From positions 4,268,164-4,332,163 of the forward strand of contig NZ_CP063356.1 of NCBI RefSeq assembly GCF_001866075.3: 64,000 bases of DNA, given 5' to 3'. The notes beneath the pieces were generated by a model that saw only the letters and a list, made by a program, of their open reading frames with translations, was not told the origin of the DNA and searched no databases. Positions 1-64,000 of the stretch are shown here, in pieces. The stretch comes from Anaerobacillus isosaccharinicus. GTDB taxonomy: Bacteria; Bacillota; Bacilli; Bacillales; Anaerobacillaceae. Each line of letters starts with the position of its first letter. Within the stretch, counting starts at the first letter, position 1. A program made the position numbers and the translations under genes.

Positions 1-98
1 ATCCGTTTACCCAACGACAACGATTTTAAATAAAACAGCATAAATTTCTTAAATGGGCGGATATTATCTAATAAAGTTTTCATATGGAGGTTTACTAA

Positions 99-1112
99 AT
101 GCTAGAAGAGAAAAATCTAAGATTAACATCCTCTGAGATATCAGTGGCTTGGAGTTGCTATCAAAACAACAGTTTTTCTATTTGCATATTGAAATATTTT
201 TTAGCAAATGTTGACGATCCAGAAATTAAGTCGGTGTTACAATTTGCGCTCGATATGTCAATTCAAAGTTTTAATTCTAGTAAAGAAATACTACAAAACG
301 ATAACCAACCGATTCCAATTGGATTTACTGATGAGGATGTAAGCCCAAATGCACCACGTTTATTTTCAGATTCGTATTATTTATATTACATAAAGAACAT
401 GTCTAAAGTTGGGTTATCTGTTTATGGTGTAGCTTTATCAATTGCCGCACACGCTGATGTTCGTAAATTCTTAAGTCTAGCGATACTGAATTCAACAAAT
501 TTATACAATAAAACAACGGAAACGTTATTATCAAAAGGATTATTTATAAGACCACCTTATGTTACAACTTCCAATCATGTTGACTTTGTTGACAAAAAAA
601 GTTATTTAGGTGGAATTCTAAATTTAACTAAAAGTAATAGACCATTAAATGTAGTAGAAATTACTCATATTGAAGCAAATGTTGAAGCGAACTCCATCGG
701 TAAAGTTCTGATGACAGGTTTGGCCCAGGTTGCTAAGTCTAAAAAAGTTCGAGACTATTGTCTAAAAGGGAAAGAAATAGCAACAAAACATGTGCAAGTC
801 TTTACAACTATGTTAACGAATGATGACATTCCTTCACCAATGCCGTGGGATTTGGAAGTTACCGATTCAGCTGTATCACCATTCTCGGATAAATTAATAA
901 TGTTTCATTCATCTTTAATTATTGCATCAAATATTTCAAATTATGCTACTGCCTCAGCAGCCAGCCTAAGAACAGATGTCTCAACTTCTTATGTCCGTCT
1001 AACCACGGAGGTTGCTCAATTTGCAAAAAACGGGGTTGACTTAATGATTAAGAACGCATGGTTAGAGCAGCCACCACAAGCACCAAATCATAAAGAGTTA
1101 GCCAAAGGTTAA
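99..1112 (+). CDS. DUF3231 family protein (spore-coat CotF-like, duplicated domain)
   Basis: A 337-residue protein with two copies of the DUF3231 helical domain, roughly residues 10-165 and 175-330. The family is widespread in Bacillaceae, is distantly related to spore coat protein CotF, and has no defined biochemical activity. The repeated pattern in each half (a helix with 'SNISNYATASAA'-like small residues, and 'SPFSDKLIMFHSSL' in the second half) supports the call. The start is set by a TGGAGGT ribosome binding site about 7 bases upstream of ATG. The gene stands alone, ends in a strong hairpin at 1164-1204, and has no obvious partner. A spore-related role is inferred from the family only. 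Confidence 0.8.
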   Translation: MLEEKNLRLTSSEISVAWSCYQNNSFSICILKYFLANVDDPEIKSVLQFALDMSIQSFNSSKEILQNDNQPIPIGFTDEDVSPNAPRLFSDSYYLYYIKNMSKVGLSVYGVALSIAAHADVRKFLSLAILNSTNLYNKTTETLLSKGLFIRPPYVTTSNHVDFVDKKSYLGGILNLTKSNRPLNVVEITHIEANVEANSIGKVLMTGLAQVAKSKKVRDYCLKGKEIATKHVQVFTTMLTNDDIPSPMPWDLEVTDSAVSPFSDKLIMFHSSLIIASNISNYATASAASLRTDVSTSYVRLTTEVAQFAKNGVDLMIKNAWLEQPPQAPNHKELAKG

Positions 1113-1163
1113 TGTGTATAAATCTTCGTTGCTTAAGGATAAGCTTTTCACAAAATTACTTAA

Positions 1164-1204
1164 GAAAGTTAAGTGCCTGGAACTTAACTTTCTTATTTTT
1201 TTCG
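1164..1204. terminator. Bidirectional terminator hairpin, AAGTTAAGT family
   Basis: An 11-bp perfect stem (GAAAGTTAAGT at 1164-1174 with ACTTAACTTTC at 1182-1192), a 7-base loop and a T-rich tail. It separates the convergent DUF3231 and GNAT genes. Near-identical hairpins recur at 3864 and 9150. Confidence 0.75.
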
Positions 1205-1236
1205 AGTGGCTATTTTAAAATCCCACCAAAAAATCG

Positions 1237-1761
1237 CTATTTTAAATATAATGAATAGATACTATGAAGATATTTTTCACCTCTAAAAAGCTCATATTTT
1301 GAACCAGTTCTAACAAAACCTAGTTTTTCTGCTAAATTTATAGACTTATGATTTTCAGTATAAATACAGGCATTTATCTCCTTTAGATCCATAAAGTTCT
1401 TAGCAAATTCAATGATCCCTTTTAAAGCTTCAACCATGTATCCATTTCCTGAAAATTCCCTTTTTAAGTCATAACCTATTTCAACTTTAGAATCTTCAAT
1501 ACTCCAACAGTGAAATCCACACGTTCCCATTTTTACTCCATCAACTTTTCGTATTAAGATCCATCTATGTTGTGGTCGTGGTTCAGGTTGTAAATAAAAT
1601 TCTATTATGTCATCCGCCTCACTAATATTTGTTAAAGGTTCAGCATCAAATAAGTATGTATTTATGTCATCATCAGAAAATTGACTAAAAATAAATTCTC
1701 TATCTCCTCTATCAATGTTTTTCAGAACCAATCTTTCTGTTTCTATTTTATTATAAAACAT
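1237..1761 (-). CDS. GNAT family N-acetyltransferase (RimJ/RimL-like)
   Basis: A 174-residue acetyl-CoA-dependent acetyltransferase of the RimJ/RimL branch. It begins with the usual 'ETERLVLKNID' strand, has the acetyl-CoA loop region near residues 95-115 ('IGYDLKREFSGNGYMVEAL') and ends with the 'N.KSINLAEKLGFVRTG' motif. The canonical loop Q/RxxGxG/A is weak here (FSGNGYM). The start follows a very strong GGAGGGGG ribosome binding site. It lies 49 bp downstream of the AraC-type regulator on the same strand, so the two are probably co-transcribed; acetylation of a drug or a protein N-terminus is possible but the substrate is unknown. Confidence 0.85.
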   Translation of the reverse strand: MFYNKIETERLVLKNIDRGDREFIFSQFSDDDINTYLFDAEPLTNISEADDIIEFYLQPEPRPQHRWILIRKVDGVKMGTCGFHCWSIEDSKVEIGYDLKREFSGNGYMVEALKGIIEFAKNFMDLKEINACIYTENHKSINLAEKLGFVRTGSKYELFRGEKYLHSIYSLYLK

Positions 1762-1810
1762 ATTCGCCCCCTCCTTTCTTTACCAATAATTGTTAATTTG
1801 AAAATGATAT

Positions 1811-2683
1811 TTACTTTATTGAAATGTAAAAATCAATCCGGTTTTCATTTTTATGAAAGATCTCATAGTCAGGTGTCTCAGCAAGCTCAAAGCAAGAATT
1901 AGGAAGCCATATGCCGTCAATATAATCATATACTCCCTGACTCAATCTCTCACCGTTTAATGTATTATTTATAGTGTCATAGCTAAAAACAGCATATTTA
2001 CCTTGGGGTAAAACCTTTTTTACCATACCAGTAGGAACATTTCCAGATTCTAATGCTTCAATACCGTAAAAATAAGTGTAATTAATCTCATCGTCCTCTT
2101 TACCAATGTCTTCGGCGTTATAATCATATACCGCATAGCTCAAATCAGCATTTGCTTTATTTTCATTAGTTCTTACCATTTCCATAAATTCATTTCTTAC
2201 TTTTAGTAAAAGTCCAAACTTTATGTTATCTCTTTGATTTATTTTCCTAGCTATACCTAAAAGTAGTTTTTCTTCTTTACAAATAATCTCTGGGTTCAAA
2301 ATTGTCTCCCCCCCACTATTTATAGAAAGCAAATTTACTTTTTCATAAAGAATTGGTTCTACTTGAAATTTTCGAAAACGACTTGGTGGCATTCCATAAG
2401 CCAACTTAAAAGATCTGGTAAATACCTCATGTGATTCGAAACCATTTTCAAACGCTATGTCAATTATGCAACGCTTAGAGGTTACTACATCAAACATTGC
2501 ATTACTAAGTTTCCTTTTACGTACATATTCCTTCACTGGGCAACCCACAATTGCAAGGAACACCCTATAGAAATGAGGTATTGAGTACCCAGCAACTTTT
2601 GATATTTGCCCCAAACTCATTTTACTTTTCAAATTGTCCTCAATATAGTCGATTGCCTTTTGAAGATTAACATAATAACTCAA
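1811..2683 (-). CDS. AraC family regulator with GyrI-like effector-binding domain
   Basis: A 290-residue protein with an N-terminal AraC double helix-turn-helix (residues 1-105; 'MSLGQISKVAGYSIPHFYRVF' and 'IIDIAFENGFESHEVFTRSF' regions) and a C-terminal GyrI-like small-molecule-binding domain (about 130-290). This architecture matches Rob/MarA-like drug-responsive activators in Gram-positives. The partner GNAT gene directly downstream suggests it controls that gene. A similar regulator is present at 19528-20397. Start is the ATG at 2683; upstream sequence is AG-rich but the Shine-Dalgarno is good (GGGGAGGA). Confidence 0.85.
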   Translation of the reverse strand: MSYYVNLQKAIDYIEDNLKSKMSLGQISKVAGYSIPHFYRVFLAIVGCPVKEYVRKRKLSNAMFDVVTSKRCIIDIAFENGFESHEVFTRSFKLAYGMPPSRFRKFQVEPILYEKVNLLSINSGGETILNPEIICKEEKLLLGIARKINQRDNIKFGLLLKVRNEFMEMVRTNENKANADLSYAVYDYNAEDIGKEDDEINYTYFYGIEALESGNVPTGMVKKVLPQGKYAVFSYDTINNTLNGERLSQGVYDYIDGIWLPNSCFELAETPDYEIFHKNENRIDFYISIK

Positions 2684-2873
2684 AAAAAATCCTCCCCTTG
2701 GTTGGGTCCTAGTTTAATAATACATTCTAGAAGTGATAAATTCTTGATGTTTTTTATCATCTTTCTACTAATGATTAATAGTCTGTGAACAAATAAATAA
2801 GCCCCCAAAAACGACCAATACTACGTATTTAAAATCAACAAATTTTTCACCAGGATATGATTTTATAATTGAT

Positions 2874-2903
2874 TTGAAAAATCGTCTAATCATTGTGTAT
2901 AAT
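2874..2903 (+). promoter_or_regulatory. SigA-type promoter of putative antitoxin RNA, cassette 1
   Basis: TTGAAA at 2874-2879 and a perfect TATAAT at 2898-2903 separated by 18 bases. The same pair with the same 18-base spacer occurs in cassettes 2 and 3, and no open reading frame follows, so a small RNA is the likely product. Confidence 0.7.
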
Positions 2904-2908
2904 AAGCT

Positions 2909-3060
2909 TAATACAACACAGAATGAAAAATGACCGAACGCGGGAACGTCCGGTCAAGCAATTACATCCGCATGAAGAGCGGTGACCAAAATCAAATTAT
3001 TACCGAAAAAAGTAACAATCCTTATCTCTTGGTTGGAGGGGGGACGGTTACTTTTTTCTG
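2909..3060 (+). ncRNA. Putative type I antitoxin RNA, cassette 1
   Basis: About 150 bases are conserved among the three cassettes downstream of a good promoter. A first stem-loop (GACCGAACG paired with CGTCCGGTC, one mismatch) is followed by a conserved linker and a terminator formed by GAAAAAAGTAAC and GTTACTTTTTTC. The terminator overlaps the 3' end and stop codon of the minus-strand toxin reading frame, so the RNA and the toxin mRNA share complementary 3' ends as in txpA/RatA of Bacillus subtilis. The RNA itself is inferred, not observed. Confidence 0.55.
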
Positions 3061-3149
3061 TCTCTGACGATGTCTATGATCAATGATACAACCCCTAACA
3101 AAACGAAAATTTATTGAAGTCCTACTATAATTGCCTCATATGTCGTCAT
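3048..3149 (-). pseudogene. Type I toxin-like membrane peptide, cassette 1, nonsense-disrupted
   Basis: Same 34-codon frame as cassettes 2 and 3 beginning MTTYEAIIVGLQ, but codon 13 is TAA where the others have TCG/TCA (Ser). Beyond the stop the frame still encodes the hydrophobic segment and the RDRKK-type tail. The ribosome binding site GGGAGGTG and the -10-like TATAAT on the minus strand (complement of 3215-3220) are intact, so the loss looks recent. Confidence 0.65.
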
Positions 3150-3280
3150 TACCACACCTCCCTTCTATTGGGAGATGGTCAACTGTCCACCCGCTTTATG
3201 AAATTGCTATTTTTATTATAGTGAACACGCGTTCCATTTTCTGCAATCTTTTGTACTATTTTTACTTAATAAAGTAACAT

Positions 3281-3317
3281 AGCTGATTTTCCCTCTAGGG
3301 GAATATCGGCTTTTTTT
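3281..3317 (+). terminator. Rho-independent terminator between toxin cassettes 1 and 2
   Basis: AGCTGAT...CCC paired with GGGGAAT-ATCGGCT followed by seven T. It sits just upstream of the minus-strand toxin promoter of cassette 1, where cassettes 2 and 3 have the AAGTTAAGT-type hairpin, so it may insulate the toxin promoter. Confidence 0.6.
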
Positions 3318-3472
3318 ATTAACGTTTATATAGATGCGAAAAGTCACAACTTTTTAGTCTTTTGATTAATTAATCGTACTCCATAAATTATTTACTGTTT
3401 TTATAAATAGATGGTTAGTAGACTGATCACAAAGAGAAAGCGATCCGGTAGCCAAGGATTGCTTAAGATTAT

Positions 3473-3502
3473 TTGAAATATCATCTAATTTTTGTGTATA
3501 AT
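3473..3502 (+). promoter_or_regulatory. SigA-type promoter of putative antitoxin RNA, cassette 2
   Basis: TTGAAA at 3473-3478, 18-base spacer, TATAAT at 3497-3502; same arrangement as in cassettes 1 and 3. Confidence 0.7.
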
Positions 3503-3507
3503 AAGCT

Positions 3508-3659
3508 TAATACAACACAGAATGAAAAATGACCGAACGCTGTAACGTCCGGTCAAGCAATTACATCCGCATGAAGAGCGGTGACCAAAATCAAATTATT
3601 ACCGAAAAAAGTAACAATCCTTATCTCTTGGTTGGAGGGGGGACGGTTACTTTTTTCTG
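3508..3659 (+). ncRNA. Putative type I antitoxin RNA, cassette 2
   Basis: Nearly identical over its length to the cassette 1 RNA: stem GACCG-ACG with CGTCCGGTC, conserved middle, and the shared GTAAC...GTTACTTTTTT terminator that overlaps the end of the toxin frame on the other strand. The loop differs from cassettes 1 and 3, which is expected for a structured RNA. Existence is inferred from the promoter, the structure and conservation. Confidence 0.55.
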
Positions 3660-3748
3660 TCTCTGACGAAAACCACGATCAATGATACTACACCTATCAA
3701 AACTAAATTCGATTGAAGTGCTACAATGATTGCTTCATACGTCGTCAT
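3647..3748 (-). CDS. Type I toxin-like holin-like membrane peptide (33 aa), cassette 2
   Basis: A 33-residue peptide: MTTYEAIIVALQ, then one hydrophobic segment (about residues 13-28, SNLVLIGVVSLIVVFV), then a basic RDRKK tail ending at TAA. This matches the putative holin-like toxin family that includes TxpA-like type I toxins. Start ATG follows GGGAGGTGGGAGTA, a strong ribosome binding site. A TATAAT on the minus strand (complement of 3815-3820) is the likely -10. The stop codon lies inside the shared terminator with the plus-strand RNA. The peptide would insert in the cell membrane; toxicity is inferred from the family. Confidence 0.7.
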   Translation of the reverse strand: MTTYEAIIVALQSNLVLIGVVSLIVVFVRDRKK

Positions 3749-3863
3749 TACTCCCACCTCCCTTCTATCGGGAGATGGTCAACCGCCCATCCGCTTTATG
3801 TAATTGCTATTCCAATTATACCGAACGTCTATTCTGTTTTCTACAATCTATTGTACTATTTTA

Positions 3864-3893
3864 AAGTTAAGTGCCTGGGACTTAACTTTTTTA
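3864..3893. terminator. AAGTTAAGT-type terminator hairpin, second copy
   Basis: AAGTTAAGT (3864-3872), loop gcctggg, ACTTAACTT (3880-3888), then a T run. It lies just beyond the toxin promoter of cassette 2, as the 9150 hairpin does for cassette 3. Confidence 0.7.
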
Positions 3894-3978
3894 TCTAGTT
3901 CCAATGAATTTTAGCTGCAAAATGAAAAAGGAACGTTTTACTGCTACTTATTAGCAATAAAAACTATCCCTTTTTGTG

Positions 3979-4206
3979 TCAATAGCTATTTACCTTTTCC
4001 TTTAGCATGACCAACTCTGACAACGAGAAATAATTAAATCTTTGCTCCATTTTTGCCTGGATGTTCTTCATTTCTTGCTGGTAAAATTCATTCAAATGGC
4101 CGTGATCAGAACTTACTTCCTTATCAGTTTGAACATTCGTCTTGACGGGCACATTGAACGCCTCTATGTTACCTTCAGACAGGTGAAAGCAACCTGACGG
4201 GCACAT
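3979..4206 (-). CDS. Possible short ORF or remnant whose 5' end enters the 52-bp repeat
   Basis: A 75-codon frame. The first 21 residues are encoded by a 52-bp repeat unit and the last ~50 residues (a helical, charged stretch with 'EMKNIQAKMEQRF' and 'SELVMLKEKV') are unique sequence. Since the repeat period is not a multiple of three, the frame cannot extend through the array. The unique part looks coding-like, so this may be the 3' end of a gene eroded by repeat expansion. No family recognised and no good ribosome binding site. Confidence 0.25.
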   Translation of the reverse strand: MCPSGCFHLSEGNIEAFNVPVKTNVQTDKEVSSDHGHLNEFYQQEMKNIQAKMEQRFNYFSLSELVMLKEKVNSY

Positions 4207-4642
4207 TGAACGCCTCTATGTTACCTTCAGACAGGTGAAAGCAACCTGACGGGCACATTGAACGCCTCTATGTTACCTTCAGACAGGTGAAAGCAACCTG
4301 ACGGGCACATTGAACGCCTCTATGCTACCTTCAGACAGGTGAAAGCAACCTGACGGGCACATTGAACGCCTCTATGCTACCTTCAGACAGGTGAAAGCAA
4401 CCTGACGGGCACATTGAACGCCTCTATGTTAACTTTACACAAATGAAAGCTACCTGACGGGCACATTAAACGCCTCTATGTTACCTTTACACAGATGAAA
4501 GCTACCTGACGGGCACATTAAACGCCTCTATGTTACCTTTACACAGATGAAAGCTACCTGACGGGCACATTGAACGCCTCTATGTTACCTTTACACAGAT
4601 GAAAGCAGCCTGACGGGCACATTGAACGCCTCTATGTTACCT
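4143..4642. repeat. 52-bp tandem repeat, nine full units plus a partial tenth
   Basis: Units begin TGACGGGCACATTGAACGCC and recur exactly every 52 bases from 4143 to 4611, then 32 bases of a tenth. The left units share TTCAGACAGGTGAAAGCAAC and the right units share TTTACACA(G/A)ATGAAAGC, so the array has two sub-families arranged in blocks, as expected from slippage or unequal exchange. The period of 52 shifts reading frame between units, which argues against a repeat protein. There are no unique spacers, so this is not a CRISPR. Confidence 0.95.
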
Positions 4643-4647
4643 AGTAG

Positions 4648-4693
4648 CAAAATAAAATGAGCCCCAAACCCATTAATATGGGATTAGGGGCTC
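4648..4693 (-). terminator. Terminator of the lutABC operon
   Basis: On the minus strand GAGCCCC, an inner CCCAT/ATGGG stem and GGGGCTC are followed by ATTTTATTTT. It lies 14 bases past the lutC stop codon. Confidence 0.8.
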
Positions 4694-4706
4694 ATAATTT
4701 TATAGT

Positions 4707-5417
4707 TTATAGATCGGAAACAATCAGATATGTTAAACGAATAGGTCCATGTACGCCCCATACCTTGTTTAACTCAATGTCAGAGGAACTACTTGAGCCA
4801 CAAATAAAGTTAATGGCTGCAGGATTTATTCCTTCTTTTGACATTTCATGAAGTTTTTGCATTCCTTGTGTTAAACGAGGAACAATTGTACTTTGAGGTA
4901 CAATACAAACATAATTTAAAGGCAGGAAGTTTGACGATCTTCCTTTTCCCAACTTATCAATTACAGTGTAAGAAGCTGTTTCAGCAAGTGAAAGATCACT
5001 AATACACACGCCATAAGACGCATTCAATGCCTTATCTACATTTTCACGGCCTTTTTCATCCGTCCAAACATAGGCATCTTTCAACACATCATTTAGACCC
5101 CATTGGGTAAAACGCTCATCGTTCCAAGCGATAATTGGGCCAGTTCCATGTTCAACAAGCTTCTCGGCTACATTTTTTGCAAGATCTTTTTTCTCAATAA
5201 TTAAGGAATCAATCTTACCGCCCGACCCAGCTTTGTTAACTTGGGCATTCTTATGGAATTCTTCGGCTAATTGTGCTTGAGTAAAGCCTTTATAAATTTC
5301 AAGTTGAGGTTTGCTTGATAATTCAGGGTGCATAACCTCTTTGGGCATTTCTCGTCCAAGTATGTTTGAAAGGTTAGAAATAAATGACTCTCTATTTAAG
5401 ATTTGTCCTTTTTTCAT
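4707..5417 (-). CDS. lutC: Lactate utilization protein LutC
   Basis: A 236-residue LutC/YkgG family protein (DUF162/LUD domain over most of its length), the third subunit of the LutABC iron-sulfur L-lactate oxidation complex that converts L-lactate to pyruvate in the cytoplasm. Typical features are 'AWNDERFTQWGL' and 'GVCISDLSLAETAS...' followed by 'PLNYVCIVP' and the C-terminal 'SSSSDIELNKVWGVHGP'. The ATG overlaps the lutB stop by one base (TAATG), indicating translational coupling. It is the last gene of the operon and precedes a strong terminator. Length is normal for the family. Confidence 0.95.
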   Translation of the reverse strand: MKKGQILNRESFISNLSNILGREMPKEVMHPELSSKPQLEIYKGFTQAQLAEEFHKNAQVNKAGSGGKIDSLIIEKKDLAKNVAEKLVEHGTGPIIAWNDERFTQWGLNDVLKDAYVWTDEKGRENVDKALNASYGVCISDLSLAETASYTVIDKLGKGRSSNFLPLNYVCIVPQSTIVPRLTQGMQKLHEMSKEGINPAAINFICGSSSSSDIELNKVWGVHGPIRLTYLIVSDL

Positions 5418-6844
5418 TATTTATTTCCTCCTTTACTTCTAGATGCATACCAATCTCTGAAACGTTCGTTTTCAAATGCTGGCATGTCACGCTTGTCTGT
5501 CCAACCTTTAAGAACACTAACACCTTTTTTAATCTTACCATCTTCCATCAATGGCTTTGTTATTAATGGCGCAACACTTGTTCCTAGCTTGTACATCCAA
5601 GGACGGCTTAAGACCATACCTGCTCCGGACATACTCGCACCCCAGAATGCAGAATCCTTCTTTTCTTCAGCTAACACACGCTTGTGCTCATGAATTAATG
5701 AATGTAACGGGATATTAGCTGGACAAACTTCAGTACACGCACCACAAAGTGAACACATATGTGGAAGTTCTTTGAAGTCATCATAGCCTTCAAGAAGTGG
5801 CGTTAGTACCACTCCAAGTGGGCCTGAATAGATAGAATTATAAGAGTGGCCACCAACTTGTCGATATACTGGACAGATATTTAAGCATGCCGCACAGCGA
5901 ATACATTGTAATACTTCTTTGAATTGGGACTTTAATACTTTAGAACGTCCATTATCAACGATTACCACATGAAATTCCTTAGCACCATCCGCAGCACCTT
6001 CTTCAGTAATCCCGTTTACAAATGTTGTATAGCTTGTACTTTTTGCCCCTACTGCACTTCTAGCTAATAAGCTAATACAGATATCTGCATCTTCATAGGT
6101 AGCTACAATACGTTCCATCCCCATGACAGACACCTGTAATTCAGGTGCTGATGTACATAGATCGATATTTCCTTCATTACTGATTAATGTAATCGCTCCT
6201 GATTCAGCAATAGCAAAGTTACATCCGTAAATTCCCATATCCGCCGTTACAAACTCATTACGCAGCTCGGCCCGAGAAAATGCAGCTAAGTCTTCTGGAA
6301 TATCTTCGCCTGTATATCCGTTTTTGGCAAAGACATCACGAATTTGGGTTTTGTTTAAATGCAAAGATGGCACTACCATATGTGAAGGTGGATTCCAGTC
6401 ATCTAATTGCAAAATGTATTCAGCTAAGTCCGTTTCCATTACATCTATCCCAGCATCTATCAAATCGTGGTTAATTCCAATTTCTTCTGTAACCATCGAT
6501 TTAGCCTTTACAACTTTTTTAACGTCTCTCTCTATTGCTAGATTAGTAATATACTTGGAGGCTTCCTTAGCATCCTTTGCAAAAAAAACGTTACCCCCGT
6601 TTTTTACAACGTTTTCAGCAAATTGATTTAAATAGAAATCTAAGTTTTCAAGAGCGTGGCCACGAACTTCTCCTGATAGCTTTTGCCACTCTTGAAAATT
6701 ACCATCCCCCAATTGTGATAGCACGTTCGTTCTATTATTATTAATTAAATCCTGAGCTTTCACCATTGCAGCCCGCATAAAATCATCATTTAGATTCTTT
6801 CCAAGATTTTCCTTGAAACTTTGATCGTTAATCTTAATCCCCAT
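5417..6844 (-). CDS. lutB: Lactate utilization iron-sulfur protein LutB
   Basis: A 475-residue LutB/YkgF family subunit of the LutABC complex. The N-terminal two thirds form the LUD-type domain ('YGCNFAIAESGAITLISNEGN' region near 206-226). Two ferredoxin-type 4Fe-4S motifs follow: C314-C317-C320-C324 and C364-C367-C370-C374, each ending in Cys-Pro. The cluster pair carries electrons during lactate oxidation. The gene lies between lutA (14-base gap) and lutC (one-base overlap). Full length and intact. Confidence 0.95.
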   Translation of the reverse strand: MGIKINDQSFKENLGKNLNDDFMRAAMVKAQDLINNNRTNVLSQLGDGNFQEWQKLSGEVRGHALENLDFYLNQFAENVVKNGGNVFFAKDAKEASKYITNLAIERDVKKVVKAKSMVTEEIGINHDLIDAGIDVMETDLAEYILQLDDWNPPSHMVVPSLHLNKTQIRDVFAKNGYTGEDIPEDLAAFSRAELRNEFVTADMGIYGCNFAIAESGAITLISNEGNIDLCTSAPELQVSVMGMERIVATYEDADICISLLARSAVGAKSTSYTTFVNGITEEGAADGAKEFHVVIVDNGRSKVLKSQFKEVLQCIRCAACLNICPVYRQVGGHSYNSIYSGPLGVVLTPLLEGYDDFKELPHMCSLCGACTEVCPANIPLHSLIHEHKRVLAEEKKDSAFWGASMSGAGMVLSRPWMYKLGTSVAPLITKPLMEDGKIKKGVSVLKGWTDKRDMPAFENERFRDWYASRSKGGNK

Positions 6845-6858
6845 TTTGGCTCCCCTTA

Positions 6859-7575
6859 CTACTTAGAATTTAGCACTTCAGCAATATGCATTACTTTGAT
6901 ATTTGATCCAAGTCTACTTAATCGTCCACCAATATTCATTAGACATGCATAGTCTGCACCTATTAAATAATCAGGGTTCGCTTCTTGAATATACCTTGCT
7001 TTTTCATCAGAAACTTCAGCTGAAATATCCCCCATTTTGACAGAGAAGGTACCACCAAACCCACAACACTTGTCAGAATTGCGGAAATCTACTAATTCAA
7101 GACCTTCTACATTCGAAAGAAGTTTTAATGGCTGTTCTTTCACTTTTAAAAATCTTGATGTATGGCAGTTGTGGTGGTAAACAGCCTTACCTGGCAGTTT
7201 CGCTGAAAAGTCTTCTACATTAATAACTTCAATTAAAAATTGCGATAATTCATATGTTTTTGCCGCAACTTTTTCCGCTCTTTCCTTCCATTCTTTATCA
7301 TCAGCTAGAACATGTGGATATTCTTTTACAAATGTTACACACGAACCTGAAGGTGAAACAATCACTTCAGCATGTTCAAACGTTTTAATAAAGTGTTTAA
7401 TTGTGTTTTTTGTTTTCTCTACGTATCCACTGTTATACGTAGGTTGCCCGCAACATGTTTGGTTCGTAGGGTAATCGATCTCATGCCCCAGACCTTCCAG
7501 TAATTCAACAGTAGCTTTACCGACATTCATTGCCATAAAATCGACAATACAGGTTGTAAATAATGTTACTTTCAT
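6859..7575 (-). CDS. lutA: Lactate utilization protein LutA
   Basis: A 238-residue LutA/YkgE family protein with two CCG domains (heterodisulfide reductase subunit B-like). The paired-cysteine motifs 'TCCGQP' near residue 41 and 'CCGFGG' near residue 171 are intact. First gene of lutABC; in Bacillus subtilis the operon is repressed by LutR and influenced by SinR, but neither a lutR nor the lactate permease lutP is in this window. The promoter must lie in 7576-7730, between lutA and the divergent DUF1659 gene. Confidence 0.95.
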
Positions 7576-7728
7576 TTCAAATCTCCCCTTATTTAAAAAC
7601 GATCATCGTCTATTATAACTTCTCTATGTATCAAAATTCGACATATTTCAATAAAGTTCATAATATCTACCTCTTTTTGCCACAGATATAGGCCACCATT
7701 ACCTAATAAACAAAAAAAATTATAAAAA

Positions 7729-7785
7729 TCACCCCACCCTTTTCTGAAAAAAATTGTATTTATAAAGTGAAGGGGGTGAGACAAG
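7729..7785 (+). promoter_or_regulatory. Conserved leader of the DUF1659-DUF2922-YvrJ triad, copy 1
   Basis: About 55 bases from CACCCCACCC to the start codon are almost identical to those at 18505-18558, while sequence further upstream is unrelated. The block contains TTGTATTTATAAAG and a GGGGGTGA ribosome binding site. It probably holds the promoter; the sigma factor is unclear. Confidence 0.5.
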
Positions 7786-7992
7786 ATGAACATTTTAAAA
7801 TCACGGTTAACAATCACTGTGCATGCGGGCTTTGACCAGGACGGTGAAGAGGTTTTCAAGACCAAGAACTTCTCAAACGTTAATAATTTAGCTACAGAAG
7901 AACAACTTCTGCTAGCTGCCCAAGCATTAGTGACACTGCAACAGCACACGTTAGAAAGCGTCACAAGAACAAACATGTACAACGTATTTTAA
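7786..7992 (+). CDS. DUF1659 family protein, triad copy 1
   Basis: A 68-residue protein of the DUF1659 family, common in Bacillaceae and of unknown function. It has a beta-rich N-terminal part and the 'TEEQLLLAAQALVTLQQHTL' helix. It starts after GGGGGTGAGACAAG and is followed 37 bases later by the DUF2922 gene and then a YvrJ gene, the standard order of this conserved triad. It differs from the copy at 18559 by one residue (Lys5 versus Arg5). Confidence 0.85.
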   Translation: MNILKSRLTITVHAGFDQDGEEVFKTKNFSNVNNLATEEQLLLAAQALVTLQQHTLESVTRTNMYNVF

Positions 7993-8029
7993 GAGAGTTG
8001 AAATCTAGTAGGATAGGAGGTGAGCCAAG

Positions 8030-8254
8030 ATGGCAAAGAAAATCGAATTAATTTTTAAAAATGAGATTGGTAGAAACGTAACGATTTCATTAGATAACCC
8101 AATTGAACCAGTCGATACAGAAAAAGTATCACTAGTGATGGATCAAGTGATTGCCCAACAAGCATTCGTTTCAAGCGGAGGTTTACTAGTGGGCAAGGCG
8201 GCAGCGCGTATCGTTGAGCGCAATGTTGAGCCAATTAGTATTCCAGTAAATTAA
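8030..8254 (+). CDS. DUF2922 family protein, triad copy 1
   Basis: A 74-residue DUF2922 protein ('KKIELIFKNEIGRNVTISL' opening, then 'SLVMDQVIAQQAFVS'). The ATG follows GGAGGTGAGCCAAG. Function unknown. The paralogue at 18803 differs at a few positions (Asn/Asp near residue 24, Ser/Gly near 53, and the C-terminal SIPVN versus EIAVN). Confidence 0.85.
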   Translation: MAKKIELIFKNEIGRNVTISLDNPIEPVDTEKVSLVMDQVIAQQAFVSSGGLLVGKAAARIVERNVEPISIPVN

Positions 8255-8329
8255 GTTAGTTAGGGGGCGGAGATGAATACTTCTCCCCCTTTGTTAGGTT
8301 GAATTTTTTCGAAAGGATGGTGGCGTGAG

Positions 8330-8509
8330 ATGGAGATGTGGATCCCGCTCATTAGCGAATACGGTTTTCCAGTGATGATTACCCTTTACTTGCTGCATCG
8401 TATCGAGGTAAAGCTAGACACACTGAACGATTCGATTAAGAGTCTGGCTCATTCGCTGCAACAGCCGAGTGAGAGCAAACATATGAAAGCGCAGAAAGCT
8501 AGTTCTTGA
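8330..8509 (+). CDS. YvrJ family protein, triad copy 1
   Basis: A 59-residue protein beginning MEMWIPLISEYGFPVMITLY: one N-terminal membrane segment, then a polar helix 'RIEVKLDTLNDSIKSLA', as in the YvrJ family. The ATG is preceded by AAAGGATGGTGG. The last codons lie inside a terminator hairpin (8496-8520). Together with the two upstream genes it forms a mini-operon of unknown role; a membrane-associated small complex is conceivable. Confidence 0.8.
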   Translation: MEMWIPLISEYGFPVMITLYLLHRIEVKLDTLNDSIKSLAHSLQQPSESKHMKAQKASS

Positions 8510-8520
8510 TGGACTAGCTT
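8496..8520 (+). terminator. Hairpin overlapping the yvrJ stop codon, copy 1
   Basis: AAGCTAGT and ACTAGCTT enclose the TGA codon. The T run present in copy 2 (19262-19293) has been lost here, so termination may be weaker. Confidence 0.55.
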
Positions 8521-8552
8521 AATGCATGGCCTAATTTTGGCTAAAAATAGGG

Positions 8553-8678
8553 TTTGGCTTATAACTGGGTGAGTTCCGCTTATAATGGGGGAAGTTTGGA
8601 TGATAATTGAGCCCGTTTGGCTTAAAACTGAGCAAATTCGGCTTATAAATTGTTGAGTTTCGTTTATAATTCAGTTAG
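8553..8678. repeat. Array of six degenerate 21-bp repeats, copy 1
   Basis: Six consecutive 21-base units, each of form TT(T/C)(G/C)G(C/A)TTATAA followed by about ten variable bases. Similar arrays follow the second triad (19322-19426) and the orphan remnant (23046-23129). Confidence 0.85.
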
Positions 8679-8736
8679 GGAGGGTGTCTACCCTTTGCTA
8701 CAGAAATTGAAAAAAGAAAGATCAAAACAGTTAACC

Positions 8737-8766
8737 TTGAAACATCTTCTAATTATTGTGTATAAT
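8737..8766 (+). promoter_or_regulatory. SigA-type promoter of putative antitoxin RNA, cassette 3
   Basis: TTGAAA at 8737-8742, 18-base spacer, TATAAT at 8761-8766, as in cassettes 1 and 2. Confidence 0.7.
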
Positions 8767-8771
8767 AATCA

Positions 8772-8924
8772 TAATAGAACACACAATGAAAAATGACCGA
8801 ACGATGTGAACGTTCGGTCAAGCAACTACATCCGCATGAAGAGCGGGTGACCATAAATATCTTTATTACATTAGAAAAAAGTAACTATCCTTATCCTTGG
8901 TCGGGGCGGACGGTTACTTTTTTC
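8772..8924 (+). ncRNA. Putative type I antitoxin RNA, cassette 3
   Basis: Same layout as cassettes 1 and 2. Here the first stem is a perfect 9 bp (GACCGAACG with CGTTCGGTC): the position mismatched in the other copies is paired. The terminator AAAAAAGTAAC...GTTACTTTTTT again overlaps the toxin stop codon on the minus strand. Inferred from conservation and structure. Confidence 0.55.
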
Positions 8925-9015
8925 TATCTCTGACGATGACTATGATCATTGATACAACCCCTATCAAAACTAAATTTGATTGAAGTGCTACAATTATTGC
9001 CTCATATGTCGTCAT
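8914..9015 (-). CDS. Type I toxin-like holin-like membrane peptide (33 aa), cassette 3
   Basis: A 33-residue peptide starting MTTYEAIIVALQSNLVLIG with a single membrane span and the basic RDRKK end. It differs from the cassette 2 peptide only within the span (VVSMIIVIV versus VVSLIVVFV). The GGGGGG-rich ribosome binding site precedes ATG by about seven bases and a minus-strand TATAAT lies opposite 9083-9088. Intact; probably membrane-active if translated. Confidence 0.7.
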   Translation of the reverse strand: MTTYEAIIVALQSNLVLIGVVSMIIVIVRDRKK

Positions 9016-9149
9016 TACTCCCACCCCCCTTCTATCGGGAGATGGTCAACCGTCCATCCGCTTTATGTAATTGCCTACATTAATTATATAGAACCTACGT
9101 TCTATTATCTACAATTTATTATACAATTTTTATTTACACAAAAACTCGA

Positions 9150-9180
9150 AAGTTAAGTGCCATGCACTTAACTTTTTTAT
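9150..9180. terminator. AAGTTAAGTGC-type terminator hairpin, third copy
   Basis: An 11-bp perfect stem (9150-9160 with 9164-9174), three-base loop, six T. It lies just upstream of the toxin promoter of cassette 3. Confidence 0.75.
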
Positions 9181-9190
9181 GGACACATTA

Positions 9191-9355
9191 TCATAAATTA
9201 GTCCCACCTTTCTTAAAGATAAATTCGTATTCCCGATACCCTTCATTTTCTAAGTCTGCTTTTTTGATAAACCGTAAAGCTGCATAGTTACTACAATACC
9301 CGTAACCCACCACTATCTTTTGGCCCGTCATAAAAAGCAAAAAACGTTTCTTATG
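9191..9355 (-). pseudogene. C-terminal fragment of a GNAT-type acetyltransferase
   Basis: The frame ending at TGA (9191-9193) encodes '...YCSNYAALRFIKKADL' followed by 'ENEGYREYEFIFKK', which resembles the last 45 residues of GNAT proteins. No N-terminal part, start codon or acetyl-CoA site is present. A decayed remnant. Confidence 0.45.
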
Positions 9356-9396
9356 CATGATTCAATGGAAGCACATGACCAGTCCCCTTACTTATT

Positions 9397-10230
9397 CTAC
9401 TTTTCAAGAAATCGTTTAATTGTAAAATTTAAAAAGGATTCACTTAGTAATGATAAAATCTTATCTTTGCTATGTACCATATAGAAATTTCTTCTGAGAG
9501 TAAGTCCCTGAAGTTTTATTTTTCGCAGTGTACCAAGTTTTAGTTCTTTTGAATGGCTGATAAAGAGATAATCGACACCCAATGCCAGATTCAACTGTAG
9601 CTTTGATCGATTCGGTGTTTTCTAATTCTAAGACAATATTCAGATTTTCCGGGTTGAGATGATGAGTTTTCAATGTGGCTTCCATTACTTGCCGTGTCCC
9701 CGATCCTTCTTCACGTAAAATGAAAGGCAGAGAAAATAACTCATCGGGAGTTATGGTATCTTTCTCACCAATGATGGAGTTATCCATATTGCCAGCGTCC
9801 TCCATGAATGGTTTAACTATTAGGGAAGGGTGAAACATTGGCGCTTCAATAAAACCAAGATCAATTTGTTCATCAATAATTTTATGGATGATTTGCTTCG
9901 AATTATATATTTTCATAATCAAATTTACTTGCGGATACTCTTGTTTAAATTTCCCTAAAGCAAATGGTAATAAATGCTCACCAATTGTTAAACTAGCCCC
10001 AATAAATAAGTCACCATGAATGGAACCCGATAATAACGTTAAATCTTTTTTACTTGATCTAGTAGTTCGACATATTTAAAAGTAATCTCCCCGAATCGGT
10101 TAATTCTATCTTTTTTGTAGTTCTTTTGAATAGCTTAACTTCTATGGATTCTTCTAGATTTTTGATTTGAAGACTGACAGAAGGTTGTGAAATGTGATGA
10201 ATTTTTGCCGTTTCAGAAGATAGATTCGTT
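9397..10230 (-). pseudogene. LysR family transcriptional regulator, frameshifted and truncated
   Basis: Three pieces give one LysR protein. The N-terminal helix-turn-helix piece (about 10040-10230; 'HISQPSVSLQIKNLEE') lacks the first 15-20 residues. A one-base loss in an A run (GTAAAAAAG) breaks the frame near 10050. The effector domain runs 9470-10045 ('FIGASLTIGEHLLP', 'LREEGSGTRQ'). A second shift near 9560-9590 moves the end into another frame that finishes at 9397. The divergent remnant at 10361 looks like the regulated enzyme gene. Not functional. Confidence 0.8.
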
Positions 10231-10360
10231 TAGTGGAAGGTTGAACAGAACCTCAAGTTAATGCTTACACTCATTTTATTGATACAGGAAGATCCTCTTT
10301 CATGGTAGCTATTGTAATTCTGTAAAAATAAAATCTAAATCGTTTAAGGAGGATATCGAA

Positions 10361-10498
10361 TTGAATTTAGCTAAATTCCCGCGGAGAATTTACACGAATG
10401 GTCATACTTCTATTGAATTTTACCCCATAAGAAACTCTAGTTTTCTTGTTTTATTACCACCACTCGTCAGACCTAAAAAATCATCTCTTTTCATTTAA
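10361..10498 (+). pseudogene. N-terminal fragment of ACC deaminase/D-cysteine desulfhydrase-like gene
   Basis: A TTG start after a perfect AAGGAGG (8-base spacing) begins LNLAKFPRRIYTNGHTSIEF, which matches the conserved opening of PLP-dependent ACC deaminase/D-cysteine desulfhydrase proteins ('NL.RFPR..YT.G.TPIE'). After about 25 residues the frame is unrelated and stops. The gene was probably divergent partner of the LysR pseudogene and was deleted together with the LysR start. Confidence 0.5.
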
Positions 10499-10743
10499 AT
10501 ATTTGGCCCACCTAAGGCTTTGGAGAGACCTCTGTCATGTTTTTTACCAGAAATATCCACGAAGTTTAGCACTTGCTGTCTAAGGTTTACCAATGTGAAA
10601 AAGCCTAATACCCCTTATGGTTACCGAGTAATTAGGCTTATGGTCTTCTACAATCGTACCCTTTTATATTGAACAATATAAAAGGGTACGACGCAGTAAT
10701 GACTTATTTCACCTCTCTAATTAAGTGTAAATATTTTATAACA
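10499..10743. other. Non-coding stretch with two inverted repeats
   Basis: No convincing gene. It contains AAGCCTAAT/ATTAGGCTT (10601-10639) and a near-perfect 17-bp inverted repeat with a two-base loop (10655-10690). The first element has a degenerate relative at 58628-58680. Confidence 0.6.
10655..10690. repeat. Perfect 17-bp inverted repeat with two-base loop
   Basis: CGTACCCTTTTATATTG, AA, then its exact complement. No T run follows, so it is either a cruciform-forming site, the relic of a mobile element end, or a protein-binding site. It lies downstream of the DUF554 gene. Confidence 0.8.
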
Positions 10744-11427
10744 TTATAATTGGAATAAATGCATAACCCAAAATACCAAAGGAGGAATCATGATGGATGG
10801 TAGAAGATTTAAGGTGTTACATTTCTTGATTCCTAAAATGCTTAAACCTGATGCTATTATCAAAATCCCACCTATAATCGACACTTCGTTCATAAGATCT
10901 TGATTAATATAATTTCCTATAAAATTAGCAATCAAATAAATAGAACCTTGCCAAAAAAATAAAACAATTGCTGAAACAGCAATACCAATACCAAATGTGG
11001 ATGCTAAAACAATTGAAGTAATTCCATCCAACATCCCATTAGCAAGCAAATAAGTATAATCCCTATTTAACGCAGCCTCTACAGGGCCTAAAATCGAAAG
11101 CGTTCCAACACAAAATAAAAGAATCGCAGTCGCTAACCCTTCTGCTAAATTACCCTTTGCATATTTATTAACTAAGGCATTAAATTTTGATTCTAAATCC
11201 AACCTTTGACCAATTAATCCCCCTACAGCTAAACTGACAATAAATAGTACAGGATATTTGCTGGAAGGTAAGTGTTGTACTAGTGCATTAATACCTAACC
11301 CTAACGCAACTAACCCCATAGCCTGCATTAGAATGTTATGATACTCATCTTTTATCCCTTTTTTGAGAATACTGCCCAAAATGCTACCGAGTAGTATCAT
11401 TATTACATTGAATATTGTTCCGAACAT
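10744..11427 (-). CDS. DUF554 family membrane protein (YqgA/YdfK-like)
   Basis: About 227 residues with six or seven hydrophobic segments, starting MFGTIFNVIMILLGSILGSI, and the family motif 'GLALGINALVQH' equivalent near residue 45 and 'AEGLATAILLFCVGTLSILGPVE' near 95. DUF554 proteins are inner-membrane proteins of unknown, probably transport, function. The ATG at 11427 is preferred over the one two codons earlier because it is eight bases from AGGAG. It stands alone. Confidence 0.85.
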   Translation of the reverse strand: MFGTIFNVIMILLGSILGSILKKGIKDEYHNILMQAMGLVALGLGINALVQHLPSSKYPVLFIVSLAVGGLIGQRLDLESKFNALVNKYAKGNLAEGLATAILLFCVGTLSILGPVEAALNRDYTYLLANGMLDGITSIVLASTFGIGIAVSAIVLFFWQGSIYLIANFIGNYINQDLMNEVSIIGGILIIASGLSILGIKKCNTLNLLPSIMIPPLVFWVMHLFQL

Positions 11428-11489
11428 TATCATCTCTCCTGCTAATTTTTTTTCCTATCTAAAATATAGACCCTCCTGTAAGGGGAGGG

Positions 11490-12308
11490 TCAACGTTTTA
11501 TTGGTATTTGTATTTCTGTTAGATAGTCTTCTTTATTGCGAGAGATATAATGGTCAATGATAGTTCTTTCAATGGAATCACCGCTCACTTCAAAACCCTT
11601 ATCTCGAATGAACTTTAGTAAAGATCTATAATGTTCTGGGGATTCGCTATGATTGCCGTTATAAAAAATGCAGGCATGCTTTCCTTCTGGAAGAGTTGCT
11701 ACTAAAGGACCCTGAATATCATCTTCTTCGGCTAAGATAAATATCGAGTTATATTGATTAAAGTTGTTGATTACTAAATCATTAATACTTACAGTAAGAC
11801 CTACTCCTCCAATGAAAATAGAAGAACTCCGATTGGACTGGCTCTCTAGTCGCCTCAACGAAACTTCCAGCTCTGGTTCTGAACTGATTCTCTCCATTAA
11901 TCTTACTATTTTTCTCTCTTCCTTTTCCTTTATAAATGGAATGCCCAATTCCTTTGATTCTCGTGCCAGTTTAATGTCCTTGATTCGGTTTTGAAACCTA
12001 TGGTTAATTTGTGTTAGTTCATTAATTTTTTCTTCCGTTAAACGTTTCTGCTCCTCTAATAGATTTAAAAAACTGTCGATATCCCTGTGATCGAGATGTC
12101 CTTTAATTTCCTTTAAAGAAAAGCCTAATTCCTTTAAATAATGGATGGTGTTCAAATGTTCGAATTGTTCTGTTGAATAATATCTATAACCGTTATTTCC
12201 ATCCGTATGTATAGGTTTTAATAAATCAATTTCATCATAATATCGAAGGGCTTTTATCGTTGTATTATGAAGTTTAGCCATTTCTCCAATCGAAAATCTA
12301 TTCTTCAA
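11490..12308 (-). CDS. MerR family regulator with GyrI-like ligand-binding domain (BmrR-like)
   Basis: About 272 residues. The winged helix (residues ~1-70: 'FSIGEMAKLHNTTIKALRYYDEIDLLKP') and the 'GYRYYS' wing are typical of MerR. A coiled-coil dimerisation helix follows, then a C-terminal GyrI-like/BmrR-type domain that binds hydrophobic drugs. A TTG at 12308 is a better start than the upstream ATG at 12353, since it places the MerR domain at the N-terminus with AAAAGGA upstream. Target promoter unknown; no transporter is adjacent except the DUF554 gene downstream. Confidence 0.85.
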   Translation of the reverse strand: MKNRFSIGEMAKLHNTTIKALRYYDEIDLLKPIHTDGNNGYRYYSTEQFEHLNTIHYLKELGFSLKEIKGHLDHRDIDSFLNLLEEQKRLTEEKINELTQINHRFQNRIKDIKLARESKELGIPFIKEKEERKIVRLMERISSEPELEVSLRRLESQSNRSSSIFIGGVGLTVSINDLVINNFNQYNSIFILAEEDDIQGPLVATLPEGKHACIFYNGNHSESPEHYRSLLKFIRDKGFEVSGDSIERTIIDHYISRNKEDYLTEIQIPIKR

Positions 12309-12519
12309 TTTAATCTTCCTTTTCAAAAGCTTTTTATTAACATAATCATACACGTTTGTGTGATGGTAATCTATCGCGCTTCTATTAAAAATGTATTTTA
12401 CAAAGCCCTTTAAATATAGAAGTTCCTAGCTGCGCAGTATCTAGTCTACTACGCAGCAAATAGTTCTGGTGTTTTTCAAGATTAACGCCCTAACAAAAAA
12501 AAGACTGTATAGCAAGAAA

Positions 12520-12566
12520 AATAGAGGGAAGAGATTTGCCTAATGGACAAATCTCTTCCCTCTATT
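12520..12566. repeat. Perfect 19-bp inverted repeat with nine-base loop
   Basis: AATAGAGGGAAGAGATTTG, CCTAATGGA, then the exact complement. No gene is nearby on either side that needs it except a remnant at 12662. No T run follows. It could be an RNA hairpin or a mobile element end. Confidence 0.85.
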
Positions 12567-12661
12567 ATGTAAATATCGAATTTACTTTTTGGTCTCCAAT
12601 TTTCGCATTTTTTAGCTTGAAATGTTTTTATTCCCTCTACTAAATCATCAGTAAAAAATAG

Positions 12662-13262
12662 CTAATTATTATAGTTGATTAATAATTTTTCTCTAAAGCT
12701 TGAAATTTTAACGTCATCACATCGAGTTGTGTGGATTAATGTTCGTGTTGTATCTGAAATGACAATATAACAAATAGTTTTTAGGGTAGCAGCAAATCTA
12801 AAATATCCTATATTTTCTATTTTTTCAGCAAAACCTCTGTATTTTTCTGTAAGTTCTATTTCCGGTTTTCCACTCGGATCTACCCAATGTACCCCACGAG
12901 AGTTATAGACTTCGGAACTGAAGCCCTCCAGCATTTTCCCTACGTCTATTGAATTTAGCACCTTTGCTACTTCTTCGTTTATCCAAAACCCCTTTTGATC
13001 CTTAGGACTGTAATATAATACTCTACCTATATGGGACAAAGCTACATCAAGGTGACCAGTCTCCTCACACTTTTCTTTTGAGAGTTTCAACCACTCATTA
13101 AAATCATTCTCAGAAAAACTACCATCTTTCCTGAGTCCTGGTGGGACCTTCCAATTCCAAAGTAGTTTAAATACATTCGAGGCAATTGCTTGTTGTTCTT
13201 CTGTTGGTTTGCTTGTCTTTTCCCCTTCTTTTTTAGAACGATAGACTATACTAATTACTTCT
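12662..13262 (-). pseudogene. Internal fragment of a large uncharacterised defence-island-type protein
   Basis: The frame is open from about 13262 with no start codon and reads 'VISIVYRSKKEGEK...', 'VFKLLWNWKVPPG', 'SENDFNEWLK', 'GHLDVALSHIGRVLYY', 'VYNSRGVHWVDPSGKPE'. From memory these motifs belong near the C-terminus of a very large (over 1000 residues) uncharacterised bacterial protein. The last ~35 residues do not fit the family, so the 3' end is lost too. Judged a remnant; family name not known to me. Confidence 0.5.
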
Positions 13263-13316
13263 CAACTAACCCATGGCGATGATGAGGGTATCCTACGTGA
13301 ATTACTTTCACTCTAT

Positions 13317-13366
13317 AAAAAAAAAGGATATTGGGACTAGATTTCTAGTACCAGTATCCTTTTTTC
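13317..13366. terminator. Bidirectional terminator of catDE
   Basis: A run of A, then GGATA.TGG.ACTAG, a four-base loop, CTAGT.CCA.TATCC and a run of T. Strong on both strands; nine bases past the catE stop. Confidence 0.85.
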
Positions 13367-13374
13367 TTATTACT

Positions 13375-14241
13375 TTAAAACGTTCTGCTAATTATTTTTA
13401 TGCTATTTCCAGAAGGATCTTCAACAGATATCTCTTGATTTTCCTCGCTATAGCTGTAGCCTAATTGATCAAGACCAGTTTTTGCACTTTGGTACTCTTC
13501 CTCGGTAAAATGAAGGGTAAACACTTTTAAACCCAATGCATGATCGGGAGGCGAAGGCAACCCTCTTCCTGCCCACATGTTCATACCAATGTGATGGTGG
13601 TAGGCATCCTTAGAGACAAAAAGCATCAGGGCGTCCTGGGCGACAATATTAAATCCTAGTGCTTCGACATAAAATTTTTCCGATTCCTCTATGTCTGATA
13701 TCTGCAAATGCATGTGCCCTATTCTCGTTCCGCTAGGTAAGCCATCCCATTTACTGTCCTTAATTTCGGCAATTAAACTCTCAACATCTAGCTGGGCTGT
13801 TCCACCGACATATCCGCCTTTTTCGTCCCTTTCCCACTGATTCGAATTTCTATCGGCATAAATCTCAATACCGTTATTATCTGGATCAGCTAGGTAAAGC
13901 GCTTCGCTATATTGGTGATCAGAAGTACCTTGGAGTGGGTAACCAGACTCCGCTAAATGTACTAGTGACAATGCTAAATCTTGTCTAGTAGGTACAAGGA
14001 TTGCGAAATGGTATAAACCAGTCGTTCGCAACGGGCGCTCGATAAACGTTTCGTCTTCGATCAGGACAAGCTGCGGTACATTCCCATCAGCCGAAAGTGT
14101 CGCTGTTTTCTCATCTCTTTCTAGAACACGAAACCCAATGAGTTCTTGATAAAATGTAAGAGAACGTTCAATGTCAGAAACTTGAAGCTCCACATATCCA
14201 ATTCTAGGTTCCATGGTTCCTGTATAATTATTCAAGCTCAT
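13375..14241 (-). CDS. catE: Catechol-2,3-dioxygenase-like VOC protein (CatE)
   Basis: A 288-residue two-domain vicinal-oxygen-chelate protein like Bacillus subtilis CatE, which opens catechol between carbons 2 and 3. Metal ligands fit the family: His in 'LYHFAI...' is replaced by the second-domain 'IGHMHLQISD', with 'HHHIGMN' and the final Glu in 'IEIYADR'. It follows the DoxX gene, giving the catDE order. A further in-frame ATG at 14334 would add a 31-residue membrane anchor, but it lacks a ribosome binding site, while ATG 14241 has AAGGGAGG nine bases upstream; 14241 is therefore preferred. In B. subtilis the operon is induced by quinones through YodB and CatR. Confidence 0.8.
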   Translation of the reverse strand: MSLNNYTGTMEPRIGYVELQVSDIERSLTFYQELIGFRVLERDEKTATLSADGNVPQLVLIEDETFIERPLRTTGLYHFAILVPTRQDLALSLVHLAESGYPLQGTSDHQYSEALYLADPDNNGIEIYADRNSNQWERDEKGGYVGGTAQLDVESLIAEIKDSKWDGLPSGTRIGHMHLQISDIEESEKFYVEALGFNIVAQDALMLFVSKDAYHHHIGMNMWAGRGLPSPPDHALGLKVFTLHFTEEEYQSAKTGLDQLGYSYSEENQEISVEDPSGNSIKIISRTF

Positions 14242-14374
14242 AGTATCGTTCCTCCCTTCCTGATTTAGATATAGAAACAGTGCTACTACTGTAGCTAAAA
14301 CGATGATCACTGAAATTATCTTACTATTATTCATTCGGTACGACCAAAAGGTCTATCCCCTTTTTTTCAAAAAT

Positions 14375-14767
14375 TTAGTTGTTTTTAGCTTTAAATAAAA
14401 GTTTATCTAACGAATATAATTTACTTCCGTTCATTAATAAAAATAAAGAAATTGTTAGTAATGCTAAATCGTACGCGTAACCACCGATGAAACCAACGGC
14501 TAACTGTACTTTAATAATCGCCCCCAATAGCAATAGTACGAAAAGACCTCCTACCACACGTGTTGCTAGTCCTAGGATCAATGCAATGCCACCCACCACT
14601 TCAAGACTTGCGACTATATAAGCCAAAAATCCTGGTAAACCGATACTATCAAACCACCCAGCAATATTTTCAATCCCGCCTTGGAACTTTTGGGTACCGT
14701 GTCCAATAAAAATAAGTCCTAAAACCACTCGTAATATTAATGCACCAATTTCATGTTTTTCTTTCAT
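14375..14767 (-). CDS. catD: DoxX family membrane protein (CatD)
   Basis: A 130-residue four-span membrane protein of the DoxX family ('LILRVVLGLIFIGHGTQKF', 'IVASLEVVGGIALILGLATR'). It is first in the two-gene operon with catE, 41-133 bases upstream depending on the catE start. CatD is linked to catechol/quinone detoxification in B. subtilis. Ribosome binding site AGGAGG is clear. Confidence 0.8.
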   Translation of the reverse strand: MKEKHEIGALILRVVLGLIFIGHGTQKFQGGIENIAGWFDSIGLPGFLAYIVASLEVVGGIALILGLATRVVGGLFVLLLLGAIIKVQLAVGFIGGYAYDLALLTISLFLLMNGSKLYSLDKLLFKAKNN

Positions 14768-14864
14768 TTTTTGTTCCTCCTAAATAATTAATTTTATTTG
14801 ATGAAGCAATTCTATTAAGAATTATCTACCTCCTATGTGCCATTAAATTTTATGATAACTTCAT

Positions 14865-14880
14865 AGAATACTAATATTCT
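14865..14880. promoter_or_regulatory. Candidate operator upstream of catDE
   Basis: AGAATA-CTAA-TATTCT, a 6-bp inverted repeat about 100 bases upstream of catD and 160 upstream of the XRE gene. Its shape would suit a MarR/DUF24-type regulator such as CatR or YodB, but the match is not specific. Confidence 0.25.
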
Positions 14881-15040
14881 TATTTGTAAACTCAGACCCC
14901 AAAAAAATAATAAAGATCGCTCTTTGTTTTTTTATATGAATATTAGTTTTCTATAAACTAACATGAAGACTTGTAGATTGTCAATCATTTTGCTATGATT
15001 ATCATTAAGTTCTATACGAAAGCATACGGAGATGATTTGA

Positions 15041-15586
15041 TTGGATATCGGAACAAAAATTCGTTCGATTAGAAATCGAAAAAAAATTACCATTGCGCAA
15101 ATGTGTGAAGCCACAGGGTTATCAAAAGGTTTTATAAGTAATATTGAAAACAACAATACATCGCCTTCCATTCATACATTAAATACCATTGCCGAGTTTT
15201 TGAAGGTGCCTCTACCTTACTTATTGTTAGAAAAAAAACAGCACATGCGTGTCGTTCGAAAAAACGAACGAAGAACCTCCTTTTTAGGAGACGTAAAAAT
15301 TGAGCATATAACCTCAAAAGGCCCATTACGAATGATGATCACTGAATCTCCACCCGGATTTTCTATTGGAGAAGACGAGCCCCATGCCCACGAAGGCGAA
15401 GAATGCCATCTAGTTCTAGAAGGTAAAGTTTTAGCTGTTCAAGGAGAAGACTCCGTGATCGCTGAAAAAGGCGATTCTTTTAGCTGGAATGCCAGTGTAC
15501 CCCATATGGTAAAAAATATTGGAGATACGAAAGCTGTGATCTTAATTGCCATTTATTCAGATACAAAAATGGATGATCTGTTATAG
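15041..15586 (+). CDS. XRE family regulator with C-terminal cupin domain
   Basis: A 181-residue protein with an N-terminal XRE helix-turn-helix (residues 4-60: 'IRNRKKITIAQMCEATGLSKGFISNIEN') and a C-terminal cupin (about 105-175; 'PHAHEGEECHLVLEGK' carries metal-ligand His residues). This family senses small molecules such as amino acids or polyamines. The start is TTG, ten bases after GGAG. It diverges from catDE. A decayed second copy of its cupin segment lies at 17102-17176. Confidence 0.85.
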   Translation: MDIGTKIRSIRNRKKITIAQMCEATGLSKGFISNIENNNTSPSIHTLNTIAEFLKVPLPYLLLEKKQHMRVVRKNERRTSFLGDVKIEHITSKGPLRMMITESPPGFSIGEDEPHAHEGEECHLVLEGKVLAVQGEDSVIAEKGDSFSWNASVPHMVKNIGDTKAVILIAIYSDTKMDDLL

Positions 15587-15597
15587 GCAGACAACAT

Positions 15598-15643
15598 AAA
15601 GCCAGGTGATGCCAAACTATGATTTGCTTCACCTAGCTTTTTT
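15598..15643 (+). terminator. Terminator of the XRE-cupin gene
   Basis: AAGC.AGGTGA.GC paired with GC.TCACCT.GCTT, then a T run. Confidence 0.75.
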
Positions 15644-15678
15644 ACTACTGACCTACCCAGAATTCCTACTTACTCTTT

Positions 15679-16190
15679 TTAGTTACTACCTACTTGGCCA
15701 TCAGTTGTTAATGGTTGTTTTTTCACTACGTAAACAGTATATACGAGTAAAAACACACCATACATAATAGATGCAACAAGATTAACCGCTTGATAAGAAA
15801 CTACTGTAGCGACTAACCGAAGTATAAAAGAACCTTTCCCTATACCTAAATCAAAAAAATTAAAGAATGAAGCCATCGCATCTTCATGTTCATGCTCCTC
15901 TACTAAGTTCATACACTAGGTTTGAATAGCCGGATAGATCGCACCAAATCCAAACCCATACAGGATAGCAGCTAAAATATGCTATTGCTAGTTGCTATAT
16001 GTAAATAATACGAATCCCAAAATCGACAAAGCCGGGATGAGAATAACAGAAGGTCCATGTACCTCAAATAGCCTCCCTGATACAAATCGAATGACAAAAC
16101 TCGCTGCCGCAAGAGGTTCCCCTGCCTTTAAGTGGGTACCAACCCCTACCATCCTGTTATCATTTACAATAACCGAGCCCACCTAAGGAT
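15679..16190 (-). pseudogene. C-terminal half of an MFS transporter, broken
   Basis: The order of segments fits the last five spans of an MFS drug transporter: 'AAASFVIRFVSGRLFE' (16050-16120), 'LAAILYGFGFGAIYPAIQT' then TAG in place of Trp (15913), then 'MASFFNFFDLGIGKGSF' (15679-15910). At least one frameshift (near 15985) and one nonsense codon are present, and the N-terminal half is missing. Confidence 0.75.
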
Positions 16191-16255
16191 TAGGATCTGT
16201 CTGACCTTTCATTGCCAGTGCATTTTTTAAAACTAAGTCCATGTAAAATCCATGG

Positions 16256-17068
16256 CTAGTCATTGCAGCAAGTTCCTTCCTCCTCTAGGTGACCAGATTT
16301 GTTGATTTTAGTTTTTAAATATTTCTCGTTATATTCAGATATATCTCCCCACAATGGCCTTCTTTCTGAAACCTTAAGCCCAGCATTTGTTAAAGCTTCT
16401 AACTTTTTCGGATTGTTCGTCATCAAAGTAACGGGTCTTGATCGAAGTGTCTTTAATACTTGAATAGCATCTGAATAGTTTCTAGAATCATCTACAAAGC
16501 CAAGCGCATGATTAGCTTCAACAGTATCATAACCATTTTCCTGTAAGATATAGGCCATTGCTTTACTAAATAAACCGATTCCTCGTCCTTCGTGGTTTGC
16601 TAAATAAAATAAGGCTCCATTCCCGTGCTCCACAATCTGTTTCATTGATTGTTTAAGTTGATACCCGCAATCACATCGTTTACTTCCAAATATATCACCC
16701 GTATGACAAATAGAATGAAATCTTATCACAGCATCATCTGAGTTTTCGAAATCACCATATGCCAAGACGCTTGATTGTTGAAACTCAGCTAAATTAATGG
16801 AGGATAGCTTATTTATTACCTTTTCATAGTCCTCTGTAACCTCATCACAATTCAACCAACAATACCATTTAAAAATAACCGTTTCATCATATAAGGTAAC
16901 GGGTAGCTTAATAGGACCTACCAAGTAGATAGCGCCCTTTTCCGTTTTAATTAACTGAATTTTATCTTCTAATTTAGAGACAATTTTACTTTCAAATTTC
17001 ATTTGAGTCATTTGAAACCTCTTTTCATTTAAAAAAATATATTTTTTACCTAATCTAAGTTTGGCCAT
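16256..17068 (-). CDS. ribA: GTP cyclohydrolase II
   Basis: A 270-residue stand-alone GTP cyclohydrolase II, which makes the first riboflavin precursor from GTP. The zinc-binding Cys residues are in 'CHTGDIFGSKRCDCG' (C121, C132, C134), and 'NHEGRGIGLF' and 'TNNPKKLEAL' are intact. In most Bacillus the activity is part of a RibBA fusion in ribDEAHT; here it is an orphan without rib neighbours and without an FMN riboswitch in its leader. It may be an accessory or transferred copy. Confidence 0.9.
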   Translation of the reverse strand: MAKLRLGKKYIFLNEKRFQMTQMKFESKIVSKLEDKIQLIKTEKGAIYLVGPIKLPVTLYDETVIFKWYCWLNCDEVTEDYEKVINKLSSINLAEFQQSSVLAYGDFENSDDAVIRFHSICHTGDIFGSKRCDCGYQLKQSMKQIVEHGNGALFYLANHEGRGIGLFSKAMAYILQENGYDTVEANHALGFVDDSRNYSDAIQVLKTLRSRPVTLMTNNPKKLEALTNAGLKVSERRPLWGDISEYNEKYLKTKINKSGHLEEEGTCCND

Positions 17069-17101
17069 TAATGATTTCTATTATTTACCTCTCACTCCAA
17101 G

Positions 17102-17176
17102 CTCGTGCTAGAAGGAAAAGTTCTAGCCGAACAAGGAGAAGATTCTAATATCGCAAGAAGAAGGTTTCTGATTTGA
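17102..17176 (+). pseudogene. Remnant of a second XRE-cupin gene
   Basis: The frame encodes LVLEGKVLAEQGEDSNIA, which matches the cupin segment of the gene at 15041-15586 (LVLEGKVLAVQGEDSVIA) and then is lost. Only about 25 codons remain. Confidence 0.6.
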
Positions 17177-17229
17177 AAAAAAGTAATCATCCTAACCTTT
17201 ATCAGGCGGCGGACGGTTATTTTTTTTGT
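17175..17229. terminator. Terminator resembling the toxin-cassette terminator (fourth remnant)
   Basis: GAAAAAAAGTAATCATCC...GGACGGTTATTTTTTTTG matches the shared terminators of the cassettes at 3000, 3600 and 8880, but no promoter or toxin frame follows. Confidence 0.6.
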
Positions 17230-17284
17230 TTCCATTCGAGGAGTCGACGTGACGATTCTTGTACATCTTTCGTTTAGCAAAAAC

Positions 17285-17316
17285 AAAAGAAGCAAGAGCT
17301 CCCCTCGCTTCTTTTT
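17285..17316. terminator. Bidirectional terminator before GNAT gene
   Basis: AAAAGAAGC, loop, GCTTCTTTTT. It lies 42 bases past the stop of the minus-strand gene at 17358. Confidence 0.8.
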
Positions 17317-17357
17317 ATGAATGTTCTAACACATACGAGTGGTAATTCATAATCAAG

Positions 17358-17894
17358 TTACGTTAACTTGCCAAAAAATAAGCCATCATAATAATTTCCT
17401 TCTATAAAATAATAATCTTTAAATCTACCTTCTAAATCAAATCCGTTCTTTTCTAAGACACGATACGACCCAATATTTGCATCTACGACTCGGGCGTGGA
17501 TTTTGTTGAGCTTTAAAGATTGAAAGGCGAAATCCTTCATTAAAGTAACAGCTTCTGTTCCATACCCTTGCCCCCAATAATCTTTATGAAAAACATAACC
17601 TATCTCTCCGTGGTTTGCTTCTTTATCAAAATTAAACATCATTGCTGTTCCAATAATTTTGTCTGTTGCCTTTAGAACAATCGATGCATATAAGTGAGTG
17701 CCGGCTGTCTCACGTTTAATTAATTCTCCAATATATGCCTCAGTTTCATCTAAGCTTTGCATTAATCTCCAGCCAATAAAGCGGGAAACATCAGCATCAG
17801 AAGCAAAATGATGAATTTCTTGGACATCACTTTCACCTAGAGTTTTAAAATAGATATGTTTCCCTTTTAACTCATGAAACAAATTCGCTTTCAT
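17358..17894 (-). CDS. GNAT family N-acetyltransferase (RimJ/RimL-like)
   Basis: A 178-residue acetyltransferase. It has 'IGYVFHKDYWGQGYGTEA' (acetyl-CoA loop Q-x-x-G-x-G/A type at about residues 101-118) and 'NIGSYRVLEKNGFDLEG' near the end. Substrate unknown. It lies 47 bp downstream of another GNAT gene on the same strand; the two differ in sequence and are not tandem copies. Confidence 0.85.
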   Translation of the reverse strand: MKANLFHELKGKHIYFKTLGESDVQEIHHFASDADVSRFIGWRLMQSLDETEAYIGELIKRETAGTHLYASIVLKATDKIIGTAMMFNFDKEANHGEIGYVFHKDYWGQGYGTEAVTLMKDFAFQSLKLNKIHARVVDANIGSYRVLEKNGFDLEGRFKDYYFIEGNYYDGLFFGKLT

Positions 17895-17941
17895 CTAGTC
17901 GTCCCCCGAACAGTTTTCTTTTAGATCAAAATTTATCGGAC

Positions 17942-18355
17942 TCACTCATTTAAATTTTTTTTAAACATAATCTCTAACCCTTCTTTCTCAAGAAGAAACC
18001 CTCCTACATCTACATATCTACATTTCCTATAAAATTGTTGGGAGGTTTCGACGGCCATTGTTGAAGTAAGAACCATTTGATGCCCCTTAGATCTCATTTC
18101 ATTTTCCCAATATGTACCTAGGTTCGTACCAACGTCCAGCCCTCTATATGAATCTAATACATGAATTAAATTCATATAAGGAACGACATTCCAAAAATAG
18201 CCAAAACGCAACCAACCGACGATTTGATCTCCATCCTTGGCGACAATAACTTCCTTATATTTAATTTTTCTCTCTAACATTTCAGCTGAAACATGACGGT
18301 CTTTTTCTTTTAAATACTCATAATCATTTGTTGCTGCATAGTGATACGTAATCAT
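17942..18355 (-). CDS. GNAT family N-acetyltransferase
   Basis: A 137-residue GNAT protein starting MITYHYAATND, chosen because AAAGGGCG lies six bases upstream; the ATG eight codons earlier has no site. The acetyl-CoA region is 'YRGLDVGTNLGTYWENEM', where the canonical R/Q-x-x-G-x-G/A is partly altered, and 'QQFYRKCRYVDVGGF' is the usual C-terminal motif. Likely co-transcribed with the downstream GNAT gene. Confidence 0.8.
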   Translation of the reverse strand: MITYHYAATNDYEYLKEKDRHVSAEMLERKIKYKEVIVAKDGDQIVGWLRFGYFWNVVPYMNLIHVLDSYRGLDVGTNLGTYWENEMRSKGHQMVLTSTMAVETSQQFYRKCRYVDVGGFLLEKEGLEIMFKKNLNE

Positions 18356-18504
18356 TGTTATCGCCCTTTCTTCTAGCACTATTAATTATTTATAGATAAT
18401 CTACTAATTCCCTAATCCTGTTTATAATACCTTATTTTTGAAGAAAGTGGACACGTAAATCGATCAAAAAATTAAAACAGTATCTAAAATTTTTTTTGAA
18501 AACA

Positions 18505-18558
18505 CCCCACCCTTTTTTGAAAAAGTTTGTATTTATAAAGTGAAGGGGGTGAGACAAG
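18505..18558 (+). promoter_or_regulatory. Conserved leader of the DUF1659-DUF2922-YvrJ triad, copy 2
   Basis: Same CACCCCACCC...TTGTATTTATAAAG...GGGGGTGA block as at 7729-7785. Confidence 0.5.
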
Positions 18559-18765
18559 ATGAACATTTTAAGATCAAGGTTAACAATCACTGTGCACGCG
18601 GGCTTTGACCAGGACGGTGAAGAGGTTTTCAAGACAAAGAACTTCTCTAACGTTAATAATCTAGCGACAGAAGAACAACTTCTGCTAGCTGCCCAAGCAT
18701 TAGTGACACTGCAACAGCACACATTAGAAAGCGTCACAAGAACAAACATGTACAACGTATTTTAA
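18559..18765 (+). CDS. DUF1659 family protein, triad copy 2
   Basis: A 68-residue DUF1659 protein, identical to the 7786 copy except Arg5. Starts after GGGGGTGAGACAAG. The high identity at nucleotide level, including the leader and the intergenic spacers, shows a recent duplication of the whole triad or gene conversion between copies. Confidence 0.85.
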   Translation: MNILRSRLTITVHAGFDQDGEEVFKTKNFSNVNNLATEEQLLLAAQALVTLQQHTLESVTRTNMYNVF

Positions 18766-18802
18766 GAGAGTTGAAATCTAATTGGACGGGAGGTGAACCA
18801 AG

Positions 18803-19027
18803 ATGGCTAAGAAAATCGAATTAATTTTTAAAAATGAGATTGGTAGAAACGTAACGATTTCATTAGATGACCCAATTGAGCCAGTTGATACTGAAAAAGT
18901 ATCGCTAGTGATGGATCAAGTGATCGCCCAACAAGCATTCGTTTCAGGCGGAGGGTTATTGGTGGGCAAGGCGGCAGCTCGTATCGTTGAGCGCAATGTT
19001 GAGCCAATTGAAATTGCAGTTAATTAA
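18803..19027 (+). CDS. DUF2922 family protein, triad copy 2
   Basis: A 74-residue DUF2922 protein, near-identical to the 8030 copy; ends EIAVN rather than SIPVN. Ribosome binding site GGGAGGTGAACCAAG. Function unknown. Confidence 0.85.
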   Translation: MAKKIELIFKNEIGRNVTISLDDPIEPVDTEKVSLVMDQVIAQQAFVSGGGLLVGKAAARIVERNVEPIEIAVN

Positions 19028-19098
19028 GTTAGTTAGGGGGCGAAGGATACTTCTCCCCCTTTGTTAGGTTGAATTTTTCGGAAGGAGGATGGCGTGAA

Positions 19099-19278
19099 AT
19101 GGAGATGTGGATCCCGCTCATTAGCGAATACGGTTTTCCAGTGATGATTACCCTTTACTTGCTGCATCGTATTGAGGTGAAGCTAGACACACTAAACGAT
19201 TCAATTAAGAGTCTGGCCCAATCGTTGCAACAGCCGAGTGAAAGTAAAGCTATGAAAGTACAAAAAGCTAGTTCTTGA
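19099..19278 (+). CDS. YvrJ family protein, triad copy 2
   Basis: A 59-residue YvrJ-type protein with one N-terminal membrane segment, starting MEMWIPLISEYGF. It begins 10 bases after AAGGAGG; a TTG at 19069 in frame would add ten residues but has no ribosome binding site. It differs from copy 1 in the C-terminal tail (Gln/His near 41, Ala/His near 51). The stop lies in a terminator hairpin. Confidence 0.8.
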   Translation: MEMWIPLISEYGFPVMITLYLLHRIEVKLDTLNDSIKSLAQSLQQPSESKAMKVQKASS

Positions 19279-19293
19279 TGAACTAGCTTTTTA
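19262..19293 (+). terminator. Terminator overlapping the yvrJ stop codon, copy 2
   Basis: AAAAAGCTAGTT and AACTAGCTTTTT with the TGA in the loop; intact T run. Confidence 0.8.
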
Positions 19294-19321
19294 TTTGACC
19301 TAATTTTGGCTAAAGATAAGG

Positions 19322-19426
19322 TTCGGATTATAACTGGGTGAAACCCGCTTATAATCGATGAAGTTTGGATTATAACTAAGCGATTTTGGCTTATAAATTG
19401 TTGAATTCCGCTTATAATCACTCGTT
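19322..19426. repeat. Array of five degenerate 21-bp repeats, copy 2
   Basis: Five 21-base units sharing G(C/A)TTATAA, in phase with each other, directly behind the second triad. Confidence 0.8.
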
Positions 19427-19453
19427 CAGCTTGGTAAATTTAATGCTTTATAA

Positions 19454-19507
19454 AAAAAGACAAAAAACGTCCATCCCGCATGGATATTTATTGTTTTTTG
19501 TCTTTTT
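19454..19507. terminator. Bidirectional terminator of the AraC-type gene
   Basis: A 15-bp perfect outer stem (AAAAAGACAAAAAAC with its complement) with an inner CCAT/ATGG stem; 21 bases past the stop at 19528. Confidence 0.85.
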
Positions 19508-19527
19508 AGCGTGACACCAATGAAAGT

Positions 19528-20397
19528 TCAACTGAATAGTTTTTTCTTAACAGGAATCCAAATTTCACAAAAACAATCAGATTGAAGGTTTTCTGAATAT
19601 AATTCAAAGTCAGTGTCGTCTAGCATTTCATACTCAGATCCAGGAAGAAATTCTCTAAAAATTCGATTCCAGGTTTCCCCGATACAATCCGGATTGTCAC
19701 CTATACATTTAAATACAGCCCATAATGTAGGTTTGACTTCCCATTTTATGAAACCCACAGGTATCGGTCCATCAGCATATGGTACCCCTATACCATAATC
19801 AAAATGCGTACTTTCCTTTGATATAGGAGCACATAGTCCGTACATATCGTTGTTTACTGCATGCTGTTTTAATGTAGAAAACGTCCCATCTCCCCCCGAC
19901 TCTTTCCAAAAGTCGGCAATTTCATTATTCCCACTCTCTGAAACTATTTCGTTGCTAAACTTTCTTACTTTTGCCAATAACTTAAATCCTTCTCTCATTT
20001 CAATTCTGTAGTCCAACACGCTACCACCTTCTATTTTAATTTTAATGAGAAGTCGATTAAAGGATTTTAATTTCGCCCCTGCACGTCTAGCCAGATTTGG
20101 GGTAATACCGTGGAACCTAGAAAATGCTTTTGTAAAGCTCTCTGGAGATTCATATCCATATTTTAAAGCTAAATCAATGACCTTTATATCAGAAGCCGAT
20201 ATTTCCTGTCCTGCCTTAGATAATCTTCGGTTTCTGATATACTCATTCACTGTCATTTCAGTTACTATACTAAATGTGCGATGAAAATGATAACTTGATA
20301 TGTGAAGATGTTTTGCGACATCTTCATAGTTTATCGACTCTAAAAGGTTATCTTCTATATACTCAATAGCTGTCTGCAGGTCCTTAATAAAATTCAT
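19528..20397 (-). CDS. AraC family regulator with GyrI-like effector-binding domain
   Basis: About 289 residues: AraC double helix-turn-helix (residues 1-105; 'INYEDVAKHLHISSYHFHRTF', 'VIDLALKYGYESPESFTKAF') and a GyrI-like domain to the end. Start MNFIKDLQTAIEY is chosen because GGGAGGTGGGGG is directly upstream; the earlier ATG adds ten residues without a site. It is related in architecture to the regulator at 1811-2683 but is not a close copy. It lies 61 bp downstream of the MFS gene stop on the same strand and may regulate it. Confidence 0.85.
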   Translation of the reverse strand: MNFIKDLQTAIEYIEDNLLESINYEDVAKHLHISSYHFHRTFSIVTEMTVNEYIRNRRLSKAGQEISASDIKVIDLALKYGYESPESFTKAFSRFHGITPNLARRAGAKLKSFNRLLIKIKIEGGSVLDYRIEMREGFKLLAKVRKFSNEIVSESGNNEIADFWKESGGDGTFSTLKQHAVNNDMYGLCAPISKESTHFDYGIGVPYADGPIPVGFIKWEVKPTLWAVFKCIGDNPDCIGETWNRIFREFLPGSEYEMLDDTDFELYSENLQSDCFCEIWIPVKKKLFS

Positions 20398-20487
20398 TCC
20401 CCCACCTCCCATAATCAAATGATACAAAACAGTTTGTGTTTTTTCCTGTACTCCCTTGCTCTGTTTTGTCTCTGTAACCTTGTCTTT

Positions 20488-21714
20488 TTAAGCCTCAATT
20501 TGAACGTTGCTTTCTTTATTAATGCTTAACTTTACTAAAAGGAAAATAAGAGACAAACTCGCTAGGATAACAATGACGCCAAATACGATAAGTATATGAT
20601 ATACGGCAAAATAGTTAATTATAAATGATCCGAATAAGGTTCCTATAGGGACAACTGTTAATAATATAGTTGAGACAAGGCCCATCACTCGGCCCATTTT
20701 ATCCTTAGGAATGATTGTTTGATAAAGGGTTCCAATCCCAGTACTAGCCAAGGCAACACCTAATCCCAGAATAATAGAAGAAATGATTGCAATCGAAAAG
20801 GTAGGAATGATTCCTAGTAGAAGTAGCGATACTCCTTCAAGCGTTAAGCCGATAACGACCATTTTATACTTATCTTTACATACATTTAAAAAGACAAGGA
20901 GAACTCCTACAATAGCACCAACTGAGATAGAAGTGTTGATTAAGCCGAAACCGGTAGATCCCACGTGAAGGATGTCATTACTTAAAACTGTCAGAAATAC
21001 TTGCAGAGGGGCTAAAAAGAAATTGATAATCACACCACCAACAAATACAAGATATAGTAACTGATTATTTTTCATCAGGTACTTAAACCCCTCTTTAAAA
21101 CGATTGTTGAAACTGGCATTTTCTGTTTCCGATTTCACCGCCGGAATTTTAATCCAACACTCTGTCAAAGCAGAAATTACATACGAAATCCCGTTTAGAA
21201 GTAGTAAAAACCAAATTTCAGTCATGCCCAGTACAATTCCTGCTAAAACTGGCCCTAGAATATTACTCATTTGCATACTAAACTGATTTAAAGAATTCGC
21301 TTTTGGTAATTGTTCTTCTTCAACAAGCAAGGGAATCGACGCCTGAATAGCTGGTGTAAAAAAGGCTGTAATCCCTGATGATAACGCAATAAGTCCATAT
21401 AATACAGTAATCGGCAACTGACCAGCAAATAAGAAATAGGCAATGGTAAGCATTAAAATTCCATTAAGAAAATCACTGGTGACAATGATCTGTTTTTTAA
21501 AATTTCGGTCGGCAAAAATCCCAGCCATCGGTTGAATGACGATCATTGGTATCGTAAAACAAATTAAACTAATCCCAAGTGCCAAGGAAGATCCTGTCTC
21601 AGTATAGATAAACCACAAAAGGGCTATTTGAAAAAGACGATCACCTAATTTTGATACTGTTTGCCCACTCCATAGTAGGACGAAATTTTTGTTCTTCCAA
21701 AGTTTATTACTCAT
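20488..21714 (-). CDS. MFS transporter (DHA3-type, macrolide-efflux-like)
   Basis: A 408-residue 12-span transporter. The opening 'NKNFVLLWSGQTVSKLGDRLFQIALLW' and 'GIFADRNFKKQIIVTSD' loop are typical of the drug:proton antiporter DHA3 family with macrolide efflux members. It follows the ArsR-type gene by 11 bases, so the two form an operon in which the regulator probably controls the pump. Substrate unknown. Confidence 0.85.
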   Translation of the reverse strand: MSNKLWKNKNFVLLWSGQTVSKLGDRLFQIALLWFIYTETGSSLALGISLICFTIPMIVIQPMAGIFADRNFKKQIIVTSDFLNGILMLTIAYFLFAGQLPITVLYGLIALSSGITAFFTPAIQASIPLLVEEEQLPKANSLNQFSMQMSNILGPVLAGIVLGMTEIWFLLLLNGISYVISALTECWIKIPAVKSETENASFNNRFKEGFKYLMKNNQLLYLVFVGGVIINFFLAPLQVFLTVLSNDILHVGSTGFGLINTSISVGAIVGVLLVFLNVCKDKYKMVVIGLTLEGVSLLLLGIIPTFSIAIISSIILGLGVALASTGIGTLYQTIIPKDKMGRVMGLVSTILLTVVPIGTLFGSFIINYFAVYHILIVFGVIVILASLSLIFLLVKLSINKESNVQIEA

Positions 21715-21725
21715 AACTTTCTCCT

Positions 21726-22766
21726 TTATTCAGTCAAAAAATTAGACATCGACTCTAACGTTATTTTTATAAAATCTTTATTTACTGTGTACAGATTTTT
21801 CTTATCTTGCTTAGTAATTGTAAGCACCCCTTGGGATGATAGGATCGAAACATGATGAGAAATAGTCGAATTAGAAAGTCCTAGCTTTTTTGCAAGTTCA
21901 TATCCAGAACAAGGAGTGGCAATTAAAATTTTTATCATCTTAATCCGATTTTCATCAGCTAATGCTTTAAAACTCTCATACAATTTCTCTTCATTAATTT
22001 TCTCATGAAGTTTAATCTGAAGCGATCGAACGCCATACCCATAGATCAAATGTTCTGTTTCATCGTGATAAGAACTAAATGAGCAGCTGTCATAGAAATA
22101 AGACGGAATAAAAATTACGTTATTAGAGTCGTAATCAAGATTTAAAAGTTTTCCGACCTTTTGTTCAAGATTATCTTGCAATTCATTTTCAAGCTCACTC
22201 AAACTATCATTGTGAATTTGAGCTAACCGTTCACTTTCAGGCAGATAAAATTGCTGGTAAAATTCTTCAATTAATTTTACGAACCGATTTTTACTATCAG
22301 CTGCATTTGCACACAAGTAGGTGAGCTTCCATTTCTCAACTTCAGGTAAATTCATTTCATTAATGAAAGAAATTAGTTCCGTATGATCTTTTATTGGCGA
22401 TGGTATTCTTCGATTTGTACCGTAGCCTGTTTCTGTGAACATTGTTATCAGTTCTAAAGGTGACAGATCTTTTAAATGGGATATAAATGAATGAACATTA
22501 TCATGTTGTTTTGAAAAAATTATGTTAGAAATAAGAGTCATTCCAAAAAAACTTTCAAAATTGAAAAAAACTTCAAGTTCAGATTTCATTTCAGGTGTTA
22601 AAGCTTTTCTTGTTTGGTTTACCCACTTTTCTAGCTCGATAGGAACATAATCACTATCGCTATCACTCCTCAGCTGTTCATGACAATTCGTGCGGAACAT
22701 GGCCGCAAGAAGTTCGACAACTGGAGATATCATGATATTTACAGAAGGATTTATCTCTTTTAACAT
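21726..22766 (-). CDS. ArsR/SmtB-type winged-helix regulator with large N-terminal domain
   Basis: A 346-residue protein. Residues 1-260 form an uncharacterised alpha-helical region like that found in other pump-linked regulators of Bacillaceae; residues about 265-340 form an ArsR winged helix ('FKALADENRIKMIKIL', 'GLSNSTISHHVSILSSQGVL'). No cysteine-based metal site is evident in the DNA-recognition helix, so the ligand is probably organic. It is the first gene of the operon with the MFS pump. Confidence 0.8.
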   Translation of the reverse strand: MLKEINPSVNIMISPVVELLAAMFRTNCHEQLRSDSDSDYVPIELEKWVNQTRKALTPEMKSELEVFFNFESFFGMTLISNIIFSKQHDNVHSFISHLKDLSPLELITMFTETGYGTNRRIPSPIKDHTELISFINEMNLPEVEKWKLTYLCANAADSKNRFVKLIEEFYQQFYLPESERLAQIHNDSLSELENELQDNLEQKVGKLLNLDYDSNNVIFIPSYFYDSCSFSSYHDETEHLIYGYGVRSLQIKLHEKINEEKLYESFKALADENRIKMIKILIATPCSGYELAKKLGLSNSTISHHVSILSSQGVLTITKQDKKNLYTVNKDFIKITLESMSNFLTE

Positions 22767-22984
22767 ACATCATTACCTCATTTCGATATGTATCAAAGTC
22801 AAATTTTCAAGATCATCGTATCACCGATTTCGAAAACGGTCAAATAGTAAAAACGAATTTGATCGAAATGAAGTGACAAAGGGGCAAACACCGGATATTG
22901 AGTAGAGATTGCCTAGCTAGCAGCCCCCTCTTAAATTAAAAAAGATGGTCGTATCGCTACATCGCAGCAAAACAACCACCCTTC

Positions 22985-23129
22985 AAAAAAGCTAGTTCTT
23001 GATGGACTAGCTTATTGCATGGCCTAATTTTGGCTAAAAATAGGGTTTGGCTTATAACTGGGTGAGTTCCGCTTATAATCGGTGAAGTTTGGATTATAAC
23101 TATGTGGGTTTGGATTATAACGCAATTTT
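22985..23129. repeat. Orphan yvrJ tail plus four 21-bp repeats (third triad remnant)
   Basis: AAAAAAGCTAGTTCTTGATG with its hairpin partner matches the last codons and terminator of the yvrJ genes, and is followed by the same linker and four 21-bp units (23046-23129). The three triad genes are missing. The rest of 22767-22984 shows no gene. Confidence 0.75.
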
Positions 23130-23241
23130 GTGTTAAACATTTCCCGACAACTTTTTTCATTTTTTAACAAAAAGTCTCAATTTACATACTATCGTTTGTA
23201 AGTTTTTATTCAATTATTTTTCATAATTGTTTTAAAAAGGA

Positions 23242-23532
23242 ATGAAAACTTACTTGAACTTACAACCACTTTCCAACAGCAAAATCGGAGAATATATAAG
23301 AATTAGACGAGAAGCAAAAGGTTGGTCACAAGACAAGCTATCAAAAGAAACAGGAATTACTCAACAATATATAAGTGAGATCGAGCTAGGGAAGCGAAAC
23401 TTTGCTAATGATTTAATCCTCCACATCGCTTTGGCCCTAGATACTGTCCCTTCAGAAATTTGGCTGCAGTTTGAACGTGAAGCACTACCAGAAGCACGAA
23501 TAAAATGGAAAGAGATGAAAGACCAGGAGTAA
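23242..23532 (+). CDS. XRE family transcriptional regulator
   Basis: A 96-residue protein with one XRE helix-turn-helix (residues ~13-70: 'GEYIRIRREAKGWSQDKLSKETGITQQYISEIELG'). The ATG at 23242 abuts AAAGGA with no spacer; a TTG at 23254 is 12 bases away, so the start is uncertain by four residues. The TTACA...TGTAA repeat at about 23182-23202 could be its operator. It opens a plus-strand trio with a ComK-like gene and a helix-turn-helix gene. Confidence 0.8.
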   Translation: MKTYLNLQPLSNSKIGEYIRIRREAKGWSQDKLSKETGITQQYISEIELGKRNFANDLILHIALALDTVPSEIWLQFEREALPEARIKWKEMKDQE

Positions 23533-23641
23533 CGACTGTACTCCTTCCTCCTCCCTCCCCGATCTGCCCCGAAAAAATTCAATTTACCAAATTTGACAGA
23601 TGTCCCCAATACAAACATTTATCCTAAAAGGAGTGTTTTAA

Positions 23642-24154
23642 TTGAATACGAAAGTCCTAACAACCTACCATGTCAGCAAAAATACCCTTGCCCTACTCTC
23701 TGTCGCTCATCCTGATTACTCGACTGTCGCACTTGAACCTAACGGTGAGTTTTACATTCGAGATACACCACTACAAATTCTCAAAAAAGCTTGTTTGATC
23801 GGTGGCTCTAATTACGATGGCAGAAAAGCAGCTGTCATGTACTTACTGGGTGCTAGACAAAAGCTGCCGATCCCAATCAATCCCTATGAACACATTTACG
23901 CATTTCCAACTCACTCACCAATCCAGTTCGAATGCTCCTGGATCTTCTACAATCACGTTCGCAAGATTTCGCCTTACCATTCAAAGCAATCGATCATAAC
24001 CTTTAAAAATTCGCATCAGCTTAAACTACCAGTCTCTTACTATACAATTGAAAAACAAATGCAACGGACCGCCCAATGCATTGTACACTTCTCTTTGCTG
24101 ATATCAGAAAAAAATGATAACCTTCGCACTACCCCTGAACTAATCCTTTACTAA
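23642..24154 (+). CDS. comK: ComK family transcription factor, short C-terminus
   Basis: A 170-residue ComK-family protein. It contains 'LQILKKACLIGGSNYDGRKAA', 'PIPINPYEHIYAFPT' and 'FECSWIFYNHV', which parallel the conserved core of Bacillus subtilis ComK, the competence activator. A TTG start lies after AAAGGAG. It ends at '...ELILY', where B. subtilis ComK carries FMLYP and about 15 more residues, the segment recognised by MecA/ClpCP, so its proteolytic control may differ. Downstream of an XRE gene and upstream of a helix-turn-helix gene; whether it is the cell's main ComK cannot be told. Confidence 0.75.
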   Translation: MNTKVLTTYHVSKNTLALLSVAHPDYSTVALEPNGEFYIRDTPLQILKKACLIGGSNYDGRKAAVMYLLGARQKLPIPINPYEHIYAFPTHSPIQFECSWIFYNHVRKISPYHSKQSIITFKNSHQLKLPVSYYTIEKQMQRTAQCIVHFSLLISEKNDNLRTTPELILY

Positions 24155-24184
24155 ACCCACGATCTAATAGAAAGGAACATCTCC

Positions 24185-25012
24185 ATGAAACCAGGAAACA
24201 TCAACCAATACGCCTATTTAAGTGAATTCAAAACAGTTCAAGACTTTAACGAAACAATTAAACAAGTAGTCGCAACCTACGGTGATCAGTTTACAAAAAG
24301 TGAAAAAATCGCTTTTCTCCAACTGACACGCTATAGCGTCAAAAAAATCGGTATTTGCAACGCCCGGATCTGCAAACTAGTCGAAGCAACTCAAGACAAA
24401 AAGGGCGGGATCTCCCGCTCTACCTTTGAACGAATGCTAAGAAAAGCAAAGCAACTAGGCATTCTCTCTATCCATCACACAACAAGAGAAAAAGGCGGCT
24501 TTTCCCACAGCGTCTATGTCTTCCACCGTTTTGACGGAGCGAATAGCGAAAAATTGACAGAGCGCAAACAACCAATAGTTGCAGCAATCACAACCGGTCA
24601 AGCTCCAGTTCCAACTACTGAAACTAGTTCTATTAAAAACAAAATCATAAAAGATCAACTACTTCGTCCTAGTAGCTTAGAAACCCTTGATTATACATAT
24701 ACACCAAGCTCCGTTCCAGAAGCTTTCGTGAAAACAGTTAAACCATTCTTTAGTCGCGCAAAACAAATCTGCCAACTCTGGGACCGAACGATGATTGCTT
24801 ACCGCACCCAAAAATTTGACGAAACCATCGACATGCTTTTACCAACCATCATCAAGGCCTTTAAAGAAACCGTCTACAAGTATAAGTCCAAGAAGATCAA
24901 AACAAGCTTCAATCAGTACTACTACGGGACAGTTGTCGGAATGTTAGCAGTGGAGAAAAGAAGGGTTGTGGCCCAGATGTATCCTGAGAGGTGGGGGTGG
25001 TTGGAAGGGTGA
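24185..25012 (+). CDS. Helix-turn-helix protein of unknown function, plasmid/phage type
   Basis: A 275-residue protein. Residues about 40-115 form a winged helix-turn-helix ('EKIAFLQLTRYSVKKIGICNARICKLV', 'SRSTFERMLRKAKQLGILSI'), as in replication-initiator or phage-type regulators; a linker and a helical C-terminal half ('FFSRAKQICQLWDRTMIAYRTQ', 'TSFNQYYYGTVVGMLAVEKRR') follow. The ATG follows AAAGGAAC. It is the third gene of the xre-comK trio. Similar genes are common in Bacillus accessory regions, with no defined role. Confidence 0.6.
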   Translation: MKPGNINQYAYLSEFKTVQDFNETIKQVVATYGDQFTKSEKIAFLQLTRYSVKKIGICNARICKLVEATQDKKGGISRSTFERMLRKAKQLGILSIHHTTREKGGFSHSVYVFHRFDGANSEKLTERKQPIVAAITTGQAPVPTTETSSIKNKIIKDQLLRPSSLETLDYTYTPSSVPEAFVKTVKPFFSRAKQICQLWDRTMIAYRTQKFDETIDMLLPTIIKAFKETVYKYKSKKIKTSFNQYYYGTVVGMLAVEKRRVVAQMYPERWGWLEG

Positions 25013-25121
25013 GGGTGGTGAAATGTGTTTATAGATATTAGTGTTGGCTTTGTTGAAAAAATAAGAGACGTTTTAGTACGACGTCTCATAAGTGGTGTAT
25101 GTAAATAATCAAGATTGTCTG

Positions 25122-25275
25122 TTAAACTTTTTTAAAGGCTCTTCTTTCCGCGTACTCAAGACACTTTCGACAAACATTGACCTTTTGCCCTTTAATATCA
25201 TATTTTAAAAAATAACCTTCTTTACTTTTACAAAAATGACAGTGCTTTGAAGATAGAATTAAAGAACTTAAACAC
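25122..25275 (-). pseudogene. Small zinc-ribbon-type protein, frameshifted
   Basis: GTG (25275) lies six bases after AAGGAG and starts VFKFFNSIF, but that frame stops after 15 codons. The next frame runs on with C-x2-C and C-x2-C pairs (CHFCKSKEGY, VCRKCLEYAE) to a TAA at 25122. A one-base shift near 25250 would join them to a ~50-residue zinc-ribbon protein. The rest of 25013-25345 holds only a weak hairpin (25065-25087). Confidence 0.4.
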
Positions 25276-25345
25276 TTTCTGCTCCTTCTTTCTAGTAATA
25301 TGAATAAATCGAATTAGATCGTTTTTTCACCAGCTTCATAAATAA

Positions 25346-28300
25346 TTATTTTAACACTAGAGCAAGTTCATTTACCCACGCATTTAATTGGGGATCATTA
25401 AATACTGCTTTATTTTCAAGCACGTCATTTTTAAGTCTGCTTAACCTGACAAATAATTGTGGATCGCAGTTCTGTTGTAATTCATTTAATAACTGATCTA
25501 ACTTCAAAACTTTTCTACCATTCTCAATTTGCAGAAAATCCCTTTCAATATTATCAGATATATCAAAATAGACTTGGTACTGATAATACTCCCAAAGAAG
25601 TGTTAAAAATACATCCACGTTTTCATAAGAGTATTTAGTCGGAGTCATTAGAACCTTTATATTTTCCTCAAAACACTCTAAATGCTGCTGATTAATTTCG
25701 ATTGGAAGAGGTAAAAGTAAATTATCAGTGATTAAATCCTTGCCTGTCATAATACTTTCCTTGAGATGTTTTAAATACGATGTTGCAACTCTCAACCCAT
25801 TCCCAACATGTTCAAATTTACTTGTTAGAAATAGCAATACGATATAATGTACGTCCGATTCAATTACATCGGTCAAATCAGTAATAGTAAAAATAAGTCT
25901 TCCCATTTCAGTTTCACTATTAACATCAACATCTGTCACACTCACAGGTAAGAAATTAATATTTCTTTCACAATAAAGTTTTTTTGTTTTTAAAAAGTTA
26001 AAACTACTTTCTTCAGATAATTTTTTCATTTTGTCATTTATTAGTTGCATTCTATCGTTTTCTTTTTCCTTATTCCATTCTTTAACAGCTGCACGAGTAT
26101 AACCTCCTTTTCTTGGCAAATGATTCAAATAAAATTCATTCATATTTATCAATCTATCCAACCACAAAGATTCTTGTTCTTCAATTTCATCTAAATCAAA
26201 ATAAAATGTTGTGTGTTGGAAAATATAGCGAAAGCCTGATTGCATCGCACTTAATTTATATTTAGCATCTCTTAAATTATAAATAGCAATACCACTAGCG
26301 TTGCCCTCTTTCTTCCTACTTACAATATTTAGATAGCTTTCTATATAATTTTTTATTCCGACGAAAAATCCTTGCTGCACCATAGAAATTTCACCCTTTA
26401 GGAATATAGGATTTTCAAAAGGTCTATTCTCTCGAGGAAATAATACTTCTTTTAATAAAGATTGAAATATCTCCATTCTAACATTATCTATAATTCTGAC
26501 TTCTGGAGTTAACTTAGATTGCTTGAGAACATATTCTAAAACACAAATATTTAATTTAATAAAAGTAATTATGCTGGAACGAATATTCATCCAGTGTTCC
26601 TGCCAGTCATAAATAGATGGAAACTCATAATGTGATAAAATACTATTTTTCCATAAAACCGTCAGGTCTGTGTTGAAGCCTAATTTTATTTTATCAATGG
26701 GCATTGCTTTATAGGATTCATCAGGTAAATTCAACCCACTATATAATTCTATTTCTAGTTTAATGGCTGTAGTAATGTATTTGTTATAAATAGGTAAAAA
26801 ACGACAAACTTCGTTAATGCGCTTCACGCTATAGTTATTAGCTTTTCCTACGTCTTGAGGTGTTAGAATATATTCAATACACAAATCATCTTCCAACTCA
26901 AAAATTTTAATTGAATTTGTTTTTACTTTTAAAAATCTAAATATTGAATCCTTGTTTTTTTCTATAAATTCTTTGTACTTATTAGGATCAAGAGAATGAA
27001 ATTCATACATTAATAAAGATATTTCATCAAAATTCCATTTCTCTCTGTTCATCCAAATTTCATCATAATTCAGTGAGGTCACGATATCAAAATTCTTACT
27101 TAATCGAGAAAGCCAACTAGCTAGCATACTATAACTGCTAATATCCCTTTTTAAAATACCACTATTTAATTCATTATATAGATAATAAGCGTAAATATAT
27201 AAATCGGATTTTTCTATATCAAGTTTTTCGATTTGCTCGGTCATGTTCAGTAAATACTTGATATTTTCATTTTCCGGCACTATCTCGTTTATTCTTTTTA
27301 ATGTTTTAAGTTCAAAATCCATTTCACTTCTAGAATTCCAAGGTCCGATTTCCATTAAAAAAAGTAGTAAGCCGCCACGTTCATTTGCATTATCAAAGTA
27401 GGTTTTATTTTCTTTAAAATATTTTAATACTGAGCCAGAAAATAATCCTTCAATCGTACTTACAATAAAGGCATAAGATTTAAGTTTCATTTTCTTTGAT
27501 AATGAAGAATAAAACTCATCTTGTTCTATATCTACATGAAGTGCAATTTGTGAAAAAAGTTTTGCTATATAACTTTCATCTACGATACTTAATAATTTGG
27601 AAAGTGTCCTTGAGGTTGGTAAATATAAGTGAAGCATATCCGATATATGTTGAGATCGTACTGGGTGCAAACCTTCCACGTAAGACCCTACCTCCGCTTT
27701 TAAGAAAAATTCATTTTCTAAGCTTTGGAGAATTTCATTTATATCGGCATTAAAGCCTGATTCGCTAGTAATTTCATTTATTAATTTATCACTTCGTAAC
27801 GGAATACCTATAACATCGGCTAAAGAAATTAGCCTTAATACTTCTAGCTTAATATTTGATACTTTATCAGTATTTATGTTTTTCAATTGTTGAGAAAGAC
27901 GTTCTTCTAACATTTCACCATGTGTTAACAGGTAGATATATTCAATTAAAATTTGTTTATCCTCAACTCGCTCCCAAGCAGATTGCCAATTTCTTATCTC
28001 ATCATGTATTTTATTTCTTTCCTTTAAATTTTCATAAATATTTTTTGCCTGGTCTCTGTTCAAGCTTATATTTATTATTTTTAATTTCATTAAGTTACTT
28101 TGGTCACCAGCAAATGTGTACCAATCATCTTCTCTTGAAGTGATTAATAAACGATAGTTTAAAGTAATCTTTCCTTCTAACAATTGGGCAAGTTTGTTCC
28201 ACTCTTTTAAGTCAACGTCTAAATTGTCGAGAACTATTAAGGTTTTCTCTCCAAGCTTTGACCTTGAATTTATAAATTGAATAATATTATCAATCTCTTT

Positions 28301-29317
28301 AGTTTCCTTACACCAATTCAGTTTATAAACTGTAAATTCTTTAGATAAATTATAAGCTGCTTGCCAAGCTAGAGTGGTTTTTCCTTGACCACAAGAAGAT
28401 TTAATTACCGTAATTTTATTTTCCGTAATAGATTCTTCTATTTCTTTTTCTAAATTTTTTCTTCTAATAGGCAAACCATTTATTATATCAGCGGGAGATG
28501 CTTTTTTACCCTCGTAATATTCCATATTTTCCTTTGCTGTTTTTAACTTATTAAAGTCTATCTTTTCAAACCAATGAAAGGCTGGATTTTGGAACCCTCT
28601 TGCTACATCATCTTTTACACTTTGAACAATTTCTCTTAACATTGGATGAGTTATCTTTCGTCTATTCTTTGCGGCTTGGAATATGCTATAAAATAAGGAG
28701 TTAATAAAAAGCTGTTCATTACCTGTGCTAATTTCATATTTATCAATCATAAGACAGCTAATTTTTTGTTCTAATTCATTCTGTGTTACTTTCTCAAATT
28801 TTAATTGCTTACTAAAAACTTGAAAATTAAAATCGGTCCAATCCCATTGGGGATTTTCTTCTTTAATTTTATCAATTTTATTTGTCCAGAACTGGATGAC
28901 GGTTTTATCTAACTTGTAAGCTATTAACATGGAAAGATTACCTTTTGCAATTTCCATATCATATACTAATCTAAAATATTTATTAGTATTTTGTTTATCA
29001 GTTAAATAAACCTCTAAGAAATTCGATAAAATACTATCAAAAAAACTAGCATCTTGCTTTTCTTTTGAGTGCTTTAATTGTACATGTTCAACAATCATAT
29101 GATCATCAAGCATTGAGCTAAAAGTATCCACATCCTCAATGCCCTCTAATTTTAAACTTTTATTTTCATCATCCAAAAACTCCAAAGCTATATAGCAAGA
29201 ATAAACTAATTGATAATCATACCCCATTAATGCTATTTGTCCACCTGTTCTTGCCCTTTCTATCTCTGCCCCTGTTCTTCTTTTCTTATTCTGTTTCTTT
29301 TTTGTTCCCTTTGCCAT
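25346..29317 (-). CDS. STAND NTPase with N-terminal Cap4/DUF4297-type nuclease domain (Avs-like defence protein)
   Basis: A 1323-residue protein. Residues 20-240 look like the dsDNA-endonuclease domain of the Cap4/DUF4297 group: 'GGQIALMGYDYQ' (25-36), acidic 'EGIEDVD' (58-64) and 'HVQLKH' (78-83) giving the E/D...QxK core of a PD-(D/E)xK fold. A STAND P-loop follows: Walker A 'SSCGQGKTT' (307-315), Walker B 'LIVLDNLD' (360-367) and 'LLITSRED' (390-397). The remaining ~900 residues are helical and probably the sensor. This order matches antiviral STAND (Avs) proteins, which on recognising phage proteins oligomerise and degrade DNA. It ends the operon, 15 bases after a membrane-protein gene. 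The sensor target cannot be inferred. Confidence 0.75.
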   Translation of the reverse strand: MAKGTKKKQNKKRRTGAEIERARTGGQIALMGYDYQLVYSCYIALEFLDDENKSLKLEGIEDVDTFSSMLDDHMIVEHVQLKHSKEKQDASFFDSILSNFLEVYLTDKQNTNKYFRLVYDMEIAKGNLSMLIAYKLDKTVIQFWTNKIDKIKEENPQWDWTDFNFQVFSKQLKFEKVTQNELEQKISCLMIDKYEISTGNEQLFINSLFYSIFQAAKNRRKITHPMLREIVQSVKDDVARGFQNPAFHWFEKIDFNKLKTAKENMEYYEGKKASPADIINGLPIRRKNLEKEIEESITENKITVIKSSCGQGKTTLAWQAAYNLSKEFTVYKLNWCKETKEIDNIIQFINSRSKLGEKTLIVLDNLDVDLKEWNKLAQLLEGKITLNYRLLITSREDDWYTFAGDQSNLMKLKIINISLNRDQAKNIYENLKERNKIHDEIRNWQSAWERVEDKQILIEYIYLLTHGEMLEERLSQQLKNINTDKVSNIKLEVLRLISLADVIGIPLRSDKLINEITSESGFNADINEILQSLENEFFLKAEVGSYVEGLHPVRSQHISDMLHLYLPTSRTLSKLLSIVDESYIAKLFSQIALHVDIEQDEFYSSLSKKMKLKSYAFIVSTIEGLFSGSVLKYFKENKTYFDNANERGGLLLFLMEIGPWNSRSEMDFELKTLKRINEIVPENENIKYLLNMTEQIEKLDIEKSDLYIYAYYLYNELNSGILKRDISSYSMLASWLSRLSKNFDIVTSLNYDEIWMNREKWNFDEISLLMYEFHSLDPNKYKEFIEKNKDSIFRFLKVKTNSIKIFELEDDLCIEYILTPQDVGKANNYSVKRINEVCRFLPIYNKYITTAIKLEIELYSGLNLPDESYKAMPIDKIKLGFNTDLTVLWKNSILSHYEFPSIYDWQEHWMNIRSSIITFIKLNICVLEYVLKQSKLTPEVRIIDNVRMEIFQSLLKEVLFPRENRPFENPIFLKGEISMVQQGFFVGIKNYIESYLNIVSRKKEGNASGIAIYNLRDAKYKLSAMQSGFRYIFQHTTFYFDLDEIEEQESLWLDRLINMNEFYLNHLPRKGGYTRAAVKEWNKEKENDRMQLINDKMKKLSEESSFNFLKTKKLYCERNINFLPVSVTDVDVNSETEMGRLIFTITDLTDVIESDVHYIVLLFLTSKFEHVGNGLRVATSYLKHLKESIMTGKDLITDNLLLPLPIEINQQHLECFEENIKVLMTPTKYSYENVDVFLTLLWEYYQYQVYFDISDNIERDFLQIENGRKVLKLDQLLNELQQNCDPQLFVRLSRLKNDVLENKAVFNDPQLNAWVNELALVLK

Positions 29318-29332
29318 TCCATCACCTCACCA

Positions 29333-30121
29333 TCAAGATTGTGATATTTTTTCTTTTTTTGCTCTTATCCTCTCTTCTTCTTCCTTTTTAAAATTCTCTG
29401 CTTTTAATCTCTCAAATCCTTTTGGGTTTAATTCACAATGATAATAATAATGCCGCATTTTCATATTCTTATTATCTTTTTCTATACTTTTTCGGTCCCG
29501 ACCCTCTTTTATTTTCCAGAATCTCTCTAACGACTTATACAAAGTATAAACAAACGCAATTGCACCTACATAATAATTCTGCCAACCAAGGTAAGCTATG
29601 ATTATAGAAAAAGCTATCCATGAAAATAATGAAATATCAATAAACTTCTTTATTTTCTTTGCTTCATCTATTTTATGATTAGCCTCCCTTTCTTTCTGTT
29701 CTCTTTTTATGTAAGCTAATCCTTGATAAACCTTACTTATATTTTCATCTTTAGTTTGTTCTATTGGAAGTTCATTATCTGATATCTTATTCCAAGATTT
29801 AATTATTCGATTCGGCTTTGTATCAATATATCCTATCAATTCACTATTTGGCTTTACATTACTGAGAGAGATCTTATCTCCAGATTTATCAAAAGCCATC
29901 ACTAAAAGGGGTAACGGAAACCTTTTTAGCCATAGGTTTAATTCATATTCCATATTTTTAACTATCTCATCAGTTTTTACATCTAATGTATATACTAGAT
30001 CTAATTGAGCGAACTTTAAACTTTTTAAATTAACAGGATGATATTCTACATAGTAATTAACCCTATTTTCCGTAATTTCTTCCCATATATATTCCCGCCA
30101 AATTGCATTTATTTTAGACAT
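29333..30121 (-). CDS. Membrane protein of unknown function, operon partner of the STAND nuclease
   Basis: A 262-residue protein not recognised. Residues 1-160 are soluble and contain aromatic-rich strands ('NYYVEYHPVNLKSL', 'LWLKRFPLPLLVMAF'). Two hydrophobic segments lie near 165-202 ('ISLFSWIAFSIIIAYLGW', 'YVGAIAFVYTLYKSL'). A charged, probably coiled-coil tail ends in 'EEEERIRAKKEK'. It starts the two-gene operon with the STAND nuclease (15-base gap) and so may act with it, as membrane sensor, regulator or inhibitor. The promoter region (30122-30208) is cut short by an IS4-type element. Confidence 0.7.
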   Translation of the reverse strand: MSKINAIWREYIWEEITENRVNYYVEYHPVNLKSLKFAQLDLVYTLDVKTDEIVKNMEYELNLWLKRFPLPLLVMAFDKSGDKISLSNVKPNSELIGYIDTKPNRIIKSWNKISDNELPIEQTKDENISKVYQGLAYIKREQKEREANHKIDEAKKIKKFIDISLFSWIAFSIIIAYLGWQNYYVGAIAFVYTLYKSLERFWKIKEGRDRKSIEKDNKNMKMRHYYYHCELNPKGFERLKAENFKKEEEERIRAKKEKISQS

Positions 30122-30208
30122 GCCTTATACCCCTTTACTTCATTTAGCCCTAGTTATCAATACTCGATATTTAATATACTTCCAATATTTATAATTTTGT
30201 TTTATTAA

Positions 30209-31738
30209 CTCAACTTTCGCACCAATAAAGTAGGTGATCCACGTTGATTGTTAAAGGCCTGCGGCCTTTTCATTATGTTACTTGACAATGTTAATGAAAA
30301 ATGAAAAACACCTCGTTCTTTTGGTATAGTGTAATTGACTAGAAAACACTACCATACAGAAGAGGTGCTCCCTATATGATAGACCAAAATAGCCAATACA
30401 ATCAACTGCCAAATGAACTTGATTCTGTTTTTTCTGAGCTGGAAATGTCTAAACATCTACGCAAGGCTGGAATTAAAAAGTCCTTTGGTTTCAGCTGTTC
30501 TTACTTATTTCAACTCATTTTTTGTTTGATATTTCAACATAAAAATTGGTACACCCTTCTTGATTCAAAGAAGGCAGATAAGTTTCCTGCCAAGGATTCT
30601 GTCTATCGTTTTTTAAATCAATCAACATTTAATTGGCGCCGTTTCTTACTGCTATTAAGCACCTTTACAATTAAGAAAGTGAGTCGCCTTACTGACAAAA
30701 GTCGTCCAAAAGTGTTCGTTTTTGATGATTCTGCTTATGATCGAAATCGTAGTAAAAAGGTTGAATTACTTGCACGTTGTTTTGACCATGCCTCTCTTAA
30801 AATGCGTTTCTATAAGGGGTTCCGTATGTTGACTATGGGGTGGTCTGACGGGCATACATTTATGCCGATTGACTTTTCCTTGGTCAGTTCCAAAACGTCA
30901 CAAATCAATGGAATCTCCGAACATATAGACAAACGCACATGCGGTTATAAACGTCGGGAAAATGCCCTACAAACTTTGCCTGAACAAATCCCAGACATGA
31001 TCAGACGTGCGTTAGATAGTGGAATAGAAGCCAGTTATGTCCTCATGGATTCTTGGTTTACTTTGCCACCACTTGTCAAAAACATTGTTGATCAAGGATT
31101 AGACGTGATTGGCATGGTCAAAGAAACAAAACAGCGTTACAACGTAAGCGGAGAAATGGTTTCATTAAAACAGCTTTACCGCCTAGCTGGACCCGTTCAA
31201 TCAAGGAAAGGAATACTTCGTTCCATTCATACAACTATGGCTAATGGAACACCAATTAAAGTTGTATTTATTCGAAATAGAAACAAGAAAAGCGAATGGC
31301 TAGCCATCCTCAGCACCGATCGCACTCTTTCCGAACAAGAAATCGTTCGAATCTATGGAATGCGTTGGGATATTGAGGTTTTCTTTAAGACGGCCAAATC
31401 ACTCTTAAAACTTGAAAAAGAGTTTCAAAGCCGTTCATATGATGCGCTTATAAGCCATACAACTATTGTCTTTGCTCGTTTTATCGTGCTATCTTGGCAA
31501 AACCGCTGTAACACCGACCAACGTACGATTGGAGGTCTTTTTTACGAGCTATGTGACGAAGTCAATGAACTTGATTGGGCTGTTGCTTTACAGCAGCTAA
31601 TCGAGCTTCTTCAAGATGCGCTTGAACAAACAAATAAGAAAATCAAAAAGTTAATACAAAGTCAACTGGAGCAGTGGATCTCAGGCCTACCTAATTATAT
31701 CAAGGCTTATTTGCCGATTTCACTCTGCGAAAGTTGAG
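30209..31738 (+). mobile_element. IS4-family insertion sequence, complete
   Basis: 1530 bp bounded by 13-bp inverted repeats CTCAACTTTCGCA (30209-30221) and its complement ending at 31738, flanked by the direct repeat TTATTAA (30202-30208 and 31739-31745). It carries one intact transposase gene whose stop codon lies inside the right inverted repeat. Confidence 0.9.
30376..31737 (+). CDS. IS4 family transposase
   Basis: A 453-residue DDE transposase of the IS4 family. 'VFVFDDSAYDRNRSKKVELL' gives the first catalytic Asp, 'SYVLMDSWFTLPPL' the second, and 'YGMRWDIEVFFKTAKSLLKL' the Y-(2)R-(3)E-(6)K signature with the Glu. The length is normal and there is no frameshift, so the element could be active. 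ATG follows AGAGGTGC. It sits 167 bases inside the left inverted repeat. Confidence 0.95.
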   Translation: MIDQNSQYNQLPNELDSVFSELEMSKHLRKAGIKKSFGFSCSYLFQLIFCLIFQHKNWYTLLDSKKADKFPAKDSVYRFLNQSTFNWRRFLLLLSTFTIKKVSRLTDKSRPKVFVFDDSAYDRNRSKKVELLARCFDHASLKMRFYKGFRMLTMGWSDGHTFMPIDFSLVSSKTSQINGISEHIDKRTCGYKRRENALQTLPEQIPDMIRRALDSGIEASYVLMDSWFTLPPLVKNIVDQGLDVIGMVKETKQRYNVSGEMVSLKQLYRLAGPVQSRKGILRSIHTTMANGTPIKVVFIRNRNKKSEWLAILSTDRTLSEQEIVRIYGMRWDIEVFFKTAKSLLKLEKEFQSRSYDALISHTTIVFARFIVLSWQNRCNTDQRTIGGLFYELCDEVNELDWAVALQQLIELLQDALEQTNKKIKKLIQSQLEQWISGLPNYIKAYLPISLCES

Positions 31739-31818
31739 TTATTAACTTATAAAATATTGAAAGTATTTATGAATCGTAACCTTAAAAAAGGTGTATTCCT
31801 TCCACTCGCCTTATAATA

Positions 31819-32028
31819 CTACCCCAGATATGTTAAGGAAGTGATTGCTGTTTCATAAGGGCTACCTAGCCTTTTCTGTCTGCAAGCGTACATTATTTTT
31901 CTGTCGTTTATATATTGAAAACTTTTCTTCAAAATTGACCAGGAAATTTTTGTTACTACAATAAACCAACCAGTAATTACTGCAATTCCTACTGAATTCG
32001 TACATGAATTACATTTTTTCTTTTCCAA
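31819..32028 (-). pseudogene. Downstream part of the NERD-domain gene, different frame
   Basis: Frame open from 32028 overlapping the end of the NERD fragment; contains 'SVGIAVITGWFIVV', a possible membrane segment. No family match. It is either the natural 3' part of the NERD gene shifted by an indel or noise. Confidence 0.3.
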
Positions 32029-32284
32029 ATATCCAGCCTTTATAGTGCTTTGTTTCGATCACAAAGATTTCGTAAGGTGAAGTGACAATGTGATCAACTT
32101 GCGTAGTTCCACCCTCACCATTTGGAACGTAAACATCATGGTATATTTTATACACATCTTTAATCAATCTCTCTAATATTCGATTTACATTGGCCTCTCC
32201 TACTCTACCTTTTATAGTTGCGAAATTAACTTTTAAATACATCACCAGAGCCATTAGCAATAACACTAAAATACCATTCAACAT
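32009..32284 (-). CDS. NERD domain protein, truncated
   Basis: A 91-residue protein: N-terminal membrane segment (ILVLLLMALVMYLKV, 4-18), then the NERD nuclease-related domain 'KGRVGEANVNRIL...', 'HDVYVPNGEGGTTQVDHIVTS', 'IFVIETKHYKGWIFG', in which Asp (QVDH), Glu and Lys (ETK) of the PD-(D/E)xK-like core are retained. NERD proteins normally continue for 50-100 residues; here the frame stops right after 'WIFGKEKM', so the gene is cut or frameshifted. NERD proteins are often linked to DNA processing and defence. Confidence 0.65.
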   Translation of the reverse strand: MLNGILVLLLMALVMYLKVNFATIKGRVGEANVNRILERLIKDVYKIYHDVYVPNGEGGTTQVDHIVTSPYEIFVIETKHYKGWIFGKEKM

Positions 32285-32448
32285 TTAAATCAATCCTCCC
32301 ATACACATTCTATTTACCTACTCTTTTTCGACATAGATAGATAAATTCCTTTTTTTAACAACAAATCAATTGAAAGTTACATTATATTACTTACCTTCTT
32401 ACCTTAAAGCTGAAATTTAATTTAAACCTATTAAATTACGATTCTCCA

Positions 32449-32477
32449 TAAAAAAAGACCATCCTAGATGGCCTTTA
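32449..32477 (-). terminator. Terminator of the HIT-MazG-helicase operon
   Basis: On the minus strand AAAGGCCATC, TAG, GATGGTCTTTTTTT. It lies 50 bases past the helicase stop. Confidence 0.75.
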
Positions 32478-32526
32478 AAATTTATGAGCGTCTCTTTTCT
32501 TGCTTTCTCTACTGCTACCGTAAGAT

Positions 32527-34938
32527 TTATTTATTACTCTTTCTCTCAAAATGAACATGCAACCTGTATTCACAAATCTCTTTCGTCCATTCATAAAGCA
32601 GTTCTTCCTCTTCTTTAGCAACTTCAAAGTTGAACGAAAACGAATTGTTTTCAAAAGTTACTAATTCTTTGCCCCATTTGGACATTGGCATTTTGGCAAT
32701 TAGTTTACTTACTTTATTCTCATCGTATTCCCAAAGCCTCATTGTTTCTTTGTCTGAGAAATCGATCTTTTTTCGGTATTCTGTTTCGGTTAGGTACTGA
32801 TGGAAGAAAGGTGCCGTCTCTTCTGGTGTAATCGGTTTATACCAGTTTTCTACTCCTCTATTTAACATCGCAAGTAAGACAACCATCTTATAGCTTTTTG
32901 TCATTCCAGTTTTTTCAACTTCAACAAGCCAAGGCTCATACCTTTTGAATAGTTCTTTTTCTCTATTACTTAATTCATTCGCCCAATAAAGGAACCCAAT
33001 ATACGACTTGAACTCTTGTTTGTACTGCTTCGTATCTGATTGACCTTTTAAGTGAAGCTCTAAATAAGAAGGTCTTCTACCCAACTCTTGTTTTAACGTA
33101 AAATAATCATCTTTTAGCTTATCTTTTCTTGGCTGAATTTTTCTAGCCATTTCGGTTAGAAGGTCGATGACTTGTGTTTCTAAATTAATGACGCAGTTTA
33201 CCGGTGCACTTGCTTGGATTTCTCTTGGCTTTTTCTGCTCACCTGAAGTATCAAATAAACTTAGCTTTACATCTGCATTACGATAGTTTCCAATTAAGTC
33301 GATCACGACACAATAGTCTTTTTCTGGGTGTAACCGTAGGCCTCGACCTATTTGCTGGGTGAAAACAGTTAGTGATTCGGTAGGTCGGACAAAAAGAAGC
33401 GTATCAACGAGTGGAATGTCGACTCCCTCATTAAATAAATCAACGGTAAAAATCGCATCGATTTCTCCCTTTTCTAATAATTGAATTGCTTTATAACGAC
33501 TTACTTCTACCTGTTTTGAATGTAAGGCAATCACTTTGTAGCCGTTTTGATTAAAATACTTCGCTAAGAAATCAGCTTGTTTAATTGAAGAACAGAAGAC
33601 AAGCGTTCTTGTTTGCTTATGCTTTTCCCATGCTTGTAGGATGTTCTGTGCCATTTCCTCACGGAGCTGAAGTTGTAGTAACTCTTCTTCCGCATACCGA
33701 TTTCCTAACCAAGTAATTTGGCGATAATCTGTATCGTCATAGACACCTTGATAATGAAATGGCGCTAACCATTGCCGCTGAATTGCTTCAAGAAAATCTA
33801 TTCGGAAAGCAACGTTCCCATCACAAATCGCATAAACGTCTTTATTGTCATTACGATCTGGAGTCGCGGTAATTCCTAATAAAAAATTAGGTTTAAAATA
33901 ATCTAATATTCGTTGATACGAATTTGCTGCTGCATGGTGAAACTCATCAATAACAATTAAGTCAAATTCATCTGGTGAAAATACTTCAATATGGTGCTTT
34001 AAGCTTAGGGTAAAAATTGATGCAAAAATATAATCAGCTTGTCCTTCTTTTTGCTTCCCGTTATATATTCCAAACGTTTTGTCACCTAAAACGTGCTCAA
34101 ACGACTTTTTTGCTTGATAAAGGATTTCTTCACGATGGGCCACAAAGAGCACTCGTTTAAACTTTTTTGCAAAAAAGGCAGCTAAATACGTTTTCCCTAA
34201 TCCAGTAGCCATCACAACAAGAGCGCTTTTATATCCTTCTTCTAACGTTGTCTCGAGTTCTCGTAAAGCCTCTGGTTGTGCAAAACGAGGCTTTACTTCC
34301 TCCCCATAGCTATTGGAGCCATCTTTAATGATATCAATAGAAGTTAGTTCTTCTTCTTTATTTCGAAGCATTAGCTCTACTTCTTCCCTTTTGCTCCATG
34401 TTCTTACTAGATTAGGATTGCTTTGATGGAATTGCTCATACCGATCCTCGTAAAGTTTGATCGTCTCGTGATTGACTTCTATCGTTTGTTCGTGGTACAT
34501 CAGTTTTGAAAATTGATCGAGGCCATCTTCATATACTCCAGGACAATCTGAAATAGATAAATTCCATTCAACACCTGTTGTTAGCGCTGATCTTGATAAA
34601 TTTGATGAACCCACAATAAAATGACCGTTATTAGGATATTGAAATAAATAAGCCTTCGGGTGAAATGAAGTACCATTACTATTCCATAGTCGAACTTCAA
34701 TGTTTTCATGAATGCTTAGTAACGTTTTGAGCGCTTCAGGCTGTGTAATAAATAAGTAGTCACCCGTACATATTTTAATCTCTACGCCTCGTTCAGCAGC
34801 TTTTCTTAATGGTTCGCGAAGAACTTCACAGCCAGATTTCATGACAAACGAAGTTAAAATGCAAATACTTGAAGCACTCTCCATCTTCGTCAAAAGATGG
34901 TCAACCAAGTTTTGCGTAATTAATTCTGCCTTAGTCAT
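32527..34938 (-). CDS. PLD-nuclease/DEAD-box helicase fusion
   Basis: About 803 residues. The N-terminal 160 residues carry one phospholipase D-type motif (H95-x-K97 and SSN at 113-115, 'FHPKAYLF', 'VGSSNLS'), normally a nuclease when dimeric. A superfamily 2 helicase follows: Walker A ATGLGKT (246-252), DEFH (333-336) and 'QQIGRGLRL' motif VI. The C-terminal ~200 residues are helical, without a clear DUF3427. ATG 34938 lies after AGAGGTTGAGG and overlaps the MazG-like stop by eight bases (ATGACTAA). Last gene of the HIT-MazG-helicase operon; a defence role is inferred from context. Confidence 0.85.
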   Translation of the reverse strand: MTKAELITQNLVDHLLTKMESASSICILTSFVMKSGCEVLREPLRKAAERGVEIKICTGDYLFITQPEALKTLLSIHENIEVRLWNSNGTSFHPKAYLFQYPNNGHFIVGSSNLSRSALTTGVEWNLSISDCPGVYEDGLDQFSKLMYHEQTIEVNHETIKLYEDRYEQFHQSNPNLVRTWSKREEVELMLRNKEEELTSIDIIKDGSNSYGEEVKPRFAQPEALRELETTLEEGYKSALVVMATGLGKTYLAAFFAKKFKRVLFVAHREEILYQAKKSFEHVLGDKTFGIYNGKQKEGQADYIFASIFTLSLKHHIEVFSPDEFDLIVIDEFHHAAANSYQRILDYFKPNFLLGITATPDRNDNKDVYAICDGNVAFRIDFLEAIQRQWLAPFHYQGVYDDTDYRQITWLGNRYAEEELLQLQLREEMAQNILQAWEKHKQTRTLVFCSSIKQADFLAKYFNQNGYKVIALHSKQVEVSRYKAIQLLEKGEIDAIFTVDLFNEGVDIPLVDTLLFVRPTESLTVFTQQIGRGLRLHPEKDYCVVIDLIGNYRNADVKLSLFDTSGEQKKPREIQASAPVNCVINLETQVIDLLTEMARKIQPRKDKLKDDYFTLKQELGRRPSYLELHLKGQSDTKQYKQEFKSYIGFLYWANELSNREKELFKRYEPWLVEVEKTGMTKSYKMVVLLAMLNRGVENWYKPITPEETAPFFHQYLTETEYRKKIDFSDKETMRLWEYDENKVSKLIAKMPMSKWGKELVTFENNSFSFNFEVAKEEEELLYEWTKEICEYRLHVHFERKSNK

Positions 34939-35257
34939 CCTCAACCTCTACTAAAAAGATTTTCTCCTGAAAACCACCACGATCTTTTGCCTTTCTTTCG
35001 CGGATCTTTTCTACTTCTTCTATGGAAGAACCATGGCAAATCGCTAGTGCATGGATAATTTCTAAAACATCTGCCAATTCTTCAAGTACATCTTCATGTG
35101 TCGTTGTACTCATATATTCTTCGAGTTCTTCAAAGCTCTTTTTCTTTAACTCTGTTATGTATTGTTCGTCATTTAATAGCGAAATCGTAAATTTCTTACC
35201 TGTTTTTTCTATAATTTCGGGAATTCTATCTCTCACTAATTTATTGTATGTAGGCAT
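34931..35257 (-). CDS. MazG-like nucleoside triphosphate pyrophosphohydrolase
   Basis: A 108-residue all-alpha NTP pyrophosphatase of the MazG-like superfamily. 'NKLVRDRIPEIIEK' opens it, and metal-binding 'EELEEYM' and 'EELADVLEIIHAL' (the E-E-x-x-D pattern) supply the metal ligands. It removes pyrophosphate from an unknown nucleotide. It lies 15 bases after the HIT gene and overlaps the helicase by eight bases, so the three are coupled. Confidence 0.85.
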   Translation of the reverse strand: MPTYNKLVRDRIPEIIEKTGKKFTISLLNDEQYITELKKKSFEELEEYMSTTTHEDVLEELADVLEIIHALAICHGSSIEEVEKIRERKAKDRGGFQEKIFLVEVEDD

Positions 35258-35272
35258 GTTAATTGCTCCTTA

Positions 35273-35644
35273 TTAATATATTCTTTTTTCTGGGATAACT
35301 CCTCTGACTCCTCCTCTTGGGTTTTCCATATCTCCCTTATAACGAGGAATTAAGTGAACATGAACGTGGAAAATCGTTTGGCCAGCTGTTTCGCCACAGT
35401 TAATGCCAATGTTGTAGCCATCTGGAGAGTATCGTTCTTCTAATAATGTTTTTCCTTGTTCAAGTAGTTGGTTAATAGCTTCCCGCTCTTCGTTCTTTGT
35501 ATCAAAAAAATCACTTACATTGCGTTTAGGGATGATTAAGAGGTGGCCTTGATTTACAGGATATATATCAAAAATTGCAAATGCTAAATCGTTTGATAGG
35601 ACAATGTTTTCTGGGTTGCAGAAAGGGCAAGGTTTATCGTACAT
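35273..35644 (-). CDS. HIT family hydrolase
   Basis: A 123-residue histidine-triad protein. 'HVHVHLIPRY' (about residues 94-103) carries the triad, and N-terminal CPFCN fits the zinc-binding type of HIT proteins. HIT proteins hydrolyse nucleotidyl phosphoramidates or dinucleotides. First gene of the HIT-MazG-helicase operon. A TATACT -10-like sequence lies upstream on the minus strand near 35665-35670. Confidence 0.85.
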   Translation of the reverse strand: MYDKPCPFCNPENIVLSNDLAFAIFDIYPVNQGHLLIIPKRNVSDFFDTKNEEREAINQLLEQGKTLLEERYSPDGYNIGINCGETAGQTIFHVHVHLIPRYKGDMENPRGGVRGVIPEKRIY

Positions 35645-36017
35645 GGTGTACCTACGCTTTATTTAGTATAACACCTTTCATTTTATGGTAATATACCACC
35701 ATTTCAAGAGTTATCCTCCAAACTAAAATTATCACACGATTTTAGTTGCCACTAGCACCTACTTCGCTGGTATTTCTTCGTGTAATCCCATACAAAGTTC
35801 ATTTGCTTTAGCAATAAAGACGGACACAGAAGGACAAGGGTACCGTAACGCGTCTCACTACCACCATCATTACATTATAGGAATAAGAACTCGCATGTAC
35901 TAGTTTGTTGAGAGTAATACTTCATTAGAGAGCTAGGCTTCTTTAAATACACTATACTGAATTATGCAAGGAGGCATCAAACAGAAGGTTGGTTATAGTT
36001 TTTTTAAATTCTGAAGA
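35645..36017. other. Intergenic spacer with promoter and a DUF3427 remnant
   Basis: Holds the HIT-operon promoter region and the decayed DUF3427 tail at 35738-35815. No other gene seen in the spacer. Confidence 0.6.
35738..35815 (-). pseudogene. Remnant C-terminus of a DUF3427-type helicase
   Basis: The minus-strand frame reads ANELCMGLHEEIPAK, stop, VLVATK, matching the end of the 41738-44881 protein (MSFVWKLNEEMPAKLVPRAN). It is a short, stop-containing relic of a third PLD-helicase gene upstream of the HIT gene. Confidence 0.6.
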
Positions 36018-38171
36018 TTACTTTCTTGCTTTACAATCTATGAATTTAAATTCAAATTCGTTTAAGTACTTAATAGTACCTTCGATATCAATTTCATGCG
36101 CAGCATGTATTCTCCAAAATAATTCATCCGGTAAATACGGGGAGAACTTGGAGTTATATAATTCTGACTCAGTAATAAGAGGAAATAATCTTGCCTCTTC
36201 CCATTCCTCCTTTTTAATAAAGTTCAGGACATCTGTAGAAAGAGGGCCTTCAATCCTCATTCGATTTAATCCATCCTCAATTTTAGCACCAAAGCCTATT
36301 GCTCTAAGCAACCACCCCAGTGTTTGAGCAATTACTGTTCCCGTAAACGACTCCAGTAAAAAACTGCCATCTTCCTCTCTTATCACTCTATCACCAGGTT
36401 TTATCTGATTATCATGGTAAAATTTCCTCTCATCATTAAGAGAATCAAAAGCTTCCTGGTTGATGTAATGAAACTGGTGGTCGTCACATAGTATTTCCAT
36501 GATTTTTTCGCCAATTTTCTTATGCAGTTTTAATCCGCTGCTCGAATATCTAGGGGGCTTTCCGTTTACCGCTTTTAAAACATAAATCTTATTCTTTTCC
36601 GTATCGATTTGTTTAATTGTCCAGAGTTTCCCGGCTAAAATAATGTTATCTCCTTCAGAACCTAAAAATGTACTCTTGTCTAATGTACCAATCTTTCTTA
36701 CACCTTCTAATACCGTGTACTCTTCCGGAGTAATAAAAACGGCGTAAAAATCACGACTTCTTAAAATACGTTCTCCAGCTAAGCCGACAATAAGCTCATT
36801 AGGCCCTTTAACCATTTCCAAATAGTCCTGCTCTAGCATATGGTTAATAAGTAACTGAACGTCAGTGGTATTTAATTGATAGAAGATGTGATTTCTTTCA
36901 AGCCTCTCTAACAATTGACTCATCGTTATTCCGTTCGTTTCGGTGCATATGGAGATAATCTGATGAAACAGAATGTCATAGGGTTGAGCATACCCTGTAG
37001 CTGGTTCAATCCACTTATCTAAAGCAAGTTCCATTACAGCCAGTGATTGAAATAAGCTATCCCTCTTGGTAGTGTACATTTGTAGCATCTGTCTGGCATC
37101 TCGCTTTCGACCAGACCTACCAAGCCGTTGCTTCAGTGACGATACGGTAAATGTGCTATTTAATTGAATAACAATATCCACATCTCCAATATCCAAACCT
37201 AATTCCAACGTACTTGTAGCTACTACAGTTTTAGGCATCTTGGATTCCATCATAGTTTTTTCTACATATTCTCGTTCCTTTTTATCAATAGATGAGTGAT
37301 GAGCATAATAGGTCTCACCAACTTTCTCCCTTGCTGCTAAACGATTTAAAAAAACAGTAACTTCTTCGACTGATCCACGGTCATTGCAGAAAATGATTGC
37401 TTTTTGGTTTCGTGTTAATTCCCTTATATCTTCAAATAGAGAAACTTCTAGTTTGTTTCCCGCTTCTCCGTCCTCTTTTTCCGGAAAATGCATTAAGTAG
37501 TACAATAATTGCTTCTCGCTAACTTTTTCATCTACTATTTCAACTTCTTCAGGTGAAGTATAGTTCACCCAATTCTTCACGAATTCAAAGTTATCGATGG
37601 TTGCGGATAACCCAATAATCCGTGGTCTGTTCTGAGCTATTGTTTCTATTCTGGATAGTAGAGAACGAAGATGTACGCCGCGGTCATTATTTAGAAAGGA
37701 GTGAATTTCATCGATAACTACAAAATCTAGGCCTTTGAATAGGACTCTAATTTGTTCGGTCCTATTAATAAACAAACTTTCAATCGACTCAGGGGTTATT
37801 TGTAATATCCCTGCGGGTTCTTTTAAAAATTTCTTTTTCACGCTTTGACTGACATCTCCATGCCATTTATGGATAGGAATATGCGTATGTTCGCAGAGCT
37901 TTTCAATTCGTTCAAACTGATTATTAATTAATGCTTTTAAAGGTGATATATATAATACCTTTAGTTCAGAAGCTGCTGCCTTTTCTACTAGGGACAATAT
38001 AGGCAAAAAGGCTGCCTCTGTTTTACCAGAAGCAGTCCCTGATGATACGATAACATCTCTAGAGCTATTGATGATAACAGGTATGGTACTATCTTGAATA
38101 GGAGTGAATCGGTCCCATTTCATGTCCCATATTTTTTTTTGAATGTTTTTGCTTAACAAATTAAATGTCAT
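36018..38171 (-). CDS. Lhr-type DEAD/DEAH helicase (BrxHI-like)
   Basis: A 717-residue superfamily 2 helicase of the Lhr type: Q-motif-like 'FTPIQDSTIPVI', Walker A 'SGTASGKTEA' (44-53), DEIH (154-157), SAT (189-191), motif VI 'QRLGRSGR' (348-355), then a long C-terminal region. This shape matches helicase BrxHI of type 2 BREX. It is the third gene of a tight operon (three-base gap after the ATPase). No PglX methylase or PglZ phosphatase is in the window, so it is not part of a full BREX system. Confidence 0.8.
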   Translation of the reverse strand: MTFNLLSKNIQKKIWDMKWDRFTPIQDSTIPVIINSSRDVIVSSGTASGKTEAAFLPILSLVEKAAASELKVLYISPLKALINNQFERIEKLCEHTHIPIHKWHGDVSQSVKKKFLKEPAGILQITPESIESLFINRTEQIRVLFKGLDFVVIDEIHSFLNNDRGVHLRSLLSRIETIAQNRPRIIGLSATIDNFEFVKNWVNYTSPEEVEIVDEKVSEKQLLYYLMHFPEKEDGEAGNKLEVSLFEDIRELTRNQKAIIFCNDRGSVEEVTVFLNRLAAREKVGETYYAHHSSIDKKEREYVEKTMMESKMPKTVVATSTLELGLDIGDVDIVIQLNSTFTVSSLKQRLGRSGRKRDARQMLQMYTTKRDSLFQSLAVMELALDKWIEPATGYAQPYDILFHQIISICTETNGITMSQLLERLERNHIFYQLNTTDVQLLINHMLEQDYLEMVKGPNELIVGLAGERILRSRDFYAVFITPEEYTVLEGVRKIGTLDKSTFLGSEGDNIILAGKLWTIKQIDTEKNKIYVLKAVNGKPPRYSSSGLKLHKKIGEKIMEILCDDHQFHYINQEAFDSLNDERKFYHDNQIKPGDRVIREEDGSFLLESFTGTVIAQTLGWLLRAIGFGAKIEDGLNRMRIEGPLSTDVLNFIKKEEWEEARLFPLITESELYNSKFSPYLPDELFWRIHAAHEIDIEGTIKYLNEFEFKFIDCKARK

Positions 38172-38174
38172 ACC

Positions 38175-39494
38175 TTATTCTCCTTCTGTAGTAGCAAACC
38201 TAGAGTGAACGGTGTTTCGTGGCTCTGGTGCTGGTACTTCCTCTTCTCCAAAGATATCAATCCGATTGAAATATGGATTTTGGTGCAGAATGTTCAGAGC
38301 ACCTAAAAAGGCACGAATAACATCCCCTACTGTTAAATTTTCATCCGCTCCCGGCCTAGAATACTCTTGAATGATAAAACGCTTAATCTCATCATCTGTG
38401 ACAGTCGATTGGTATACATGATGGGTAGCATGAATTTCTCTTAATTTCTGCAACAGAACATAGGTTTCATCATGCTTTAACGGTGTTAATTTGATGACTG
38501 GTTGAGATAAGTCTCGGAACTCGTTTGTTTCAAAACGGTTAGATTCTAATCGTCTTTTCAGTGCTCCGTAACTAAATAAGCCTCGTCTTTCATCTTCTAA
38601 AAACTCTGGGGTGCCACCCAGTGTGAAATAAAGACCTTCAACATTCCCTTGTAAGGTGTCATTATATATTTTTAAAATAGTTTCGTAGTTCTTGTCTCTT
38701 GTCTGAGGATGAGTTATCTTATAAAGATTAATTGCTTCATCTAGATTAACCACTAACCCTGAATATCCGATTTGCTTCACAAACTGAGAGACGACTTTCA
38801 GATAGTTGTAGTAATTGTTGTCATCAATAATGTCACGAACCCCTAAGTCTGTTCTTGCTTCTGTTTTCGTCTTATATTCCCCTCTGAGCCACTTTATCGC
38901 TTTTCGCTGCAATTCACTGTTGTCTTCTACAAATCCCTTGAAATACTGGATTAGAATGCGCGAGAAGTCATATCCTCCAATCAGGTCATCCATCTTAGAA
39001 ACCGTATAGGTTATCTCGTGTTCTACATCTCGGATAAAGTCTGGATTATCAAATGCTACCGAGCCATAATTTTTGTCTATAACAACCTTTGATTGTACGT
39101 CACTAATCCATTTATCGAGGACAGTGGGTAGAGCCCCACCATCTGGTACCGTAGCAATTGCCATATTCTTCATTAGTTCCGTATAGATTGAGACAGCTTT
39201 TCCATCGCTACCGTATAATCGACGTTCCGGTGTAAAATCGGCTTTCGCTACAACAAACTTCTCCTGGAAGGCGATTTGTTGAATAAGTGCTTGTATAAAA
39301 CTCTTCCCACTTCCAAAGGGGCCAATAAATAATTTAATAACCGAAGAACCGCCCTTAATATTTTGTAAGTCTGCAAGAATTTGTTTGGCTTCGTCTGCGC
39401 GACCTACCATAATGTATTGTAATCCTCTGCTTGGCACCACTCCACCGGATAAAGAGTTTAATATTGCGGATGAATCACGCTTCTTAATATTCAA
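38175..39494 (-). CDS. BrxD-like P-loop ATPase (DUF2791/BrxC_BrxD family)
   Basis: A 439-residue AAA-type ATPase with Walker A 'GPFGSGKS' (58-65), Walker B 'LVVNLDEA' (247-254), and family marks 'RGLQYIMVGRADEAKQIL' and 'KADFTPERRLYG'. It matches the ATPase family shared with BREX BrxD. It lies between the TerB-domain gene and the helicase with three-base gaps on both sides, so all three are co-translated. In BREX-2 the same pair (ATPase, helicase) is found; here the partner is a TerB protein instead. Role: probably ATP-driven DNA or protein remodelling. Confidence 0.85.
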   Translation of the reverse strand: MNIKKRDSSAILNSLSGGVVPSRGLQYIMVGRADEAKQILADLQNIKGGSSVIKLFIGPFGSGKSFIQALIQQIAFQEKFVVAKADFTPERRLYGSDGKAVSIYTELMKNMAIATVPDGGALPTVLDKWISDVQSKVVIDKNYGSVAFDNPDFIRDVEHEITYTVSKMDDLIGGYDFSRILIQYFKGFVEDNSELQRKAIKWLRGEYKTKTEARTDLGVRDIIDDNNYYNYLKVVSQFVKQIGYSGLVVNLDEAINLYKITHPQTRDKNYETILKIYNDTLQGNVEGLYFTLGGTPEFLEDERRGLFSYGALKRRLESNRFETNEFRDLSQPVIKLTPLKHDETYVLLQKLREIHATHHVYQSTVTDDEIKRFIIQEYSRPGADENLTVGDVIRAFLGALNILHQNPYFNRIDIFGEEEVPAPEPRNTVHSRFATTEGE

Positions 39495-39497
39495 TTA

Positions 39498-41417
39498 TTA
39501 CGCCCCTTTCAGCATAAGAGCAATATCGGTGAACTCGTCGTAAAGAATAATGTTGTCGCCTTCTAACTCCACGATATTATCCCCTAAATGTTCATTTGCT
39601 TTTTCGTTTAACTCACTTAGGAATAAACCTAACATTTTCCCATTCTTCTTCACAAAAGCTGTTGCTTCGTCTTGAGAGTATTCTCCATTGTTGAACGAGC
39701 TTAAAAATTCTTTTTCTGCATCAGATAACGAACTCATAAATTTCTCTTCATCTCCATCAGTAGCATCAAAGAGGGAGTCTAGTCCTGTGTCACCCTCAAT
39801 CGTCTTGTCTAATTCTGTAACCTCAGGAGTAGTTTCTGTTGTATTTGCATCTGGTGTCGCCGTTACAAAAGAACCAGTAGACTCCAGTTGTGTTTCTTCG
39901 TTTCCGCTTCCCTCGAACACTCCTTGTAGATGTTTATTTTCTAGATTTAAACGTTCAATATTCTCATCGTTAAATTCAATGGTTGGCTTTGTAGTAGTTA
40001 CTGCTGCCACTTCTGTTTTTCCCTCTACTAACGGTCGTTGTGGGATAACACTTCCGGTAGCTTGAGTGTCCTTCTCCTTGACTGTCTTAAAACGTTCGTT
40101 CGCTTTCATAGCGCCTTCTGAGTATCTATCTAATAATTCATTCTTAAAATCAGCTGGTAGCAATTCTTCTTCCACCTTTATCTCCCTTTTTTCACCGTTT
40201 AAAATACGAGTGACATTCTCAGATAATCGGAAAAGAGCTGTAATTTCATCATATAGAGTATCAGTAGGTTGAACTTCTGTATGGTAAACATGGATAGGTT
40301 CATTTCCTCTTCCGATAACCGCTCCTGAAAACAAATGAGCTACGTTGCGAACTCGTTTATTCGTAAACCAGACATCTTCTACTTTTTCGTTTTGTTGATT
40401 GTGATGCGCTTCTAATAACAAAAGACTGTCCTTGAATACTTTATAAATTTTATTCTTGTTATCCAGAAAGAATTTTGTTTCCCGGTAATTACGGATATAA
40501 GTTCTCCAGTGTGTAATGGATATTTTATTTAATGGTTTATGGTCTTCAGTAATCGCTTTATACACTGGAGGAACATAATCACGGTATTTCCATTCGCTTG
40601 CTAATTCTTCTTCCTTTAGTTCGTTTAGCATGTCTTGAATCCATCGAGGCAAGTAGTTAGAAAGCTTAGGGTGCATATCTACATAGCTTTCATATAACCG
40701 TACAAGCATACTGACATTAAACGACGCTTTAGGGTTAAAGGAGTAGTTCAACAATTCGTACACAAAGACGAAGATATAACTGAGGTCAACTTCTAAGTAA
40801 TTCCCTTTAAGCGCTTCTTCTCTCCAATGGAAGTACCATTTTAATTGCTTGTCGTTCATATGGTCAAAAGTTGTCCAATATGCCTGTAATGGTATTTCTT
40901 TTGTGGGTCCTTGTGTTCGATTTCTATAGTTATGTGATTTCTTAATAAAGTCTGAGTGGGAATGCGAGTAAGAGAATTCAAGACGAACGCTTCCACTCTC
41001 GTTTGTAGACTTCTGAGATTTTAATACTTTATCTACATTTTTAAGAATAGAAGCGGGTGTTTCTAAATGTAAGTACTTCGGTAAGATGAGTTCTTCTTCG
41101 TTGTAGAAATTTTTATTAAATAAAGAAGTTGTTCTTTTAGGTTTTGATTTACTCTCTTTAGATTTAGATTGGACAAATACCTTTGCTTGAGAAGACTTTT
41201 CCTCTAAAGTTTTTTTGTCATCTGTTGAATCTAACTGATTATGCCACTTTTTAATAAATAACATATCAATCCACCCTAAAAATATCGGAATATATGTCCA
41301 ACAGAAAATTAGATATATAAGTCCTCTTATGTACTTTTTGTAATAAAAAAGGTGTCCGCCAATTCCTCCAAGAAAGAATGCTAGGAGATAGCCCACGGTT
41401 TTTGATTTTTTCATCAT
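39498..41417 (-). CDS. TM2 - TerB-N - TerB-C domain membrane protein
   Basis: A 639-residue protein. Residues 6-55 are a TM2 domain (two membrane spans, 'GYLLAFFLGGIGGHLFYYKKY', 'LGWIDMLFI'), then a lysine/serine linker, a TerB-N domain from about 175 ('QLKWYFHWREEALKGNYLEVD', 'LSYIFVFVYELLNYS'), a disordered Thr/Glu-rich linker (~445-545), and a TerB-C domain at the end (~550-639). It starts the operon with the BrxD-like ATPase and Lhr helicase. TerB-N/TerB-C proteins are tied to stress and phage response; membrane anchoring here could make it a sensor. Function undetermined. Confidence 0.85.
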   Translation of the reverse strand: MMKKSKTVGYLLAFFLGGIGGHLFYYKKYIRGLIYLIFCWTYIPIFLGWIDMLFIKKWHNQLDSTDDKKTLEEKSSQAKVFVQSKSKESKSKPKRTTSLFNKNFYNEEELILPKYLHLETPASILKNVDKVLKSQKSTNESGSVRLEFSYSHSHSDFIKKSHNYRNRTQGPTKEIPLQAYWTTFDHMNDKQLKWYFHWREEALKGNYLEVDLSYIFVFVYELLNYSFNPKASFNVSMLVRLYESYVDMHPKLSNYLPRWIQDMLNELKEEELASEWKYRDYVPPVYKAITEDHKPLNKISITHWRTYIRNYRETKFFLDNKNKIYKVFKDSLLLLEAHHNQQNEKVEDVWFTNKRVRNVAHLFSGAVIGRGNEPIHVYHTEVQPTDTLYDEITALFRLSENVTRILNGEKREIKVEEELLPADFKNELLDRYSEGAMKANERFKTVKEKDTQATGSVIPQRPLVEGKTEVAAVTTTKPTIEFNDENIERLNLENKHLQGVFEGSGNEETQLESTGSFVTATPDANTTETTPEVTELDKTIEGDTGLDSLFDATDGDEEKFMSSLSDAEKEFLSSFNNGEYSQDEATAFVKKNGKMLGLFLSELNEKANEHLGDNIVELEGDNIILYDEFTDIALMLKGA

Positions 41418-41671
41418 TCTTTTGCCTCACTTTCTAATTTACCTTTTTACAAATTTACATATATATACAATCATACCTTACAATTGAGTACTAATAAATA
41501 TATAATGTGTAAAATTGCCCATTTAAAAGACATTATTACAATAAATAGTATTATTTTAAATTTATTTAAGCTGTTGTAGTAGTTCATATTATTAAAATTA
41601 TTCAATTTAAGATTGTTGAAGACATTAAGTTATAAATTCATCGAAAATAGGAGTAATGTTATTAATTTATA
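41418..41671. promoter_or_regulatory. Promoter region of the TerB-BrxD-helicase operon
   Basis: A very AT-rich, gene-free stretch directly upstream of the operon. Several TATAAT-like sequences are possible on the minus strand and none is clearly best. No operator seen. Confidence 0.4.
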
Positions 41672-41737
41672 AGGGGAACAGACTTTCTGTCCTAGTTCCC
41701 CCTTAAAAGATAGGACAAGGCACCTATCCCCTTGTCC
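41672..41737. repeat. Dispersed GGGACAGG-type inverted repeat, copy 1 (diverged)
   Basis: Two adjacent hairpins (GGGGAAC.GAC...GTTCCCCC and GGACAAGG...CCTTGTCC), similar in layout to the elements at 44893 and 56919. It follows directly behind the stop of the DUF3427 helicase and may act as its terminator. Confidence 0.6.
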
Positions 41738-44700
41738 CTAAACCACCTTATTCGCTCTCGGTACTAACTTCGCTGGCATTTCTTCGTTCAACTTCCAAAC
41801 AAAGCTCATTGGTTTAGTGCCGGAATGGCTTACGTATTCGGCGGTACCTAGGAACGTAAATGGTGATGTGTAGCCATTTTCGGTTTTGTATTCTCTGACG
41901 AACAAGGCGATCTTGTGGTTGTTCTTTTTGTGATGAATATAGCGCTGTGCTGTTTTGCTCTCTGGTGATACTCGGCTTTGTGTTTCCCAGTGGAAAAGTC
42001 GTTCGTTAATGGCATAGTCGTCGTACAAGGTTGATGGTGAGAAGTCTTTTTCCGATTTGTTTAATGTAATAAAGAAGATGTCTAGGTTTTTCGTTTCAAA
42101 TTGTTTCACACCTTCTCGAAACGCTGGACTTTGCTCTTCGTTAAAATGATCAAAGGCTGCAAGTATCTGCGACGTTGTGTATTGGCTATGGACTTTTAAC
42201 GGACACGAAAACGAAAAATCGTTGTCAATCTCAACATAGTCGATCATTGAATAGTTGTATTGGAGGATCGCCTTCATTTCTTCGCGCATTTCCTCTGAAC
42301 TTAAAATTGCCTCAATTGCTTCATGGAACGATTGAAATCCTTCTTTTGGTGGAGCTGCGTTGTAAAAGGAATAATAAAGGATTCCTAGCATTTGTTTTTC
42401 AGTTTCAGTAGTCACCGTTTGTTCATCTATATATCGAATTAGATAGGTTAGCAAAGCAGCCGAGTTTAGATGAAACAAGTTCGGTAACCGCTTCGTAATG
42501 AATATTTCATCGTCACAAGTAAAATCTTCTCGTAATCCCGCCTCTACTTTCATGCGCACAAATGAGCGGTCTTTGCTTTTTCCATAAAAGTCATAAATCG
42601 AATAATGATAATGCTTAAGGAAGTTTGCTAGTGTTAGCTCAAGTCCTGTGTCCTCTTCGAAGTACTTCATTTTGCTAACGAGGTTTTTCCTTGTTAAAGA
42701 GCTTTCTTTGATGTTTCGTAGAATATATTCCTTGGCCTGTTTTTCTAATTGAATAAAACAACCTTTAGGAATGTTGAAAAAACCGTTTTCTACATAATGT
42801 TTAACAGAATGCTTCGTCCGACCAATTAGAGCCCGAAACTTTTCTTCAAAAGAATAGTTTTTGTGAGCTTGTCCAACAAAGTCAAGAACAGTTAGGCAAT
42901 CTTTTCCTTCTGAAAGTCGTAAGCCTCTTCCTAATTGCTGCAAAAAGACGGTTAAACTTTCAGTTGGCCGTAGAAACAGAATGGTATTCACTTCAGGAAT
43001 ATCAATTCCTTCATTATATAAGTCAACAACGAAAATAAAGGTGATTTCGCCTTTTAGTAATTTGGATTGAGCTGCCTCTCTTAAGTTTCGATCAACACTA
43101 CCGTAAAGCGCGATCGATGGAATGTTCGCTTTTGTAAAAACGTCAGCCATATACTTGGCGTGTTCAATCGATACACAAAACCCTAGACCTTTTACCTCGT
43201 CTAGATCAGTGACATATTTATAAAGACTACTAATAATTTGGTTGCTGCGAATTTTATCCGCGGTATAAACGTTCTCAAGCTCTTTAATCTCATAGCCTTT
43301 TCGGCTCCACTTTAGCTTTGATAGGTCCACCGTATCTGTGACGCAAAAATATTGAAACGGACTTAGTAGCTTTTGATCAATCGCAGCCGTTAAGCGCATT
43401 TCTGCAGCAATCGTATCATCAAAATAAGTCAGCACATCTTTTCCATCCATCCGCTCTGGTGTCGCGGTTAGGCCTAAGAGAATTTTTGGCTTGTAGTAGC
43501 TTAGTAGCTTTTGGTACGAAGCCGCTGCCGCATGGTGGAATTCATCAACGATAATAAAATCATAAAAGTCACTTGTCGTTTTTTCATAGAGCTTTGATGA
43601 GTTAAAGCTTTGGATCGACACAAACAAATGGTCGAGTGAATCAGGAGTATGTCCACCAACTAATAAATCACCAAAGTTAAAATCTCGTAAAATGGCACGA
43701 AAGGTTGTCCTACTTTGTTTTAGGATTTCTTCACGATGTGCCACAAATAATAGCTTTGCCTGACGACCATTTTTTTTATAAAAACGCTTGTAGTCAAAGG
43801 CTGAAATGACAGTTTTCCCAACGCCAGTTGCCGCAACGAGTAAGTTTTTCATCCGACCAAATACTTCGCGCTCTGCTTGAAGCTTTTCTAGGATCTCTTT
43901 TTGGAAGTGATAGGGTTGGATATCAAACTGAAAGTGATTTTCTTCGTTGTCATCGTTTTTCGTTTTACTTAACGCTGTCTTTAACCGCTGTTGGTCCTCT
44001 TCTTTTTCACTGTCAAAAAAGATAAATTCACCGTCGTTCCAATAGCTTTCAAAGGTCGCATCGAATTTTTTCACAATATCAAACGAATCTTTCTCAGTTA
44101 TTTTCAAGTTCCACTCTAATCCTGACGTAAGCGCAGGGTTAGATAAATTTGAAGAGCCAATATATGCCGTCGTAAAGCCCGTTTCTCGCTTAAACATATA
44201 GGCTTTGGCATGAAGTCTCGTGCGGTCTTTATCATAAGAGATTTTCACTTCAGTGTTGGCGAGTTTGCTTAACTCGATAATGGCTTTATAGTCTGAAGCT
44301 TCCATATAAGAAGTTGTGATCACTCTTAGTTTGTTGCCACGTTCCGTAAACGCTCTTAAGTCTTCAATAATACATCGAAGACCACTCCATTTAATGAAGG
44401 AAACGAGCATATCAATCTGATCTGCAGATTGAATTTCGCGACTCAGTTCACCTAACATGTTCGGTTCATGGTGCGAGCCTGTGAAGAGCGAACTTTGCGA
44501 AATCGGGGTGATTGGGCGAACGACCCCTTCTTTTTTCAAACTCCTCGTGCTATTGAGTTTTGAATAGATGGAAGTCAGTACTTCCCCTTCTTCGGCAATT
44601 TGTAGGGACTGGAATTCTTTGTCATTGAGACGTTCACTTAAAATCATGATGATCTCATTGCATGTTTTTATTTGGTTTAATAGCGCTACTTGATCATCCT

Positions 44701-44881
44701 TCTCGTCATCATGAACAAAGTTAAGCGCTTTTCTTGTTATCGATGATATGTATGTAGCCAGCATCTTCCGCGCTTCTTCTACGTCTAGATTTTCTGTTTG
44801 AATGTCGTGGTTTGTGAGTAGGCTAAGTTCATTTTTTAGCTTTTTATTGATGATTTCTTCGTATATACCTTCAGGGAGCAT
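41738..44881 (-). CDS. PLD-nuclease/DEAD helicase with C-terminal DUF3427
   Basis: A 1047-residue protein: helical N-terminus, PLD motif (H224-A-K226 in 'RLHAKAYMF', SSN 243-245), superfamily 2 helicase (Walker A ATGVGKT 351-357; DEFHHA 446-451; motif VI 'QQLGRGLRL'), and a C-terminal DUF3427 region of about 300 residues. It is a paralogue of the 32527 protein with an extra N-terminal ~130 and C-terminal DUF3427. The family acts on DNA by inference; it occurs in defence islands with HIT and nucleotide-hydrolase genes. It stands alone between two GGGACAGG-type repeats. Confidence 0.9.
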   Translation of the reverse strand: MLPEGIYEEIINKKLKNELSLLTNHDIQTENLDVEEARKMLATYISSITRKALNFVHDDEKDDQVALLNQIKTCNEIIMILSERLNDKEFQSLQIAEEGEVLTSIYSKLNSTRSLKKEGVVRPITPISQSSLFTGSHHEPNMLGELSREIQSADQIDMLVSFIKWSGLRCIIEDLRAFTERGNKLRVITTSYMEASDYKAIIELSKLANTEVKISYDKDRTRLHAKAYMFKRETGFTTAYIGSSNLSNPALTSGLEWNLKITEKDSFDIVKKFDATFESYWNDGEFIFFDSEKEEDQQRLKTALSKTKNDDNEENHFQFDIQPYHFQKEILEKLQAEREVFGRMKNLLVAATGVGKTVISAFDYKRFYKKNGRQAKLLFVAHREEILKQSRTTFRAILRDFNFGDLLVGGHTPDSLDHLFVSIQSFNSSKLYEKTTSDFYDFIIVDEFHHAAAASYQKLLSYYKPKILLGLTATPERMDGKDVLTYFDDTIAAEMRLTAAIDQKLLSPFQYFCVTDTVDLSKLKWSRKGYEIKELENVYTADKIRSNQIISSLYKYVTDLDEVKGLGFCVSIEHAKYMADVFTKANIPSIALYGSVDRNLREAAQSKLLKGEITFIFVVDLYNEGIDIPEVNTILFLRPTESLTVFLQQLGRGLRLSEGKDCLTVLDFVGQAHKNYSFEEKFRALIGRTKHSVKHYVENGFFNIPKGCFIQLEKQAKEYILRNIKESSLTRKNLVSKMKYFEEDTGLELTLANFLKHYHYSIYDFYGKSKDRSFVRMKVEAGLREDFTCDDEIFITKRLPNLFHLNSAALLTYLIRYIDEQTVTTETEKQMLGILYYSFYNAAPPKEGFQSFHEAIEAILSSEEMREEMKAILQYNYSMIDYVEIDNDFSFSCPLKVHSQYTTSQILAAFDHFNEEQSPAFREGVKQFETKNLDIFFITLNKSEKDFSPSTLYDDYAINERLFHWETQSRVSPESKTAQRYIHHKKNNHKIALFVREYKTENGYTSPFTFLGTAEYVSHSGTKPMSFVWKLNEEMPAKLVPRANKVV

Positions 44882-44892
44882 TGGATCACCTC

Positions 44893-44968
44893 GTGGGACA
44901 GAGGGACAGGTTCACTGTCCCAGTTTTAGTTAAAGCATGGGACAAGGGACCTGTCCCCTTGTCCTGTT
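44893..44968. repeat. Dispersed GGGACAGG-type inverted repeat, copy 2
   Basis: GGGACAGGTTCACTGTCCC, a short linker and GGGACAAGGGACCTGTCCCC form two adjacent hairpins. The same order occurs at 56919-56980. It lies just upstream of the DUF3427 helicase. Confidence 0.85.
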
Positions 44969-45231
44969 TAATCTATCCATATAATGGGTTATCTATCATA
45001 ATTCGACAGTGAGGGTCGAAAACCTTTGTTATTGGTTAGGAAAATTAAAAAAGAAGCCTAACTTTGCTCAAGAATGAGATAGGATAGACTACTTTTTTCA
45101 TTTGACTCACTTTTATTTAATTTCTTATTTTAGATAATCTTATCCTGCTAAAGATCTTCTTGGATTTTTAGGATATCAGAAATACTATTTACAGTTTTTG
45201 TTTTCTCATAAACCCCAACATTTTTTTGTTG
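44969..45231. other. Intergenic, nothing recognised
   Basis: No gene or RNA identified; contains an AAGCCTAACTTTGCTC segment like that near 35930. Confidence 0.5.
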
Positions 45232-46464
45232 TTATACTTTTTTTGTTAGAAATACATAAGAATTTCTACCTGCTCCGTGACCAAGATATCCCATAAAAAT
45301 AGTTGAAATTAATAAAATAATAATTGAAACAGTCCAAGTTTGAAACTGGTCATAAAGAAAACCAAGGAATATAGGTCCTATTGCTGCAATCAAATATCCC
45401 ATTGATTGAGCCATACCTGACAATTGCATTGCCTGTTTGGAATTCTTAGTGCGTAGCACAAGAAACGTAAGTGCTAAACTAAATCCAGCACCCTGTACAA
45501 TTCCCACCAATATAACAAAAAACATAAGTAAGTTTATTGTACTTACCTGCCAAATTCCAAATATACCTATAAAAAAAAGGAGAGCTATACTTACGGCCAA
45601 CCCACTTTGACTTTTAGATCTGTTTGCTATGATTGGCGCAAGGAAATTACCAGGTAATCCAACTAGTAATAAAATAGAAAGCATCCAACCTGACAAAGAT
45701 GTAGTGATACCTTTGCTTTGTAATATAGTTGGTAACCAAGATACTAAGCTAAAGAAAAGAAGCGACTGAAAACCCATAAAGAAAGTTACTTTCCAAGCGA
45801 TATTAGACCTAAACAAACTTTTTGCGGATTTACCGATGTCCTCTTGAATAAGATTTTTTTGATTTCCCCTAAACGTAAAAAGGGTATACCATATTATAAT
45901 TGCGAGTATTCCAAATATACTCCAAAACAGTAAAGAAGCATTCCAACCCATTCCTATATAATTCGTAAGAGGAATACTGAATCCCGATGCTAAAGAAGCT
46001 GACATACCCATGGTTGTTGAATAAATGGAAGTTAAAAGCCCTACCTTAGCTGGGAAATAATATTTTACAATCCCAGGTAAAATAACTGTACCCATTGCTA
46101 TCCCAATCCCAATTAAGACACTACCAAGAATTAACGTGGTGGCCCAAGGAATTGAACGAACACATATACCAAAAGTAAGTACTGTTAGACCAATTAATAT
46201 CGTAAATTCATGCCCCTTACGGATACTGATTTTTGAGACAACAGGTGAAGTTAAAGAAAAAGCTAACAAAGGAATGGTTGTAAGTAGACCAGCTATACTA
46301 TTAGAGAGATTCAATTCACTCCTTATTAGAACAATGAGGGGGCCAACAGAAGTAATTGCTGGTCTTAGGTTTAAAGCTAATAAGATAATACCCATCATAA
46401 GCAACATTTTATTGTATTTCCTTTTAGAAGGTGTTTGAAAAAACGATATAAATGTGAATATCAT
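45232..46464 (-). CDS. CynX/NimT family MFS transporter
   Basis: About 410 residues, 12 membrane spans, opening 'MLLMMGIILLALNLRPAITSVGPL', the mark of the CynX/NimT (cyanate permease / 2-nitroimidazole transporter) MFS group. The ATG at 46464 follows AAGGAG (nine-base spacing); the frame extends 16 codons further upstream without a site. It lies downstream of dctM with a hairpin (46493-46518) between, and may export or import a small nitrogen compound of the adjoining cluster. Confidence 0.8.
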   Translation of the reverse strand: MIFTFISFFQTPSKRKYNKMLLMMGIILLALNLRPAITSVGPLIVLIRSELNLSNSIAGLLTTIPLLAFSLTSPVVSKISIRKGHEFTILIGLTVLTFGICVRSIPWATTLILGSVLIGIGIAMGTVILPGIVKYYFPAKVGLLTSIYSTTMGMSASLASGFSIPLTNYIGMGWNASLLFWSIFGILAIIIWYTLFTFRGNQKNLIQEDIGKSAKSLFRSNIAWKVTFFMGFQSLLFFSLVSWLPTILQSKGITTSLSGWMLSILLLVGLPGNFLAPIIANRSKSQSGLAVSIALLFFIGIFGIWQVSTINLLMFFVILVGIVQGAGFSLALTFLVLRTKNSKQAMQLSGMAQSMGYLIAAIGPIFLGFLYDQFQTWTVSIIILLISTIFMGYLGHGAGRNSYVFLTKKV

Positions 46465-46492
46465 ATTTGTTATCTCCTTAGGAAAAGTATCA

Positions 46493-46518
46493 AAAGACTT
46501 GGCTGATGCCAAGTCTTT
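46493..46518. terminator. Hairpin in the leader of the CynX-type gene
   Basis: AAAGACTTGGC, TGAT, GCCAAGTCTTT: 11-bp perfect stem, weak T tail on the minus strand. It lies 30 bases upstream of the start codon and could terminate the dctPQM transcript or act in the leader. Confidence 0.5.
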
Positions 46519-46679
46519 ATAGTAAATATCACTTTACGCTCAGTACTTCTGCTAAACTAGTTTTCTAACATTATGACTTAAAAGACCAGTTCAAAAAACC
46601 TATCCTAAGCTAATAAATTCATTAAATATTCGTTGCTTAGTTAACTTTTGTAAAAATCTATTTAACTATTTTACTGTTT

Positions 46680-47951
46680 TTAAGGCATTAAATTAGGCAA
46701 CCATAACGCAATCTCTGGAATAAACGTTACTAATAAAAGTGTAATAATACTAATAAAGATGAATGGAACCAAGCCAGGTACGACTCTTTCGTATGGTACT
46801 TTAAAAGTACCAGTAGCAACAAATATATTTAGACCAAAAGGAGGTGTAATCATTCCAATAGACGCATTCATAACAATAAGGATACCCAGATGTACTGGAT
46901 CAACACCAATCGACATTGCAACTGGATAAACTAAAGGAGTTAGGATAATAATGGAGGAATTTGGATCTAAAAACATTCCTGCAATTAAAAATATAACGTT
47001 TATTAATAACAATATAAGGATAGGGTTCATCCCATCTAACAGACTTACCAACATCTGAGGAATTTGCGCTACCGTAAGTAACCAAGATAGTAAGGAACCT
47101 GCTGCAATCAGGATAAATATCATCGCGATTACTCTTCCAGATGAGGCTGCGATTCGATAGATATCAAGAGGCTTCAAGGATCGATAAATTAATAACTCTA
47201 CAATAATTACATAGGCTACTGCTATAGCTGCAGCTTCGGTTGGAGTTACAATACCTAAATAAATTCCACCTAAGATAACAACAGGAAAGCCCAATGCCCA
47301 AAACGCTTGTATGAAGGAGTGCAGGACCTCTTTAAAGGTAGCTCTTTTGCTTCTTGGTAAGTTATACTTTTTTGCATAAATAAAAATGAATAACATAAAG
47401 AATGCTGATGTCAATAAACCGACGGATATACCTGAAATAAAGACTTTGCCAATCGAGGTACCTGATATAACACCATATAAAATCATAGCTACACCCGGAG
47501 GGATTAACATCGATAATGTACTACTTGAAACGATTGTTCCTAGCGCAAGTTTTTCACTGTATCCTTCTTTTAGAAGAGCCGGCAAAAGAATTGTTCCAAC
47601 TGCCACGATAGCTGCAGGCCCCGTGCCCGAAATTGCTCCAAATAATGTACAAGTAACCACAGTTGCTAAAGCAAGTCCCCCGGGAAGGTGCCCTACTAAA
47701 CTATTTACAAAGCTAACCAAACGACCACCTATTCTCCCTTCTGACATGATCGCTGCGGCAAACATAAAAAACGGGATAGCTAATAATGAAAAAGTGTCTA
47801 TCCCTCCTATTAATCTTTGAATTGCCAAAGTTTCATTCAAGTTTTGAAAAGTGGTGAAAAAGCTAATAAGTGAAGGGATGATAATTGCAATAAAAATTGG
47901 GGTCCCAAATAATAACAAAATTAAAAAAATGGATACTAATATATAAAACAT
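46680..47951 (-). CDS. dctM: TRAP transporter large permease (DctM)
   Basis: A 423-residue protein with about 12 spans of the DctM/TRAP large-subunit family ('GTPIFIAIIIPSLISF', 'GAISGTGPAAIVAVGTILLPAL', 'IGMITPPFGLNIFVATG'). It forms the translocation channel of a sodium-driven TRAP transporter with DctQ and DctP. It follows dctQ by ten bases. Last gene of the transporter operon. Confidence 0.9.
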   Translation of the reverse strand: MFYILVSIFLILLLFGTPIFIAIIIPSLISFFTTFQNLNETLAIQRLIGGIDTFSLLAIPFFMFAAAIMSEGRIGGRLVSFVNSLVGHLPGGLALATVVTCTLFGAISGTGPAAIVAVGTILLPALLKEGYSEKLALGTIVSSSTLSMLIPPGVAMILYGVISGTSIGKVFISGISVGLLTSAFFMLFIFIYAKKYNLPRSKRATFKEVLHSFIQAFWALGFPVVILGGIYLGIVTPTEAAAIAVAYVIIVELLIYRSLKPLDIYRIAASSGRVIAMIFILIAAGSLLSWLLTVAQIPQMLVSLLDGMNPILILLLINVIFLIAGMFLDPNSSIIILTPLVYPVAMSIGVDPVHLGILIVMNASIGMITPPFGLNIFVATGTFKVPYERVVPGLVPFIFISIITLLLVTFIPEIALWLPNLMP

Positions 47952-47961
47952 TGTATCCCCC

Positions 47962-48453
47962 CTATTTGTTTAAGACTTTTTTTAAGAATTGAAACGACAT
48001 TAGGAAGGTACCTATTGGTACCGCTAGATATAATAACCAGATCGGCATACCCATGGTTACACTTTTATTCCCAATGTTATACATATTTATTGTTATCACA
48101 AACCCCAAATAAAATAAGTATAAAGCTAGAAGCGTATTAACTACATTTACGATTTTTTTAATGATTTCCCTGATAGATTGTCTAAATTTATTTGTTAAAA
48201 CCTCTATCTTAACGTGATCATCAAATCTAGTACATGTACTTATCCCTATAAAAGTAATCCAGACAATAATATACCTAGCTAACTCTTCGGCCCAGTTTAT
48301 TGACGTACCGAAAAAATATCTTGATATGACATTAACAAATATTAAACCCGAGATAAAAATTAACCCGGTAGCTATAACAAAGTTTTCAAAATGACTAATA
48401 TATCTATCGACATTTCTAAATATTTTCTGACTTAAAGAACTAAAGGTACTCAA
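47962..48453 (-). CDS. dctQ: TRAP transporter small permease (DctQ)
   Basis: A 163-residue protein with four membrane segments; 'SINWAEELARYIIVWITFIG' is the typical DctQ motif. Between dctP and dctM. Ribosome binding site GGGAGGG is present. Confidence 0.9.
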   Translation of the reverse strand: MSTFSSLSQKIFRNVDRYISHFENFVIATGLIFISGLIFVNVISRYFFGTSINWAEELARYIIVWITFIGISTCTRFDDHVKIEVLTNKFRQSIREIIKKIVNVVNTLLALYLFYLGFVITINMYNIGNKSVTMGMPIWLLYLAVPIGTFLMSFQFLKKVLNK

Positions 48454-48550
48454 TTTTTTACCACCCTCCCTTAGTCTCTCGTTTTTCTAATGGTTGTAAC
48501 ACCCTATAACTTAACAAGCTATAGAGTGTTACATTGTTTAATTCAAATCG

Positions 48551-49579
48551 CTACTTTCCTGTTATTCTCTTAATTTCAGCTTCAATATCATTAAAGAGTT
48601 TCTTTCCTTGTTCACCGAAATGGTTTCGAGCAAACTCAATAATAGGTTTGGCGTCTTCCTCAAACACTGTTCTTTGTTCAGGAGTTACCTCATGGATGTT
48701 TACTCCTTCTGATAATATGATGCCTTTTGCTCTTTCAATTGCCTCATAAGTACTATCTACTGTAACTTTTTGGCCTTCTTCTACACCCTTGATAATTGCC
48801 GCTTGAATATCTGCATCAAGACTTTCAAACCATTTTTGATTTACCAAGAATAATTGATCCAATGTTCCATGTGTTGTTAAAGAAATATCAGATTGGACTT
48901 CATGGAATTTCATATCAAAGATTGTATCAATTGGATTTTCTTGCCCATCGATCGCTCTTGATTGTAGTGCACTATAAGTCTCGGAAAAGTCCATGGTAAT
49001 TCCATCTGCCCCAAACGTTTTCGCTTGCTCAAATAAAATTGGCGATGCCATTACCCTTACTTTTAACCCCTTTAAATCATCAGGTTTTAAAATCGGACGA
49101 TTCGCTGAATATTGCATGTATCCTGTATGCCAAATACTTAACGTTTTAATACCGACTTCCTCAGTCGTATCTAGCAATGCTCTAATAGCGTCTGAACTAT
49201 ATAGTTCTTTTAGATCATCAAGATCTGGAGGCAAAAAGAACGGAGTGTCTAATAGTGTAATTAACGGCTGAGTTCCTCCAAGGTATGCTGTAGGAACAAC
49301 AACCATTTCAATATTTCCTGACTGAACACCTTCTACCTGATCCCTTTGTCCACCTAACTGCGAAGATGGGTAAACGTCAACCTTAACACGGCCCTCGGTT
49401 TCAGCTTCAACAATCTCTTTTACTTTGTGCGCCCCTAAGTCTCTAGCACTCCCCGGACTGGAAACGTGACTTAGTTTGATAACGATTTCCTTATCAACAG
49501 TACTCGATGCATCTTGCCCACACCCTATTATCAAAAACGATAACAAGATTGCTACAAAAATTAACCCTGTTTTTTTCAT
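48551..49579 (-). CDS. dctP: TRAP substrate-binding lipoprotein (DctP)
   Basis: A 342-residue solute-binding protein: lipoprotein signal with lipobox LIIGC (Cys20), then the DctP fold ('KLSHVSSPGSARDLGAHKVKE', 'GGQRDQVEGVQSGNIEM', 'GLKVRVMASPI', with 'Q..AI D GQENPIDTI' region). It captures a dicarboxylate-like or amide substrate outside the membrane and hands it to DctQM. First gene of the dctPQM operon. The neighbouring hydrolases suggest a carboxylate-bearing nitrogen compound as substrate. Confidence 0.9.
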   Translation of the reverse strand: MKKTGLIFVAILLSFLIIGCGQDASSTVDKEIVIKLSHVSSPGSARDLGAHKVKEIVEAETEGRVKVDVYPSSQLGGQRDQVEGVQSGNIEMVVVPTAYLGGTQPLITLLDTPFFLPPDLDDLKELYSSDAIRALLDTTEEVGIKTLSIWHTGYMQYSANRPILKPDDLKGLKVRVMASPILFEQAKTFGADGITMDFSETYSALQSRAIDGQENPIDTIFDMKFHEVQSDISLTTHGTLDQLFLVNQKWFESLDADIQAAIIKGVEEGQKVTVDSTYEAIERAKGIILSEGVNIHEVTPEQRTVFEEDAKPIIEFARNHFGEQGKKLFNDIEAEIKRITGK

Positions 49580-50050
49580 AATTCATCCTCCTAATTTTTT
49601 TAATTTAATATTCTATCCATTTGTAGGTTTAAGTAGTTACTTGAACCCATTTTCATATACCTCCCCAACTATACGATTTAAGTGAAGTCAGATAAGTAGT
49701 GGAAATATTCTAATATTAAAACAATATTATCATGGACTGGATTTGAATTATTCAGATCATTGCACAAATTTTTAGGGATATTTTTGTTTCTTGACCACAA
49801 ATTAAACTTATAATTAATAGTTTCGTACACGAAGAGATTTTTGGATCTATAACTATTGTGATGAAATACACAAGTAAGGAGAATTTAATTACAATAACAA
49901 ATAACAACCCAATTTGTATTTTAACTCAGACTTTGATTAACCTTCGGCAACTTTTTGCTACAATTGCTTTAGTCGCAGGATTTAATACTGAAAAATAATT
50001 ACCTTACTCTCAGTCGGTAGTTTGTCGGTTATTAAAAAAAACAATTCTAT
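49580..50050. other. Intergenic stretch of 471 bases upstream of dctP
   Basis: No gene found. AT-rich; must hold the dctPQM promoter (toward 49580) and the end region of the nitrilase gene. No clear operator or riboswitch. Confidence 0.5.
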
Positions 50051-51619
50051 TTATTTTATTAAACCTCCATAAAAACGTGGACGTCGATTTTTAAAAACAT
50101 TTGTACCTGGAACAACATCTTTAATTCTGCTTAAGGAAAAGGCTGTGAACGTCCCACAAGCATGGATTTTTTCATTTCTTAAAGTGGAAGCTATAATACT
50201 TCCATTTGGATCAATCACCTGACTCACTCCGCTGTCTTCGTCTCCTCTTGAACTAGCTGAAACAACAAAAATTCTACTTTCTGCCGCTCGGGTTCTACCA
50301 ATATTGCTAGCTAAAGAATGCGTTAGACAATTTGGCCAGATGAGGCAATCAGCACCTAACACCATTAATGTCCTAGGCCACTCGGGTAACAGCGCCTCAA
50401 TTCCATGCATTATACCAATTTTCCCCCATTTAGTCTGATATATAGGTGTTGCAGTTTTCGATAAAGATTTTTCATGATGTAAGGTGGAAAATGTAGCTTC
50501 AATTCCATTACTTGTAATAATATAGCTAAGCATTCTCTTATTCTTTTCTTCTACAGTTGCTATTAAAACTAAACTTTCCGGAAGAAATGATACGACCTCA
50601 TCAACATGCTGAGATACGTCCACACTAGTTGATGGCATGCAAATAATATTACTTCCATGATTAACCAAACGCTTTATCATCTGAATATACTCTGTATGGT
50701 TATTGATTTCTCCCGCTGCAACAGTAATATAAGGTGTAATTTCTTCTGGTATTACTTTCTCCTTCATAATGCAAGATATTGGTAATAAATTATTTTCTAC
50801 TGTAAGAGGTGTGTATAATTCTTGTCGGCGCTTAATTGGATATCGAATAGACGAACGAGTAATTTCACCTTTTTTATCAGTAGGAATTTCTACCGATACA
50901 ATTTCATTCTGATCTGAACTAGCTTGGTATACAGTAGTTCCATCGGGTGCAAAAACACCTGAGCGTCCGGTATACGTAATACTATTTGCTTCTACTCCCC
51001 ACTTGTCAGAAACAGCTAACCAAACATTATTCTCTAACGCTCTTACGGAAAGCATATAAGCACTTTGAGCATTTTGAAGGCTAGATAGCTCAGGCCCAGT
51101 AGCCGTTAAGTTGGCTAAATCAATAATAAGCACTGCCCCCTCCAATACAGCTAACCGTACAATTTCTGGCATTCTTGCATCAGCACATACTACTAAGGCC
51201 ACTCTCCCAAAATCTGTATCAGCAACAGCTAAATCTTCCCCTTCAGAAAACCACTCATTATCAAAGTGCCATAGGAATGACTTCCTCTTTTTCACAACCT
51301 CTTCCCCACTTCGGCCAATTAATATTGCAGAGTTATATACTTGATCTCCAAACTTCTCTACATATCCATAAGCAATGTAAACATGATTAGCTCTAGCAAT
51401 TTCCTTTATTCGATTTAAGTACCTTTCACCATCGCTTAGCAAAAGTTCTCCAAGGTCCCCTTCATCGGAATGAATAAAATATGCTGGAAAAGAGCACTCT
51501 GGTACGAGAATTAGGTCATGGTCCTTTGAAGCATCAAGCACTTTCTTTTCTAAATGTTCGAAGGCTTGCTGATAATCTTTTAAATCGTTAGCTTTTAATT
51601 GAACTACAGCTACTCTCAT
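50051..51619 (-). CDS. Tandem nitrilase-domain hydrolase, second domain degenerate
   Basis: A 522-residue protein with two carbon-nitrogen hydrolase domains. Domain 1 (1-260) has the Glu-Lys-Cys triad: E41 ('LVPECSFPAY'), K113 ('KKRKSFLWH'), C145 ('VVCADARMPE'). Domain 2 (about 283-522) keeps the fold ('GKIGIMHGIEALLPEWPR', 'GRTRAAESRIFVVSASSRGD') but has Ser in place of the catalytic Glu and no Cys at the nucleophile position. Normal family members are 270-330 residues. With the adjacent amidohydrolase and PucR-type regulator it may cleave an N-carbamoyl or amide intermediate; substrate unknown. Confidence 0.85.
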   Translation of the reverse strand: MRVAVVQLKANDLKDYQQAFEHLEKKVLDASKDHDLILVPECSFPAYFIHSDEGDLGELLLSDGERYLNRIKEIARANHVYIAYGYVEKFGDQVYNSAILIGRSGEEVVKKRKSFLWHFDNEWFSEGEDLAVADTDFGRVALVVCADARMPEIVRLAVLEGAVLIIDLANLTATGPELSSLQNAQSAYMLSVRALENNVWLAVSDKWGVEANSITYTGRSGVFAPDGTTVYQASSDQNEIVSVEIPTDKKGEITRSSIRYPIKRRQELYTPLTVENNLLPISCIMKEKVIPEEITPYITVAAGEINNHTEYIQMIKRLVNHGSNIICMPSTSVDVSQHVDEVVSFLPESLVLIATVEEKNKRMLSYIITSNGIEATFSTLHHEKSLSKTATPIYQTKWGKIGIMHGIEALLPEWPRTLMVLGADCLIWPNCLTHSLASNIGRTRAAESRIFVVSASSRGDEDSGVSQVIDPNGSIIASTLRNEKIHACGTFTAFSLSRIKDVVPGTNVFKNRRPRFYGGLIK

Positions 51620-51910
51620 TTGGAATTCCTCCTTTCAATGATTAAGAATTATTGCGTTTACCCTCTAGTAATACAATATAAAAATAGATTAACTAACAAT
51701 TCACTAGTTTATTAACTTGAATTAAACTTCACTTGATAAACACTTATATCTGTTAATTAAATTTCATAACCGTTTTTTAGATTATTTAGATCACAATAAA
51801 CAAATTAATCCTCTCTTTTTTAGTTTTAAATATATCAACTAATTAGAAGGAAAAGTATATGGGAGGTAAACAAAGATTTTCATATTAAATTGTGGCGGAG
51901 ACATAAAGTT
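51620..51910. other. Intergenic, no gene recognised
   Basis: AT-rich spacer between the nitrilase gene and the 3' end of the split regulator; promoter of the nitrilase gene is expected here. Confidence 0.5.
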
Positions 51911-52240
51911 TTAATTCTTCAACACCATGTATGCTTCTAACGCTAAAAGATATGCAAGCTTAAATTCAGGTAAGGTTACATCATGTTTAATTATTTGTTT
52001 TATTTTTTTTATTCGATATGCAACAGTATTAGGGTGTAGAAAAAGCCTTTCTGCCGTTTCCTTAATTCCACCGTCACAAAGCAAATACGTGTGAAAGGTT
52101 TCAACCAATACATTCCCATTATCAAGATCGTATTCCTGTAACTCTAATAAAAAATCCTCACAAAAGTCTCGCAGTTCCTCAGAATCCCCTATCATTGATA
52201 AAATTCGATGGATCCCTATATCTTCAAAGAAAAGGATTGA
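51911..52240 (-). pseudogene. pucR: 3' part of PucR-family regulator, split by IS1182-type element
   Basis: Encodes 109 residues ending the PucR/CdaR fold: 'SILFFEDIGIHRILSMIGD' then the C-terminal helix-turn-helix 'GIKETAERLFLHPNTVAYRIKKI'. This piece lacks its own start. It continues, in frame, from the 5' part at 53978-55315 when the element is removed. An internal ATG at 52195 could give a 94-residue DNA-binding fragment. Confidence 0.9.
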
Positions 52241-52249
52241 TCCTTTCCT

Positions 52250-53977
52250 GAGACTGCTGAAAAAGTCTCAATATCGCCTTCGTGAGAAAAGGAAGAGGAA
52301 ACTCTTCCTTTTTTCATACGCATTATTTAGCTGGTGAAGGAAAAATGGTATTATAGAGATAGAAAATCATTAGAAAATTGGTGAAACTATGCTACCTAAA
52401 AAAGAACTAATGCTCAGTTCGTACAGTGAACTTTACGATATACTAATCCCAGAAAATCATTTCTTGAGGAAGTTTAATAACTTAGTTGACTTTGAATTTA
52501 TCTATGACGAATTAAAAGATATGTATAATGAGGCATTTGGCGCTACAGCCAAATGTCCAATTATGATGTTTAAGTTACTATTACTCAAGGTGATGTACCC
52601 AATGTCTGATCGTGATTTGATTGAGAGAGCGACGTTTGATATGTCATTTAAATACTTTTTAGATGTAGCACCTGAAGATAAAATGGTTCATCCAACAAGC
52701 TTAACTAAATTTAGAAAACTTCGATTACAAGACGAATCATTATTAAATTTACTTATTAAAAAGACGGTTGAGATTGCCTTGAAAGAAGGGCTTATTAAAT
52801 CCAACCAAATCATTGCGGATTCCACTCATACAAATAGTATGTTTAACTCTAAATCACCTATTGAAATCTTGATTGAACAGTCCAAACAGTTAAGGAAGAG
52901 CGTTTATAAACAGGACGACACTTATAAAGATAAAATGCCTACTAAGCCAAGTACGAGTGAATTAGTTGACCATATTAACTATTGTAATCAATTAGTAGAT
53001 ATCATTAAAAAGGACGAGCAGTTATACGTTAAAGAAGACGTAAGATTAAAAGCTCATTTATTAGAGGAGATTGTCAACGATGATATCGAACACTTAAATT
53101 CAACTGTAGAAAAAGATGCAAAAGTTGGACATAAGAGTTCAGACACATCCTTTTTTGGATACAAAACTCACATCGCTATGGTTCCAGAGCGTATTGTGAC
53201 ATCAGCTGTTGTTACAACAGGTGAACAGAATGACGGAAAACAGGCAAAAGAATTAATTGAGAAATCAATTGAAAATGGAATTGAAGTGAAAGCATTCATT
53301 GGCGACGGAGCTTACTCTGAGAAAGATATGATTGAATATACAAAAGAAAAAGAAATTAAGTTAGTATCGAAATTAAGTAAAACTGTATCAGAGGGCACTA
53401 AAAGGGCAACAGGTGAATTTGATTACAATAAGGATGCTGGGCGATATGTATGTACAGCAGGGCATATGGCAATTAAAAAAGCTTTACATGGGAAGAAAAA
53501 ACACGCAACGGAAGGAACCGTATTACGAGAAACCCATTACTTTGATATTGAGAAATGTAAGGTATGTCCACTAAGAGAAGGCTGTTATAAAGAAGGATCT
53601 GCAAGTAAAACATATACCGTAACTTTGAAGAAGGATAAATTTCATGAGGAACACCAACTCTATCAGGAAACAGAAGAGTTCAAAGAGTTAGCGAAAAATA
53701 GGTATATGATCGAGGCTAAGAACGCAGAGCTAAAGAATCGCCATGGGTTTAAAAAAAGTCATTCCCATGGTCTCTTAGGTATGCACATACAAAGTGCAAC
53801 AACCATCTTCGTAGTGAATATGAAACGAATTATCACGTTAATGGGTTAGTAATAGCCCATTAATTTACTCTTAAAGAGCCAAAATACAAAAAAGATTAGG
53901 AAATGTGATTTGAACACTTCCTAATCTTTTTAATTTCAGTGTGAGAACTTTAAAATGCTTATAATTTCAGCAGTCTC
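52250..53977 (+). mobile_element. IS1182-family element inserted in the pucR-type gene
   Basis: 1728 bp with inverted ends GAGACTGCTGAAA (52250-52262) and TTTCAGCAGTCTC (53965-53977), flanked by the 9-bp direct repeat TCCTTTCCT (52241-52249 and 53978-53986). One intact transposase gene. A related solo end lies at 56980-56997. Confidence 0.92.
52389..53849 (+). CDS. IS1182 family transposase
   Basis: A 486-residue DDE transposase. 'FGATAKCPIMMFKLLLLKVM' and 'DRDLIERATFDMSFKYFLDV' are the conserved N-terminal region (DUF772 type); 'IIADSTHTNSM', 'KAFIGDGAYSEKDMIEY' and the C-terminal 'RYMIEAKNAELKNRHGF' carry the catalytic residues. A 'CKVCPLREGCYKEG' zinc-knuckle-like segment precedes the last region. 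Full length and open, so transposition may still be possible. Confidence 0.95.
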   Translation: MLPKKELMLSSYSELYDILIPENHFLRKFNNLVDFEFIYDELKDMYNEAFGATAKCPIMMFKLLLLKVMYPMSDRDLIERATFDMSFKYFLDVAPEDKMVHPTSLTKFRKLRLQDESLLNLLIKKTVEIALKEGLIKSNQIIADSTHTNSMFNSKSPIEILIEQSKQLRKSVYKQDDTYKDKMPTKPSTSELVDHINYCNQLVDIIKKDEQLYVKEDVRLKAHLLEEIVNDDIEHLNSTVEKDAKVGHKSSDTSFFGYKTHIAMVPERIVTSAVVTTGEQNDGKQAKELIEKSIENGIEVKAFIGDGAYSEKDMIEYTKEKEIKLVSKLSKTVSEGTKRATGEFDYNKDAGRYVCTAGHMAIKKALHGKKKHATEGTVLRETHYFDIEKCKVCPLREGCYKEGSASKTYTVTLKKDKFHEEHQLYQETEEFKELAKNRYMIEAKNAELKNRHGFKKSHSHGLLGMHIQSATTIFVVNMKRIITLMG

Positions 53978-55315
53978 TCCTTTCCTCTTATATTTTTTTA
54001 TTATTGACAGTGCACTTTTTGCCTCCTTATAACTCCTACTTGCCTTCTCAAGCTTTTCATAAACCCCACCTACTCCAAAACGAAATTTGTCTTTACCATA
54101 ATATTGTTCAAGTTCGATTAGAACTTGGCTTAGTTCGGTCCTTAATAAATTTGTTACTTTCTTAAGTTGGCTAGGAGAAAAAGATATCAATATAGTATAG
54201 AAAGTCCCTTCATTCCCAATAATAACTTGGCCAAAATGATTTTTTAAGCGTTTCTTAATGATGTTAGATATTATCTCTTCTGATCGATCCCAGAAACTAT
54301 TATTTTTATTTAAGTCTTCGAAATCTGCTAAAATAGTAATCATTGGGTGTGACCAATTAATATTTAAGTAATCATATTCAAATATTATTTGAGTATGTAT
54401 TCTTCCCTGTATAATATCCTCAATTAAGGCAAGCGTCTTTTTACGGGATGTTTGATCATTTAAGTATTGTTTCATCAGTTGAAGAGCTATCGCAGTTGTT
54501 GAGTTTTTTAATACAATCAAATCTAACGGGGTATGTGGTCTTTTGCACTCTAATAAAGAAATAAACCCATATAAGGTTTCATTTGTAAAGATCGGTATCA
54601 TTATATTATTTGTATCCCTTTTATCATCAAGCTTGACGCTCATTTCAATTTTTTCTATATTTACTCCTTTCTGTATCTCTTTGTAATAGTTGGATTTTAA
54701 AATTTTTTTTTGAAAAGAAGGCTTAATTCTATGCTCTAATATTTCCTTATCTAACTCTTCTGAATTCAAATTACCGATTGCTATGACTTGTAATCTTGCA
54801 TCCTCTAATATAATTGGATTACCAGCTAAGATAGATATCTTATTTGCAATGGCTTGTATGGACTTATTCTCCAATACAAGGTTGATCAAACTACTTTGAA
54901 CATCCTCCACAAGCTCCATGATCTTCATTTGTTCATTCATGAAAAAGTCCATAAATGATTCTATAACCGCCGGCCATGTTATTTCATGAGGTAAACTAAT
55001 AATAGGGAAATCATGTTGGTTGGCAACATTAATAAGCCCGCTTGGTAATCCACCTAAAAATCGGCTTGTTTTAATTGCTAAGGCCGATGCTCCATTTCGA
55101 ATTAGACTTTCAATCCACTCTTTTTCGTGTACTACTTTATTGCTAATAAAGAATGCCGTAGTACAAACTAACTCCCCACCACGAAGCCAGTTTGCTGAAT
55201 CCGGAACTTCAGCCACAGTAATTGTTGACACCTCATTAGACAAACCTTTTATTCCTGCCAAAACTTCACTATTTTGAAAAGCAGTCGTTTTTAAAACATC
55301 TTGAATTATAATCAA
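53978..55315 (-). pseudogene. pucR: 5' part of PucR-family regulator, split by IS1182-type element
   Basis: 446 codons: the N-terminal PucR domain ('GLSNEVSTITVAEVPDSANWLRGGE'), a GAF-like middle and the GGDEF-like fold ('FRFGVGGVYEKLEKASRSYKEAK') up to 'KKYKRKG', where the 9-bp target site and element begin. Beyond this it reads into the element for 13 residues and stops at 53936. Rejoined with 51911-52240 it gives 555 residues, in frame, like other PucR regulators (B. subtilis PucR controls purine/allantoin catabolism). The truncated protein lacks the DNA-binding helix-turn-helix. Confidence 0.92.
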
Positions 55316-55529
55316 AAGAATCCCTCTCCTTATTATAAAACGAATATTTTTAATTTTTTTTATATTCTAAATTAAATTTAATTATATTACATTTCGGACA
55401 AGAATGCCCCTTTTTTTGTAGACTCACCACAAAACAACGAGTCGATGTTTGGTGAATCACAATATATTAAAGTAACAAGAGAATTGTTATATTTTTAACA
55501 AGAGTCAGTATATGAAGGGTTGTGTTAAC

Positions 55530-56876
55530 GTGTTTGATTTACAGGTTATTAATGCAACAATCGTTACATCAGAAAATACTTACAGAGGATCCATTTCAAT
55601 ACAAGGAGGAGTAATTGCTGCAATTAGCGAGATTCCTCTCGGTAACGCCAAACAGACAATCGACGCAAATGGGCTTCAACTCGTTCCAGGAATGGTTGAT
55701 CAGCATGTACATTTTATGGATCCCGCAGAAACTGAACGAGAGGATTTTATCCATGGGTCATCAGCTGCAGCTATTGGGGGAGTTACAACAGTAATAGAGC
55801 ATACACATGCTGCTCCAGTCAGAAGTGTAAAAGCCTATAATGATAAAATAAATCATGTATGTGGACGTTCTGTTGTTGATTTTGGCTTGACCGCTCACGT
55901 ATTTCCTGAAGACTTAGGAAATTTAAAAGCACTTTGGGATAGTGGGGTTGTCCTGTTTAAAATCTTTACTTGTACAACACATGGAATACCTACCTTAAAT
56001 AATGATGAATTGTTCCGGGCCTTTAAGGAAATAGCTTCTTTTGACGGACGTTGTCTTGTTCATTGTGAAGACGATGCTATTACAGAAGGAAACGAACAAA
56101 GACTCAAACATAATCAGCGCTGTGACCATGGCATCATTTCAGAATGGCGTTCAGAGACCGCAGAGGATATAGCTGTAGCTAATGTTGCACTAATGGCTCG
56201 CTTGACTGGGGTTACGGCAACAATTGCTCACATTAGCCATTCGTTTGTGATCGATTTAATAAAACGTGAGCAAGCAGAGGGTGCAAAACTCTACGCAGAA
56301 GTCTGTCCACAATACCTCTTCTTGAATGACAAAGATGTAATTGAAAAAGGACCTTTTGCTAAGTTCACTCCTCCGGCTAGAGGAACAGATCAATCAAATA
56401 AATTACTAGACCTAATAAATGATGGAAGTATCCAATTATTATCAACCGATCATGCACCATCTACTTCTGAACAAAAAACTACAGGAACAATTTGGGATTG
56501 CAACTTCGGACTTCCAGGTGTTGAAACTACATTACCAATGATGCTGAACCTAGTTAACGAAGGAAAAATCACATTACAAAGAGTAGTTCAATTATTCTCG
56601 GAAATGCCGGCAAAGGTTCTAGGCCTATATCCTAAAAAAGGTTGTATCGTTGTGGGAGCTGATGCAGATTTAGTATTATTGGACCTTTCTCGTAAATGGA
56701 CTATAAAAAATGAAGATATTATTTCAAAAGCTGGCTGGTCACCTTATCATGGCACAGAGTGTACAGGAAAACCGGTCGTTACCATTGTACGTGGAAATAT
56801 TGTTGTAGAAAATGGGTCGGTTACTGGTAACCCTGGGGTCGGAGCCCCAGTTAAAAGAGTTTTAAAAACTAGATAA
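55530..56876 (+). CDS. Hydantoinase/allantoinase/dihydroorotase-type amidohydrolase
   Basis: About 448 residues. Numbered from ATG 55512, the binuclear metal site is intact: H65 and H67 ('DQHVHF'), carboxylated K150 ('LFKIFTC'), H184 ('LVHCEDD'), H240 ('AHISHS') and D313 ('STDHAP'). It opens cyclic amides (hydantoins, allantoin or dihydroorotate). A GTG at 55530 preceded by AAGGG fits better than ATG 55512, which lacks a site. It diverges from the split PucR-type gene, its likely regulator. Context (nitrilase, TRAP transporter) points to catabolism, not pyrimidine synthesis. Confidence 0.85.
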   Translation: MFDLQVINATIVTSENTYRGSISIQGGVIAAISEIPLGNAKQTIDANGLQLVPGMVDQHVHFMDPAETEREDFIHGSSAAAIGGVTTVIEHTHAAPVRSVKAYNDKINHVCGRSVVDFGLTAHVFPEDLGNLKALWDSGVVLFKIFTCTTHGIPTLNNDELFRAFKEIASFDGRCLVHCEDDAITEGNEQRLKHNQRCDHGIISEWRSETAEDIAVANVALMARLTGVTATIAHISHSFVIDLIKREQAEGAKLYAEVCPQYLFLNDKDVIEKGPFAKFTPPARGTDQSNKLLDLINDGSIQLLSTDHAPSTSEQKTTGTIWDCNFGLPGVETTLPMMLNLVNEGKITLQRVVQLFSEMPAKVLGLYPKKGCIVVGADADLVLLDLSRKWTIKNEDIISKAGWSPYHGTECTGKPVVTIVRGNIVVENGSVTGNPGVGAPVKRVLKTR

Positions 56877-56918
56877 CCCAGTTTCTGCTAGACTAATTCT
56901 GAGTAAAGATTATTAACG

Positions 56919-56979
56919 GGACAGCGGGACAGGTTCACTGTCCCAGTTTTAATTTAAGAATGGGACAAGGGAACTGTCC
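56919..56979. repeat. Dispersed GGGACAGG-type inverted repeat, copy 3
   Basis: Same order as the element at 44893: GGGACAGGTTCACTGTCCC, linker, GGGACAAGGGAACTGTCC. Likely terminates the amidohydrolase gene, 43 bases past its stop. Confidence 0.85.
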
Positions 56980-56997
56980 GAGACCACTGAAAAAGTC
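56980..56997. repeat. Solo IS1182-type inverted end
   Basis: GAGACCACTGAAAAAGTC matches the left end of the element at 52250 (GAGACTGCTGAAAAAGTC) at 16 of 18 positions, with no transposase attached. The following 57000-57090 shows no gene. Confidence 0.5.
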
Positions 56998-57090
56998 GTC
57001 TTTTTTAGCAGACTATCGTGGTTTTAGTTTGGCTGACGAATTTAATCAATATTGAAAAATTGAAAAGCAAATCTGAAGAAATTCCAACTT

Positions 57091-57123
57091 TTTTAGAGGA
57101 TAGTATGGTTGCTATCCTCTTTA
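57091..57123. terminator. Hairpin terminator near the MORN-type gene
   Basis: AGAGGATAG (57095-57103) and CTATCCTCT (57112-57120) with T-rich flanks on both sides. It lies 46 bases beyond the minus-strand stop at 57169. Confidence 0.7.
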
Positions 57124-57168
57124 AATTTACGGCTAATGCAGTTAGTTTTGCTTGCGTGGCCATGCTTT

Positions 57169-57384
57169 TTAGACCGTACCCTCTGGCACGATCTCACCAT
57201 TCTTTTTATACTCCATTCCATTCTTAAATTCAAAGCGCTTATCACCACCAAATGTTCCTTCATAACGGAGTTCACCAGTTTCATAAAAATGCTTACCTTT
57301 TCCGTATACAAGGAGCCTATTTTTAATTTCACCATTATAAATCTTATTGTCTGCTAGTCCGTACCAAATCTTATTTTCTTTCAT
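57169..57384 (-). CDS. Small MORN-like repeat protein
   Basis: About 71 residues with MORN-type strands: 'YNGEIKNRLLVYGKGKHFYETGELRYEGTFGG' reduced to Y.G.....G.G....TG....EG.F pattern, about two repeats. MORN-like repeats occur in toxin-immunity and membrane-associated proteins. Start taken at the internal ATG 57384; the frame extends 11 codons further. It overlaps the end of the upstream gene by six bases or fewer, so the two may be coupled. Confidence 0.45.
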   Translation of the reverse strand: MKENKIWYGLADNKIYNGEIKNRLLVYGKGKHFYETGELRYEGTFGGDKRFEFKNGMEYKKNGEIVPEGTV

Positions 57385-57389
57385 AATTT

Positions 57390-58373
57390 TCAACTTTTTT
57401 TCCATTCGTCGGCACATTCATGACAATAATAGTAACCATCTGCCAACATCCTTGCCCATTTCCTATCGGTTACTTCTTGGCAGGCAGGGCAAAAGATTTC
57501 ATTGCAATAGGAAATTCCGTCTGAAAGTTCGTTGTTAAGCTTTTCGTACCAATTGTTCCTCATGTTTAAATCTTTGGTTGTCCATCGATTTGTGTCAGTC
57601 TTACTGCGGTATTTTCGATGCTTCTGGATAAACTGCTTTAAAATCTCTGGTTTTCTTCGCTTTTTTAGAAGTGTTCGATTAATAGTGATCGAATACAACT
57701 GATTAACACTTTGACGCTTAGCCTTGATCATGGTGTCCTCTTTATTTAGGTCCTCGTAATCACGTTGAAGTATCTGAAGCATTCTCGCAATTTCATAGCT
57801 GACCGGTCCATCATCTCCACCATTCAACCAAACCGTAGAATATATATCATCGTTTAATACTTCGAGTATTTCTGCTAAAACCTGTTTTAACTCAAGGTGG
57901 TTCATGTAATTTGGTTGGACCTTTTTTTCTAAGAAAATAGTATACTTCTCTTTTAATTGTTTGAATTCTGAAAATAAATAAAAGTAATCATCATTATAAG
58001 AGTCGTAATACTCAGTTGCCCCATGCTCTTCAAAGCAATCGTCATTACAGTATTGGTTTCCGTCAATGTCTATAAGATAGATATCATCTATTTCACAAAA
58101 ACAATGCGTACATAACCCCCAGTTAGGCTTGGTAACCCAAGTATTCTTTTCATACCATAGCCATCCTTCTTTTCTTAGACTAGTCATCAATGAGCGGCCG
58201 AGATATGCCTTTACATTTCCTTTCCCAACTGCTTTTTCCATTCTTTTTATTAATTTCGGATTAACATTTATGAGTTCTTCTACTAGTTGTTTAGTGCTAC
58301 CCTCCCTATTTTCTCTAAAAAACTTCTTACACCAATTCTTGAATTCTAGATAGTCTTCTTTACTAATTTTCAT
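57390..58373 (-). CDS. Uncharacterised protein with two cysteine-pair (zinc-type) motifs
   Basis: A 327-residue protein not recognised as a family. The N-terminal ~85 residues are helical. A cysteine cluster 'LCTHCFCEIDD...YCNDDCFEEHG' lies near 87-121 and a C-terminal 'FCPACQEV...YYCHECADEW' near 293-324: two treble-clef-like zinc sites with C-x2-C pairs. The middle is acidic and helical. ATG has GGAGGGATGACA upstream. Directly followed by the MORN-like gene. Not obviously foreign in composition. Confidence 0.65.
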   Translation of the reverse strand: MKISKEDYLEFKNWCKKFFRENREGSTKQLVEELINVNPKLIKRMEKAVGKGNVKAYLGRSLMTSLRKEGWLWYEKNTWVTKPNWGLCTHCFCEIDDIYLIDIDGNQYCNDDCFEEHGATEYYDSYNDDYFYLFSEFKQLKEKYTIFLEKKVQPNYMNHLELKQVLAEILEVLNDDIYSTVWLNGGDDGPVSYEIARMLQILQRDYEDLNKEDTMIKAKRQSVNQLYSITINRTLLKKRRKPEILKQFIQKHRKYRSKTDTNRWTTKDLNMRNNWYEKLNNELSDGISYCNEIFCPACQEVTDRKWARMLADGYYYCHECADEWKKS

Positions 58374-59002
58374 TTGTCATCCCTCCTTATTGCTACCATA
58401 CATACGCTTATTGTTTTTTGTTACGGTGCTTTAAAGGGCACTTTGTTTTTAAAAAAAACCAGGAATTACTCTTTTGTGAAAATACAGAATGTAACAACTA
58501 ATTTTCTTATTAACCCATATCGATTTCTTGATATGTTCTGCGACCTCCCATTGCCAGAAGAACTTACCATCTCTGCCATAGATTTACATCTTCCTGTCAA
58601 TGTGGTTACCAATAGAATAAGCAAAACAGTTTTAAAGTGAAAAAGCCTAACCCCCCATTTCTTTACCGAGGAATTAGACTATATAAATATCCGTAATTTA
58701 GCTAGTTATGGAATTTCATTTTCTGTTGAACAGTATCGTTGTGCTGTGCAGTAAAAGGTCCTTTTTAAATAATATCTCTTGTTCAACTAAAGCTCTCCTT
58801 TTGTTGAGAACCATTTATTTTACTCATCAGGCCCTTATATTTTCCCTACTCATATCTACGACTAATTTTGGTAACTTAAAAGTAAAGATTCCAAAAACAA
58901 TATAATTATAAATTGAAAAACTATCAATTTGCTTCAAACATTCCGCATTAACAATAACCCAACATATAATTGCAAATCATATTATACGGGATGTCACTGT
59001 GA
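58374..59002. other. Gene-poor stretch with a low-confidence plus-strand frame
   Basis: An 88-codon plus-strand frame (58374-58640) has no ribosome binding site and no recognised family. It is followed by GTGAAAAAGCCTAA, a degenerate relative of the hairpin element at 10601-10639. The remainder, 58680-59002, shows nothing convincing. Confidence 0.4.
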
Positions 59003-59872
59003 TCAAGAACTTTTTTTCTTGATCAAGGTCAGAAAGAACAAGACAATCATCATTGTTGAAAGAATTAAGGTAATCTGCGATGTTGTTAATGACAAGAGTG
59101 TTACAAGTTGAATTGAGTATGAATAAATAAAGGTTGTCACCAATTTTGAAATTATAGCGATCATTAAAAATTTCTTGATTGACATTTTGCTTAACCCAGC
59201 ACCGATACATACGATTTCATCTGGCAAGATTGGAACGATAAATAAGGTGAAAAGATAGAGTGTCTCATTTTTTTGGACAAGTTGGTGGTAATAAGTTAAA
59301 TGCTTTTCATTTATTAATTTTGCAATTAGCTTACTTCCACCATATCTAGTTAAGAAAAACATCGTCGAGACACCTATCAGTGTTCCAGCGAGCCCAATAA
59401 CAAAGGCATGAAACGAACCAAACACAGCACTACCGGCAATGATTGTCGCAGCTTCGGGAATTGGTAAAACAATATTTTGAACGACACAAATGAAAAAATA
59501 CAGTAGCTTTGCATACTCTAAGTAATTTCTTAATAGTTGTTCTAACCCAAATGTCCCAGTTAATGAAAGGAACGCCGAAATAAGATATACAAACACTAGA
59601 ACACTAATAATAGCTAAGAAATAGCTCATTGTAATATTGGCTATTCTCTGCAGCTTGCTATTACTTTTGACAATTGCAATGACCGAAGTAAGCAAAAGAG
59701 CAATTGCGATAGTCAGCAACGCCCCTCTATAGATAGGAACCATTTGAGGTAATAGTAAATACAAGTTTATTAGGATCAAAAGAAATTTTATTGTTGAAAA
59801 AAGTAATATTTTATTTAAAAGCAACGATAGTGGATTTACTTTACATTGAAAAAAGAAAGAAATTTGTTTCAT
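59003..59872 (-). CDS. VTT/DedA-type membrane protein (TVP38/TMEM64-like)
   Basis: A 289-residue protein with about seven hydrophobic segments. The VTT-domain features 'LPIPEAATIIAGSAVFG' (about 136-152) and 'FFLTRYGGSKLIAKL' plus 'LFIVPILPDEIVCIGAGLSKM' are clear. Such proteins act in phospholipid flipping or membrane homeostasis. It lies 144 bases downstream of the sensor kinase, with a terminator between. Confidence 0.85.
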   Translation of the reverse strand: MKQISFFFQCKVNPLSLLLNKILLFSTIKFLLILINLYLLLPQMVPIYRGALLTIAIALLLTSVIAIVKSNSKLQRIANITMSYFLAIISVLVFVYLISAFLSLTGTFGLEQLLRNYLEYAKLLYFFICVVQNIVLPIPEAATIIAGSAVFGSFHAFVIGLAGTLIGVSTMFFLTRYGGSKLIAKLINEKHLTYYHQLVQKNETLYLFTLFIVPILPDEIVCIGAGLSKMSIKKFLMIAIISKLVTTFIYSYSIQLVTLLSLTTSQITLILSTMMIVLFFLTLIKKKSS

Positions 59873-59977
59873 CTATATCACTCCGTAAGATTTGAATTTA
59901 TAATCCATATCTTACTATCCAAATCTGAAGGAAAAGTAATGATAATCCTTAAGAATTCTTAAGCTTTTTAAATAGGT

Positions 59978-60014
59978 TATAAAAAGAAGCTTACGAAAGC
60001 TCTGTCCCGTAAGC
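59978..60014 (-). terminator. Terminator of the two-component operon
   Basis: On the minus strand GCTTACG, 12-base loop, CGTAAGC, then TTCTTTTTATA. It begins three bases past the kinase stop. Confidence 0.8.
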
Positions 60015-60016
60015 CA

Positions 60017-61111
60017 CTAACTGTATAAAGGGTACTCAACCGTAAAGGTGATCCAACCTTCCTGGTATTCTACATCAATAGCCCCATTGTGAAGTTCAAC
60101 AATTCTCTTACAAATCGCGAGTCCAAGTCCTGTTCCTCGGTTATCTCCTCTTGCTTTATCCTCTCTGAAAAAACGCTCGAATAGTTTGCTTAGATCAGCT
60201 AACGGGGGCTGTTCTACTCTGTTGGATATTGTAAAAACCGCTTTGTTTTCTTTTGTTTCAAAGCTCATTTTTACTATTGATGGTTTCAAGCTATACTTGA
60301 TAGCATTTATAAAAAGATTTTCATAAACTCGAACTATTTTTTCTATATCAACTACGACAGGTATGTTCTCTACCGTTATTGTTTTTTGAATACATAGCTG
60401 CTCTTTGTCGAAAATTGGAGTGTATTCTCCAACTATTTGCTCAAATATCCCTACCAATTCTACTTCACTCAGATTTAGTTTGATGTCTGGACTTGATAAG
60501 CGAGTGTATTCAAAGAGTTCATCCATTAAATGCTTTAGCCGCTGTGATTTGTTAAAAATAGTTTCATGATATTCCTGTAGCTTTTCTTTACTGTCATATT
60601 GTCCATTTCTCAATAAGTCTGCATAGCCGATGATTGATGTTAAAGGAGTCCGTAAATCATGGGATACATTTGTAATAAGTTCATTTTTTGCAAATTCTAA
60701 TTGCCTTTCATGTTCAAACGTATTCTCCAACTTTTTAGACATATAGTTAATATTCTTTGCAAGTTGTGTTAATTCATCTCGACCTTTTAGCTCTATTTCT
60801 AAACCTAAGTTTCCATTAGCGATTTCTTGTACGCTTTCTGTAATATTGTTTAAATATATTAATTTCTTTCGTGTAAGAAGAATTAAACTAATAATAAAGA
60901 TAGATATAACAAAAGTAAAAATAAAAAATGTGAGAATGTTCCACATCGTTGGCGTTAATTCGCCACTTAAATAATAGTCTGAAAAAAAAATTGGAATAAT
61001 GCTATTTAATGCAACACTTGCTATGAGAAAGCTGATCGTAATTGCTCCAAATAATTTCACAAGCAACTTATTTCTGAATGAAATATTCATATTTTGTAGC
61101 CAACTCCCCAA
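60017..61111 (-). CDS. Sensor histidine kinase
   Basis: A 364-residue membrane kinase: spans near 15-35 and 47-66, a HAMP domain, the H-box 'NVSHDLRTPLTSIIGYADLL' (phosphorylated His in SHDLRTP), and the ATPase domain with N-box ('ENLFINAIKYS') and G-box ('GTGLGLAICKRIVELH'). The extracytoplasmic part between the two spans is short (about 15-20 residues), suggesting a membrane or cell-envelope signal. It overlaps the response regulator by 25 bases. Confidence 0.9.
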   Translation of the reverse strand: MGSWLQNMNISFRNKLLVKLFGAITISFLIASVALNSIIPIFFSDYYLSGELTPTMWNILTFFIFTFVISIFIISLILLTRKKLIYLNNITESVQEIANGNLGLEIELKGRDELTQLAKNINYMSKKLENTFEHERQLEFAKNELITNVSHDLRTPLTSIIGYADLLRNGQYDSKEKLQEYHETIFNKSQRLKHLMDELFEYTRLSSPDIKLNLSEVELVGIFEQIVGEYTPIFDKEQLCIQKTITVENIPVVVDIEKIVRVYENLFINAIKYSLKPSIVKMSFETKENKAVFTISNRVEQPPLADLSKLFERFFREDKARGDNRGTGLGLAICKRIVELHNGAIDVEYQEGWITFTVEYPLYS

Positions 61112-61773
61112 ACCGTTTTAATGTAGATTGAATGCTTTGGTTCTGCCTCGATCTTGTCTCTTATTTTTGTGATGTGTACCATTACCGTGTTATCAGATTT
61201 AAAAAATTCTTCTTTCCAAACAGCTTCATAGATTTTCTCAACACTTAAGACAATCCCTTTATTACGTGCAAGAAGCTCTAATATCTCAAATTCTTTTGGA
61301 GTTAGTCTAACTTCTTTATCCTGGACCCACACTTGACGTGTATCAGCATTTATTTTTAAATCTCCTATTATTATTTCTGCTTGAGTGTTTCCTGTTTCAG
61401 TATTGTATTTTTTGTATCTTCTTAATTGCGATTTTACCCTAGCAATTAGCTCCAAGGGATTAAATGGTTTAGATAAATAGTCATCAGCACCAGAAGCAAG
61501 ACCTTGGATTTTATCCATATCTTCTGATTTTGCTGAAATCATGATGATAGGCATATTACGTTCTTCTCTAATCTTCAAGCATGTTTTAATGCCATCCATT
61601 TTTGGCAACATGATATCCAAAATTACAAGGTCAAAATCACCCTCATCCAGCATTCGTAATGCTTCAAAAGCATCCTCTGCTTTCTGTGTTTCCATTCCTT
61701 CATTTTCTAAGTAAATGGAAATTAAATTTCTGATTTCTTTATCATCATCAACAACTAAAATTTTTGTCGTCAT
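61087..61773 (-). CDS. OmpR-family response regulator
   Basis: About 228 residues starting MTTKILVVDDDKEIRNL: receiver domain with phosphorylated Asp in 'VILDIMLPKMDG', switch Thr/Ser and Lys ('SAKSEDMD', 'YLSKPF'), then a winged helix ('LTPKEFEILELLARNKG'). ATG 61773 is chosen as it follows AGAGGGAGAAATTG; a longer frame to 61848 lacks a site. Coupled to the sensor kinase. Likely controls envelope genes; possibly the neighbouring VTT gene. Confidence 0.9.
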   Translation of the reverse strand: MTTKILVVDDDKEIRNLISIYLENEGMETQKAEDAFEALRMLDEGDFDLVILDIMLPKMDGIKTCLKIREERNMPIIMISAKSEDMDKIQGLASGADDYLSKPFNPLELIARVKSQLRRYKKYNTETGNTQAEIIIGDLKINADTRQVWVQDKEVRLTPKEFEILELLARNKGIVLSVEKIYEAVWKEEFFKSDNTVMVHITKIRDKIEAEPKHSIYIKTVWGVGYKI

Positions 61774-61986
61774 CAATTTCTCCCTCTTATCCGTTTGAAC
61801 AGCTAAAAATATAAGCAGGCGGCATATTCCTATACCTGAATTATTCATAGAAAATCTTTAATCGGTTATTAATGGCTATCTGATAAGCTTTTTTATTAAA
61901 TTCACTTGCATCAAATAAATGAAAAAAGAACCCATTTCTGTTAAGTTAAAAGTACGACCAAATAACCGACAGAAAGGGTTCTTATA

Positions 61987-63303
61987 ATGGCTACTTTACC
62001 TCAATTAACACTTGATTTCAATCGAAAAATTAAACTTTCTAACGACGGAGGAGAACTCTCATCCGATACTGGAGAATTCCTTTTTAGAGAATTCGATGAA
62101 AAGATAAATTTTTCTTCTACATTAGCACGCTTTTTAAACCTAAAAGACAATAGACGCTACTATGTTCATTCGAATGAAAATTTACTTCGTCAAAAGATTT
62201 ATCAAATCATTGCTGGTTATACCGATGATGATAATGCCGACCAATTAACGAGAGATCCTGTGTTTACTCAAATCATTGGTACAAATGCATTGGCTTCTCA
62301 GCCGAGTTTGTCTCGCTTTTTTAGACGTTTCGACGATCAATCTATGGAAGAATTGAATCAAGCCAACCAAGAGCTTATTGATAAAGTGCACCAACTCAGG
62401 GAGTCGAAGGCAGTCATTTTTGATTTGGATTCTACACATTCCGATACTTATGGAGATCAAGAAGCTGCGGCTTACAATACTCATTATGGAACAGTCGGTT
62501 TTCATCCATTAGTTGCCTTTGATGGTGTAACAGGTGATTTCCTCAAAGCAAAGCTACGACCTGGAAACGTGTATACGTCCAATGGTGTAGTGGATTTTAT
62601 TCAACCACTCATTGAGCATTACAACGAAAAGTTTCCTGAGACAACACCTTTTCTTCGGGGTGATAGTGGTTTCGCTGTCCCTGCTTTATATGATTTGTGC
62701 GAAAGAGAGAGCGTTTATTACGTTATTCGTCTGAAATCAAATGCAATTCTGCAACGAATCGCAGATGAACTCCATCCTCCGTCTATCATTTCCGATGTTT
62801 CCAAGACGGAAATTTATTATGAAGAAACCATCTATCAAGCAAACTCTTGGTCGAAACCTAGAAAAGTAATTATCAAATCGGTACGCCCAGCGGGCGAATT
62901 ACTGTTTTCCCATTCCTTCTTTGTGACAAATTTAGTAGATGCCTTTTCTCCTGAAGCAATCGTTCTTACTTATCAAAAAAGAGGAACGATGGAAAACTAC
63001 ATCAAGGAAGCCAAGAATGGGTTCGGTTTTGATAAAATGAATAGCCATTCTTTCCAAGTAAACGAAGTAAAAATGATGTTGAGTCTATTAGCTTATAACT
63101 TAACAAACTGGTTGCGTACCCTCTGTTTTCCTGAAGGACAAAAGACCATGCAAATCGAGACCATACGCACCCGAATTATTAAAGTTGCCAGTAAACTAGT
63201 GAAGTCAGGACGTTCTCTGTACTTTAAGCTCGCTTCGAGTTTCGTTTACCAAGAATTCTTTTGGAATGTACTTCAACGAGTTCAGAGACTGAAAATAGTG
63301 TAA
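61987..63303 (+). CDS. IS1380 family transposase
   Basis: A 438-residue transposase of the IS1380 family: 'SDTGEFLFREFDEK' opening, 'VIFDLDSTHSDTYGDQEAA' with the first acidic residue, 'PFLRGDSGFAVPALYDLCE' with the second and 'YQKRGTMENYIKEAKNGF' with the final Glu. Intact length. Clear terminal inverted repeats and target duplications were not found by eye within 61860-63450, so the element limits are left open. Confidence 0.9.
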   Translation: MATLPQLTLDFNRKIKLSNDGGELSSDTGEFLFREFDEKINFSSTLARFLNLKDNRRYYVHSNENLLRQKIYQIIAGYTDDDNADQLTRDPVFTQIIGTNALASQPSLSRFFRRFDDQSMEELNQANQELIDKVHQLRESKAVIFDLDSTHSDTYGDQEAAAYNTHYGTVGFHPLVAFDGVTGDFLKAKLRPGNVYTSNGVVDFIQPLIEHYNEKFPETTPFLRGDSGFAVPALYDLCERESVYYVIRLKSNAILQRIADELHPPSIISDVSKTEIYYEETIYQANSWSKPRKVIIKSVRPAGELLFSHSFFVTNLVDAFSPEAIVLTYQKRGTMENYIKEAKNGFGFDKMNSHSFQVNEVKMMLSLLAYNLTNWLRTLCFPEGQKTMQIETIRTRIIKVASKLVKSGRSLYFKLASSFVYQEFFWNVLQRVQRLKIV

Positions 63304-63467
63304 ACCTAAATAATTAACTAATTTCTGGAAATTCCATTCTAAACCAAGGGAGTAGTCTGTCTAAAAATGGGTGATTTTCAAGAAATACTTTTAAAATCAA
63401 AAATGAAGTAGTTCAAATTGATATTATTCGATTTTAATGTGAGAGACTTTCATGATTTTTGCTTCTG

Positions 63468-64000
63468 TTATGACTTAACTTTGAAGTATGAATAATTCAG
63501 GCTATATTCTCTTCTAATACTTATTTTGTTAAAAAACTGTTCGATAAATTCTTTTTTCAGTTTTGTGTATTGGAAAGTAATAAACTTTCCATCTTTTTTG
63601 AGAATGTCCACGGTATTAAATATAATTTCACTGGATATTTCGTAAGGTAAACTTGCAAAGGGTAATCCAGAAATTACATAATCTACATAAGGAATACCAT
63701 GCTCACTTATGTATTCCTTGATCCCTTCTGCTGACCCATTAACGATGAGTAAGTTCTTTTCCATTTTAAACTTTTCCTCTAGTAATAAACAAAATTCTTT
63801 GTTATTTTCCACCACTAAAATAAAAGTGGTAGGATTTCTCTTTTTCATTAAAAATTCAGTGAATACACCGGTTCCTGCACCGTACTCGACGATATATTTA
63901 GCTTTCTTAAAATCGATTTCTCCCACCATTTTTTCACTAAGAAATCTTGAACTAGGAAAAATTGCTCCAACAACTCGAGGATTTACTAAAAACTGATATA
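63468..64000 (-). CDS. Class I SAM-dependent methyltransferase, 5' end beyond window
   Basis: The frame continues past the last base of the window. It reads 'FLVNPRVVGAIFPSSRFLSEKM' (in part) then motif I 'IVEYGAGTGVFTEFL' and 'VISGLPFASLPYEISSEI', and ends 'YTKLKKEFIEQFF...'. The 'NP..VGAI.PSS..L' opening and 'SGLPF..LP' motif point to the phospholipid N-methyltransferase (PmtA-like) / rRNA-dimethylase-like group. Substrate not proven. At least 177 codons lie in the window. Confidence 0.75.
   Translation of the reverse strand, partial: YQFLVNPRVVGAIFPSSRFLSEKMVGEIDFKKAKYIVEYGAGTGVFTEFLMKKRNPTTFILVVENNKEFCLLLEEKFKMEKNLLIVNGSAEGIKEYISEHGIPYVDYVISGLPFASLPYEISSEIIFNTVDILKKDGKFITFQYTKLKKEFIEQFFNKISIRREYSLNYSYFKVKS

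What the first reader, a model, noticed from the sequence alone, without database searches (positions are those of the whole stretch)
36018..41417. TM2-TerB / BrxD-like ATPase / Lhr-helicase operon without other BREX parts
Three genes with three-base gaps encode a membrane-anchored TerB-N/TerB-C protein, an ATPase of the BrxC/BrxD family and a BrxHI-like helicase. The ATPase-helicase pair is known from type 2 BREX, yet no PglX, PglZ, PglY or PglW is present. A TerB protein with TM2 spans in their place suggests a stand-alone, membrane-linked defence or stress module. I recall TerB-N with a DUF2791 ATPase being noted in comparative-genomic work, but not a characterised activity.
Basis: partly seen in the sequence, partly recalled or inferred. 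Interest (0 to 1): 0.8.

Follow-up and report, generated by a model that had tools for sequence, protein, structure and literature searches.

The report
Shango phage defence with membrane anchor
This three-gene bacterial operon is a member of Shango, an already named anti-phage defence system; its unusual part is that one protein carries a membrane anchor, a swappable front end that may place or tune the defence.

Summary
In detail: three minus-strand genes with 3-base gaps (36018-41417) encode TM2-TerB_N-TerB_C, a BrxC/BrxD-family ATPase and a BrxHI/Lhr-like helicase. The genome has no hit to the PglZ, PglX and BrxC models tried. But the trio is named: PADLOC calls it SngA, SngB, SngC, i.e. 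Shango, the latter two far above the BREX models.

What may be new is narrow. SngA is modular: of 20 chosen relatives, 20 have TerB_C, 17 TerB_N, 10 TM2 and 1 TerD. In one genome the trio heads a BREX operon. Most likely SngA docks through TerB_C on SngB, which loads or switches SngC on invading DNA, while TM2 holds the complex at the membrane. Identity about 0.95; mechanism about 0.4, inferred. Whether TM2 in SngA is in print is open: one search paired TM2 with TerB and listed nothing relevant, none paired TerD with Shango, and two key papers were not held.

The parts
39498..41417 (-). sngA-like gene, 639 aa: TM2-TerB_N-TerB_C
   Evidence: PADLOC SngA 1.2e-52, 178.3 bits, residues 99-631; the first 98 residues are not matched by that model
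41262..41414 (-). TM2 membrane domain, SngA residues 2-52
   Evidence: Pfam PF05154 1.2e-11; hydropathy peaks near residues 7 and 32
40572..40970 (-). TerB_N, SngA residues 150-282
   Evidence: Pfam PF13208 3.5e-24
39528..40001 (-). TerB_C, SngA residues 473-630; the one domain found in all 20 relatives scanned
   Evidence: Pfam PF15615 6.8e-11; 20 of 20 relatives
38175..39494 (-). sngB-like gene, 439 aa, TTG start: BrxC/BrxD-family ATPase
   Evidence: PADLOC SngB 1.8e-169, 562.5 bits, against BrxD 170.8 bits; NCBIfam BrxD 170 bits against a cut-off of 350
39300..39323 (-). SngB Walker A, GPFGSGKS, residues 58-65
   Evidence: G58, G61, G63 and K64 invariant in 14 sequences
36018..38171 (-). 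sngC-like gene, 717 aa: SF2 helicase of the BrxHI/Lhr kind
   Evidence: PADLOC SngC 1.4e-208, 693.2 bits, against BrxHI 469.2 bits
37701..37712 (-). SngC DEIH box, residues 154-157; SAT at 189 and QRLGRSGR at 348 also present

Best explanation
A Shango anti-phage operon (sngA-sngB-sngC) of a variant whose SngA carries an N-terminal TM2 membrane anchor. Proposed mechanism: SngA is the localiser or sensor. Its TerB_C domain docks on SngB, an AAA+ ATPase of the BrxD kind, which loads or activates the SngC helicase on invading DNA; the helicase blocks replication or strips and unwinds that DNA. TM2 keeps the complex at the membrane, where phage DNA enters. Shown: gene content, order, domains, ATPase and helicase motifs, conservation as a trio. 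Inferred: docking through TerB_C, loading, membrane placement, mode of interference. Pfam found no nuclease domain in the three proteins.
For: PADLOC SngA, SngB and SngC models match, SngB and SngC near full length and well above BrxD and BrxHI. The three genes keep their order in Bacillota loci and in one locus each of Bacteroidota, Alphaproteobacteria, Gammaproteobacteria and Actinomycetota. In the SngB tree 44 rows stand apart from 3 weak BrxD-like rows (midpoint root). TerB_C is in 20 of 20 SngA while the front end is exchanged, which points to TerB_C as the shared contact. SngA is the least conserved of the three in all 13 comparisons with the window (for L036, L049 and L074 the architecture differs, so SngA numbers there are rough), as expected of a sensor under arms race. 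Published, seen as passages: anti-phage activity in Pseudomonas; SngC groups with BrxHI, DruE and DpdJ; BrxD proposed as ORC/Cdc6-type loader of BrxHI. The window locus lies among other likely defence genes.
Against: No experiment on this operon. TM2 is not needed for Shango: 10 of 20 relatives scanned lack it. The central TerB domain (PF05099) of the three plasmid-borne SngA is not detected here. The SngB model is poor (pLDDT 57.6), and no solved structure matches SngA or SngB by sequence, so loader function and docking are untested. Foldseek gave no match at E 0.001 or better for SngA. In L054-L057 other ORFs separate sngB and sngC.
Confidence: 0.78

Rival explanations
1. A degenerate or stripped type 2/6 BREX locus: the brxD-brxHI pair left behind after loss of the methylase and phosphatase.
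For: SngB and SngC are homologous to BrxD and BrxHI; in G185 a TM2-TerB_C/SngB/SngC trio heads a run with BrxA, BrxB, BrxC, PglX and PglZ.
Against: SngB and SngC score far better to the Sng models; BREX genes were not found beside the other trios in the stretches held; the tree sets the Shango SngB apart from weak BrxD-like rows.
Confidence: 0.05
2. A Ter-type stress or metal-response module in which the ATPase and helicase process host DNA after envelope stress, with phage defence as a side effect.
For: TerB_N, TerB_C, TM2 and in one relative TerD; in one unnamed genus 57 of 75 genomes carry SngB, and in L065 and 4 of 5 further genomes of it the trio lies at one place among housekeeping-like genes.
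Against: Own genome has no TerD; the window locus lies among defence-type genes; Shango protects against phages when cloned; patchy in the own genus (2 of 7 genomes, own included, with a strong SngB).
Confidence: 0.1
3. Abortive infection: SngA senses infection at the membrane and the trio kills or stalls the cell rather than clearing phage DNA.
For: TM2 anchor and, by hydropathy only, N-terminal hydrophobic stretches in L074 and L075; no nuclease domain found in the trio.
Against: Johnson et al. [quoted passage not shown]
Confidence: 0.2

Closest known systems
Shango (SngABC)
   Same: Three genes in the order TerB protein, ATPase, SF2 helicase; all three PADLOC models matched. Shango is also listed among systems predicted in the Bacillus cereus group (passage).
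   Different: TM2 at the N-terminus of SngA and no detectable central TerB domain, unlike the three plasmid-borne SngA L073-L075.
BREX type 2 / type 6 brxD-brxHI pair
   Same: Homologous ATPase and helicase side by side.
   Different: No hit to PglZ, PglX and BrxC models in the genome; BrxD match is under half of the NCBIfam cut-off.
Lhr helicase
   Same: Best solved-structure matches of SngC by sequence include 5v9x and 7lhl, ATP-dependent DNA helicases (that these are Lhr is recalled); WH_Lhr domain just under its cut-off.
   Different: 717 aa, shorter than the matched chains of 877 and 1508 aa; encoded in a three-gene operon.
Bunzi and Dionysus (other TerB-containing defence systems)
   Same: Use a TerB-type protein (passages of reviews).
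   Different: Not compared here by sequence.

Membership tests
Shango | TerB-type protein, ATPase and DEAD/DEAH helicase in one operon | tested here: met
Shango | Homology of each protein to SngA, SngB, SngC | tested here: met
   178.3, 562.5 and 693.2 bits; SngA matched over residues 99-631 of 639
Shango | Central TerB domain (PF05099) in SngA | tested here: inconclusive
   Not detected in the window nor in 17 of 20 relatives; a divergent copy is not excluded by the moderate SngA model
Shango | SngB falls with Shango ATPases, not with BrxD | tested here: inconclusive
   Separate, but only 3 weak BrxD-like outgroup rows were used, and their own genomes have no PglZ; profile scores favour SngB
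Shango | Protection against phages | not testable with these tools
   Published for relatives; not for this operon
BREX | PglZ | tested here: not met
BREX | PglX methyltransferase | tested here: not met
   one model only
BREX | BrxC/PglY ATPase | tested here: not met
   one model; one search finds only SngB
BREX type 2 | PglW kinase | not tested
   No PglW model was run
Tellurite resistance (Ter) operon | TerD in the genome | tested here: not met

The most novel reading that the evidence does not exclude
SngA is an exchangeable addressing and sensing adaptor: TerB_C plugs any front end (TM2 membrane anchor, TerB_N, TerD, SH3-TM2) onto a conserved SngB-SngC helicase-loading core, and the same core can be plugged onto BREX. 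In this view Shango and the BREX D-HI pair are one portable DNA-interception engine with swappable sensors, and the TM2 form patrols the membrane at the point of DNA entry.
Probability: 0.3. Interest if true: 0.65.

Novelty: new variant of a known kind. Interest (0 to 1): 0.38.

Why it matters
Shango's mechanism is listed as unknown in a 2026 review (passage). The natural swaps of SngA's front end, with TerB_C kept in all 20 relatives scanned, suggest direct tests: which domain docks, which senses, and whether membrane placement matters. The single trio found at the head of a BREX operon ties the two systems together as possible users of one helicase core.

Tried and rejected
Rejected: an unnamed system (one search names it); stripped BREX.

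Led nowhere: no solved structure by sequence for SngA or SngB. Foldseek on the SngA model gave no match at E 0.001 or better; many of the weak listed hits are LysR- and MarR-type winged-helix regulators (that family naming is partly recalled), which fits the helix/strand order of the C-terminal domain but proves nothing. The SngB model was too poor to search. Synteny of the window flanks in the genus gave only repeats, short matches and an IS element, so no empty site was found. Literature: ten searches; two listed nothing relevant, 52 nothing on this trio. No SngB relative in 50,697 phage records.

Rows dropped: the SngB tree used 47 of 70 rows (close copies from the G076 family thinned). In that tree L034 and L067 were labelled TM2 although their loci do not show the N-terminus; for L067's genome the TM2-like start was afterwards seen by eye, for L034 (contig end) it was not. 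L042, with a masked stretch, and L035, with a long insert, were left out of the alignment that was folded. The 20 SngA scanned by Pfam were chosen from the loci held; SngA of the f50 genomes (L053-L059) and all but two of the G076 family were not scanned. L034, L039 and L045 are cut by contig ends. In one search I gave 43 handles, not every SngB-positive genome; G099 and the genome of L037 are probably the same.

Full report
OBSERVATION. Pfam gives TM2, TerB_N and TerB_C in the first, BrxC_BrxD (494.8 bits) in the second, DEAD and Helicase_C in the third. SngB has GPFGSGKS; SngC has DEIH, SAT and QRLGRSGR. The genome, one 5.23 Mb contig, has no hit to the PglZ, PglX and BrxC models tried.

IDENTITY. 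PADLOC names the three SngC (693.2 bits), SngB (562.5) and SngA (178.3), against 469.2 for BrxHI and 170.8 for BrxD. NCBIfam's BrxD model scores 170 against a cut-off of 350. This is Shango. From passages of PMC10250203: a TerB-like protein, an ATPase and a helicase of P. aeruginosa PA14 gave modest loss of plaquing (10-100-fold) for many but not all phages and generally strong protection in liquid; the paper says Shango was found in E. coli with about 10-fold inhibition of two phages, citing Millman et al. 2022, which is not held. From passages of PMC12278908: SngC groups with BrxHI, DruE and DpdJ. From passages of PMC12839542: BrxD is classed as an ORC-Cdc6 AAA+ ATPase that may load BrxHI; 'Shango', 'TerB' and 'TM2' have 0 occurrences in its main text. 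A passage of PMC11811056 lists Shango among systems predicted in the Bacillus cereus group.

DISTRIBUTION. SngB model: 61 of 398 genomes of the class match at E 0.001 or better, some only weakly; 3 of 7 in the own genus, own genome included, of which 2 strongly; 67 of 148 in the family of G076 and 57 of 75 in its genus. These counts are of SngB; the full trio was looked at only in the loci held. Close relatives by protein: 14 loci in genome contigs. Plasmids: 692 of 72,556 records, 449 Klebsiella and 144 Salmonella; the weakest listed row is annotated brxD. Phages: none of 50,697.

NOT TIED TO BREX. PglZ is in 9 of 42 genomes searched (43 handles given, one not held); these 42 include 8 with only a weak SngB match and probably one genome twice. 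In G185 it is about 15 kb from SngB; in G083 and G051 it is on the same contig but about 1.0 and 0.7 Mb away; for several others the contigs could not be matched. In G185 the order is TM2-TerB_C, SngB, SngC, a UvrD-like helicase, BrxA, BrxB, BrxC, PglX, PglZ. Those BREX proteins find no homologue in 48 of 49 stretches, the window among them; the exception is L049, the same locus. The 49 include two without a trio (L060, L061) and some copies of one place. This blast is less sensitive than a profile and sees only the stretches held (6.5-64 kb).

MODULAR SngA. Twenty relatives were scanned: TerB_C 20 of 20; TerB_N 17 of 20 (not L036, L049, L072); TM2 10 of 20 (L032, L033, L035, L044, L046, L047, L049, L050, L052, L072); central TerB 3 of 20 (L073, L074, L075); TerD 1 of 20 (L036, Cytobacillus praedii); SH3_3 1 of 20 (L072, Persicobacter). 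By hydropathy (19-residue mean of 1.5 or more), 12 of 26 SngA, window included, have no such stretch; L074 and L075 have one near the N-terminus without TM2, so membrane anchoring may recur in another form. Reading the SngB tree, TM2 carriers surround TM2-less Desulfosporosinus and Brevibacillus rows and the TerD row, so the front end seems gained or lost more than once (some forks are weak, and two TM2 labels were assumed when it was built). SngA is the least conserved protein in all 13 trios compared with the window; in 4 genomes of the G076 genus against L065 it is 57-61% identical where SngB is 91% and SngC 92%, and in a fifth (L099) 34, 80 and 77%.

STRUCTURE. SngA model: mean pLDDT 66.1, pTM 0.43; helical core about 183-430, low-confidence linkers, and a C-terminal domain with helix-helix-strand-helix-helix-strand-strand order, winged-helix-like. 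Foldseek: no match at E 0.001 or better. SngB model: pLDDT 57.6, not used.

MECHANISM. I commit to a helicase-loading defence: SngA addresses and senses, TerB_C docks on SngB, SngB loads or switches SngC, SngC disrupts invading DNA; TM2 holds this at the membrane. Each contact is inference. The domain counts bear on docking; the published BrxD proposal bears on loading; nothing here tests interference itself.

NOVELTY. The system is known. Ten literature searches were made, over open PMC papers only and mostly seen as listings. One of them paired TM2 domain with TerB (3 papers, 2 listed, neither relevant); none paired TerD with Shango. So the TM2 and TerD front ends and the BREX-headed trio are not known to me in print, but Anantharaman 2012 and Millman 2022 were not held and may describe some of it.

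Noticed in passing
window 41738-44881: 1047 aa PLD nuclease-SF2 helicase-DUF3427 protein, PADLOC mREase_IV (776.9 bits), just upstream of the trio on the same strand.
   Followed up: partly
window 32527-35644: A second PLD-SF2 helicase (805 aa, no DUF3427 hit) in a row with a weakly matched MazG-like protein (108 aa) and a HIT protein (123 aa): an operon-like, possibly distinct defence set.
   Followed up: partly
window 25346-30121: 1323 aa nSTAND NTPase with a 262 aa partner of no Pfam match, 15 nt apart; no PADLOC hit for either. Candidate unnamed STAND defence pair.
   Followed up: partly
window about 30196-31754: Insertion sequence (453 aa DDE transposase); 8 nearly identical copies in the genome, this one included.
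   Followed up: partly
window about 44894-44964: Short palindromic GGGACAG...CTGTCCC repeat dispersed in the genome: 26 further matches to the query in the own genome (those listed fall in this part), mostly near 4.32-4.40 Mb and mostly in one orientation; shorter matches in relatives.
   Followed up: no
G076 genus (L065, L091-L094, L099): SngB in 57 of 75 genomes of the genus. In L065 and 4 of 5 further genomes the trio sits at one place beside a bacteriophytochrome-GGDEF protein, a heme oxygenase and an EamA transporter; in the fifth (L099) and in 5 of 5 from other genera of the family it does not. A common, partly fixed Shango, odd for a defence system.
   Followed up: partly
L036 8860-10011: Cytobacillus praedii: the gene overlapping sngB encodes TerD-TerB_C in place of SngA.
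   Followed up: partly
L076 / L077 (G185): Trio with TM2-TerB_C heads a BREX run; a UvrD-like helicase gene lies between sngC and brxA.
   Followed up: yes
L054-L057 (family f50): About 2.1-3.6 kb with other ORFs between sngB and sngC, absent in L053, L058 and L059 of the same family.
   Followed up: no
L063 7478-9358: SngA-equivalent reading frame is split in two where its relative L062 has one 625 aa gene.
   Followed up: no
plasmids collection: 692 plasmid records hold an SngB relative, mostly Klebsiella and Salmonella; 542 are typed conjugative.
   Followed up: no
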